37,503 nt of DNA, taken from positions 1-37,503 of IMG/VR virus record IMGVR_UViG_3300021425_000083, one strand, 5' to 3'. Every line of letters begins with the position of its first letter. Position 1 is the first letter of the stretch. This stretch comes from a virus. Made by a program: the position numbers and the translations under genes. Shown in pieces: positions 1-37,503 of the stretch. The notes beneath the pieces are model-generated. The model saw nothing but the letters and a program-made list of their open reading frames with translations. It searched no databases and was not told the DNA's origin.

Positions 1-522
1 AATGCTAAAGTTAACTCAACATTTAATACATTTTTAAAACGTAATGACAGATTTTTCTTTCATAAACTTACAACTAAATATAATAAGGAAGAAATGCTAG
101 AATATTTTGTATGCAACTTCTTTCACAATTCAAAAACGTGGATAGGAAACTTAGTCAGAGCAGATGGAGAAACTAATTATACAAAGTGGAAAAAGTATAA
201 TCAAGCACTTACCTACAATTTTAGAAATGATTGCTTATTGGTTCGTAATATCATTGATGGCGATAGGATTTCTTTTGATGATATGTTCCGTGTACCTAAT
301 GGCCAACATCCGAGATTGTTACGGTTACTTCTTTCTGAACAAATTGGAGTACAAACATTCATCATCTTGGATAAGATTTTATCGTTTGTTAAAAATTGGG
401 ATAAAGAAATTGCTGAAACTATTATCTGGCCTGAAAAGTCATTTAAGATTACCAAGTTAAAACCATTTGTTAATTTCAATATAACAAAATGTAAATTTAT
501 TATGAAGGAGGTGTTTGTATGA
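1..522 (+). CDS. 59: gp59-like DNA helicase loader, 5' end missing
   Basis: The reading frame is open from the first base of the window, so the N-terminus lies outside it; about 173 codons are visible against about 217 residues in T4 gp59. The protein resembles T4 gp59 along its length: an RNDRFFFHKL segment corresponds to the T4 RDKYFFQKL region, a WIGNL segment to T4 WIGDI, and a TFIILDKIL segment to T4 TFILLDSFL. In T4, gp59 binds forked DNA and gp32 and loads the gp41 replicative helicase during recombination-dependent replication. It lies two genes upstream of gp32 here, as expected for the T4 59-32 neighbourhood. The stop codon overlaps the next start by ATGA. The homology was recalled by eye, not by alignment software. 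Confidence 0.88.
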   Translation, partial: NAKVNSTFNTFLKRNDRFFFHKLTTKYNKEEMLEYFVCNFFHNSKTWIGNLVRADGETNYTKWKKYNQALTYNFRNDCLLVRNIIDGDRISFDDMFRVPNGQHPRLLRLLLSEQIGVQTFIILDKILSFVKNWDKEIAETIIWPEKSFKITKLKPFVNFNITKCKFIMKEVFV

Positions 523-767
523 TACCAGAGTCAAACAAATATGGTGATAAAACAATTGATAGAATCTATCAAAATCTACACGGCACATTAGAATTAGTTT
601 TAAAAGATGGTTCTACCTACGATGGTAAGATTGATAAGAAATCAATCAAACTATCAGACGGTTCTTTGGGCTATGTTTACAATGTAAAAAATAAGTGGTT
701 TGATAGAACAGGTATGCCTATAGATAAACCTGATAATCTTATAACAAGGGAAAAAAGTAATGAGTAA
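519..767 (+). CDS. Small conserved-looking protein of unknown function (82 aa)
   Basis: The start ATG overlaps the gp59 stop (ATGA) and is preceded by a strong AAGGAGG ribosome binding site about 8 bases upstream, which fixes the start. The protein is short and hydrophilic. It has a central stretch with alternating glycine and hydrophobic residues (LVLKDGSTYDGKI, then LSDGSLGYVYNV) that could form a small beta barrel or SH3-like fold; this is inference. It overlaps the next gene by 8 bases, so the three genes are probably translated as a unit with gp59. I do not recognise a family. A role near replication is suggested only by position. Confidence 0.75.
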   Translation: MIPESNKYGDKTIDRIYQNLHGTLELVLKDGSTYDGKIDKKSIKLSDGSLGYVYNVKNKWFDRTGMPIDKPDNLITREKSNE

Positions 768-1620
768 GGTATTTCTAATTGGTAATGGTGAAAGTAGAAA
801 AGACTTTGATTTAAGTCTTTTAAAACCTCACGGTAAACTATATGGGTGTAATGCTATCTATAGAGATCATCCAGATTTAATTGATGTGCTTACAGCTGTT
901 GACGGTGGTATGATACACGAAGTTTATCATAGTGGCTTTGCTCAAAAGAAACCTTGTTATTTTAGAGCATGGACAAAAGTACCAACAATGTTATATCAAA
1001 GTATTGTTGAAGGTATGGCTTCTATACAAGATTTAAAAGATATGAAAGAATTTGATTTGATAAAGGCAAATGAACAAGACGACTCACAAGAGTTTGTTAC
1101 ACACGGTTCTACAATAGAAGGTGCTGTTACAATATTAAAAAAAGCAAAAGAAGAAGGCGGTGATAGAGAACGAGTAAAAAAACATATACACAATTCACAC
1201 GTCTATGTTTCTTGGATAAAAGAACCAGATCAAGCATATGATATAAGAGATTGTGAAGAAGATGGAAGAGATGATGGCTGGGCTTGTGGACCTACAACAG
1301 GTTACATAGCAACTAAGTTAGAAAAACCAGATGAAGTTTATATGATAGGCCACGACCTAGTATCTGATACCAATACTGTAAATAATATCTATAAAAGCAC
1401 ACACAATTACGTTGCTTCAGAATTTGAACCTACACCATCAGGTAATTGGGAGTTACAATGGAAAAGACTAATGGAGTTAAACCCTAAAATTAAGTTTTTT
1501 AAAGTAAATAAAGAATTAAACGATAGTCCTACAAACCGTAAAATAGACGTATTTACAGCACAAGAGGACATCAATTTAGAATATATTGATCAAGCACAGC
1601 TGCTTGACAGATTGAGTTAA
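760..1620 (+). CDS. Unknown protein with N-terminal GNGES motif, possible Rossmann-like enzyme (286 aa)
   Basis: An AAGGG ribosome binding site precedes the ATG, and the gene overlaps its upstream neighbour by 8 bases. The first residues read VFLIGNGESRKDFDLSLL, a beta-strand followed by a glycine-rich loop. Similar G-N-G-x-S openings occur in DUF115/MptE-like and some glycan-modifying Rossmann-type proteins. A later GPTTGYIAT segment and a YMIGHDLVSDTN segment look like the other half of such a nucleotide- or sugar-binding fold. Its position between replication genes (gp59 and gp32) would be odd for a glycosyltransferase, so the function is left open. The 3' end contains the -35 box of a sigma70-type promoter for the downstream region. 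Confidence 0.6.
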   Translation: MSKVFLIGNGESRKDFDLSLLKPHGKLYGCNAIYRDHPDLIDVLTAVDGGMIHEVYHSGFAQKKPCYFRAWTKVPTMLYQSIVEGMASIQDLKDMKEFDLIKANEQDDSQEFVTHGSTIEGAVTILKKAKEEGGDRERVKKHIHNSHVYVSWIKEPDQAYDIRDCEEDGRDDGWACGPTTGYIATKLEKPDEVYMIGHDLVSDTNTVNNIYKSTHNYVASEFEPTPSGNWELQWKRLMELNPKIKFFKVNKELNDSPTNRKIDVFTAQEDINLEYIDQAQLLDRLS

Positions 1621-1632
1621 ATCTGTTATAAT
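1604..1632 (+). promoter_or_regulatory. Consensus sigma70-type promoter upstream of gp32
   Basis: TTGACA at 1604-1609 and TATAAT at 1627-1632 are separated by 17 bases, a perfect match to the bacterial housekeeping consensus. The predicted start is about 1639, which is the A of an ATG opening a 32-codon ORF. It would supply early transcripts of gp32 from host RNA polymerase. Confidence 0.85.
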
Positions 1633-1638
1633 AAGATT

Positions 1639-1737
1639 ATGTTTGATGAAATTTTATATAAAATTTTAGACAGAATTTCTACCTTTATAGAAAAGGTGAA
1701 AAAAGTTATTAATGACAAGAAAAAGAAGTATAAATAA
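1639..1737 (+). CDS. Predicted small protein (32 aa), possibly leaderless
   Basis: ATG at 1639 opens a 32-codon frame ending in TAA. The peptide has an amphipathic first half (FDEILYKILDRISTFIEKV) and a lysine-rich tail (KKVINDKKKKYK). It has no Shine-Dalgarno sequence, but the predicted start of the consensus promoter just upstream falls on the A of its ATG, so it could be translated from a leaderless mRNA. The late-type octamer TATAAATA overlaps its last codons. It may instead be part of an untranslated gp32 leader; ribosome profiling would decide. Confidence 0.45.
   Translation: MFDEILYKILDRISTFIEKVKKVINDKKKKYK
1729..1736 (+). promoter_or_regulatory. T4-late-type promoter octamer upstream of gp32
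   Basis: TATAAATA is an exact match to the T4 gp55-dependent late promoter element, located 58 bases before the gp32 start codon. The predicted transcription start is about 1742. Together with the sigma70-type promoter at 1604 it suggests early and late expression of gp32. Confidence 0.7.
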
Positions 1738-1794
1738 TATTATACTTACATTAATACAAATACGTACAACAATATATACAAGGAGATACATACA

Positions 1795-2697
1795 ATGTCA
1801 AGTGCATTAGAAGCCCTAAAAAAGTCAAAGTCAAACTTTGATGCTCTAACTAAGAAGTTAGAAAATACAATCGAACAACCCGAAAAGAAAAACAAATACC
1901 AAGACGATAGGTTATGGAAACCTGAACTTGATAAGTCTGGCAATGGTTACGCTGTAATCAGATTTTTACCTGCTATTGAAGGTGAAGATATGCCATGGCA
2001 AAGAGTTTGGCATCACGCCTTTCAAGGACCAGGTGGTCAATGGTATATTGAAAACTCTTTAACTACACTTAACAAAAAGGATCCTGTTAGTGAAGAAAAT
2101 ACAAGGTTGTGGAATACAGGCATAGAAGCCGATAAAGAAATTGCTAGAAAAAGAAAAAGAAAGTTACAATACTATTCTAATATTTTAGTAGTTAGCGATC
2201 CTAAACATCCTGAAAACGAAGGCAAAGTATTTCTATTCAAGTTTGGTAAGAAAATATTTGATAAGATTACTGAAGCAATGAACCCAGCGTTTGAAGATGA
2301 AAAAGCAGTTAACCCATTTGATTTTTGGGAAGGTGCAAACTTTAAATTAAAAATCAGAAAAGTTGACGGCTATTGGAATTATGATAAATCAGAATTTGAG
2401 CCGATTAGTAGATTAAAACCTACTGATGAGGAGATTGACAAAATATGGAAATCTCAATATGCTCTAAAGCCCTTCATTGATCCAAGTAATTTTAAATCTT
2501 ATGAGGAACTCAAAGAGAAACTGAATAAGACACTTACTGGACAAAGAAGTACTGAGTCAGTTGAAGATATTGACCTCCCACCTGCTAGTGATAGCGTGCC
2601 AATGTCTTCTAACAATTCAGTAGAGGAAGTTGGATCATCCAACGATAGTGATGACGATCTATCGTACTTTAGTAAACTTGCTGAGGATGATTCCTAA
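1795..2697 (+). CDS. 32: gp32 single-stranded DNA-binding protein
   Basis: The 300-residue length matches T4 gp32 (301). The N-terminal basic segment (KKSKSNFDALTKKL) fits the cooperativity domain. The core keeps T4-like blocks: GNGYAVIRFLP (T4 GNGQAVIRFLP), NILVVSDP followed by PENEGKVF (both nearly identical), FGKKIFDKI, WEGANFKLKI, and NYDKSEF (T4 NYDESKF). The tail from about residue 250 is acidic (SNDSDDDLSYFSKLAEDDS), as expected for the domain that recruits replication partners such as gp59. An AAGGAGA ribosome binding site lies 8 bases before the ATG. The protein contains no cysteine, so the T4 zinc site (one His, three Cys) is absent; the corresponding loop reads ENSLTTLNKKDPVSEENTR. 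It is followed by a strong hairpin. Confidence 0.95.
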   Translation: MSSALEALKKSKSNFDALTKKLENTIEQPEKKNKYQDDRLWKPELDKSGNGYAVIRFLPAIEGEDMPWQRVWHHAFQGPGGQWYIENSLTTLNKKDPVSEENTRLWNTGIEADKEIARKRKRKLQYYSNILVVSDPKHPENEGKVFLFKFGKKIFDKITEAMNPAFEDEKAVNPFDFWEGANFKLKIRKVDGYWNYDKSEFEPISRLKPTDEEIDKIWKSQYALKPFIDPSNFKSYEELKEKLNKTLTGQRSTESVEDIDLPPASDSVPMSSNNSVEEVGSSNDSDDDLSYFSKLAEDDS

Positions 2698-2721
2698 TCT
2701 ATCTCTCTCACTTTCTCAATT

Positions 2722-2741
2722 GGGTAGCCTTCGGGCTACCC
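2722..2741 (+). terminator. UUCG-capped hairpin after gp32
   Basis: Eight perfect base pairs (GGGTAGCC with GGCTACCC) enclose a TTCG tetraloop closed by C-G, a very stable RNA hairpin, 25 bases after the gp32 stop. No T-run follows, so it may act as an RNA 3'-end stabiliser or a weak terminator rather than a classic intrinsic terminator. Confidence 0.7.
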
Positions 2742-2765
2742 ACTCTATAAAAATATAATATTACT

Positions 2766-4049
2766 ATGGTATTAAAAACATCAAAATTATTACAAACAGT
2801 TGAAGAAGAATTAAATAATGATATTGGACGTAATATTGATAAAGATATTGCTGTTGATTTATCTGTCCATAAATCATTTAAACCATTTATTAAAAAATCA
2901 TTAGAGTTGTGTCCATTTGATCATGGACCATATGCTCACGAATATAAAAGAAGATTAAAACTTGGAGGTAAATTTTTAGGTAGAAAAGTTTTAAAAATAA
3001 AAGATAATGGTGACGACATTGTAACCGAAGATAAAGATGGATACACAACTCAAAAACACAGAATAGTTGGTGATAATCCTGAGGCAGAATTATTAAGAGA
3101 AAAAATATCAAAACAAGGATTTAAATTAAATTTACTACCTCCAGTTTTTGCTGAAATGCCCGATGGCTATCTACACGTAGCAACTGGTAATGGAAGAATA
3201 TATGCGGTTAAAAAAAATGACGTAAATGATATAATATGCGATCTATATGATTTTTCACAAATGAAAGAAGTTGACGCTAAAGAAGCTTTTATATTACTTG
3301 GTCAGATGACAAATCCACAAGAAGATAAAGGTTGTCCGAGTACAGCTGAAGACTATGCAAATTCACTATATGAACTATATCAAATAGGTAAAATGAATGG
3401 TGATTTAGACACTAACGAAGGATATAATGTTTTACAAGATAGTGCAGATGAAAAATTAAAATTTATGGTAGGTAATTATTACTTTAAACCATCAGAATAC
3501 GAAAGAGCTAAAAACATTTTTATAGATAGACTAAAATCTAAAAGAAAATCTAAAAATAATATTATTCCTAGAAATTGGTCAAAAGAAGCAAATAGACTTC
3601 GTTGGATGAAAGCACAAGGTTATGTAGATACAAAAAATACAAAATATGTAAATGTATCAGCTTCTATAGTAACAAAAGCTTTATCTGACATTGGTGAAAA
3701 ATATAGACAATATGTTAAAAAGTTACCTATAGATGAAAGACATAAACTACAAATATATGTTATTATAAATTCTGGTGTGTTAGAAAATAATACAATTGAA
3801 AAACAAGTTGTAAAAAGAAATCAGGATTATTATAATTTTCAAAAGAAATGGTTTGGGTCAATTGATAATAATTTATATTATTATAAATCAAAAAATAATA
3901 ATTCTGATATAATATCTACTGAAGAAAAAATAAAACTATTGGGTGGTATGCCATATTTTAGACACAACAATGAAGGTGATGGTTTAATCACAGTTGAACA
4001 GATAAAAAAACTTAAAAGAACAAATGTTAGAGAAAAGAAAAACGTTTAA
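2766..4049 (+). CDS. Unknown protein, possible ParB/sulfiredoxin-like domain (427 aa)
   Basis: This AT-rich gene sits between gp32 and gp4. Around residues 120-160 it reads LLPPVFAEMPDGYLHVATG followed by NGRIYAVKKND, which resembles the ParB/Srx pattern (a preferred-value strand, DG-Y-h, then G-x-G-R-x-x-A). This is a pattern match by eye only. The C-terminal half is rich in Lys, Asn and Tyr. There is no Shine-Dalgarno sequence; TATAAT at 2754-2759 ends 6 bases before the ATG, so the transcript could start at the start codon. The 3' end overlaps gp4 by 26 bases. ParB-like nuclease domains in phages act on DNA or in methylase-linked systems, but no such role can be claimed here. Confidence 0.55.
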   Translation: MVLKTSKLLQTVEEELNNDIGRNIDKDIAVDLSVHKSFKPFIKKSLELCPFDHGPYAHEYKRRLKLGGKFLGRKVLKIKDNGDDIVTEDKDGYTTQKHRIVGDNPEAELLREKISKQGFKLNLLPPVFAEMPDGYLHVATGNGRIYAVKKNDVNDIICDLYDFSQMKEVDAKEAFILLGQMTNPQEDKGCPSTAEDYANSLYELYQIGKMNGDLDTNEGYNVLQDSADEKLKFMVGNYYFKPSEYERAKNIFIDRLKSKRKSKNNIIPRNWSKEANRLRWMKAQGYVDTKNTKYVNVSASIVTKALSDIGEKYRQYVKKLPIDERHKLQIYVIINSGVLENNTIEKQVVKRNQDYYNFQKKWFGSIDNNLYYYKSKNNNSDIISTEEKIKLLGGMPYFRHNNEGDGLITVEQIKKLKRTNVREKKNV

Positions 4050-4515
4050 GAGATTTCCAAAAATAGAACCAAGAAGACAAGCTTACAAAGGTCGTTTTAG
4101 ACCTTTAAACAGGCAAAAATATATTGGTGATGTAAACAATGTATTTTTCAGATCCAGTTGGGAATTAGCATTTATGAAATATTGTGATAAAGAAAAAACA
4201 ATAGTAAAATGGGGTAGTGAAGAAATAAAAATACCTTACATAGTTTTTGACAAAAGAAAAACATATTATCCAGATTTTATAATAGTAAAACAATTGCCAA
4301 ATAAGAGTTTTGAAAAATATCTAATAGAAATAAAACCACACACACAAACTAGAAAACCTGTATTAAAAGAAGGCTCCAGATCAACTAGTACATATAAAAA
4401 GGCACTTTACACATATGAAGTGAACAAATGTAAATGGAATGCTGCATTTGCTTGGTGCAAAAAACGAAATATTACATTTAAGATTATAACTGAAAAGCAC
4501 GTAAAATTCTTCTAA
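4024..4515 (+). CDS. 4: gp4-like head completion protein
   Basis: The 163-residue protein matches the T4 gp4 (also called gp50/65) family of head completion proteins: a YKGRFRPLNRQKYIGD segment (YKGRF-x-P-x-N-x-x-KY-x-GD), then FRSSWELAFMKYCD, SEEIKIPY, YYPDFII, LIEIKPH and a final TEKHVKFF segment. The YPDF and EIK pieces form a PD-(D/E)xK nuclease-like core, as recognised for this family. In T4 it acts late in head maturation, after packaging and before tail joining. It overlaps the upstream gene by 26 bases; no better start codon is apparent. A late-type octamer follows directly. Confidence 0.88.
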   Translation: MLEKRKTFKRFPKIEPRRQAYKGRFRPLNRQKYIGDVNNVFFRSSWELAFMKYCDKEKTIVKWGSEEIKIPYIVFDKRKTYYPDFIIVKQLPNKSFEKYLIEIKPHTQTRKPVLKEGSRSTSTYKKALYTYEVNKCKWNAAFAWCKKRNITFKIITEKHVKFF

Positions 4516-4521
4516 AATTGT

Positions 4522-4529
4522 CATAAATA
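4522..4529 (+). promoter_or_regulatory. Late-type promoter octamer, start placed on ATG
   Basis: CATAAATA ends 5 bases before the ATG at 4535. With the T4 late geometry (octamer at about -13 to -6) the transcript would begin at the A of the start codon. There is no Shine-Dalgarno sequence upstream of that gene. Confidence 0.65.
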
Positions 4530-4534
4530 GTAGT

Positions 4535-5089
4535 ATGGCAAGCGTATTTGATACAATTAAACAAAAAGCAGGCGATACAGATAAATCGGCTACGTGGTAT
4601 AGAACACAAGTAAATAAGATTGCTAGTGGTACTACAGCAGGTCAATTATTCAGACAAGGTAAACTTAACGGTAGACCTAGTGTAGGACGATTGAACTTAT
4701 TTGGGTATAACCCTAAATTTAGAAAGACTTTACCGTACTACGATATATTTCCTTTAGTCTTGCCATTAGAACCAATATCAGGTGGATTTATGGGTATGAA
4801 CTTTCACTATCTACCACCGTTGTTGAGATTTAGACTATTAGAACGTATGCAAGCAACTGCTACGGATCAACGATTTGATAGTAAAACAAAATTTGATGTA
4901 ACTTATGATGATGTAAAAAATATAAAGATTGTAAAACCAACAATCAAAAAGTATTTGTATTCATATGTACAAACAGGATTTTTAAGAATAAATGCAGATG
5001 AAGCTGCAGTTGCAATATACTTACCTGTACAAAGATTTAAAAAGGCAAATGAAGCACAAGTTTATTCAGACAGTAGGAGATTTATTTAA
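4535..5089 (+). CDS. Conserved tail/baseplate-region protein of unknown function (184 aa)
   Basis: The gene heads the hub block, directly before the tube-initiator-like gene, which it overlaps by one base (TAATG). The middle reads LPYYDIFPLVLPLEP, then GGFMGMNFHYLPPLLR, a style I associate with structural proteins of marine T4-like phages, but I cannot name a T4 counterpart. It has no signal peptide or membrane segment. No Shine-Dalgarno sequence precedes the ATG; a late-type octamer does, at leaderless spacing. A virion or tail-assembly role is inferred from position and from its late promoter. DNA end protection (gp2) or a head-tail connector role are alternatives I could not support. Confidence 0.7.
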   Translation: MASVFDTIKQKAGDTDKSATWYRTQVNKIASGTTAGQLFRQGKLNGRPSVGRLNLFGYNPKFRKTLPYYDIFPLVLPLEPISGGFMGMNFHYLPPLLRFRLLERMQATATDQRFDSKTKFDVTYDDVKNIKIVKPTIKKYLYSYVQTGFLRINADEAAVAIYLPVQRFKKANEAQVYSDSRRFI

Positions 5090-6180
5090 TGTCATTAATT
5101 AGTGTCGGTAAAAGAATAGGTGATTTAGATATACGTTTAGGTATACCACCATCAAAATCACAGTTTAGTGTTAATGATACAAACAAACGTTTTGATTACA
5201 ATAACAAAACAACAAATAGAGATTCTATATTTAATAGATTTAGATCAGGTATTACACAAGCTGGTGGATTTGCTAGACCAACACAATTTCTAGTTACAGT
5301 AGATGGCCCAAAAGGTAGTGCATTAGGAAATGTTGGCATTTATAATGACACTCAATCATTAGATCAAGTTGCTCGATTACATAAAAGTGCTAAACTATCT
5401 GATGCCATTAAAACAAATTTACAATTAAGAATGGATTTATTTTGCTCAAATGTTAGTATACCTGATAAAACAATAACTGATGATGTCAATGAACAGTATT
5501 ATGGACCTAAAAGAGCAATGGCAAAAAATGTACAATATGGCGATGTAACATTAGAATTTTACACTAGTATTAATTATGAAGAAAGATTATTTTTTGAAGC
5601 ATGGCAAAACTCTATAATTGATCCTATCAGTCATAACGTAGGATATTATGATGACTATGCCACACCATGTATGATTACAATTACACCATTGACAAAAACA
5701 TTTACAGCTGCATTGGCAAACTTTAAACCATCAGGTGATCCAGGCAGAGATAGACAAGAGTTAAGAAAAAGTTTAGGTGATCAATCAGGTTTTTCATCAT
5801 ATCAAGTACAAATGTATGAAGTATGGCCTAAAACAATTGCTGCTACACCATTAAGTTATGACGCAGGAAGTGGAATTGTTAAAACAAGTGTCACATTTAC
5901 ATATAGAAATTATGCTACAACAGCATGGAACTTTCTAGCAAAAAATAATACTGAAGAATTTAAAACACTTGACAGAATGGAATATAGAACAAATACTACA
6001 AACATACAAGGTAGTTTTTTAGATAATTTACCATTTGGTATTGGTAACGAAATAGGTAGAGCGGGTCGTCAAGTTTATGAAACAATTAAAAAGAATATAC
6101 CGATAGGTAGAGTAACGGGTGGTAGTGTATTCCCAAAAGGTCTTCCAGACCCTAAAATTATACGAAACATATTTTATTAA
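5089..6180 (+). CDS. 54: gp54-like baseplate tail-tube initiator
   Basis: The 363-residue protein contains a tail-tube-like core: ARPTQFLVTVDGP (about residues 64-76), LFCSNVSIPDKTI, YGPKRAMAKNVQYGDVTLEF, FFEAWQNSIIDP and VGYYDDYATPCMITI. This resembles the gp19/gp54 tube fold, with a long N-terminal arm and C-terminal extension. In T4, gp48 and gp54 cap the baseplate and start tube assembly. Another gene here (9057-10166) is the better match to gp48, which leaves gp54 for this one. The start codon overlaps the previous stop, and a TAGGAGA ribosome binding site precedes it. The exact gp54 assignment is inference; a tube-fold hub protein is more secure. Confidence 0.65.
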   Translation: MSLISVGKRIGDLDIRLGIPPSKSQFSVNDTNKRFDYNNKTTNRDSIFNRFRSGITQAGGFARPTQFLVTVDGPKGSALGNVGIYNDTQSLDQVARLHKSAKLSDAIKTNLQLRMDLFCSNVSIPDKTITDDVNEQYYGPKRAMAKNVQYGDVTLEFYTSINYEERLFFEAWQNSIIDPISHNVGYYDDYATPCMITITPLTKTFTAALANFKPSGDPGRDRQELRKSLGDQSGFSSYQVQMYEVWPKTIAATPLSYDAGSGIVKTSVTFTYRNYATTAWNFLAKNNTEEFKTLDRMEYRTNTTNIQGSFLDNLPFGIGNEIGRAGRQVYETIKKNIPIGRVTGGSVFPKGLPDPKIIRNIFY

Positions 6181-6197
6181 TAATATAAGGAGTGAAA

Positions 6198-6914
6198 ATG
6201 AGTATACCATTAATGAAAGTGCCTGAATATGATTTAACATTATCAAATAATGTAAAAATAAAGTACAGGCCGTTCTTAGTAAAAGAACAAAAACTATTGT
6301 TACTTTCAAATGAAAATCAAAATGAAAGTGAAATGGTTAATATCTTAATTGATATTGTACAAGCGTGTGTAAAAGGTGATATAGATGTTAAGAAACTGCC
6401 TGTATATGATTTTGAATGGCTGTGGTTAAATATAAGATCAAAATCTATTGGTGAGGTTGTGAATTTGAAATTAAAATGTCCAGATGATGACACACAAGTT
6501 GTTGACTATGAATTAAGAATAGAAGATGTAAAACCTGATTTAAATAAAAAAGTTAATACTAAAATTGAATTTACAAAAGATTACGGTGTAGTGATGAGAA
6601 TACCTACAATCAAAGAAGTTGCAAACAAAAGAACAATTTTAGATATGTCAATTAATTTAATGAGAGATTGCATTGATCAAATATATCAAGGTGAGGAATT
6701 ATTTGAAGCAAAAGAAATTGAAAAGGAAGAGTTGAATGAGTTTTTAGATAATCTTACAATGACACAATTTAAAAAGATAAAAGATTATTTTGATACTTTG
6801 CCAATTATATCACATACGATAAAATATAAAAACCCTAAGTCGGGTGTTGAACACAATTTATTATTACAAGGAGCAACTGATTTTTTTCAGTTACCCTCTT
6901 ACACGAAAGCCTAG
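6198..6914 (+). CDS. 26: gp26-like baseplate hub/tail assembly chaperone, zero-frame product
   Basis: The protein (238 aa) resembles the T4 gp26 family (T4 baseplate protein family PF12322): NVKIKYRPFLVKEQKLLLLS near the N-terminus, then VKKLPVYDFEWLWLNIRSKS and LKLKCPDDD. In T4, gp26 is required for hub assembly. The AAGGAG at 6187-6192 supports the ATG at 6198; a GTG at 6192 overlaps that ribosome binding site and is unlikely to be used. Near the 3' end the sequence T TTT TTT (6881-6887) is a classic -1 slippery heptamer, and the -1 frame stays open for 64 more codons. The position just upstream of the probable tape measure matches tail assembly chaperone genes that use this kind of frameshift. 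Confidence 0.78.
   Translation: MSIPLMKVPEYDLTLSNNVKIKYRPFLVKEQKLLLLSNENQNESEMVNILIDIVQACVKGDIDVKKLPVYDFEWLWLNIRSKSIGEVVNLKLKCPDDDTQVVDYELRIEDVKPDLNKKVNTKIEFTKDYGVVMRIPTIKEVANKRTILDMSINLMRDCIDQIYQGEELFEAKEIEKEELNEFLDNLTMTQFKKIKDYFDTLPIISHTIKYKNPKSGVEHNLLLQGATDFFQLPSYTKA
6881..6887 (+). promoter_or_regulatory. Putative -1 ribosomal frameshift site (T TTT TTT)
   Basis: In the zero frame of the gp26-like gene the codons are GAT TTT TTT CAG. The preceding T plus two TTT codons form an X XXY YYZ heptamer. A -1 slip continues as TCA GTT ACC and fuses a conserved-looking 64-residue C-terminal extension. Confidence 0.72.
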
Positions 6915-7081
6915 AGAGTTATTTTAGAACAAATTTTGCTTTAATGCAATATCATAAATATTCTCTATCAGACCTTGAAGGAATGATACCGTGGGAGAGG
7001 GAAATATATGTTGAACTATTAATGCAACATATAAAAGAAGAAAACGAAAAGTTAAGAGAAAAACAAAGAGGGAGAACATAA
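6887..7081 (+). CDS. -1 frame C-terminal extension of the gp26-like chaperone (64 codons)
   Basis: Read from TCA at 6887, the frame is open to a TAA at 7079-7081 that overlaps the next ATG (TAATG). The peptide contains RTNFALMQYHKYSLSDLEGM, then IPWEREIYVELL and KEENEKLREKQRGR. This reads as real protein: an IPWEREIYV helix followed by a charged helix. The only internal ATG (6944) lacks a ribosome binding site, so a frameshifted product of 294 residues starting at 6198 is the best explanation. In lambda-like systems the longer GT-type chaperone recruits the tape measure, and the extension here precedes a tape-measure-like gene. Its exact T4 counterpart (possibly the gp51 role) is inference. 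Confidence 0.68.
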   Translation, partial: SVTLLHESLESYFRTNFALMQYHKYSLSDLEGMIPWEREIYVELLMQHIKEENEKLREKQRGRT

Positions 7082-7350
7082 TGTTAGAAACAGGAAAATA
7101 CATAATTAAAAATGTGTGGGTATTTTTAAGAGATGAAGTGCCACAGTTTTTATCAAACTGGAGAATGATACCAAGAGTGTTTATGCTATTGTATGGTGTT
7201 GCATTTTATGAAACAATGCAATGGTTTATGGCACTGGCTGAACCAAACAACGCACAGGCAGGTTTTGTATCTGTAGTAGTTGGTGCTGGTGCAGCTTGGT
7301 TTGGATTATATGTAAATGGTAAACCTAGTAAAATAGAAACAAAGAATTAA
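7081..7350 (+). CDS. Small two-helix membrane protein (89 aa), possibly holin-like
   Basis: The ATG overlaps the stop of the frameshift extension (TAATG), with a GAGGGAG ribosome binding site just upstream. Two hydrophobic stretches are visible, around residues 31-50 (PRVFMLLYGVAFYETMQWFM) and 62-77 (FVSVVVGAGAAWFGLY), with a short polar loop and a basic C-terminus (KPSKIETKN). This layout fits class II holins and other phage inner-membrane proteins. Its place between the tail chaperone and the tape-measure-like gene is unusual for a holin. The membrane protein call is secure; the holin call is only a possibility. Confidence 0.6.
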   Translation: MLETGKYIIKNVWVFLRDEVPQFLSNWRMIPRVFMLLYGVAFYETMQWFMALAEPNNAQAGFVSVVVGAGAAWFGLYVNGKPSKIETKN

Positions 7351-7353
7351 CAA

Positions 7354-9048
7354 ATGCAATCAAAAGTCTTTAAAAAAGGAAGTCCTGAAAATTTTAATAA
7401 GATTCTTAAAAGACAAAAAGAAGAAGAGTCTGATCCTAAGTTTGCTATATCTGATGCCTTGCAAGAATATCAATCACAGTTAGAGAAATCTGCTGGGTAT
7501 CAGAATCAAAGTAAATTAAATGATGCTAAAATAAGAACAGATATAGTCAACTATGTGATAAACTATGGTCCTGGTGATTTAGAAGGATTAAAAGGAATGG
7601 AGTTTGATGACGCAAAAACTCTACAAAAGACTATTGAAAAAGAAATAGGTGAATATGAAGGATTAAATAAAAAAGGCATTATTAGTGATGAGGAACTTAT
7701 ATTCATAAAAGAAACTGTAGGTAGAACAAATGAACAACTAAAAAAAGTTTTAGGACTAACCACAAAATTATCATTATCATTTAGAGATTTTAAAAAAGAA
7801 TTAAAACCTTTAAAATTAGCACAAAGAATAGGTCTTACAAATATACCAATCATTGGTAAAAGAATTGAAAGGGCGATTGAGTCTGATGAGCAGGCAGAAA
7901 GTAATGCATTATCTTTGAAAAGAAGATTAAGAACAAAAGAGGCTAAAGAGCAATTTAAAACTGGTGGACAAAGTACCGTACAAACACAATCAGAGCAAAG
8001 AGAAGAATTAGCAAAAGAGGCCACATCATCACTATTTACAGAAGCACCATCAATAAGTGCAAGAAGTGTATCAAAAGAAAATTTAGTAGAAGAAGAACGA
8101 GAATCTGATAAACAATTTGAAACATCATCAGGTTTGTTAGAAAAGATATTAATTGAATCTGAATTAACAAACGAATTATTAGGTGGTAAAAAACGTGGAG
8201 AGAGTGATGAGGGAGTTGGTTTTTTAGAAAAAGTTTTGGGCATAAAAATTCTTAAAGATATGTTTACAAAACCAGGGTTTGTACCAAACGCTGGTAAAGT
8301 AGCAACAGCATTGACAGGATTAACAGCAACAGGATTAGGTATAACTGTATTGTTTGGAGGTGCAGTAGGAACAGCAATAGGTAAACTTGTTAAATACTTT
8401 TTTGGTTCAAGGGACGACAATCCAAATGAAAGAGAGATAGAAAAAAAAGAAAGTGAATTTGGATATAATGATGAAACAAATATGGATTATGGATACCTTG
8501 CTGAAGATAAAAAAGAAGCAATTATAAAAGACGAATATACCAAATACAAAGGTGAATTAGGTGATATGTCGTTTGAAGAATTTAGAGATGCTAGAAAGAA
8601 TATTGGCATAGGAAAATATATAGAGGGAAGTAATCGAGCAGATAAAGGTAATGCAGAGTCAATGAAAAATATTGACAAGATAAAACTTTACAATGAAGAT
8701 CCTAATAAATTTAGTACAATGTATCCAAAGAAATCATTTTTTCAAAAAGTATCCGATGTTTTGTTTAGTGGAACAACTGAAGATTTAGAAAAAACGTATT
8801 CAGGTCAATCAGCTGCAATGGGATTAATGGACACTAACTTTATACCTTTACAAAAAAATGAAAAGGTAAATGAAATGAAAGTCAATCAACTAGAAAAATT
8901 AGAAGTACAAAATGGTGCAGGCACAAATGTTATCAATAATAGCGTTGTTAATGCTGACAATTCTACTAGTATGACTAATGATATGAACACATCTATAGGC
9001 ACAACAAACGCAGATAAAACAGTTGAGAAGTTTGCAAACTACTCATAA
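7354..9048 (+). CDS. 29: Probable tape measure/baseplate hub protein (gp29-like)
   Basis: The 564-residue length is close to T4 gp29 (590). The sequence is highly charged and helical in character. A single hydrophobic, glycine- and alanine-rich segment lies at about residues 315-345 (ALTGLTATGLGITVLFGGAV), a common feature of tape measure proteins that later contact the host membrane. Long Lys/Glu-rich stretches flank it, and the C-terminus is Asn/Thr-rich. It follows the chaperone with a frameshift and precedes gp48, which caps the tail tube baseplate in T4. I see no specific gp29 motif, so the assignment rests on length, composition and order. If correct, at about 1.5 angstrom per residue it would set a tail of T4-like length. 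Confidence 0.6.
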   Translation: MQSKVFKKGSPENFNKILKRQKEEESDPKFAISDALQEYQSQLEKSAGYQNQSKLNDAKIRTDIVNYVINYGPGDLEGLKGMEFDDAKTLQKTIEKEIGEYEGLNKKGIISDEELIFIKETVGRTNEQLKKVLGLTTKLSLSFRDFKKELKPLKLAQRIGLTNIPIIGKRIERAIESDEQAESNALSLKRRLRTKEAKEQFKTGGQSTVQTQSEQREELAKEATSSLFTEAPSISARSVSKENLVEEERESDKQFETSSGLLEKILIESELTNELLGGKKRGESDEGVGFLEKVLGIKILKDMFTKPGFVPNAGKVATALTGLTATGLGITVLFGGAVGTAIGKLVKYFFGSRDDNPNEREIEKKESEFGYNDETNMDYGYLAEDKKEAIIKDEYTKYKGELGDMSFEEFRDARKNIGIGKYIEGSNRADKGNAESMKNIDKIKLYNEDPNKFSTMYPKKSFFQKVSDVLFSGTTEDLEKTYSGQSAAMGLMDTNFIPLQKNEKVNEMKVNQLEKLEVQNGAGTNVINNSVVNADNSTSMTNDMNTSIGTTNADKTVEKFANYS

Positions 9049-9051
9049 ATA
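9044..9051 (+). promoter_or_regulatory. Late-type promoter octamer, start placed on ATG of gp48
   Basis: CATAAATA overlaps the stop region of the tape-measure-like gene and ends 5 bases before the gp48 ATG at 9057. The predicted start is the A of that ATG, and no Shine-Dalgarno sequence is present. Confidence 0.68.
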
Positions 9052-9056
9052 TTAAT

Positions 9057-10166
9057 ATGTCAAAACCTTTTAAACTTATAACAAATGTAGTAAATGGATT
9101 ATTTAAAAAACAATCCTCTGGACTAACAGGTGGTACTGTAGCAAATTTTAATACTATTGCTAGTAAAAAGGGAATTATAAATTACAATCCAACAAACGCT
9201 GATTATTCATCTCCTCATAGAGTAGAAAGTAATAACTTTTACGTGTACCCTATAGACAAACAAGATCAGGAACATTATATTTTATTTGATATAATTGAAA
9301 GACAGGCTGGAGATGCAACACCTAAAATTGGTGGTAATAGACAAGCAACTAAAAGAGCAGATAACCTTGATCAAGTTGTATATGGTGCAAATAGATTTTT
9401 TAGTGAGAGTTTTGTTAAAGGTGGTGATTTTGATATAACAGGAAGTGCAGGATCAAAAAGAGTAATAAAGGATACTATAGCAATATATATGCCTCAAACA
9501 ATAAAATTTCAATATGCAGCTGGTTATGGTGCAGCTGAAGTTGGAGTTGGATTTGCAGCATTTGAAGCATTAAAAAAATCAATAACTAAAGGTAATGTTG
9601 CAGAAAACTTTAAAGGTTTAGGGCAACAATCAATTAATTTGTTAAGAGATGGGTTTGCTTTTTTATCAGCTGGTGTAGGTGCAGGACTAGGTGCAGCCGC
9701 ACAAAGAAAAACAGGTTTAAGTGTAGCAGCAATGCAAGAAATGATTTTTGAAGGTATAGATTATAGAACATTTAGTTTTACATTTAAATTTACACCAAGA
9801 AGTAGAAAAGAATCTGATGTTGTAAATAATATGTTACACACAATCAAAGAGTCTATGTTACCTGAAAAATTTGGTGGTGGTAAATCAATTGCTGCTTATA
9901 AAGTACCACATGAATTTGTAATAAGATTTATGAAAGGTACACAAATTAACGCATTTTTAGATCCAATAGGATTATGTGCTTGTACTGGCGTTGATATAGA
10001 TTATGGGTCTGATAAGTTTTCAACTCATGCGGCTGGTGATCCAGTGTCAATTGACGCTACGTTAACATTTAAAGAATTAGAACTTGTAGAAAGAACAAGA
10101 TATAACGAGTTACGAGATAGTGCTCGAGGTGGTGGTATGATACCAGATAGAGGTAGAAATAGATAA
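9057..10166 (+). CDS. 48: gp48-like baseplate tail tube cap
   Basis: The 369-residue length matches T4 gp48 (364). Conserved-looking parts include AIYMPQTIKFQYAAGYGAAE, TFSFTFKFTPRSRKESDVV (T4 has VFTWDLTPRSTEDL at the equivalent place) and a C-terminal VDIDYGSDKFSTHAAGDPVS region leading into LTFKELELVERTRY (T4 ends LEITMREIITLNRASLY). In T4, gp48 sits on the hub and, with gp54, nucleates tube polymerisation. The gene ends by overlapping gp53 (TAATG). Translation appears to start without a Shine-Dalgarno sequence, directly behind a late-type octamer. Confidence 0.82.
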   Translation: MSKPFKLITNVVNGLFKKQSSGLTGGTVANFNTIASKKGIINYNPTNADYSSPHRVESNNFYVYPIDKQDQEHYILFDIIERQAGDATPKIGGNRQATKRADNLDQVVYGANRFFSESFVKGGDFDITGSAGSKRVIKDTIAIYMPQTIKFQYAAGYGAAEVGVGFAAFEALKKSITKGNVAENFKGLGQQSINLLRDGFAFLSAGVGAGLGAAAQRKTGLSVAAMQEMIFEGIDYRTFSFTFKFTPRSRKESDVVNNMLHTIKESMLPEKFGGGKSIAAYKVPHEFVIRFMKGTQINAFLDPIGLCACTGVDIDYGSDKFSTHAAGDPVSIDATLTFKELELVERTRYNELRDSARGGGMIPDRGRNR

Positions 10167-10696
10167 TGCCTTCTTATTTTAATCAATTTCCTAAAATATA
10201 CTATGATGCTGTTGGTGACGGTAATTATAAATTAGTTACAAATTTATTAAGACGAGTACAAGTTAAAGAAGGATTAAAAGAAAGTGGTGCATTATTTGAT
10301 TTATATGATATAGAAGGTGCAGACACACCTGAGTCAGTTGCTGAACGATTTTATGGTGATCAGCAATACTATTGGATAATATTATTGTTTAACAATATTA
10401 AAGACCGATATTATGATTGGCCGTTGAGTCAAACACAATTTGAAACCTATGTAAACGACAAATATGACAATGTAAATGCTATTCATCATTATGAAATAGT
10501 ACAAGAAAGTGGTTCAACAACATCTTTTGATGATTCTCATAAAATACAAGTAAACAGCACAACACCAGGTGCAACAGCAATTACTAATTATGATTATGAG
10601 ATGAAATTACAACACAAAAAAGGAAGAATTAAATTAGTTAAACCTGAATTTATAGAATTAATTGTTGAAGAATTTAAAGCATTGATCGGAGGATAG
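10166..10696 (+). CDS. 53: gp53 baseplate wedge protein
   Basis: The 176-residue protein begins MPSYFNQFPKIYYD, the typical opening of the gp53 family in marine T4-like phages. It continues with DTPESVAERFYGDQQYYWII and NIKDRYYDWPLSQTQFETYV, a LysM-like segment known in gp53. T4 gp53 is 196 residues; it clamps wedges together around the hub. The start codon overlaps the gp48 stop, with little Shine-Dalgarno sequence, so it is probably translationally coupled. Confidence 0.9.
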   Translation: MPSYFNQFPKIYYDAVGDGNYKLVTNLLRRVQVKEGLKESGALFDLYDIEGADTPESVAERFYGDQQYYWIILLFNNIKDRYYDWPLSQTQFETYVNDKYDNVNAIHHYEIVQESGSTTSFDDSHKIQVNSTTPGATAITNYDYEMKLQHKKGRIKLVKPEFIELIVEEFKALIGG

Positions 10697-10697
10697 T

Positions 10698-12680
10698 ATG
10701 TCACAAAGTGAGCCAAAGTATGGTGACTTGTTTAATAGATACCCAGGTGATTTTCGTGCATCGGATATAGTTTTATATAGTTACAGCGGTGCAGCGTTAG
10801 ACATATCAGGCCTTAGTGCTGTCATTAATATTTACCAAGATTTAGATTCACCTTTTATATCAGGCAACATATTGTTTTTTGATAATGCAGCCGTGTCTAG
10901 TAGATTGCCTATTATTGGTAATGAGTTTTTAGAATTTAAAATGAGAAACCCAATAGATGGTGGTGGAGATGAAGAAATTAATGCTACCAATCATAGATTT
11001 CAAGTTTACGAAAAAAAATCAGTCACAACGACACAAAACACACAAGCAGTTGTCTTATCATTTACATCAATCGAGTCAATACGTAATGAACGATTAAGAG
11101 TATCTAAATCACTTTCAGGTTCATATGCTGAAATGGTTAATACACTTGTAAAAGATGATAAAGAATTAATTAATTCTAAAAAAGATTTGTTTATTGATCC
11201 AACATTAGGTAATTACACATATACGTTTCCAAATGTAAGACCTATTGAAGGCGTACAAATGATAAAATATCTTTCCGAACCTATAAATTTTAAAACACCA
11301 CATTATCATTTTTTTGAAAACAATCGAGGTTTTCATTTTAGAACATTAGAAAGTTTGTATAGAGAAAGTAGTGATAGTGCTAACAACAGAAAATTTGTTG
11401 CCTTTATAGATTTACTATCAGCATTTAATCGTAACTTTGGAACACCTGATACAGAAACAGAATCGCCTGTTACAAAGGCATATTCATTTAAATTTAATAA
11501 TTCATACAACACATTACTCAACACAAGAGGTGGTTTGTTTGGTAGTACAATGTACTCACACGATTTAATTGATAAGAAATTTACAAAGACTAAATTATCA
11601 TACACAAGTTATTATGAGCAAGCACTTCACATAGACGCACCATCTGGTGCTGGTAATAAGTATCAAGGTATAATGCCACCAGGTCCTGCTGACTTTGATG
11701 ATGATTATACCGTAAATGATAAATCATATGGATCAAAAAACAAAGATCAAATTGACCGACTAAACAAATCAAAATTAACTAAATCATCTAACGCAGATAA
11801 TCGTAGATATATGGATGACTATTACAGCCGTGTATTTGTATCACCTGCTACAAGATGGAATCATATACGAAATAGTGAAGGTAATGCCAATGATCCTAGA
11901 TTAGAACAAAAACAAGGTCTATCAGAAGCATCACGTGATTACTTCTCAATGGACATAGACATACCTGGTAACTTTACACTTAACGTAGGTGATCTGGTAT
12001 GGTGTGAAGTACCATCATACAATGCCGCTGAATCGACAAATGATCATAGGGTAATGCGAAATGATGTAATTGATCAACTATTAACAGGTCGTTATTTAAT
12101 TAAATCACTTCATCATCAAGTAGATTTAATATCACAAAAACACGTTACAGCCATTACCGTAGTAAGAAATGTATTTGCAAGTGATTTACCAAATGCTGAT
12201 ACATTTAAGGAAAATGCACACTTTAGAAGTCAACCTGTAGATGTCATAGGTTCAGGTATTGATATTGCAACACTTAAACCGTTTAATATACACAAAGACC
12301 TTAAAATACCGTCACCACAGATAAGTACTGTAGAAGACATTGCTAAAGCACTTAATGTAGATTTGAGTAGTACAGACTTAAATGTCAAGGATGCCGCTAA
12401 TAAGGCGGTTAATAACGTGCTAAACAGTACATCCAATAGGGTATTACAAAACAAATATCTTGCAAATATCAATAGTGCCATATTAACAAGAAAATCAGTA
12501 GTAGAGAAGATTGCAGAAAAAGCCAAGTTAATCTTTGGCGGTCTTAAATTACCTACAACATCTAATCCAATGGGTAGAGATAGGGTGTTAAACAATAACT
12601 TTGTATCTAAAGCAATAGTTAACTTTAAAAACTCAAGTTTTGGCAAGGGTGTTTCAAGTTTCTTTAAGGGGTTCTTTTAA
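10698..12680 (+). CDS. 27: Large gp27-like baseplate hub protein (660 aa)
   Basis: A GGAGGA ribosome binding site lies 7 bases before the ATG, one base after gp53. The protein starts with beta-rich segments (DIVLYSYSGAALDISGLSAV, then YQDLDSPFISGNILFFD) typical of gp27-type hub domains. It contains VWCEVPSYNA and RYLIKSLHHQVDLISQKHVT, close to the end of the hub fold. About 160 further residues with low-complexity Asn/Ser/Lys character follow, ending FKNSSFGKGVSSFFKGFF. T4 gp27 is 391 residues, so this is a much longer form. The family is inferred from the beta pattern and from its position beside the gp5-like spike gene, its expected partner. Confidence 0.72.
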   Translation: MSQSEPKYGDLFNRYPGDFRASDIVLYSYSGAALDISGLSAVINIYQDLDSPFISGNILFFDNAAVSSRLPIIGNEFLEFKMRNPIDGGGDEEINATNHRFQVYEKKSVTTTQNTQAVVLSFTSIESIRNERLRVSKSLSGSYAEMVNTLVKDDKELINSKKDLFIDPTLGNYTYTFPNVRPIEGVQMIKYLSEPINFKTPHYHFFENNRGFHFRTLESLYRESSDSANNRKFVAFIDLLSAFNRNFGTPDTETESPVTKAYSFKFNNSYNTLLNTRGGLFGSTMYSHDLIDKKFTKTKLSYTSYYEQALHIDAPSGAGNKYQGIMPPGPADFDDDYTVNDKSYGSKNKDQIDRLNKSKLTKSSNADNRRYMDDYYSRVFVSPATRWNHIRNSEGNANDPRLEQKQGLSEASRDYFSMDIDIPGNFTLNVGDLVWCEVPSYNAAESTNDHRVMRNDVIDQLLTGRYLIKSLHHQVDLISQKHVTAITVVRNVFASDLPNADTFKENAHFRSQPVDVIGSGIDIATLKPFNIHKDLKIPSPQISTVEDIAKALNVDLSSTDLNVKDAANKAVNNVLNSTSNRVLQNKYLANINSAILTRKSVVEKIAEKAKLIFGGLKLPTTSNPMGRDRVLNNNFVSKAIVNFKNSSFGKGVSSFFKGFF

Positions 12681-12976
12681 TGAACAAAACATTGAGCATC
12701 CTCAAAGTTTATTGCGAGTTTGAAAAAATTTTCCATAAGGGTATGGCCATAAGTAAGGACACAATAGAGCCAATGTACAGACAATGTAAAAACACTCTCA
12801 TAAATATATTATCAAAGAATATCAATGATAATTTGAGCCATATGATAGAAGAAGATACATTTATTAACGAAGGAACATTCCAAGAATACGATTATAACAA
12901 TGAAGATAAGGAATGTGAATGGAAACAGTTTTATAGAGAACTACATAGTAGAAGACAACAACAAGGCCTAGTTTAG
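12680..12976 (+). CDS. Small unknown protein (98 aa) between hub and spike genes
   Basis: The ATG overlaps the hub gene stop (TAATG), and AAGGGG lies upstream. The protein is hydrophilic and mostly helical in character (TLSILKVYCEFEKIFHKGM), with an acidic middle and a basic Gln-rich end. No family was recognised. Its coupling to the hub gene suggests a role in tail assembly, for example as a chaperone of the hub or spike, but this is inference. Confidence 0.7.
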   Translation: MNKTLSILKVYCEFEKIFHKGMAISKDTIEPMYRQCKNTLINILSKNINDNLSHMIEEDTFINEGTFQEYDYNNEDKECEWKQFYRELHSRRQQQGLV

Positions 12977-13071
12977 TGCTTCGCACCGCGGATGCCTACG
13001 CAAAGCATTTAAATACGGCAAAATATAAGGAGGTGACCGCTTTAAATACGGTCATTTATGGGAATTTTTAA
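12977..13071 (+). promoter_or_regulatory. Structured leader of the gp5-like spike gene
   Basis: This 95-base gap is unusually G+C-rich at its start and contains several elements. A strong Shine-Dalgarno sequence TAAGGAGGTGA lies at 13026-13036, but the ATG (13072) is about 35 bases further on. Between them GACCG (13035-13039) and CGGTC (13049-13053) form a hairpin that would pull the two closer. An 11-base direct repeat TTTAAATACGG occurs at 13008-13018 and 13041-13051; it is also a weak late-promoter-like TTTAAATA. A 5-codon mini-ORF (ATG 13058) stops at a TGA overlapping the gp5 ATG. Translational coupling or a folded ribosome binding site, as described for some T4 genes, is plausible. Confidence 0.5.
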
Positions 13072-14193
13072 ATGAGTACTACAGATTTTATGGGCAAAGA
13101 CGGCTTCATCTGGTTTGCAGGTGTAGTAGAGGACAGACAAGACCCACTTAAATTGGGCCGTGTTCGTGTTCGTTGTTTAGGTTATCATACAGAAGATAAG
13201 AACGTATTACCTACGGCCGATCTACCTTGGGCACATCCTTTATTACCTATTACTTCATCTGGTGTATCTGGTATAGGCCAGACGCCATTAGGTCTGCTCG
13301 AAGGTTCGTGGGTGATTGGTTTCTTCCGTGATGCAGATACAAAACAAGACGCAGTAATCCTTGGTGCATTGCCAGGCAAACCTACTACATCAGGTGCATT
13401 TAATGCCGCAGAAGGATTAGGTTTCTCAGATCCAAATGGAGTATACCCTAGAGCGCAGGCAGAGGGTAGTACGGCTGCTCAGCATGATGTCAATAGACTA
13501 GCACGGAATGACACAGATGATTCTTCTATTACACTTGAAGCAAGAAAGGCCTTACGTGCCGCAAATTATACAAACATACCAACGGCCACTATACAGGCCG
13601 TATTTGATACTGCTTCTGAAGGTGATGTATGGTCCCTACCTGAAAACACTTACGCCGCAGAATATCCTTACAATCACGTATATGAAACAGAAAGCGGCCA
13701 TCTATTAGAATTTGATGATACACCAGACAAAGAGCGTATTCTACAATATCACCATAGTGGTACAGAAACAGAAATTACGGCCGCAGGAACAAAAAATGAA
13801 ATAAACAAAGACTCAACCTATACGATAACCGAAAAGAATAACAAGGTCTACATTAAGGGCGACTCAGATATTACCTTAGGTGGCCGTCATAAAGTAATCA
13901 TAAACGCAGACGGCCAAACAGGCAATAACTATGATATACAAATCGGACCTAATGCAAATGTCAATATACAAGTAGAAGGTGGTAATGTCAATGTATCTGC
14001 CTTTACATCTCAAAGCGGCCCTAATTCAGTAGGTGGTGATATTAATCTATTTGCAGGTAAAGACATTACCATGGCCGCTACAGGCCAGTTAACCATTAGT
14101 GCCAATAAAATCATAGAATCTTCACAAACAACAACCACAAGAAGTGCTCAAGGAGAGTATCACACATACGGTAACCCAATTGACCATAATTAA
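13072..14193 (+). CDS. 5: gp5-like baseplate hub spike protein without lysozyme domain
   Basis: Residues about 12-100 form the gp5/VgrG-type OB-fold (FIWFAGVVEDRQDPLKLGRV, RVRCLG, LPWAHPLLPI, GSWVIGFFRD, AVILGALPG). The middle part to about residue 200 lacks the T4 lysozyme domain; no lysozyme Glu-Asp-Thr type motif is visible. From about residue 240 it becomes a repetitive beta-helix (DITLGGRHKVIINADG, then NANVNIQVEGGNVNVSA, GGDINLFAGKDITMAATGQL), the membrane-piercing needle. T4 gp5 is 575 residues, so this 373-residue form fits loss of the enzyme domain. Base composition is higher in G+C than in neighbouring genes, with frequent GGCC. The PAAR tip that should cap this needle is encoded about 10 kb downstream. 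Confidence 0.87.
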   Translation: MSTTDFMGKDGFIWFAGVVEDRQDPLKLGRVRVRCLGYHTEDKNVLPTADLPWAHPLLPITSSGVSGIGQTPLGLLEGSWVIGFFRDADTKQDAVILGALPGKPTTSGAFNAAEGLGFSDPNGVYPRAQAEGSTAAQHDVNRLARNDTDDSSITLEARKALRAANYTNIPTATIQAVFDTASEGDVWSLPENTYAAEYPYNHVYETESGHLLEFDDTPDKERILQYHHSGTETEITAAGTKNEINKDSTYTITEKNNKVYIKGDSDITLGGRHKVIINADGQTGNNYDIQIGPNANVNIQVEGGNVNVSAFTSQSGPNSVGGDINLFAGKDITMAATGQLTISANKIIESSQTTTTRSAQGEYHTYGNPIDHN

Positions 14194-14245
14194 ACACTAT
14201 TAGAACTGGCTGGGCTTTCTAATCTATAAAAGTAGTAAGTAACAT

Positions 14246-14443
14246 ATGAATATATCGAAGCGGCAAACTTCAGGCAAAACCTTAGCCCTATATACAGGAA
14301 TTTTTTTCGTGCTATTTTTTGTGTTATTAGTCGGCTGTGTCAAAGTGTCGGTATCTTGTAAAGTAGATACAGTAGATGAAATCGCATCCGCGGTCGAAGA
14401 CTGTAAAGAGAACCCTACTATGGGGATTAAGGGAGAGTTTTAG
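14246..14443 (+). CDS. Small putative lipoprotein (65 aa)
   Basis: The N-terminus has a basic start (NISKRQTSGK), a strongly hydrophobic stretch (LYTGIFFVLFFVLLVG) and a cysteine at about residue 31 in an LVGC lipobox-like context. The mature part would be about 35 residues, with one more cysteine and an acidic end. This is the layout of small phage lipoproteins such as outer spanins or immunity-type lipoproteins, though it could instead be a one-helix membrane protein. The next tiny gene begins directly after its TAG. It opens the accessory region that follows the spike gene. A lysis role is possible but unproved. Confidence 0.55.
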   Translation: MNISKRQTSGKTLALYTGIFFVLFFVLLVGCVKVSVSCKVDTVDEIASAVEDCKENPTMGIKGEF

Positions 14444-14539
14444 ATGTTTAAATTTACACTTGGCTTATTATACTACTCTACATTGTTTGTATGTATTATA
14501 TTGATACTAAAAGAATTTACATTATACATAGGGATATAA
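14444..14539 (+). CDS. Tiny hydrophobic peptide (31 aa)
   Basis: ATG follows the previous TAG without a gap, with GGGAGAG about 7 bases upstream. The peptide is almost entirely hydrophobic (FKFTLGLLYYSTLFVCIILI, then LKEFTLYIGI) and would form one membrane helix. It is close to the limit for a credible gene; the juxtaposed start and ribosome binding site support it. Confidence 0.45.
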   Translation: MFKFTLGLLYYSTLFVCIILILKEFTLYIGI

Positions 14540-14575
14540 ACTTTTATACATAGTTATGTTGAAACCAAAAGAACC

Positions 14576-14884
14576 ATGCTAGAGCTAACAGATAACGCAA
14601 TAAAGAGATTAACTTACATAGCCAATAAGGCAGGCACTCGTTATGTGAGATTAGATATTAAGGGTGGTGGATGTGCAGGCTTTGAATATAAGTGGTCTAC
14701 TACAGATATAAGGGAAGATACGGATTGTTTATTAGGTAACGTATTAGTGGCCAGTTTAGAGTTAGAATTGTACTTATTAGGAACTACGTTAGATTGGGTA
14801 GAAGGTGAGTTTAATAGCGAATTTAAGATAACGAATCCTAATAGTAAAAGCAGTTGTGGCTGTGGTGAAAGTTTTAGCGTCTAA
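14576..14884 (+). CDS. A-type iron-sulfur cluster carrier (IscA/HesB/ErpA family)
   Basis: The 102-residue length and fold match A-type carriers. The three cluster-ligand cysteines are C33 (in GGGCAGFEYKW) and C94 and C96 (in SSCGCGESF), the family signature. These proteins receive [2Fe-2S] or [4Fe-4S] clusters and pass them to target enzymes in the cytoplasm. Relatives occur as auxiliary genes in marine T4-like phages. In this window two radical SAM genes and a SPASM-type gene downstream all need Fe-S clusters, so a supporting role is reasonable but inferred. The Shine-Dalgarno sequence is weak. An upstream ATG (14556) is out of frame and quickly stopped. Confidence 0.9.
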   Translation: MLELTDNAIKRLTYIANKAGTRYVRLDIKGGGCAGFEYKWSTTDIREDTDCLLGNVLVASLELELYLLGTTLDWVEGEFNSEFKITNPNSKSSCGCGESFSV

Positions 14885-14902
14885 AAATTTTTCGCTTACT
14901 GT

Positions 14903-14910
14903 GATAAATA
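14903..14910 (+). promoter_or_regulatory. Late-type promoter octamer before the sulfotransferase-like gene
   Basis: GATAAATA is followed after 5 bases by an ATG (14916), the same spacing as at other sites. That ATG opens only an 18-codon frame (to 14972) that is out of phase with the sulfotransferase-like gene. Confidence 0.55.
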
Positions 14911-14941
14911 CTCTAATGTTAACTTGTGCGGAATTGACTAT

Positions 14942-15799
14942 ATGCTTGAAAGAACGAAAACACCTATATTAATCTCTATGCCTCGTAATGGCTCTCATTA
15001 TGTGGCTCACTTTATAAGAGAGATATACAAACATAATGGTTTGTTACCTCCTGTATCTTTTACAAACGAATTTTTAGATGTTAATCCTACTAAACCTATG
15101 CAACCTATTTTTAAACGAATAGAGTTTTTAGAGTACTGCCGTAATACATGGAATTTAAATATGTTTATGAATGTTCATTCTCATCAATTAATGACACCAA
15201 TTCATATACCTTCTCGTCCAAATGTACATTGTATATTTGATTGGTTTCAGGAGTTCTATAGTGGTTATCAAATTGTAATACTACGTAGAAAGTATTTATG
15301 GAAGGCTTTTATTAGTTGGTTGTTTCATAAAGCAGTAAGAGATAGTTTAGATAGAGCTGGGGATATAAGTTTAACTGAAAGAGAGAAACTACATAATTGG
15401 CATAATAAAACTAATATAGGTGCTAACGTTGAAGATACTTTAAAATCAACTGTGTTAAAGTATAAACCTATGTTTAAATGGGATGCTTATTTCTTTGGTC
15501 AATATTGTACAAGTGTTCGTTATCTAAATGAAATTATAATACCTTATTATGATCAAACTAGTATTAAATTAAATACACGTAATTTATGGTTAGAGGATTG
15601 TAATGATGAAAGTTTAAAGAGTATATTCTTTCAGGAATATTATATACCAAATAGTACTTTACACGGTGAATGGACTCAACCTTATAAACCTTTTACTATT
15701 AAATATGAAACTTATTTTGGTGAACATTTGGCTGAAATACAAGACAAGTATAATGAACAGTATGAAAAAGAGTTTAAGTATTACGGATATACTAATTAG
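14942..15799 (+). CDS. Sulfotransferase-like P-loop protein
   Basis: From ATG 14942 the product is 285 residues. It begins LERTKTPILISMPRNGSHYV, matching the 5'-phosphosulfate-binding loop of PAPS sulfotransferases (PR-x-GS-x-x). A later YQIVILRRKYLWKAFISWLF segment fits the 3'-phosphate-binding Arg...Ser motif. Such enzymes move sulfate from PAPS to sugars, lipids or proteins; the target is unknown. A TTG at 14924 would add six residues but has no better ribosome binding site, so the ATG was chosen. An upstream late-type octamer suggests late expression. Its last 8 bases overlap the convergent PP-loop gene. Confidence 0.7.
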   Translation: MLERTKTPILISMPRNGSHYVAHFIREIYKHNGLLPPVSFTNEFLDVNPTKPMQPIFKRIEFLEYCRNTWNLNMFMNVHSHQLMTPIHIPSRPNVHCIFDWFQEFYSGYQIVILRRKYLWKAFISWLFHKAVRDSLDRAGDISLTEREKLHNWHNKTNIGANVEDTLKSTVLKYKPMFKWDAYFFGQYCTSVRYLNEIIIPYYDQTSIKLNTRNLWLEDCNDESLKSIFFQEYYIPNSTLHGEWTQPYKPFTIKYETYFGEHLAEIQDKYNEQYEKEFKYYGYTN

Positions 15800-16637
15800 G
15801 CAATAAATCAAATGCCCAAGCTTTTTCATAACACCAAAAGCATTGCCAACACCATTCAGTAAAGTTATTAGTTTGATTAGGACCTCCAACACAACTACGT
15901 GTAATAGGATATAGGTCTTTCATTAAACCTTCTTCTTTATAGATACTTGCAATAAATCTTTTGTTTAAATTAACCCAAGGTTTATATACATTGTATTTTA
16001 ATTCAGGTTCATTTTCAACATCACGTCTTGCTTCACCTCTTATTCTAGCAATGTTCTTTTCATCAAAATTGATGTTAGGAAATTTCTTTATTGCATAGTC
16101 ACTAAACTTTGCTCTTACTTCCATAGGTGGGTTTGCTGACATACCATCTAAACGTAAAGGTCTGTCTAAACGTGCCATAAAGGCATCTGAGCCATCATCT
16201 ATTTGATTTGCCTTTGACATTTGTTGTAAGTTTAATGTTTTATATTCAGGTCTTTCATCTATAAATTTTTGTGCTTTTACATAGTGTACAGGATCCTTAT
16301 CATCATAGTTTTCAATTGTATGTTCGTGTATCTTTGCATTAGGAAATTTATTCTTTATAAACTCAACTATCTCAGCAGCTGCGTCAGCGTCTTTTGGTCC
16401 ATGTACATCTCTAAATGTTAAAGGGTAAATATCAATGTTAGGAAAATGTTTTGCAGTTAAATATAATGCAGCTGCAGAGTCACATCCACCTGAAAGTGAA
16501 GCAACTACTGTTTTAGGTATACCATTTTCATCTAATGCTACATCAGCCTTTGCTCTGTCTTTATAAGGTGATGTTTCCATTAAATCTGCTATGTTTGAAT
16601 AAAAAGGAATTGTTACGTTATTATATGTTATATTCAT
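15792..16637 (-). CDS. PP-loop ATPase, QueC-like with C-terminal zinc-site cysteines
   Basis: The N-terminal half carries the PP-loop ATP-pyrophosphatase motif SGGCDS (residues 49-54), and a TFRDVHGPKDAD segment follows. Near the C-terminus four cysteines (C249, C263, C266, C269; C-x13-C-x2-C-x2-C) resemble the zinc site of QueC (7-cyano-7-deazaguanine synthase), which has a C-x8-C-x2-C-x2-C spacing. PP-loop enzymes adenylate carboxylates or carbonyls; QueC makes a nitrile. The larger size (281 aa) and the differing central region mean the substrate may not be a deazaguanine. It overlaps the upstream radical SAM gene by TAATG and a GGAGA site precedes it, so the two are co-translated. Its stop lies inside the convergent sulfotransferase-like gene. 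Confidence 0.75.
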   Translation of the reverse strand: MNITYNNVTIPFYSNIADLMETSPYKDRAKADVALDENGIPKTVVASLSGGCDSAAALYLTAKHFPNIDIYPLTFRDVHGPKDADAAAEIVEFIKNKFPNAKIHEHTIENYDDKDPVHYVKAQKFIDERPEYKTLNLQQMSKANQIDDGSDAFMARLDRPLRLDGMSANPPMEVRAKFSDYAIKKFPNINFDEKNIARIRGEARRDVENEPELKYNVYKPWVNLNKRFIASIYKEEGLMKDLYPITRSCVGGPNQTNNFTEWCWQCFWCYEKAWAFDLLPN

Positions 16638-17398
16638 TATTTAATTTCTCCGTGTCTTACTTTTCTCCAATGTGTTAACTCTGGTGTTACATTAAAATAT
16701 TCTTCATTTTTTATTTTTTTAACTATATTCTTATCACTTGGTTTAGGAAAGTTTTCATATGCCTTTGTTACATTTTTTCTTAACTGCCTACTTTTTGGAT
16801 CAAAACCTCTATTCGTTTTAATCAACAATAAAGTCATACCATTTTCTTCAGCCATTTCTTTTGCTCTTTCAATCTCGTGTTCGTTATACCCAAATATTAT
16901 ATATTGCCAAACTATTGGGTGACCCATAGCTACACCCATTTTCATTGTTTCCCACACCTGTTCAAAGTTAGAACCAATACGATATATTTCTGACTTTTTA
17001 TCTAAACCATCTACACCAAAATACCAACAGTTTTCTCCTAAACCATAACTATATGCTTTTTCCCACCACTTTTCATCCATACCTTTTGTATTGGTGCCAT
17101 TGGTTGCAATTCTTAATCCTTTACCTAAACCATCCATCATCTCTAAAAATGTTAAAAATTCAGGATGATAAATTGGATCAGATATTTGACCACAAAATGT
17201 TATTTGATTTTCATAATATGCTAACACTTTTCTAAATTCGTTTTGACCTATATCAAATGATCTTGCTATTCTAGGAAGGCCTTCTACCTTTTGTCTTAAA
17301 CATTGTGGACAACGTAATATACATCTATGTGATAGGTCCATATTTGGTGATGAAAAACGTTGATTACGAATATAGAAGTCTATTATTTTTTCGTTCAT
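16637..17398 (-). CDS. Radical SAM enzyme core (253 aa)
   Basis: The CxxxCxxC motif (C26, C30, C33, within SHRCILRCPQCLR) binds the [4Fe-4S] cluster that cleaves S-adenosylmethionine. FCGQISDPIYHPEF takes the place of the GGEP-type motif, IATNGTN is the next barrel strand, and a later VDGLDKK...YRIGSNFEQV segment resembles MoaA/SPASM-type enzymes. The length is only a core barrel, with no auxiliary cluster domain. The gene just upstream encodes exactly such a domain and overlaps it by ATGA, so the two may form one enzyme. The product overlaps the PP-loop gene downstream. Substrate unknown. Confidence 0.88.
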   Translation of the reverse strand: MNEKIIDFYIRNQRFSSPNMDLSHRCILRCPQCLRQKVEGLPRIARSFDIGQNEFRKVLAYYENQITFCGQISDPIYHPEFLTFLEMMDGLGKGLRIATNGTNTKGMDEKWWEKAYSYGLGENCWYFGVDGLDKKSEIYRIGSNFEQVWETMKMGVAMGHPIVWQYIIFGYNEHEIERAKEMAEENGMTLLLIKTNRGFDPKSRQLRKNVTKAYENFPKPSDKNIVKKIKNEEYFNVTPELTHWRKVRHGEIK

Positions 17399-17727
17399 AT
17401 TTTATAATTATCTTTTTCTCTATTGCCACATTTATATTGACATTGTTTCAAAGCACAACTAGGATTATTTAGTAGGGTGTCAAAAAAGTGTTCCCATTCT
17501 TTAGAACCAAATATATCTTCTAACTTGTCATTGTTCTTTAATGCAAGATGTTCGTCTTTTAAATGAAACACCTCCTCTACACCGTGATCATTTTTTGGAT
17601 CATCTAACCAACAACAAGGTAACATATAACCATCTGACGTATATGCAGCTGGTTTATGATAACTTTTAGGTTCATATGTTAGACACCTTGGTTTAATTTT
17701 TATATCTTTTGGATCCATTTCTTTCAT
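17395..17727 (-). CDS. Stand-alone SPASM/twitch-type Fe-S domain protein (110 aa)
   Basis: Cysteines C15, C38, C39, C91, C96 and C100 follow the SPASM/twitch pattern: a first C, then a CC pair after a DGYMLP strand, then C-x4-C-x3-C at the end (SCALKQCQYKCG) after a SKEWEHFFDTLL helix. These domains hold auxiliary [4Fe-4S] clusters in peptide-modifying radical SAM enzymes, normally fused to the barrel. Here the domain is a separate gene whose TGA overlaps the start of the radical SAM core (ATGA). A perfect sigma70-type promoter lies just upstream, with its predicted start on the ATG; no Shine-Dalgarno sequence is present. Confidence 0.75.
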   Translation of the reverse strand: MKEMDPKDIKIKPRCLTYEPKSYHKPAAYTSDGYMLPCCWLDDPKNDHGVEEVFHLKDEHLALKNNDKLEDIFGSKEWEHFFDTLLNNPSCALKQCQYKCGNREKDNYKI

Positions 17728-17733
17728 AATTAT

Positions 17734-17761
17734 ATTATATCATATTATATTCTAATGTCAA
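17734..17761 (-). promoter_or_regulatory. Consensus sigma70-type promoter inside the minus-strand cluster
   Basis: On the minus strand TTGACA (17761-17756) and TATAAT (17739-17734) are 16 bases apart. The predicted start, 7 bases after the -10 box, is 17727, the A of the SPASM gene ATG. It fits exactly into the 37-base gap after the nitroreductase gene. Confidence 0.78.
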
Positions 17762-17764
17762 GCT

Positions 17765-18517
17765 CTAATGATATTGTATGATTTTATTAGGGTCACATTT
17801 GTTTTCCCAATTTTCTCCTTTAGGGTCTGTAGAGTTAGTTTTTAGAGGATCATCAAAATCTGCTTTATAACCCAATTGTAATACGTGTAAGGGTGCTTCT
17901 TTTACCCATGGCAATTCTGACCATTGTTTACCATATTTGTTTGTTTCTACTACGTATTTGTTTTCATTTTCATCCCAATCCCATATAGGCCATGATTGTA
18001 TAAATGAAACAGATAAACCTTTTTCTAATGCAAGTGCTGTTAGTGACATAATAAACATTCCTACTTCTAATGAGGCAAGATTTCTATTTGCAGTTCTTCT
18101 AAACGCAACTGGATCTGATTGTGAAAATCTTTTATCAGTTCTACCAACATCTATATCAGTTTGTTTGTGTCTTTTTTCGTGTTCAGCAGTAAACTGATTA
18201 TCTTCAGCCAATCTTACAGTAAATAGTAAAGTATATGGAGGTCTTTTATGTCCTAAATCTTTATTGTTATCCATTTCTAATTCATATTTAGCAACACTAC
18301 CAGTTTTGTGTAAAGCACATATACCTGTAATAATATCAAGTTCTTTTTTATTATCAGGTCCTATGACGTGTACTTTAAATGGCTGTAAATTATTTTTAGA
18401 TGGTGTTAACTCTAAACATTTTTTTAATAAGGTATCAACTTCTTCTTTACTTGGCACTTTTTTGTTATCCCAAGCTGCTCTAACTTGTCTTCGTTTTTTT
18501 ATTAAATCTTCCCACAT
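17765..18517 (-). CDS. Nitroreductase-family flavoprotein
   Basis: The 250-residue protein starts with the family's FMN-phosphate motif (LIKKRRQVRAAWDNKKVP) and a SKNNLQPFKVHVIG strand typical of nitroreductases. NLASLEVGMFIMSLTALALE and KGLSVSFIQSWP form the second half, and the end reads HVLQLGYKADFDDP. Members use FMN and NAD(P)H to reduce nitro groups, quinones or cofactor intermediates, and some (BluB, thiazole or azoline dehydrogenases) carry out special cofactor or peptide chemistry. It begins one base after the radical SAM gene upstream, without a Shine-Dalgarno sequence, so coupling is likely. The function within the cluster is unknown. Confidence 0.82.
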   Translation of the reverse strand: MWEDLIKKRRQVRAAWDNKKVPSKEEVDTLLKKCLELTPSKNNLQPFKVHVIGPDNKKELDIITGICALHKTGSVAKYELEMDNNKDLGHKRPPYTLLFTVRLAEDNQFTAEHEKRHKQTDIDVGRTDKRFSQSDPVAFRRTANRNLASLEVGMFIMSLTALALEKGLSVSFIQSWPIWDWDENENKYVVETNKYGKQWSELPWVKEAPLHVLQLGYKADFDDPLKTNSTDPKGENWENKCDPNKIIQYH

Positions 18518-18518
18518 A

Positions 18519-20078
18519 TTATATTATATTTGTATCTGAAGCTTCTTCAGCTTCTTTTACTGATTGATCCCAACTTTGAAATATTTTTGCTTGTTCGTTG
18601 TGATCTCTATGTTTAGAAGGATCATAGTATGGTTCTAATTCAGGAAATACTTCAAACAAATGAGATTCCCATTTTGTACCTTCATAAAATTTATCTGCCT
18701 TTAACATATAATCAAATACATTTTGTAAATCTACATCTGGATCAGCAGGTCTTTCTAGTGCAGCTATTATATCAGGCCAATCTTTATATTTTGGTATTAA
18801 TGATTTCTTAATTTCTTCTGGCAAGTTATTAGGTCTTAAATGCTTAGGTTTATCAATCATTGCCCAATTCAGTTGATCAATAACAGGATTTTCTTTTACC
18901 CAATCTATAACTTCATAAAATCTCATAACTGATAAATTAGAAACAAGACCATTAAAATCAACTACAACATTTGGATGTTGACGACACATTTCTATATTTT
19001 CTACAACTTCATTCCATTCAGTTCTTCTTCTCATATATTCAATAGTCTTACCAATACCATCTACCGAAGCAACCATAGATACATTTTTAAAATGAGGAAT
19101 ATAATTAAATATATTGTGTCTACCTTTTTTAGTTTTAGTTAAGTTGGTTTGATATTTTAAATAGATATGTTTTGCATGGCCTGACTCTATAACTTTTTCT
19201 AAAAGTTCATAATGTTTTTTCATAATTAATGGTTCACCACCAATTACTTTAATACTTCTAACGTAAGGTAATAATTCAAGTACTTGTTCGGTAACACCTT
19301 CAGTTTTATCTGCCATTACAAGTTTCATATAGTCTTCTCTAACTTTACCACGTTCACCAAATACAGCATCATTCCAAACACCTTTTTCAGCAACACGTTG
19401 TCTAGTTGTTGAGTTAGCGTGTACACACATAAAACAATCAAGGTTACATTCTGAACCAAATACTTTTAATTGTATTTCTAAAATTCTTTCATCAAAGGCC
19501 CACTTACCACTTGCCTTATATAGTTCAACATTTTTTTGAATATTATCCCAAAACTCTTTATCGTTAGTATGAATTTTTAAACAGTTTGTTCTTCTACTTC
19601 TACCGTATTTGTCCTCATCACTTCTACACCTTCGGCATATATCATTAACGGCTTTAAAGTCTGTTTTAGGATCAAGCATTTCTTTACGAATACTATTCAT
19701 ATATTCACTATCAACCATCCATTCTTTTAATGTGGTATTTTTAATAGTTTCGTGTTCAGCATCTTTACCAAAACAGCAAGCTCTGTATTTACCACTTATC
19801 TCATTATAGACCTGTGTAAAAGGTATTGTACAAAACCATATATCTTTATCTCTTGCTTGTTGTAAAATAGACTTGTCTTCTGGTGGTTGTCCAGGTATAG
19901 TTTTACTAGCTTTGAGTTTTGTTTTATCTGATAGATTTTCCCATTTCCACCATTCTTCAGTATTTACATTACCAGGTGTTGAACGATCACCTGGACCGCC
20001 CTTTGTAAGCATTTTCTCAACCTGTTTATCGTGCATATCATCAATATCTTTCACAGGCTTATTATTTAAGTCACTCAT
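18519..20078 (-). CDS. Twitch-domain radical SAM protein (519 aa)
   Basis: Residues about 75-170 form an N-terminal twitch/SPASM-like domain (C83, the CC pair at 101-102 in KYRACCFGKD, ICRRCRSDE at 147-155, then SRRTNC). The radical SAM barrel follows, with CxxxCxxC at 211-218 (SECNLDCFMC), the IKVIGGEPL motif and a SMVASVDGIG strand. The order auxiliary-then-barrel matches the N-terminal twitch radical SAM family. Such enzymes often modify peptides, but the substrate here is unknown. A perfect sigma70-type promoter and a minus-strand late-type octamer lie upstream. The latter is 5 bases from the ATG, and no Shine-Dalgarno sequence is present. It is the first gene of the cluster. Confidence 0.88.
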   Translation of the reverse strand: MSDLNNKPVKDIDDMHDKQVEKMLTKGGPGDRSTPGNVNTEEWWKWENLSDKTKLKASKTIPGQPPEDKSILQQARDKDIWFCTIPFTQVYNEISGKYRACCFGKDAEHETIKNTTLKEWMVDSEYMNSIRKEMLDPKTDFKAVNDICRRCRSDEDKYGRSRRTNCLKIHTNDKEFWDNIQKNVELYKASGKWAFDERILEIQLKVFGSECNLDCFMCVHANSTTRQRVAEKGVWNDAVFGERGKVREDYMKLVMADKTEGVTEQVLELLPYVRSIKVIGGEPLIMKKHYELLEKVIESGHAKHIYLKYQTNLTKTKKGRHNIFNYIPHFKNVSMVASVDGIGKTIEYMRRRTEWNEVVENIEMCRQHPNVVVDFNGLVSNLSVMRFYEVIDWVKENPVIDQLNWAMIDKPKHLRPNNLPEEIKKSLIPKYKDWPDIIAALERPADPDVDLQNVFDYMLKADKFYEGTKWESHLFEVFPELEPYYDPSKHRDHNEQAKIFQSWDQSVKEAEEASDTNII

Positions 20079-20083
20079 AATTT

Positions 20084-20091
20084 TATTTATA
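20084..20091 (-). promoter_or_regulatory. Minus-strand late-type octamer, start placed on ATG
   Basis: TATTTATA on the + strand is TATAAATA on the minus strand. It ends 5 bases before the ATG of the 519-residue radical SAM gene, so a late transcript would begin at the A of that ATG. Confidence 0.6.
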
Positions 20092-20121
20092 CTATATTTA
20101 AAGTTATATTATTTTATACTT

Positions 20122-20150
20122 ATTATAACATTGATGACGCCTTTTGTCAA
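20122..20150 (-). promoter_or_regulatory. Perfect sigma70-type promoter for the radical SAM cluster
   Basis: On the minus strand TTGACA (20150-20145) and TATAAT (20127-20122) are 17 bases apart. The predicted start is about 20115, giving a 37-base AT-rich leader without a Shine-Dalgarno sequence. Confidence 0.85.
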
Positions 20151-20157
20151 TAATTGA

Positions 20158-20165
20158 TATAAATA
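20158..20165 (+). promoter_or_regulatory. Late-type promoter octamer upstream of 20232 gene
   Basis: TATAAATA is an exact match, 66 bases before the ATG at 20232. It lies back to back with the minus-strand sigma70-type promoter in a 153-base divergent intergenic region. Confidence 0.62.
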
Positions 20166-20231
20166 ATAGCACATAATTTTATATTTTATTTCCCGAACAT
20201 TGTCGATTAACTTACAAAAGGACTTACACTT

Positions 20232-20489
20232 ATGCCTAAAAAGCCTAAGAAGATTACACTTACGTCTTTAAAGAAAAAGGCGCCTAAGATACCAGATTTT
20301 ACCTGTGTATCTATAGATAATGTTATAAGTAAATTAGAAAAGTTAGTTGAACGTAAAAAGGCATTAGATAAAAAACAACTTAAAGACTTAACAAAACGAT
20401 TAGAAAAACTAAGAAGTGCTAATGAGCGACTACGAGATAGTGGTATCTATTGGTACGAAAAATTAAAGTTATTAATAAACAACCGATAG
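20232..20489 (+). CDS. Small basic coiled-coil protein (85 aa), unknown function
   Basis: An AAAGGA site precedes the ATG by about 10 bases. The first 20 residues are lysine-rich (PKKPKKITLTSLKKKAPKIP). Residues about 27-70 form a probable coiled coil (NVISKLEKLVERKKALDKKQ, then LKDLTKRLEKLRSANERLRD). It is probably in one transcript with the tiny membrane peptide and perhaps pstS. No family was recognised; DNA or RNA binding through the basic N-terminus is only a guess. Confidence 0.75.
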   Translation: MPKKPKKITLTSLKKKAPKIPDFTCVSIDNVISKLEKLVERKKALDKKQLKDLTKRLEKLRSANERLRDSGIYWYEKLKLLINNR

Positions 20490-20500
20490 GAGGGTATCCT

Positions 20501-20578
20501 ATGAATTATTACTTTACAGGTATACTAATAATATTGTTTATAATATTTACGTTATTTGTTACACCTTATCCATATTAA
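20501..20578 (+). CDS. Tiny membrane peptide (25 aa) with strong ribosome binding site
   Basis: AGGAGGG at 20488-20494 lies 6 bases before the ATG, overlapping the stop of the previous gene, so translation is well supported. The peptide is one hydrophobic helix (MNYYFTGILIILFIIFTLFV) ending TPYPY. The strong initiation signal on so short a frame suggests a real microprotein or a leader that helps expression of pstS downstream. Confidence 0.6.
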   Translation: MNYYFTGILIILFIIFTLFVTPYPY

Positions 20579-20591
20579 ATTTTTGTTACAA

Positions 20592-20662
20592 TAGGTTTTC
20601 CTATGTTAAATACTATTGGGTAGATTACTATCCAATCTCTAAAGTAAAACATAGGAAACCTA
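20592..20662 (+). promoter_or_regulatory. Two-tier hairpin in the pstS leader covering its ribosome binding site
   Basis: TAGGTTTTCCTATGTT (20592-20607) pairs with AACATAGGAAACCTA (20648-20662) over 15 base pairs with one bulged T. The enclosed loop has a second hairpin, ATTGGGTAG (20615-20623) with CTATCCAAT (20628-20636), 9 pairs including one G-T. The right outer arm contains the AGGA ribosome binding site of pstS (ATG 20664). A 6-codon ORF (ATG 20603 to TAG 20623) begins in the left arm. It looks like a translational switch or attenuator; the signal is unknown. Confidence 0.65.
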
Positions 20663-20663
20663 A

Positions 20664-21602
20664 ATGAGAACAATTATTATAACTTTAATTATGAGTTTGA
20701 TGACAACTATAGTATATGCAAGAGACCAAATAAAGATTGTTGGTTCTTCAACCGTATTTCCATTTGCAACTGTCGTAGCAGAAAAAGTAGGTAAAAAAGG
20801 TATTAAAACACCTGTAATTGAATCTACTGGTACAGGTGGTGGTATGAAAATGTTTTGTTCAGGTATTGGTGTGAATACGCCAGATATGACAAACGCAAGT
20901 CGAGCCATTAAAACATCTGAAAAAGAAATGTGTTTTAAAAATGGCGTTACTGACATTGACCAAGTCATTGTTGGTTTAGATGGTATTGCAATTATACATT
21001 CATTTAAAAACAAACAAGTCAACTTTACAGTAGAACAATTATGGGAAGCACTTTCTGATAAAGGAAGTAAACCTACTAAATGGTCTGATATTGATTCAAG
21101 TTTACCTAATATCAAAATACAAGTGCTTGTTCCACCACCAACTTCAGGTACAAGAGATGCCTTTAACGAATTAGTTATGGCAAAAGGTTGTGCTAAAGAA
21201 GTTAAGAGTGCTAACAAAAAAGATTGTACACTTTTAAGGGATGATGGACCTGTTATTGAAGCAGGTGAAAATGATACGTTAATCATTAACAAGTTAGTTG
21301 GTGATGAAAACTATTTTGGTATATTGGGATATTCTTATTATGATAGTAATAAAGACAAAGTAAGAGCTGTTACTGTTAATGGTAAAACAATATCTTTAGA
21401 ATCTATACAAGATGGTTCGTATCCTGTAAGTCGACCATTATTCTTTTATGTAAAAAATCAACACCGTGATGTTATACCTGGTATTGATCAATATATAAAA
21501 GAGTTTACTTCAAAAAGAGCTACTGGTAAAAAAGGTTACTTAACTGATATAGGTTTAGTGCCACTTGCAAATCCAGAAGAAGCAATTTCTAAAGTAAAAT
21601 AA
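20664..21602 (+). CDS. pstS: PstS-type periplasmic phosphate-binding protein
   Basis: The product (312 aa) has a cleavable signal peptide (RTIIITLIMSLMTTIVYA, residues 2-19). Phosphate-binding segments are IVGSSTVFPFA, ESTGTGGGMKMFCSG, NASRAIK and PPPTSGTRDAF, as in PstS. In bacteria PstS feeds inorganic phosphate to the PstCAB ABC transporter. Marine phages carry it as an auxiliary gene to sustain phosphate uptake during infection of phosphorus-limited hosts. The gene is preceded by a strong two-tier hairpin that masks its ribosome binding site, so translational control is likely. No clear Pho box was found. A G+C-rich hairpin follows the stop codon. Confidence 0.92.
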   Translation: MRTIIITLIMSLMTTIVYARDQIKIVGSSTVFPFATVVAEKVGKKGIKTPVIESTGTGGGMKMFCSGIGVNTPDMTNASRAIKTSEKEMCFKNGVTDIDQVIVGLDGIAIIHSFKNKQVNFTVEQLWEALSDKGSKPTKWSDIDSSLPNIKIQVLVPPPTSGTRDAFNELVMAKGCAKEVKSANKKDCTLLRDDGPVIEAGENDTLIINKLVGDENYFGILGYSYYDSNKDKVRAVTVNGKTISLESIQDGSYPVSRPLFFYVKNQHRDVIPGIDQYIKEFTSKRATGKKGYLTDIGLVPLANPEEAISKVK

Positions 21603-21610
21603 AATAAAAA

Positions 21611-21640
21611 CCCACCGAGGAAAAAATAAACCTCGGTGGG
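21611..21640 (-). terminator. Intrinsic terminator between pstS and the minus-strand operon
   Basis: A perfect 10-base-pair stem (CCCACCGAGG with CCTCGGTGGG) encloses a 10-base A-rich loop. Read on the minus strand it is followed by TTTTTATTTTATTTT, a classic intrinsic terminator for the beta-lactamase-family operon. On the + strand no T-run follows, but the hairpin could still stabilise the pstS mRNA end. Confidence 0.88.
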
Positions 21641-21663
21641 AAAAACAACCCTTAAAGGGTAAC

Positions 21664-22842
21664 TTATAATTTTTCGTGTACTAGCTTCATCCAATTGTAG
21701 TTTCTATGAATAGATAAAGTTGAAATAATTTTTTTATCTTCAAAATTTATGTTAATTGTTTGACCACCAAAACCGTCCATGATGAATATTGGAACATCTC
21801 TCTTGCCTGAAATACTCATATGAAATTGGCCACCATAGTGATTAGGATTACTGTAACCGTGGTAATCATTTACTATAAACTTACCTTTTCTTATTTTATT
21901 TTTCCAAAGTGATTTTAAATATTTTCCTTCACAAGTATTATTTTGCCAATCCTCTAGCATTGCAACAGCAATTCTTAAATAGTCATACCTTGTAATATAG
22001 AAAGCATAAGTTAATGACTCTGTTTTGCTTGAAGCTTCTTCTTGTTTAAATAATATTATATCATTTTCAATTCTTACTTTATCATTAAATATTTCATTTA
22101 ATAATAATTTAAAATTTTTATGTCCCATTTTATGTAAAACATAACTTGCAACAACATTTGTATCTATATTGCTATAATTATAATTATTTTTACCTGCTAT
22201 TGAGTTTTTAAGTTCTTTCTTCATAGCACTTTGTACAGTAATATTATTGACCCATCTTTTTGATTTTTTAAAACCACTATAGTCTTTATATTTTTCACTA
22301 CCACTTGCCATATTTAAAACATTGATTAATTTTTGACCTTCATAAAGCGTATTGTCAAAAATATCCCAATCTAGTGTTTCATTAATACCGCTAATGTATC
22401 CTCTACAAATAGCATGGCCAGTGACATAAGAGATAATTGATTTACCCATAGACATAGATGTCCATTTAGTGTCATTTTTAAAGTATTTACCAAATCTCTC
22501 TTTTGGAGTAATTTCATCTTGTGTAATATTTCCATTCTCATACACTATATAACTTAACAATGCTGTTTCATTTAATTGTTGATTTACATAATCATCTTGT
22601 TTGAGATTAAAATTAAACTTTTTATAATTTTCTGTTGCTTTAATTTTAAATTTAAATCCCTTTCTTGTACTAGAATTTTTGACATATTTTTTTACATAGT
22701 GTTCTAAAATTTTATAATCAGGTCTTGCACTTTCAGGAATTTCATTAGAATTATAAGGATAGCCTTTCGTTGGGTTGGCGTAAACAACACCAACACACAG
22801 TAATAAAGAAATAAGAAAAGAAAATAAAAATAGTTTTTTCAT
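21664..22842 (-). CDS. Exported beta-lactamase-family serine hydrolase (class C-like fold)
   Basis: A signal peptide is evident (KKLFLFSFLISLLLCVGVVYA, about residues 2-22). The catalytic SxxK motif is SMGK at 131-134 and a YxN motif is YSN at 223-225. A later HYGGQFHMS...DGFGG region takes the place of the third motif. The 392-residue length fits the PF00144 serine hydrolase family (class C beta-lactamases, DD-peptidases, esterases, 6-aminohexanoate hydrolases). It would act in the periplasm. The substrate is unknown; peptidoglycan-peptide or small-ester hydrolysis are options. It is the last gene of a minus-strand operon (TAATG overlap with the gene before) and ends at an intrinsic terminator. 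Confidence 0.85.
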   Translation of the reverse strand: MKKLFLFSFLISLLLCVGVVYANPTKGYPYNSNEIPESARPDYKILEHYVKKYVKNSSTRKGFKFKIKATENYKKFNFNLKQDDYVNQQLNETALLSYIVYENGNITQDEITPKERFGKYFKNDTKWTSMSMGKSIISYVTGHAICRGYISGINETLDWDIFDNTLYEGQKLINVLNMASGSEKYKDYSGFKKSKRWVNNITVQSAMKKELKNSIAGKNNYNYSNIDTNVVASYVLHKMGHKNFKLLLNEIFNDKVRIENDIILFKQEEASSKTESLTYAFYITRYDYLRIAVAMLEDWQNNTCEGKYLKSLWKNKIRKGKFIVNDYHGYSNPNHYGGQFHMSISGKRDVPIFIMDGFGGQTININFEDKKIISTLSIHRNYNWMKLVHEKL

Positions 22843-23081
22843 TAAGCAACCTCTAACATTGTCATTGGTACTCTATAAATTCTACCAGACAAATCAACTA
22901 AACATTTGCTATTCATAATTTTAGTAATTACACCTGGAGTTTTTTTAGTTTTTTGTACAACATTAACCTTTGTACCAACTTTCATTTCATTTCTTACTTT
23001 AGATTTAATTAAAGTATCAATCATAGCCTTTGTATCATTTAATTGTGCGATACTCATATTGTTTAACGTTTCTAACATCAT
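22842..23081 (-). CDS. Small unknown protein (79 aa)
   Basis: Two adjacent ATGs follow an AAGGAG site; either may be used. The N-terminal third looks helical (LETLNNMSIAQLNDTKAMID). The rest reads as a small beta barrel (VGTKVNVVQKTKKTPGVITK, then CLVDLSGRIYRVPMTML), similar in style to KOW- or SH3-like nucleic-acid-binding domains; this is inference. It overlaps the hydrolase gene by TAATG and is co-expressed with it. Confidence 0.7.
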   Translation of the reverse strand: MMLETLNNMSIAQLNDTKAMIDTLIKSKVRNEMKVGTKVNVVQKTKKTPGVITKIMNSKCLVDLSGRIYRVPMTMLEVA

Positions 23082-23082
23082 A

Positions 23083-23235
23083 TTATTGTGCTCCTTTGTA
23101 GTGTAGGTTTTTATTTAATCTATTAATAATTTTAGATTGATTAAACATTGACATCTTAGGATATTTTTTACATACCTTATCAACATTTGCAAGTCTTTTT
23201 AATAATAACTTAAATTTTATTTCTTCTTCTGACAT
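23083..23235 (-). CDS. Small basic protein (50 aa), unknown function
   Basis: On the minus strand ATG 23235 is preceded by AAGGAGAAAAATACT, the same leader as two neighbouring genes. The product is MSEEEIKFKLLLKRLANVDK... ending NKNLHYKGAQ, with 12 Lys/Arg residues and helical character. The frame stops just before the next gene, whose ribosome binding site lies within its last codons, so the genes are tightly packed. No family was recognised. Confidence 0.65.
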   Translation of the reverse strand: MSEEEIKFKLLLKRLANVDKVCKKYPKMSMFNQSKIINRLNKNLHYKGAQ

Positions 23236-23248
23236 AGTATTTTTCTCC

Positions 23249-23611
23249 TTATTTTAAATATAAAGGTCCTGTCCATCTAATTGGATAGTTACCAGTTAAC
23301 ACATTTCCTCTTGGTGAGTTTAAAGCAGGTGCATTCCAACCAGCAGCTTTTAATATGTCACCTTTTTTAAAATGTTTAAAGTCCTCTTTTGCGATAAAAC
23401 AAAAAACACCAGTATCGTGTACAACTTTAATGTACTTCTTACCTTGTGTAACTCTTGTTTTTTTATCCCAATCAGCAACTGAATCTTTTGACCATTGTGA
23501 TTGTTCGCCGTGTGCGTTTGTAGACCATTTTTCGTAGTCTGATTTTGCACCAGCCATCATATTTTGTATACCTTCATCTAAAGTATTAGCAGTTTTTGTA
23601 ACCATAGTCAT
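23249..23611 (-). CDS. Unknown protein (120 aa) conserved in style with phage operon
   Basis: The frame is open further upstream to 23701, but the ATG at 23611 has an AAAGGAGA site and the operon's repeated leader, so it was chosen (product begins MTMVTKTANTLDEGIQNMM). The C-terminal part looks like a compact beta domain (YIKVVHDTGVFCFIAKEDF, KKGDILKAAGWNAPA, GNYPIRWTGPLYLK). It is Trp-rich and has no signal peptide or membrane segment. Function unknown; a host-takeover role is possible given early-type transcription. Confidence 0.68.
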   Translation of the reverse strand: MTMVTKTANTLDEGIQNMMAGAKSDYEKWSTNAHGEQSQWSKDSVADWDKKTRVTQGKKYIKVVHDTGVFCFIAKEDFKHFKKGDILKAAGWNAPALNSPRGNVLTGNYPIRWTGPLYLK

Positions 23612-23628
23612 AGTGTTTTTCTCCTTTA

Positions 23629-23793
23629 TTATTTGCCAAATACGGCAGTTAATGTTCCAGTAAATAGTCCAGTCATTGTTAGCATAGTAGCAACAAACCA
23701 TTGATCGGCCTCAACAGCCCCAGCAGCGCCAACCATACTCATTATAAAAATTACTCCAAAAAATACAGTAAGATTTTCTTTTATATTGTTCAT
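23629..23793 (-). CDS. Small two-helix membrane protein (54 aa)
   Basis: The preferred start is ATG 23793, preceded by AAAGGA and the repeated leader; an upstream ATG (23823) would add ten residues that are encoded by a near-duplicate of the leader itself. Two hydrophobic stretches (LTVFFGVIFIMSMVGAAGAV and FVATMLTMTGLFTGTLTAVF) flank a short EADQW loop. It is the first gene of the minus-strand operon driven by the promoter at 23832-23860. A membrane-targeted early function or a holin-like role is possible; neither can be shown. Confidence 0.65.
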   Translation of the reverse strand: MNNIKENLTVFFGVIFIMSMVGAAGAVEADQWFVATMLTMTGLFTGTLTAVFGK

Positions 23794-23831
23794 AGTGTTT
23801 TTTTCCTTTGTTATATTGTTCATATACTATT

Positions 23832-23860
23832 AATATACCGTATTTTTATGTAAAAATCAA
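23832..23860 (-). promoter_or_regulatory. Sigma70-type promoter for the 21664-23793 operon
   Basis: On the minus strand TTGATT (23860-23855) and TATATT (23837-23832) are 17 bases apart (4 of 6 and 5 of 6 consensus bases). The predicted start is near 23825, about 32 bases before the chosen first start codon. It is divergent from the late-type octamer at 23944. Confidence 0.68.
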
Positions 23861-23943
23861 CAAAAAAATGGAATAATTGTCCGATTCTTCCGTAGCTTGT
23901 CGGCATTCTGGCACATATAGAACAAAAGTAGAACAAAAATCGT

Positions 23944-23951
23944 TATAAATA
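23944..23951 (+). promoter_or_regulatory. Late-type promoter octamer upstream of 23982 gene
   Basis: TATAAATA is an exact match. The predicted start is about 23957, leaving a leader of about 25 bases with a GAGGAA ribosome binding site before the ATG at 23982. Confidence 0.7.
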
Positions 23952-23981
23952 GTAGAAAAACCATTAAAAAATGAGGAAATT

Positions 23982-24188
23982 ATGGCAAAAATGCGTGAAT
24001 TTCTGTTCTGGAACGAATCAGGACAAGAAGAAAAGAAAGAAAATACAAGTTTTAAGAAGGCTGTTAAGTCAGTCCAAGAAAATTTTAAGAATCAACTGAT
24101 TGGATTTGAATATATTAGTAAAAAAGGCAAAAAAATCGTATCTTCAATACAATTACCATTAGGTAGAAAGAAGAAATTAGGTAAATAA
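23982..24188 (+). CDS. Small basic protein (68 aa), unknown function
   Basis: A GAGGAA site precedes the ATG and a late-type octamer lies 30 bases upstream, so late expression is expected. The sequence (MAKMREFLFWNESGQEEKKE...) has a hydrophobic start, a helical Lys-rich middle and a basic end (PLGRKKKLGK). It overlaps the next gene by TAATG. No family was recognised; a virion or packaging accessory role is possible from the context. Confidence 0.7.
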   Translation: MAKMREFLFWNESGQEEKKENTSFKKAVKSVQENFKNQLIGFEYISKKGKKIVSSIQLPLGRKKKLGK

Positions 24189-24334
24189 TGGCAAAATTAA
24201 GTAAAACTTTTGTTAAAAGAGAGAAAAATTATAAAAAAACATCACTAGGCAAGAAAAAACGAAGTGTTAAGTTTTCATCAATGAATAAATCTAAAAAACG
24301 TAGTTGGAAAGCGTATAACGGGCAAGGAAAATAG
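24188..24334 (+). CDS. Very basic small protein (48 aa)
   Basis: The ATG overlaps the previous stop (TAATG). The product is rich in Lys and Arg (MAKLSKTFVKREKNYKKTSL, then GKKKRSVKFSSMNKSKKRSW) and resembles small nucleic-acid-binding or ribosomal-type peptides only in composition. An AAGGAAA site inside its last codons serves the PAAR gene. It is probably translated by coupling within a late transcript. Confidence 0.6.
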   Translation: MAKLSKTFVKREKNYKKTSLGKKKRSVKFSSMNKSKKRSWKAYNGQGK

Positions 24335-24338
24335 AAAT

Positions 24339-24647
24339 ATGGCCGTAAGAGAAGGAGATTTTTTAACAACTGGTCATGGATGTACGTCAATTACTACTTT
24401 GGCAACTTCTTTAATTAGAACAGTTAGAGCAAACGGCATTATAGGTGCTGTAAGAGGTACTCCTGTGTCACCTCATACTATTCCAAACAATGACGATCCG
24501 CCAAAATGTGTTTCCCACTCAGCAGTTTTAAATCAAGGTTCACCAAATGTTTTGATAGGAGGTATACCTTGGGGACGTGTAGGTGATAGTGCTGATTTTG
24601 GTGCAATGATTTCAGGATCCTTAAACGTTTTCGTAAACGGCAGATAA
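24339..24647 (+). CDS. PAAR-repeat spike tip protein (gp5.4-like)
   Basis: The 102-residue protein fits the PAAR family: it starts AVREGDFLTTGHGCTSITTL, has TPVSPHTIPNNDDPPKCVSH in the middle and SPNVLIGGIPWGRVGDSADF at the end. The His and Cys residues in these segments are the expected metal ligands of the cone. In T4-like phages and type VI secretion systems, PAAR proteins sharpen the gp5/VgrG needle. The spike gene is at 13072-14193, so tip and needle are separated by the accessory island. An AAGGAAA site lies upstream. Confidence 0.9.
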   Translation: MAVREGDFLTTGHGCTSITTLATSLIRTVRANGIIGAVRGTPVSPHTIPNNDDPPKCVSHSAVLNQGSPNVLIGGIPWGRVGDSADFGAMISGSLNVFVNGR

Positions 24648-24651
24648 TTCA

Positions 24652-24659
24652 TATAAATA
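24652..24659 (+). promoter_or_regulatory. Late-type promoter octamer, start placed on ATG of gp25
   Basis: TATAAATA, an exact match, ends 5 bases before the gp25 ATG at 24665, so the predicted transcript starts at the A of that ATG. No Shine-Dalgarno sequence is present. Confidence 0.7.
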
Positions 24660-24664
24660 TTGAT

Positions 24665-25096
24665 ATGGCCTACTCTAACTATGACGCAACAACAACAAAC
24701 AAAAGTAAGCGTTCAAATAGAATCTATAGTGATTTAAATTTGAGTTTTACTAAAAATCCTGCTACAAAGGATGTTGCAAAATTATTTGATGTACAGGCAA
24801 TAAAAAGAGCTGTTAAAAATATAATTTTAACAAACAAGTATGAAAGACCTTTTAATTCAGACTTTGGATGTAATTTAAGAGGTTTCTTATTTGAAAATAT
24901 AACTGAACCATTATTAGTTATCATTAAAGATAGAGTTGCTATGGCAATTGAAAAATATGAACCAAGAGTTTCAGTAGAAGATGTTGTGGTTCAAAATGAC
25001 GAAGAAAACAATGGATTAAATATTATGGTTTCGTTTTTAATAAACGGAACAGAAGCACCAGTTTCAGTATCAACATTTTTACAAAGAGTAAGATAA
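24665..25096 (+). CDS. 25: gp25 baseplate wedge protein
   Basis: The 143-residue length and motifs fit the gp25/GPW family (T4 gp25 is 132 aa). Key segments are AIKRAVKNIILTNKYERPFN, GCNLRGFLFENI and the family EPR motif in IEKYEPRVSVEDVVV. Gp25 is a sheath-like wedge protein that starts sheath assembly. It precedes gp6 by one base, the usual order. Translation seems to begin without a Shine-Dalgarno sequence behind a late-type octamer. Confidence 0.93.
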   Translation: MAYSNYDATTTNKSKRSNRIYSDLNLSFTKNPATKDVAKLFDVQAIKRAVKNIILTNKYERPFNSDFGCNLRGFLFENITEPLLVIIKDRVAMAIEKYEPRVSVEDVVVQNDEENNGLNIMVSFLINGTEAPVSVSTFLQRVR

Positions 25097-25097
25097 A

Positions 25098-26954
25098 ATG
25101 AGTTCACACAGACTAGACATATCAGAATTAGATTTTGAAAATATAAAAGGTTCACTTAAAAGATTTTTATCAAATCAAAACGAATTTAAAGATTACGATT
25201 TTGAAGGAAGTTCACTAGCAATTTTATTAGACCTACTTGCTTACAATACACACTACTTGGCTTACAATGCTAACTTTGTTGCCAACGAAATGTTTTTAGA
25301 TACAGCACAATTAAGATCAAGTGTGGCATCGTTGGCTAAATTAGTAGGTTACACACCTAACTCTGCTCGAGCACCAATTGCTGATTTGAAATTAGTTATT
25401 AACGATGGTACAGGATCATCAATAACAATTCCAGCAGGTACAAAATTTACATCATCAATAGATGATCTCACCTATTCGTTTGTTACAGTTGCTGATAAAA
25501 CAGTTCAACCTATTGATGGAGTTTATACTGCACAAAGTTTAAATGTTTATGAAGGAACATATGTAAGTTACAACTACACTTATGATGAACAAGACATTGA
25601 TCAAAGATTTTTAATCTCAAGTGATAGAGTTGATACAACTACAATTAAGGTTGTAATTCAAAATAGTGCTGCTGATGTTACTACAAATGTTTATACAAAA
25701 GCAACCTCAATTACAGAATTAGATGGCACATCAAAAGTCTTCTTTTTACAAGAAGCAGAGGATGGTCAATACGAAATTTATTTTGGTGATGGTATAATTG
25801 GTAAAAAATTAGATGACGGAAATATTATAAATGTAAGTTATGTTGTAACCAATAAAACAGAAGCAAATGGTGCTACAGCATTTACTCTTGCAGGTTCGAT
25901 TTCAGGATTTACAGATATTACCGTTACAGTAAATTCATCAGCACAAGGAGGTGCTGAACCAGAGTCATTACAAAGTATAAAACAAAATGCTTCAAGCTTT
26001 TATTCTTCACAAGATAGAGCTGTAACAATAGAAGATTATAAATCAAAAGTTAAACAGTTATATGCTAATACACAAGCAGTTTCTGCTTGGGGTGGTGAAA
26101 ATGCTGAAACACCTTTTTATGGTCGAGTCTATATTTCTATTTTACCAACAAGTGGTTCTAATCTTACAGAGTCAACAAAGGCAAGAATAATAACAGACTT
26201 AAAAAAATATTCAGTAGCTTCAGTAACACCTGTAATTATTGATCCAGAAATTACAAATGTACTTTTAACGTCAACAGTTAAATTTGATGAAAAAGCAACC
26301 ACAAAAACTGCTGATACTTTAAAATCAAATGTTATTACAACTTTAACAAATTACAATACAAACACTTTACAAACATTTGATACAATTTTTAGACATTCAA
26401 AATTAACAGGACTTATTGATGGTACAGATGAAAGTATATTATCAAATATAACTACTGTTAGATTAAGAAAATCTTTTATACCTACAATTGGCAGTTCTAC
26501 AAAATATACAATTAACTTTGCAAATGCATTATACAATCCACATTCTGGCCATGCTTCTGTTGAGGGTGGTATATTATCATCAACAGGATTTAAAATAGAT
26601 GGTGATACAACAAATGTTTGGTTCTTAGATGATGATGGACAAGGTAATGTTAGAAGATATAGAATGGATGGCTCAGTAAGAGCATATGGTAATAGTACAC
26701 AAGGTACAATAAATTATTTAACTGGTCTTGTAGAGGTAAACTCTTTAAATGTTTCAAACATAGAAAACATTAGAGGTGCAGCTTCAACAGTTATCGAAGT
26801 GACAGTAAAACCAAATTCAAATGATTTAGTTCCAATACGAAATCAAATATTAGAAATAGATGTTGCAAATAGTTCAGTCACAGTAGAGGCTGATACACTA
26901 GTGGGAGGCTCAGCAAACGCTGGTATTGGATATACCACGACTAGTAGTTATTAG
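25098..26954 (+). CDS. 6: gp6 baseplate wedge protein
   Basis: The 618-residue protein (T4 gp6 is 660) shows the gp6/J-family core: FEGSSLAILLDLLAYNTHYL, then AYNANFVANEMFLDTAQLRS and SVASLAKLVGYTPNSARAP near the N-terminus. A TIPAGTKFTSSIDDLTYSF domain and an RAVTIEDYKSKVKQLYANTQ segment follow, as in baseplate J-like proteins. Gp6 forms the iris-like ring that links wedges and triggers sheath contraction. It starts one base after gp25 and is followed within 5 bases by the next wedge-like gene, so it belongs to one operon. Confidence 0.93.
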   Translation: MSSHRLDISELDFENIKGSLKRFLSNQNEFKDYDFEGSSLAILLDLLAYNTHYLAYNANFVANEMFLDTAQLRSSVASLAKLVGYTPNSARAPIADLKLVINDGTGSSITIPAGTKFTSSIDDLTYSFVTVADKTVQPIDGVYTAQSLNVYEGTYVSYNYTYDEQDIDQRFLISSDRVDTTTIKVVIQNSAADVTTNVYTKATSITELDGTSKVFFLQEAEDGQYEIYFGDGIIGKKLDDGNIINVSYVVTNKTEANGATAFTLAGSISGFTDITVTVNSSAQGGAEPESLQSIKQNASSFYSSQDRAVTIEDYKSKVKQLYANTQAVSAWGGENAETPFYGRVYISILPTSGSNLTESTKARIITDLKKYSVASVTPVIIDPEITNVLLTSTVKFDEKATTKTADTLKSNVITTLTNYNTNTLQTFDTIFRHSKLTGLIDGTDESILSNITTVRLRKSFIPTIGSSTKYTINFANALYNPHSGHASVEGGILSSTGFKIDGDTTNVWFLDDDGQGNVRRYRMDGSVRAYGNSTQGTINYLTGLVEVNSLNVSNIENIRGAASTVIEVTVKPNSNDLVPIRNQILEIDVANSSVTVEADTLVGGSANAGIGYTTTSSY

Positions 26955-26959
26955 ATGAA

Positions 26960-29572
26960 ATGGCCGACTTTAAAAATAAAATATCAAATCTTTTAAACTC
27001 ACAAGTACCTGATTTTGTACTTGAAGATCATCCACTATTTTTAGATTTTGTAAAGGCATATTATCAGTTGATGGAATCAGCTGAGATTACATTAACAAAT
27101 ATTGGAGATCCTGATCATCTTCAATTAGACAGTTCAGCTAGTGTAACTAATTTTTTATTATTAGATGGAACAAATACAAATAAAGACGACTCTACAGATA
27201 GAATACTTTTAGAAGATACATCATACGGTGATTTTATAAATGGTGAAACAATTACAGGTGCCACTTCAGGTGCAACTGCTACAGTTTTAGTTGAAGACGT
27301 TGACGCTGGTTCTCGTTTATTTGTTACACATCAAAATAAATTTATAGAAGGTGAATTAATTACAGGCTCATCTTCAGGCGCTCAAGCTAATATAGGAAAA
27401 TATAGAGCAAATCCAGTTCAAAACATACAACAACTTTTAGATTATGCTGATGTTGATAAAACGATATCAGGTTTTTTAACTAAGTTTAGAAATTCATTTT
27501 TAACTTCTATACCTGATACATTAGATGGTGATGTTAACAAAAGAAATCTAATTAAAAATATTAAATCACTTTATCAAGCAAAAGGAACAAAACGTGCAAG
27601 TGAAATATTTTTTAAACTATTATTTAATGAAGAAGCTGAGATAAGATATCCAAAAGACAATATTTTAAGAGTGTCGGATGGTAAATGGGATACAAAAAAA
27701 ATATTACGTTGTATAGAAATTGGTAATTCTGACGCTACAAATCTTATTGGGCAAATAATTACTCAAGCAAACAATCCAACAGACCCATCCATAAATGAAG
27801 CAACAGCTGTTGTTGAAGATGTATTTAAATTTATTATTGGTGGACAAGAAGTTGTAGAATTAGTTTTAGGAGATACTTCAGTAAACGGTACATTTATTTC
27901 AGGACAAACAATAACTGGAGTAAGTAATACTGATTTAGATGTAACTATATCTGTTACAGTTACAGGTATTCTTAATAATAAAGTCATAACAAATGATGGT
28001 GCATTATATAGTGAAGGTGATAGTGTATCATTAACTGCTGGTGGAACAGGAGCATCTTTAAAACTTGGACCAGTCGGTTCTGGTTCAATACAAGAAATTG
28101 TTATAGATGATGGTGGTACAAATTATGAAGTTGGTGATGTTGTTAATTTTAGTTTTGGTAATGCATCAGCTAAAGTTTCTGTTGTTAATGGAGGTGTTAC
28201 ACTAGAAGATGGTACAGGCTCTGGTCAACTTATTTTAGAAGATGAAACGATGGTTGATGACTCATACTTTGGAAATAAAGTTGTACAAGAAGCTGGTGGT
28301 AATGTAGGAGATATAACAGACATTCGTTTAATATCTAATGGTAATGGATTTACATCTCTACCTACACTTACAGTTACATCTAGTTTAGGAACAGGTGCAA
28401 AAGTTTTAGCATACGGTTCTGAAATAGGAAGAGCATTAACAATAAATGTTGTTGAAGCTGGATACAATTATCAAGCCTCTCCTGCCCCAACAATAATTTT
28501 ACCAACATATCTTTTAGTAACCAATGTTTCAGGAACGTTTACAGCAGGTGAAACTGTTTCTGGATTAGGTTCAGATGGTTCGTCTGTCATAACTGCTACA
28601 GTAGTTTCATTTAATACAGATACAAACATATTAAAATTATCAGATACAACAGGAGTGTATGGTACAAATATTACAGTTACAAGTTCTGGTGGTGCAACAG
28701 CGACTGTTAGTAAATTAGAACAAGCAACAGGTACTATAGATGTAGCTGGTGTAATTACAACCGATGGTGCTTTTTTAAATGAAGACGGTTGGGTATCTGA
28801 AGATACAATGAAAATACAAGACAGTTTATTGTATCAGGATTATTCATACATTATTAGAGTTGGAAGATCAATCAATGAATGGAGAGATAGTTATATTAAA
28901 ACACTTCACTCTGCTGGTTTTTATTTTCAAGGTGAAATTACAATTGAAACTCAACTAGACGCTCAGGTTAAGAGGGTAACAGGAATAAATTCTGGTGTAA
29001 CACAAATTTTAAAATCAGTATTAACAAGACTATATTCATTTATAGTTGGAAGAAGATTAGGTACTGAAACTGATGGAACATCATTAAGAGTAAATGCAAA
29101 ATTAGGTGTATCAGCTGATTTAGATACTGGTACAATTACACAGTTTGATAAAACAACCAGAGATGTTACTTTAAAAACACAGCCAATTAGTATAGATTAT
29201 GTAAGTAGAGTTAGAAGAAATTTATCCAACTCATCAGGTGACTTAGTAAATATAAGACAAGGATTTGCATATGCAGGACCAAGATTTGGTGTTTTAAATA
29301 GATTTATTAATACTGCATTTGGAGTTACTGCAAACAATTCATTTAGTAGTAGTGGTATTACTTTTGCAATATTAAATGATATAAAAGTTCAAGGTACAAG
29401 AACATCTTTAGACGGTTCAAATGCAATCTTTTTAATGACTTCAAGTGCTGAAGGAAGAAAACTTAAAACAAACTTTACAATTCCTGCACAAATAGGTGAT
29501 GTATCAGGTAATACTTTTGATGAAACAACAACAACTTTTGATAATACTAATATTACAATGGATGTAGGATAA
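26960..29572 (+). CDS. Large baseplate wedge-type structural protein (870 aa), possibly gp7 role
   Basis: It lies between gp6 and the fibre-like and gp8 genes, where T4 encodes gp7. The N-terminus (NLLNSQVPDFVLEDHPLFLD, then FVKAYYQLMESAE) and a middle block (LIKNIKSLYQAKGTKRASEI, FFKLLFNEEAEIRYPKDNIL) look like a conserved marine phage wedge protein. Inserted repeats of the type GETITGATSGATATVLVEDV occur at about residues 92-146 and again at about 522-583. The C-terminal part resembles a wedge/fibre attachment region (RVRRNLSNSSGD). T4 gp7 is larger (1032 aa), and I saw no direct sequence match, so the gp7 role is positional inference. The Shine-Dalgarno sequence is weak. Confidence 0.65.
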   Translation: MADFKNKISNLLNSQVPDFVLEDHPLFLDFVKAYYQLMESAEITLTNIGDPDHLQLDSSASVTNFLLLDGTNTNKDDSTDRILLEDTSYGDFINGETITGATSGATATVLVEDVDAGSRLFVTHQNKFIEGELITGSSSGAQANIGKYRANPVQNIQQLLDYADVDKTISGFLTKFRNSFLTSIPDTLDGDVNKRNLIKNIKSLYQAKGTKRASEIFFKLLFNEEAEIRYPKDNILRVSDGKWDTKKILRCIEIGNSDATNLIGQIITQANNPTDPSINEATAVVEDVFKFIIGGQEVVELVLGDTSVNGTFISGQTITGVSNTDLDVTISVTVTGILNNKVITNDGALYSEGDSVSLTAGGTGASLKLGPVGSGSIQEIVIDDGGTNYEVGDVVNFSFGNASAKVSVVNGGVTLEDGTGSGQLILEDETMVDDSYFGNKVVQEAGGNVGDITDIRLISNGNGFTSLPTLTVTSSLGTGAKVLAYGSEIGRALTINVVEAGYNYQASPAPTIILPTYLLVTNVSGTFTAGETVSGLGSDGSSVITATVVSFNTDTNILKLSDTTGVYGTNITVTSSGGATATVSKLEQATGTIDVAGVITTDGAFLNEDGWVSEDTMKIQDSLLYQDYSYIIRVGRSINEWRDSYIKTLHSAGFYFQGEITIETQLDAQVKRVTGINSGVTQILKSVLTRLYSFIVGRRLGTETDGTSLRVNAKLGVSADLDTGTITQFDKTTRDVTLKTQPISIDYVSRVRRNLSNSSGDLVNIRQGFAYAGPRFGVLNRFINTAFGVTANNSFSSSGITFAILNDIKVQGTRTSLDGSNAIFLMTSSAEGRKLKTNFTIPAQIGDVSGNTFDETTTTFDNTNITMDVG

Positions 29573-29574
29573 CA

Positions 29575-29582
29575 TATAAATA
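29575..29582 (+). promoter_or_regulatory. Late-type promoter octamer upstream of the fibre-like gene
   Basis: TATAAATA, an exact match, lies 13 bases before the ATG at 29596. The predicted start is about 29588, leaving a leader of only about 8 bases. The GAGAGAG between them is partly upstream of that start. Confidence 0.65.
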
Positions 29583-29595
29583 GTAAGAGAGAGTT

Positions 29596-30762
29596 ATGGC
29601 AAAACAAACAATAAACATCGGAACAATTGCAAATGACGGCACAGGTTCAACACTTCGAGCCGCTGGTGATTTAGTCAACGACAACTTTAATGAAATTTAT
29701 ACAGCAATAGGTGACGGTACAACTTTAACAAATATATTAGCTGCTGGATATATTACAGCTTCATCAACAGACACTTTAACTAACAAGTCAGGTAATATAT
29801 CTCAATGGACAAACGACTCTGGTTATCTTACTTCATTCTCAGAAACTAATGATTTATCATCAACAGTTACTTGGGCTGATGTTCCAGATGCTAATATTAC
29901 AGAGTCAAGTGTAACACAACATCAATCAGCAATAAATTCAGGTGTTTCCATTACAGAAAGTCAAATAAGTGATTTACAAAGTTACATAACTGCAGGTTCA
30001 ACAACAACACTCACTAATAAAACTTTTGACGCAAATGGTACAGGTAACTCAATATCAAATATTGAAGTTGCTGACTTAGCGTCTGGTGTATTAGACACAG
30101 ATTTAACTTCAGTTTCAAGTTTGGATGATACAATTGCTTCAGCAAAAGCAATTAAAACTTATGTTGATAATGTTGCAGCTGCAGGTATTCATTATCATAC
30201 AGCAGTAAGAGTAGAGTCTCCAATAAATTTAAATGCTTCATATGATAACGGTACTTTAGGTGTAGGTGCAACTTTAACTAACACAGGCACTTTAGCGGCC
30301 ATTTCAATTGATGGTGTTGCTTTATCTTTAAATGATAGAGTTTTAATTTACAATCAAACAAATGCAGCTCACAATGGTGTATATTATGTATCAACTGTTG
30401 GTGATGGTGCAACTGCTTGGGTATTAACAAGAACAACAGATACAGATAGTTATGGTGCTTCTGATCCTGATGCTTTAGGAGAAGGTGATGCCTTTTTCGT
30501 AAGTGAGGGGAATACAGGTGCTGGAGAATTATATGTAATGAATACTAGTGGTACAATTACATTTGGCACTACAAATATTACATTTTCTGTAATTGCCGAA
30601 ACAGCAGTATATTCAGCAGGTCAATCTTTAACACTATCTGGAACAGAATTTTCAGTAACAGCAGGTTCTATCAGTTCTACACAGTTAACAAGTGCTGTTC
30701 AACTACAAATATTAGATAGTTCTGGATCAGTAGTTAAATCACTATATGGTTCAGGATCGTAA
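29596..30762 (+). CDS. Tail fibre-like structural protein (388 aa)
   Basis: The N-terminus TINIGTIANDGTGSTLRAAG, followed by DLVNDNFNEIYTAIGDGTTL, is a common opening of marine phage fibre or baseplate-attached proteins. The body is Ser/Thr/Asn-rich with fibre-type phrases (TLTNKTFDANGTGNSISNIE, DTIASAKAIKTYVDNVAAAG) and ends in a beta-rich domain. No chaperone or receptor-binding tip was recognised. It lies between wedge genes, so it may be a short fibre or an adaptor. The role is inferred from composition and place. Confidence 0.7.
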   Translation: MAKQTINIGTIANDGTGSTLRAAGDLVNDNFNEIYTAIGDGTTLTNILAAGYITASSTDTLTNKSGNISQWTNDSGYLTSFSETNDLSSTVTWADVPDANITESSVTQHQSAINSGVSITESQISDLQSYITAGSTTTLTNKTFDANGTGNSISNIEVADLASGVLDTDLTSVSSLDDTIASAKAIKTYVDNVAAAGIHYHTAVRVESPINLNASYDNGTLGVGATLTNTGTLAAISIDGVALSLNDRVLIYNQTNAAHNGVYYVSTVGDGATAWVLTRTTDTDSYGASDPDALGEGDAFFVSEGNTGAGELYVMNTSGTITFGTTNITFSVIAETAVYSAGQSLTLSGTEFSVTAGSISSTQLTSAVQLQILDSSGSVVKSLYGSGS

Positions 30763-30771
30763 TAAAATGAT

Positions 30772-30779
30772 TATAAATA
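30772..30779 (+). promoter_or_regulatory. Late-type promoter octamer upstream of gp8
   Basis: TATAAATA, an exact match, lies 17 bases before the gp8 ATG (30797). A GAGGAA ribosome binding site lies between them. An out-of-frame ATG (30783) falls 3 bases after the octamer. Confidence 0.68.
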
Positions 30780-30796
30780 TAAATGAGGAATAAGAA

Positions 30797-32293
30797 ATGC
30801 CAGCAATTATAACAAACAAATTTAGAATGAACAATGCGGAACAGTTTTCAGAATCATTTTCTGAAGCTTCTCCAACAGTTTACTACTTAGGAATAGGTAG
30901 AGCACAAGAATTTGGTACTTTAACAAGACCAGACGGAAGAACAGACTACGAAGGAACTGAAACTGCACCTATTACACCAGGTGATAGTGTATTAAACGAA
31001 TTTAAAAACTTTGACGATTTATTAGCTGCTAAGAAAATTACAGCTTCAGATGTGTCTTTTGTAATACCAAGAAGAAACTGGACGTCTGGCACAGTTTATG
31101 ATATTTACAGACACGACTATGAAGAATATGTAACAGGCAGTACATCAACAAGAGTAACTTCAAATAGTGGTGCAACTACTTTATTTGACTCAACTTTTTA
31201 TGTTTTAACTTCAGATAGAAATGTTTACAAATGTTTAGATAATAACGGTGGTGGAACATCAACAGATCAACCATCTGGCACTTCTACTTCAGTTATTACA
31301 ACTTCAGATGACTATAAGTGGAAATATATGTACACTTTATCAGCGTCACAACAAGCAAATTTCTTATCTACAGATTTTATGGGTGTTTCAACAGACTCAA
31401 CTGTAAGTTCAGCTGCTGTTGATGGTGCCTTAGATGTGGTTAAAATTAAAACTGCTGGTTCTGGTTATACAATTTCAGGTGGTGCAACATCAGGAACAAT
31501 AACTGCTGTACCAATAAAAGGTGATGGTAGTGGTGGAGTATGTTCAGTTACTTTAACTTCAGGTGCAATTACAGCTGTTACAGTTACAACAAGAGGTACA
31601 GGATACACATCAGGTTATATTAGAAATGCTGATATAATTACAGCAACAAATGCTGGTGGTGCTGGTTCAGGTGCTGAGTTAGATGTTATTATTCCACCAA
31701 AAGGTGGACACGGATTTAATGCTGTAGAAGAATTAGGTGGATTTTTTGTAATGTTAAACACAACATTAGAAGGTACAGAAAGTACAAACTCTGGTGACTT
31801 TACAGCTGCAAACGACTTTAGAAAAATTACTTTAATTAAAGATCCAAACAACGCAAGTGGAACAGCTGCTTCAGCTGCAACATTAAGAGGAACATATGCA
31901 GTTAAAATTGCAAGTTCTCCAACACCAGGAACATTTACTGCTGATGAAGAAATTAATCAAGCAACAACAGGTGCTGTTGGTAAAGTTGTTGAATGGGATT
32001 CTGTAAACGGTATTTTATATTACATTCAGACAAGGCATAATGACGCTGGGGCTGATAGTAATGGAAATGTAACTGCTTTTTCAGGTGCAAATGTAATTAC
32101 TGGTCAAAGTTCAAGTGCCACTGGTACTCCAGACACTTCTACACAAACAGTTAACAACGTTTCATTTACTTCTGGATATGCTGCTCCAGAATTACAACAC
32201 GACTCAGGTGAAATTTTATATGTAGAGAACAGAACAAAAATTACAAGAGCGACTGATCAAACAGAAAATATAAAATTAATCATTGAGTTTTAA
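30797..32293 (+). CDS. 8: gp8 baseplate wedge protein
   Basis: The opening (PAIITNKFRMNNAEQFSESF), SFVIPRRNWTSGTVYDIYRH, FYVLTSDRNVYKCLDNNGGG and DDYKWKYMYTLSASQQANFL match the gp8 wedge family. At 498 residues it is longer than T4 gp8 (334), because of a Gly/Thr/Ser-rich beta domain (about residues 210-300) and a GE-x-x-x-ATTGAVGKVVEW module. In T4, gp8 dimers link gp6, gp7 and gp10 in the wedge. A GAGGAA ribosome binding site lies upstream. Confidence 0.9.
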   Translation: MPAIITNKFRMNNAEQFSESFSEASPTVYYLGIGRAQEFGTLTRPDGRTDYEGTETAPITPGDSVLNEFKNFDDLLAAKKITASDVSFVIPRRNWTSGTVYDIYRHDYEEYVTGSTSTRVTSNSGATTLFDSTFYVLTSDRNVYKCLDNNGGGTSTDQPSGTSTSVITTSDDYKWKYMYTLSASQQANFLSTDFMGVSTDSTVSSAAVDGALDVVKIKTAGSGYTISGGATSGTITAVPIKGDGSGGVCSVTLTSGAITAVTVTTRGTGYTSGYIRNADIITATNAGGAGSGAELDVIIPPKGGHGFNAVEELGGFFVMLNTTLEGTESTNSGDFTAANDFRKITLIKDPNNASGTAASAATLRGTYAVKIASSPTPGTFTADEEINQATTGAVGKVVEWDSVNGILYYIQTRHNDAGADSNGNVTAFSGANVITGQSSSATGTPDTSTQTVNNVSFTSGYAAPELQHDSGEILYVENRTKITRATDQTENIKLIIEF

Positions 32294-32307
32294 TATAGAG
32301 GAAAGAT

Positions 32308-35300
32308 ATGCCAAGTCCAACTGATTTTAATGTCAGTCCTTACTATGACGATTTTACAGAGTCGAAAAAGTTTCACAGAATACTTTTTAGACCTGCATTT
32401 GCTGTTCAAGCTAGAGAATTAACACAAGTTCAAACTCAACTACAAAATCAAATAGAAAGAGTATCAGATCACCTTTTTGACAAAGGTGCAATGATTATAC
32501 CTGGTGAAATTGGGTATGATTTAAAATACTATGCTGTAAAACTTACTTCTAAATCAGCTTCAAGTTTATCTACATACGTTGGTACAAAATTAACTGGCGG
32601 AACTTCAGGCGTAACTGCAAAAGTTATAAACGCTGTCGCAACTGACGGTACTGATCCAGATACATTATTTGTAAAATATTTTAACACAAACAGTACTGAC
32701 AACACAACAATAGCCTTTTCAGATGGTGAAACTTTAACATCGGACGGTTCAGGTAATCCAACTGTTGTTGTTGATACAACTGCTACAGGTTCAGCTGCAC
32801 AAATACAAGAAGGTGTTTATTATATTAATGGTTTTCACGTTCAAGTGTCAGCACAAACTTTAATCTTAGACAAATATTCAAACACACCTAGTTATAGAGT
32901 TGGTTTAACAGTTACAGAATCTTTTGTAACTCCAGGAGATGACTCAAGTTTAAATGATAATGCTCAAGGTACTTCAAACACAAATGCTCCAGGTGCTCAC
33001 AGATTTAAAATTCTTCTTACATTAGCTAAAAAAGGATTATCAAGTACCGAAGATACAAACTTTTATGAATTGTTAAGACTATCAAGTGGTACGTTGCAAA
33101 ATCAAGTTAGATCAACTGAATATGCTGTTTTAGAAGATACATTAGCAAGAAGAACATATGACGAGTCTGGTGACTATGTTGTTAGACCTTTTGATATTGA
33201 TGTTAGAGAACATTTAGCATCAGGTAATAATAGAGGTATCTATACATCAGCAAACGGTGGTGATACTACTAAACTTGCTGTAGGATTTTCTCCAGGAAAA
33301 GCATATGTAAAAGGTTATGAAATAGATACTATAGCTACTACTTACATTGATGTAGATAAGGCTAGAGATTTCGATACACAAAATAATTTTAGTACAAGAT
33401 TTGATATTGGTAACTATGTTAACGTAACAAACGTTTATGGTACACCAGATATTGCTTCTGCGTCAGGTATTGAACCATTTAAAGGATTAACTCTCCATAA
33501 CGTGGCTACAAGTTCACGTGGTACTGCAAATACAGGAACAGAATCTTCCGTAACACAAATAGGAAGAGCAAAAAGTAGAGGTTTTGAATATTCATCTGGT
33601 ACTGCTTCGGCAAATATTTTTTCAAATTCAAGTTTAACAAGTGCAATTTACAAACATTATCTTTTTGATATTGTTTTGTTTACTCATTTAAATATTAGAA
33701 CAGCTCAATCATTTACAACTGGAGAAGTTGTAACTGGTGGAACTTCAGGTGCAACTGGTGTTGTACAAACACACTCTACAACTGAAAGTGCTACAATTAC
33801 AGATATTACTCAAGCTGATCCTGCTGTAGTTACAGCAAACAACAATTTTAAAGAAGGTCAACAAGTTACAATTTCAAGTGTATCTGGTATGACTGAAGTT
33901 AATGGTAATGTTTATACGGTTAGAAATCCATCAGGTACAACATTTGAATTATATGACACAGACGGAACAACATCTATAGATTCATCAGCGTTCACTGCTT
34001 ATAGTTCAGGTGGAACAGCTGCACATGGAGTTGTTGTAATTTCAAGTGTACAAGGTGACTTTGTTGCTGGAGAAACTATTACAGGTGGCACATCAAGTAA
34101 CACAGCAGTTATTCAATCAGACGCTGTTGGTTTAAAAGGTGTTACACCATTTGATTTACCATCAGTTAAACAAATTGCAATGGCTGGTAGTCCAACATTT
34201 ACTGCTGATACAGCATTAGATGCTACAAATGGTGATAACTTTGTTTTAACTGGATCAATTGACGTTGGTTCAGGTTCTGCTGATGTACAAGGTATTAATA
34301 CAAGATTTACTGAAGAATTAAAAGTTGGCGACTCAATTTCATTTACAAATGATAGTGGAAATACAGAAACAAAAATAGTAGAAGCTATTATTTCAAATTC
34401 AAGTTTGACATTATCAAGTGTAACTGCAGCTGCTTCTACAAAAACAATTGTAACAAGAAGACGTGCAAAATCACAATCACCTGAAAAAAATGTTTCTATA
34501 TTTAAATTACCTTATCAAAACATTAAAACTTTAAAAACAACTGCTAACGGTAACGCTTCAGATACAACATATACTTTTAGAAAACACGAAATTAAATCTT
34601 TAACTGGAGATGGTATTGGAACATTTAATGCAGGTGTAGATGAAACGTTTGCTGATTTATCAGAAAGTGATTTTTCAATTTCAATAACATCATTAGGTTC
34701 TGGAAGTTCAGGTGCCGTTGGAGATGTTTTAAGTTTAACAGGAAACAACCACGAAGGTACTTCAATTTTTACCTTAAACGTTGCAAAAACACAATTAACA
34801 ATTGACTTTGGTGCTAATTATGCTTCACACGATATAAAGGCTTTACTAACTATAAACAAATCAGTAGGTACATCAAAAACAAAATCTTTAACAACAGGTT
34901 CACAGGTTGCAATAACAGATCAAACTACAATTGAAAGTGGTACAATAGGTCTTGCAAAAGCAGACGTTTATCAAATAAATGCAGTTTATATGGCTGCTAA
35001 TTTTTCAACAGCTGCAACTACAAGTGATACAAATATTACAAGTAGATTTGATTTAGACAATGGTCAAAGAGATAATTTTTATGACATTGGTAGAATAAAA
35101 TTAAAAGATGGTGAAGTAACACCAACAGGCCGACTATTAATTGATTTTGATTATTTTACTCATAGTTCAGGTGATTACTTTGATGTTGATTCATATTCAG
35201 CAATTAATTATGAGGATATACCAGCATATACTTCATCTACAACAGGTGTAAGATATGAGTTAAGAGATAGTTTAGATTTTAGACCAAGAGTTGATGACGC

Positions 35301-37503
35301 TTCTACAATTAATTCAGGAGTACAAGACAGATCGTTTGATGGCACAGGTGCCTCAACAGTACAACCTATTAAATTTAATTCTGATGTAAGATCAGATTTT
35401 GAATATTATTTAGGAAGAGTAGATAAAATATTTTTAGACAAAGATGGTAATTTTAAAGTTGTAAAAGGTGCTAGTTCAATAGCACCAAGAGTTCCAGGTA
35501 CTTTAGATAATGCTATGCACCTATACACATTATTTTTACCAGCATACACATTAGATACTTCCGATGTAGGTATTGAACACGTTGATAATAAACGATACAC
35601 AATGAGAGATATTGGTCGTATTGAAAGTAGAATTGACACAGTTGAATACTATACTCAATTATCTCTTTTAGAAACAGCTGCACAAAATTTACAAATACAA
35701 GACGCAAATGGTTTTGATAGATTTAAAAATGGATTTGTCGTAGATAACTTTACAGGTCATAATATAGGCGATGTTGGAAATAAAGATTATAAAGTTTCAA
35801 TAGATTATGCAAAAGGTGAATTGCGTCCTACATTCCACGAAGATGCTGTCAAATTGATTGAAAGAGATGATGATGGCACAGCAATTGTGGCCGCTGATAG
35901 AACAGCTGCAAACTATCAAAAAACAGGTGATCTTATTACTTTACCTTACACAGAAGCTACTTTAATTGATCAACCATATGCAAGTAAAGCTATTAATGTA
36001 AATCCATTTGGAGTATTTACTTGGATAGGGTCAATAGAATTAACACCTCCAGGTGATGAATGGAAAGAAACAGAAAGAGCTCCAGAATTAGTTATCAACA
36101 ATCCTAATGGTAGTTGGGATAACTTAACAAAACAATCTGGTAATAGTGGTCAGTTATCTGAATTTCCTATGAGTACAGTTTGGAATTCTTGGCAAGATAC
36201 TTGGACAGGAAGACCTATAGAAACAGAAAGACGTGATATTGGAACTTATGAAGTAAGAGGTGGCCATGGTTGGAGAGTTATTGCTAGACAAGAAGTCACT
36301 ACTGCACAACAAGTTTCACAAACAAGAACAGGTATTAGAGCTGTTGCTGTACCAGAAACAATTAGAACATCTATTGGTGATAGAGTTGTTTCAGTTGCCT
36401 TTGTTCCTTTTATAAGAAGTAGAACAATTACATTTAATGCAACAAGATTAAAACCAAATACAAGAGTATATCCATTCTTTGATAATATTAATATTGCCTC
36501 ATACGTAACACCTGACGGTGGTTCTTTAGGAGGTAATTTAGTTACAGACGCTAATGGTTCAGTAACAGGTACTTTTGCAATACCTGATCCAAAAGTTGAC
36601 GCAAATCCTAGATGGAGAACAGGACAACGACTATTCAGATTAACAAGTTCTTCTTCAAACAGTTTAACAAATGCAAATGTAGAAACAGCGGCAAACGTTG
36701 AGTACGTTGCAAGAGGATTATTAGAAACTGTAAGGGAAACTATTTTATCAAGTAGAGAAGCTCGTGTTGAAATGAGAAGTGTTACTGAAACACAATCTAT
36801 CACAAGAACATCTACAAGAACGGAAGAAAGACAAGTTGGTTACCACGATCCTTTAGCACAAACATTCTTAATTGATGATGAAGGTGGTGTATTCTTAACT
36901 TCAATTGACATATTCTTTAGTACAAAAGATAGTGCTATACCAGTTACAGTACAAATTAGAGATGTTGTTAACGGTTATCCAGGACAAAAAATATTACCAT
37001 TCTCAGAAGTTACTTTAAATCCTGGTTCAGTAAATACAAGTACGGATGGTACAGTCGCAACTAAATTTACATTCCCAAGTCCAGTTTATATACAAAACAA
37101 TATAGAATACTGTTTTGTTGTAATGGCTAACTCACAAGATTACAATGCTTATGTAGCAAGAATAGGTGAAACATCATTAGACTCAAATAGAACCATATCT
37201 GCTCAACCTTATGCTGGTGTATTATTTAAATCTCAAAACGGTATGACTTGGTCTGCTGAACAAAATGAAGATATGAAGTTTAAACTAAGAAGAGCAGAAT
37301 TTAGTCAAGTTACAGGTACAGTTACTTTAACAAATGATACTTTATCTACAAGAACACTTAAAAATAATCCTTTAAGAACAACAAATGGCTCGTCAGTTAT
37401 TAGAGTATTCCATCCAAATCACGGTATGCACGGAACTGATAACAATGTTACGATTGCTGGTATACCAAGCGGAACTTATAATGGTATTGATACTACTACA
37501 GAT
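32308..37503 (+). CDS. Very large baseplate/tail structural protein, 3' end missing (over 1,700 aa)
   Basis: ATG 32308 follows GAGGAAAG and the frame stays open to the end of the window (1,732 codons). The N-terminus (PSPTDFNVSPYYDDFTESKK, FHRILFRPAFAVQARELTQV) matches the DUF4815-type structural proteins of marine T4-like phages. Several GE-x-x-TGGTSG-type modules occur at about residues 91, 468 and 585. The C-terminal third reads RTRTGIRAVAVPE-like and TFNATRLKPNTRVYPFFDNI, then VGYHDPLAQTFLIDDEGGVF, a conserved block of this family. It lies right after gp8, where T4 has gp9-gp10, so it may provide the fibre-attachment part of the baseplate rim; this is inference. Confidence 0.8.
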   Translation, partial: MPSPTDFNVSPYYDDFTESKKFHRILFRPAFAVQARELTQVQTQLQNQIERVSDHLFDKGAMIIPGEIGYDLKYYAVKLTSKSASSLSTYVGTKLTGGTSGVTAKVINAVATDGTDPDTLFVKYFNTNSTDNTTIAFSDGETLTSDGSGNPTVVVDTTATGSAAQIQEGVYYINGFHVQVSAQTLILDKYSNTPSYRVGLTVTESFVTPGDDSSLNDNAQGTSNTNAPGAHRFKILLTLAKKGLSSTEDTNFYELLRLSSGTLQNQVRSTEYAVLEDTLARRTYDESGDYVVRPFDIDVREHLASGNNRGIYTSANGGDTTKLAVGFSPGKAYVKGYEIDTIATTYIDVDKARDFDTQNNFSTRFDIGNYVNVTNVYGTPDIASASGIEPFKGLTLHNVATSSRGTANTGTESSVTQIGRAKSRGFEYSSGTASANIFSNSSLTSAIYKHYLFDIVLFTHLNIRTAQSFTTGEVVTGGTSGATGVVQTHSTTESATITDITQADPAVVTANNNFKEGQQVTISSVSGMTEVNGNVYTVRNPSGTTFELYDTDGTTSIDSSAFTAYSSGGTAAHGVVVISSVQGDFVAGETITGGTSSNTAVIQSDAVGLKGVTPFDLPSVKQIAMAGSPTFTADTALDATNGDNFVLTGSIDVGSGSADVQGINTRFTEELKVGDSISFTNDSGNTETKIVEAIISNSSLTLSSVTAAASTKTIVTRRRAKSQSPEKNVSIFKLPYQNIKTLKTTANGNASDTTYTFRKHEIKSLTGDGIGTFNAGVDETFADLSESDFSISITSLGSGSSGAVGDVLSLTGNNHEGTSIFTLNVAKTQLTIDFGANYASHDIKALLTINKSVGTSKTKSLTTGSQVAITDQTTIESGTIGLAKADVYQINAVYMAANFSTAATTSDTNITSRFDLDNGQRDNFYDIGRIKLKDGEVTPTGRLLIDFDYFTHSSGDYFDVDSYSAINYEDIPAYTSSTTGVRYELRDSLDFRPRVDDASTINSGVQDRSFDGTGASTVQPIKFNSDVRSDFEYYLGRVDKIFLDKDGNFKVVKGASSIAPRVPGTLDNAMHLYTLFLPAYTLDTSDVGIEHVDNKRYTMRDIGRIESRIDTVEYYTQLSLLETAAQNLQIQDANGFDRFKNGFVVDNFTGHNIGDVGNKDYKVSIDYAKGELRPTFHEDAVKLIERDDDGTAIVAADRTAANYQKTGDLITLPYTEATLIDQPYASKAINVNPFGVFTWIGSIELTPPGDEWKETERAPELVINNPNGSWDNLTKQSGNSGQLSEFPMSTVWNSWQDTWTGRPIETERRDIGTYEVRGGHGWRVIARQEVTTAQQVSQTRTGIRAVAVPETIRTSIGDRVVSVAFVPFIRSRTITFNATRLKPNTRVYPFFDNINIASYVTPDGGSLGGNLVTDANGSVTGTFAIPDPKVDANPRWRTGQRLFRLTSSSSNSLTNANVETAANVEYVARGLLETVRETILSSREARVEMRSVTETQSITRTSTRTEERQVGYHDPLAQTFLIDDEGGVFLTSIDIFFSTKDSAIPVTVQIRDVVNGYPGQKILPFSEVTLNPGSVNTSTDGTVATKFTFPSPVYIQNNIEYCFVVMANSQDYNAYVARIGETSLDSNRTISAQPYAGVLFKSQNGMTWSAEQNEDMKFKLRRAEFSQVTGTVTLTNDTLSTRTLKNNPLRTTNGSSVIRVFHPNHGMHGTDNNVTIAGIPSGTYNGIDTTTD

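Follow-up and report, generated by a model that had tools for sequence, protein, structure and literature searches.

Comparison of relatives supports a programmed -1 frameshift joining gp26 and gp51 in T4-like marine phages

We asked how the end of a gp26-like gene in a marine virus is translated. The window, that is, the whole stretch of DNA that was analysed, is a 37.5-kb IMG/VR virus record; it comes from a T4-like marine virus of bacteria that is only distantly related to phage T4. At its 3' end the gp26-like gene reads, in the zero frame, CAA GGA GCA ACT GAT TTT TTT CAG TTA CCC TCT TAC ACG AAA GCC TAG. The heptamer T TTT TTT in this sequence lies in X XXY YYZ phase relative to the zero frame, and beyond it the -1 frame is open. 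The following features are relevant here:

6198-6914, plus strand: gp26-like gene, short form (TAC-N), 238 aa; PF12322 T4_baseplate 4.8e-56, phrog_150 1.2e-56, AF2 model with pLDDT 89.8
6868-6873, plus strand: Shine-Dalgarno-like AAGGAG, putative frameshift stimulator, 7 nt 5' of the heptamer
6878-6880, plus strand: TGA stop codon in the -1 frame, immediately 5' of the heptamer, read from the sequence
6881-6887, plus strand: slippery heptamer T TTT TTT, on which tRNA-Phe can re-pair in the P site and in the A site; 336 of 337 loci have T TTT TTN at this codon
6887-7081, plus strand: extension in the -1 frame (64 codons and the stop TAA), corresponding to the C-terminal part of gp51; matches to phrog_634 "baseplate hub assembly catalyst" (5.4e-28) and to the C-terminus of phrog_150 (7e-5), fusion profile contiguous with T4 gp51, pN/pS 0.10 in the overlap in the window clade

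The first-pass annotation had described the heptamer as lying nine codons before the gp26-like stop, and the -1 frame as open for 64 codons up to a stop that overlaps the next start. Both are borne out: eight sense codons follow the heptamer, the ninth codon is the stop TAG (6912-6914), and the -1 frame stop TAA (7079-7081) shares one base with the ATG of the next gene at 7081. The gp26-like protein belongs to the T4 gp26 family (PF12322 / phrog_150), as it matches the profile over the full domain, and the BFVD fold matches of its model are gp26 proteins. The extension, which had been called protein-like, does match a protein family, namely the phrog_634 profile (T4 gp51 C-terminal region). 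The predicted fusion (TAC-NC) has 294 aa (230 + 64) with the junction peptide ..ATDFFSVTLLHESL... Because of the TGA at 6878-6880, no start upstream of the heptamer can initiate the -1 frame; its first in-frame ATG lies 32 nt beyond the gp26 stop.

Could such an arrangement arise by chance? Runs of seven T's are not enriched in this AT-rich record (31 found versus 60 expected by shuffling), and from the base composition the probability of 64 open codons is about 0.004. There are 66 in-frame X XXY YYZ heptamers in the 21 plus-strand genes of the window, and at this one only is the -1 frame open past the zero-frame stop.

Loci of relatives were gathered with single-protein and closer-alignment scans; very diverse alignments did not have enough conserved blocks. 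In the marine/T4-like set, the extension stands in the -1 relation to gp26 at 337 of 342 loci and was not found at 4. An alignment of relatives had been suggested as a check of the frameshift, and in it the heptamer and the extension are conserved: an in-frame T TTT TT[C/T/G] is present at the same codon, within the overlap, in 336 of the 337 loci (224 of 225 unique junctions), and the lone exception, L209, has the end of gp26 deleted. The variant T TTT TTG occurs once, all others being T TTT TTC or T TTT TTT. From the 336 loci with a heptamer we picked 91 non-redundant ones (less than 75% identical), of which 74 have six T's and then a C at the slip site. Control Phe-Phe pairs elsewhere in the same loci are coded T TTT TTY in 20 cases out of 286. 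Furthermore, the third base before the junction Phe-Phe pair is always T, though GAC, AAC and AGC are in use.

The same frameshift layout is present in KVP40/nt-1, in the Aeh1-related phages Asswx_1 and CC2, in pf16, in Menderavirus, in the Sinorhizobium phages and in Ochrobactrum ORM_20. For Aeromonas phage Asswx_1 (L342) and for CC2 (L349) we see AGT TTT TTC at the junction and an unannotated extension without a usable start (in CC2, none before +89). In one sub-clade (L068-L080) of the window's IMG/VR relatives, the zero frame ends at once (CAA TAA) and the -1 peptide is retained (SITLSHESLE versus SVTLLHESLE).

The substitution pattern points in the same direction. Over the first eight codons after the slip, the 91 loci have a pN/pS of 0.55 in the -1 frame, 0.92 in the zero frame and 2.09 in the +1 frame, and stops in these codons occur outside the -1 frame only. 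In the eight-codon overlap of the window clade, the -1 frame has a pN/pS of 0.10 and no stops, and the zero frame is purely non-synonymous (five distinct sequences, which is a small sample). Judged from these codon comparisons, purifying selection acts on the -1 frame, starting at the slip site. Selection on the first -1 codons in turn suggests that this frame is translated from the slip site and not from a later ATG.

Next to the heptamer there are candidate stimulators. Across loci, an SD-like element is found about 8-15 nt upstream of the slip site, and the anti-SD pairing at this element in the 91 loci, at -6.45 kcal/mol, is stronger than in synonymous-codon shuffles (-4.77 +/- 0.16 kcal/mol, 0/100). 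RNA folding 3' of the site has a mean z of -1.6 to -1.9 in the 91 loci, with controls at -0.7 to 0.1; the window's own 3' stem-loop is not significant (z 0.2 to -1.4). UUU UUU and UUU UUC are decoded by the same tRNA, tRNA-Phe, and tandem tRNA-Phe slippage fits every common variant of the heptamer. Stimulation by an SD element has been documented in E. coli dnaX and in many IS elements (PMC5009743). The weak 3' structure of the window counts against the frameshift reading, and so does the fact that in E. coli U_UUU_UUU is a much poorer shift site than A_AAA_AAG (PMC5009743).

We propose the following mechanism. Most ribosomes on gp26 would terminate at the TAG at 6912 and release the 238-aa short form. 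With tRNA-Phe in both the P and the A site on U UUU UUU, a fraction of the ribosomes would slip back by one base, probably aided by pairing of the upstream AAGGAG with 16S rRNA; after the slip, reading in the -1 frame would pass the stop and yield the 294-aa fusion with the gp51 C-terminal domain. The slippage itself, its rate and the effect of the SD-like element we infer. In summary, we consider it highly probable (about 0.93) that a programmed -1 ribosomal frameshift yields, besides the short gp26 (TAC-N), a long fusion of gp26 and gp51 (TAC-NC), the two forming a chaperone pair of the lambda G/GT type. The first-pass annotation had put forward a probable programmed -1 frameshift, and this interpretation is supported by the conserved heptamer and extension together with the missing conserved separate start, to which we now turn.

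Potentially, gp51 could be a separate short protein, made by ribosomes that terminate on gp26 and reinitiate at an ATG which coincides with the gp26 stop or closely follows it; this is what GenBank annotations assume. It is so annotated in P-SSM2, S-PM2 and others, and a point against the frameshift reading is that some phages (nt-1, phiM9, S-CRM01, phiM12 and Ps15) do have an ATG directly at the stop (TAATG/TGATG), which makes separate initiation possible there. On the other hand, an ATG near the junction is found in only 28 of the 91 non-redundant loci; there is none in the window clade, pf16, P-HM2 or ACG-2014d/j and none before +89 in CC2, and in many clades there is no usable -1 start upstream. 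Since the GenBank starts of gp51 also vary (+2, +5 or +32, with the gene left unannotated in other records), the extension is not a separate gene with its own conserved start, which had been named as a finding that would speak against the frameshift. Reinitiation would leave the nearly invariant heptamer and the selection on -1 codons ahead of any start unaccounted for, and it sits badly with T4 gp51, which is one contiguous chain across the junction; the SD-like element, about 24 nt from the common +5 ATG, is too far away for initiation. We therefore regard reinitiation as very improbable. Another point against the frameshift reading comes from Ackermannviridae-type loci, L089 (Kuja) and L345 (Vibrio phage K357), which retain the -1 relation; where the canonical heptamer would stand, they carry only C CTT TTT or A CTT TTC.

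The T run itself could also be the cause, either in the cell or in the sequencer. In an AT-rich genome with seven T's in a row, transcriptional slippage that adds one base would fuse the frames into a continuous ORF. However, the six T's followed by C in most relatives keep the same phase, the X XXY YYZ phase does not vary, there is an SD-like stimulator, and the classical slippage runs in bacteria consist of 9 A or T (PMC5009743), which makes this explanation slightly less credible still than reinitiation; both are rejected on comparative evidence. A homopolymer error in sequencing or assembly would mean that the true sequence has eight T's and a single ORF, to which one extra T would indeed lead. 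Such errors may occur: the deposited Stenotrophomonas-phage record L341, outside the 337, is one T shorter at the slip site than L340, a close relative, and has an altered frame, due either to a sequencing error or to a real frame change. For the window, this explanation has a negligible probability and is refuted by independent genomes, as GATTTTTTTCA is identical in 80 IMG/VR loci from many samples, whose gp26 proteins are 58-97% identical, and in more distant phages TTTTTTC is found, in the same phase. T TTT TTT with its open -1 frame is neither a product of chance nor a sequencing error.

If the frameshift takes place, what would the two proteins do? The neighbouring genes are the following:

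5089-6180, upstream of the gp26-like gene: matches tail tube families
7081-7350, plus strand: small membrane-like protein, start overlapping the -1 stop; phrog_10198 2.8e-17, relative in pelagiphage Mosig
7354-9048, plus strand: 564-aa gene in the tape measure (gp29) position, just before gp48; position only, hydrophobic segment around 316-346
9057-10166, plus strand: gp48 baseplate tail-tube cap; phrog_230 3.9e-51

The domain shared by the short and the long form would coat the tape measure protein, and the extension would recruit tail-tube subunits. This putative chaperone role is taken from what is known of the family: one source (PMC3004832) lists both gp26 and gp51 of T4 as hub assembly chaperones, and lambda G/GT is a precedent for a chaperone pair made by frameshifting (PMC5009743). 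The assignment of the downstream gene as tape measure follows its position in the gene order: for the 564-aa product there was no convincing family match, and an iterative HMM search gave no detectable similarity to T4 gp29. No relative of the 7081-7350 protein was seen in the cyanophage records compared by the same search. For the gp26-like protein, no solved relative was found by sequence. Among the matches listed for its model, HK97 TAC 2OB9 is the PDB match with the highest probability (0.57; TMt 0.39), and its E of 1.3 makes the match to the HK97 tail assembly chaperone fold a hint only.

The families found in the window include gp32-like SSB, gp4, gp2, the tail tube type, gp26, gp48, gp53, gp5 and other baseplate genes, and Rfam and tRNA scans of the window gave no matches. 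The gp5-like hub protein (13072-14193, 373 aa) has an OB domain and, in Pfam, no lysozyme domain. Between the gp5-like and the wedge genes, the minus strand (15792-20078) encodes two radical-SAM proteins, a nitroreductase-like protein and a QueC-like one (weak); this cassette looks like an auxiliary metabolic or a peptide/nucleoside-modification cluster. The same insertion contains, on the plus strand, a phosphate-binding-protein-like gene (20664-21602; PBP_like_2, 3.8e-43). A very large ORF of at least 1732 aa (32308-37503) runs off the end of the window.

How is this gene related to the genes of T4 itself? T4 gp26 (208 aa, minus strand) and gp51 (249 aa, plus strand) are both PF12322 proteins. 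The profile of the predicted fusion aligns to T4 gp51 without a gap across the slip junction (GLQDFFRIALSHESLESYYKTNF...), where T4 gp51 is one uninterrupted ORF; T4 gp51 matches both phrog_150 (3-248) and phrog_634. To T4 gp26 the same profile aligns up to the final FF, and as this FF is coded G TTC TTT, the heptamer has been lost. The first-pass annotation was thus right to remark that T4 is not usually cited as an example, since T4 has no heptamer and its long form is a separate gene. The T4 layout, with two genes on opposite strands and a gene 26 without the heptamer, is also found in phiAS4 and Phi1. Unlike in this two-gene arrangement, the extension in the window lies only in the -1 frame, and the 37.5-kb record, which is a fragment, has a single gp26-type match and no separate full-length gp51 gene besides gp26.

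In a tree of these proteins, T4-type gp26 and gp51 cluster together (100/100), separate from the one-gene forms, as expected for a duplication in that lineage. In the T4 lineage, the one-gene arrangement would have been replaced by two paralogous genes, a short 26 and a long 51. We lean, with considerable reservation, towards the view that one-gene frameshifting (SD-like element, U UUU UUY and 3' structure) is ancestral across the T4-like superfamily, and that the T4 type derives from it by gene duplication and inversion, the short copy losing its slippery site and the long copy joining its two frames. The tree is unrooted and has some long branches, so the direction, with the frameshift as the ancestral state, is what we infer. 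If true, a fixed translational ratio was turned into two independently expressed genes in T4-type phages.

Frameshifting of this kind is already known, and what we add is its breadth, its stimulators and an explanation for the "truncated" or "missing" gp51. A 2016 review (PMC5009743) excepted T4 from the frameshift-made tail chaperones. Vladimirov, Gautam and Davidson (2022) is reported to have identified the TAC genes of T4-like phages; PRFect (PMC10885494) cites it for "some T4-like phages" with short and fused genes, and the Adele paper (PMC12846349) for the poly-T shift signals that T4-like phages carry in their TAC-N genes. Part of the present results may already be contained in that work. 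A literature search found no cyanophage ribosome-profiling data bearing on the junction. Sullivan et al. 2010 (PMC3037559) described the gp51 of cyanophages and of marine vibriophages as lacking the first ~200 residues, and Aeh1 as lacking gp51, and did not mention frameshifting. On our reading, the "truncated" gp51 of cyanophages and marine vibriophages would be the -1 half of a fusion, and so would the "missing" gp51 of Aeh1, as explained through its relatives Asswx_1 and CC2. In hundreds of marine phages, this would correct how a core tail gene is annotated. It would also extend frameshift-made tail chaperones into the T4-like superfamily and provide a clear example of related phages that achieve the same thing, some by translational recoding and others by gene duplication.

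Compared with known systems, the locus resembles lambda G/GT, where short and long forms also come from one gene, through a -1 slip at a heptamer close to its 3' end, and where the gene lies upstream of the tape measure (a positional assignment here). On the other hand, the N-domain of the window protein is of the T4 gp26 family (PF12322) and longer than lambda G, the heptamer is U UUU UUY, and an SD-like stimulator stands upstream. In the E. coli dnaX cassette, too, an SD-like element precedes an X XXY YYZ heptamer by a short distance, and there is a 3' structure, as in many of the relatives; however, the cassette is in another gene, its site is A AAA AAG, its shift product is shorter and not longer, and the 3' structure in the window is weak. 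In the TAC of Vandenendeviridae/Andersonviridae (phage Adele, PMC12846349), a conserved -1 shift at a poly-T site (GTTTTT) leads to TAC-NC by the same comparative inference, in other phage families and with another site sequence. T4 gp26 and gp51 are homologous to the short and the long form (gp51 being N-domain plus extension), but T4, Phi1 and phiAS4 encode them in two genes, whereas the window has one gene with a predicted frameshift.
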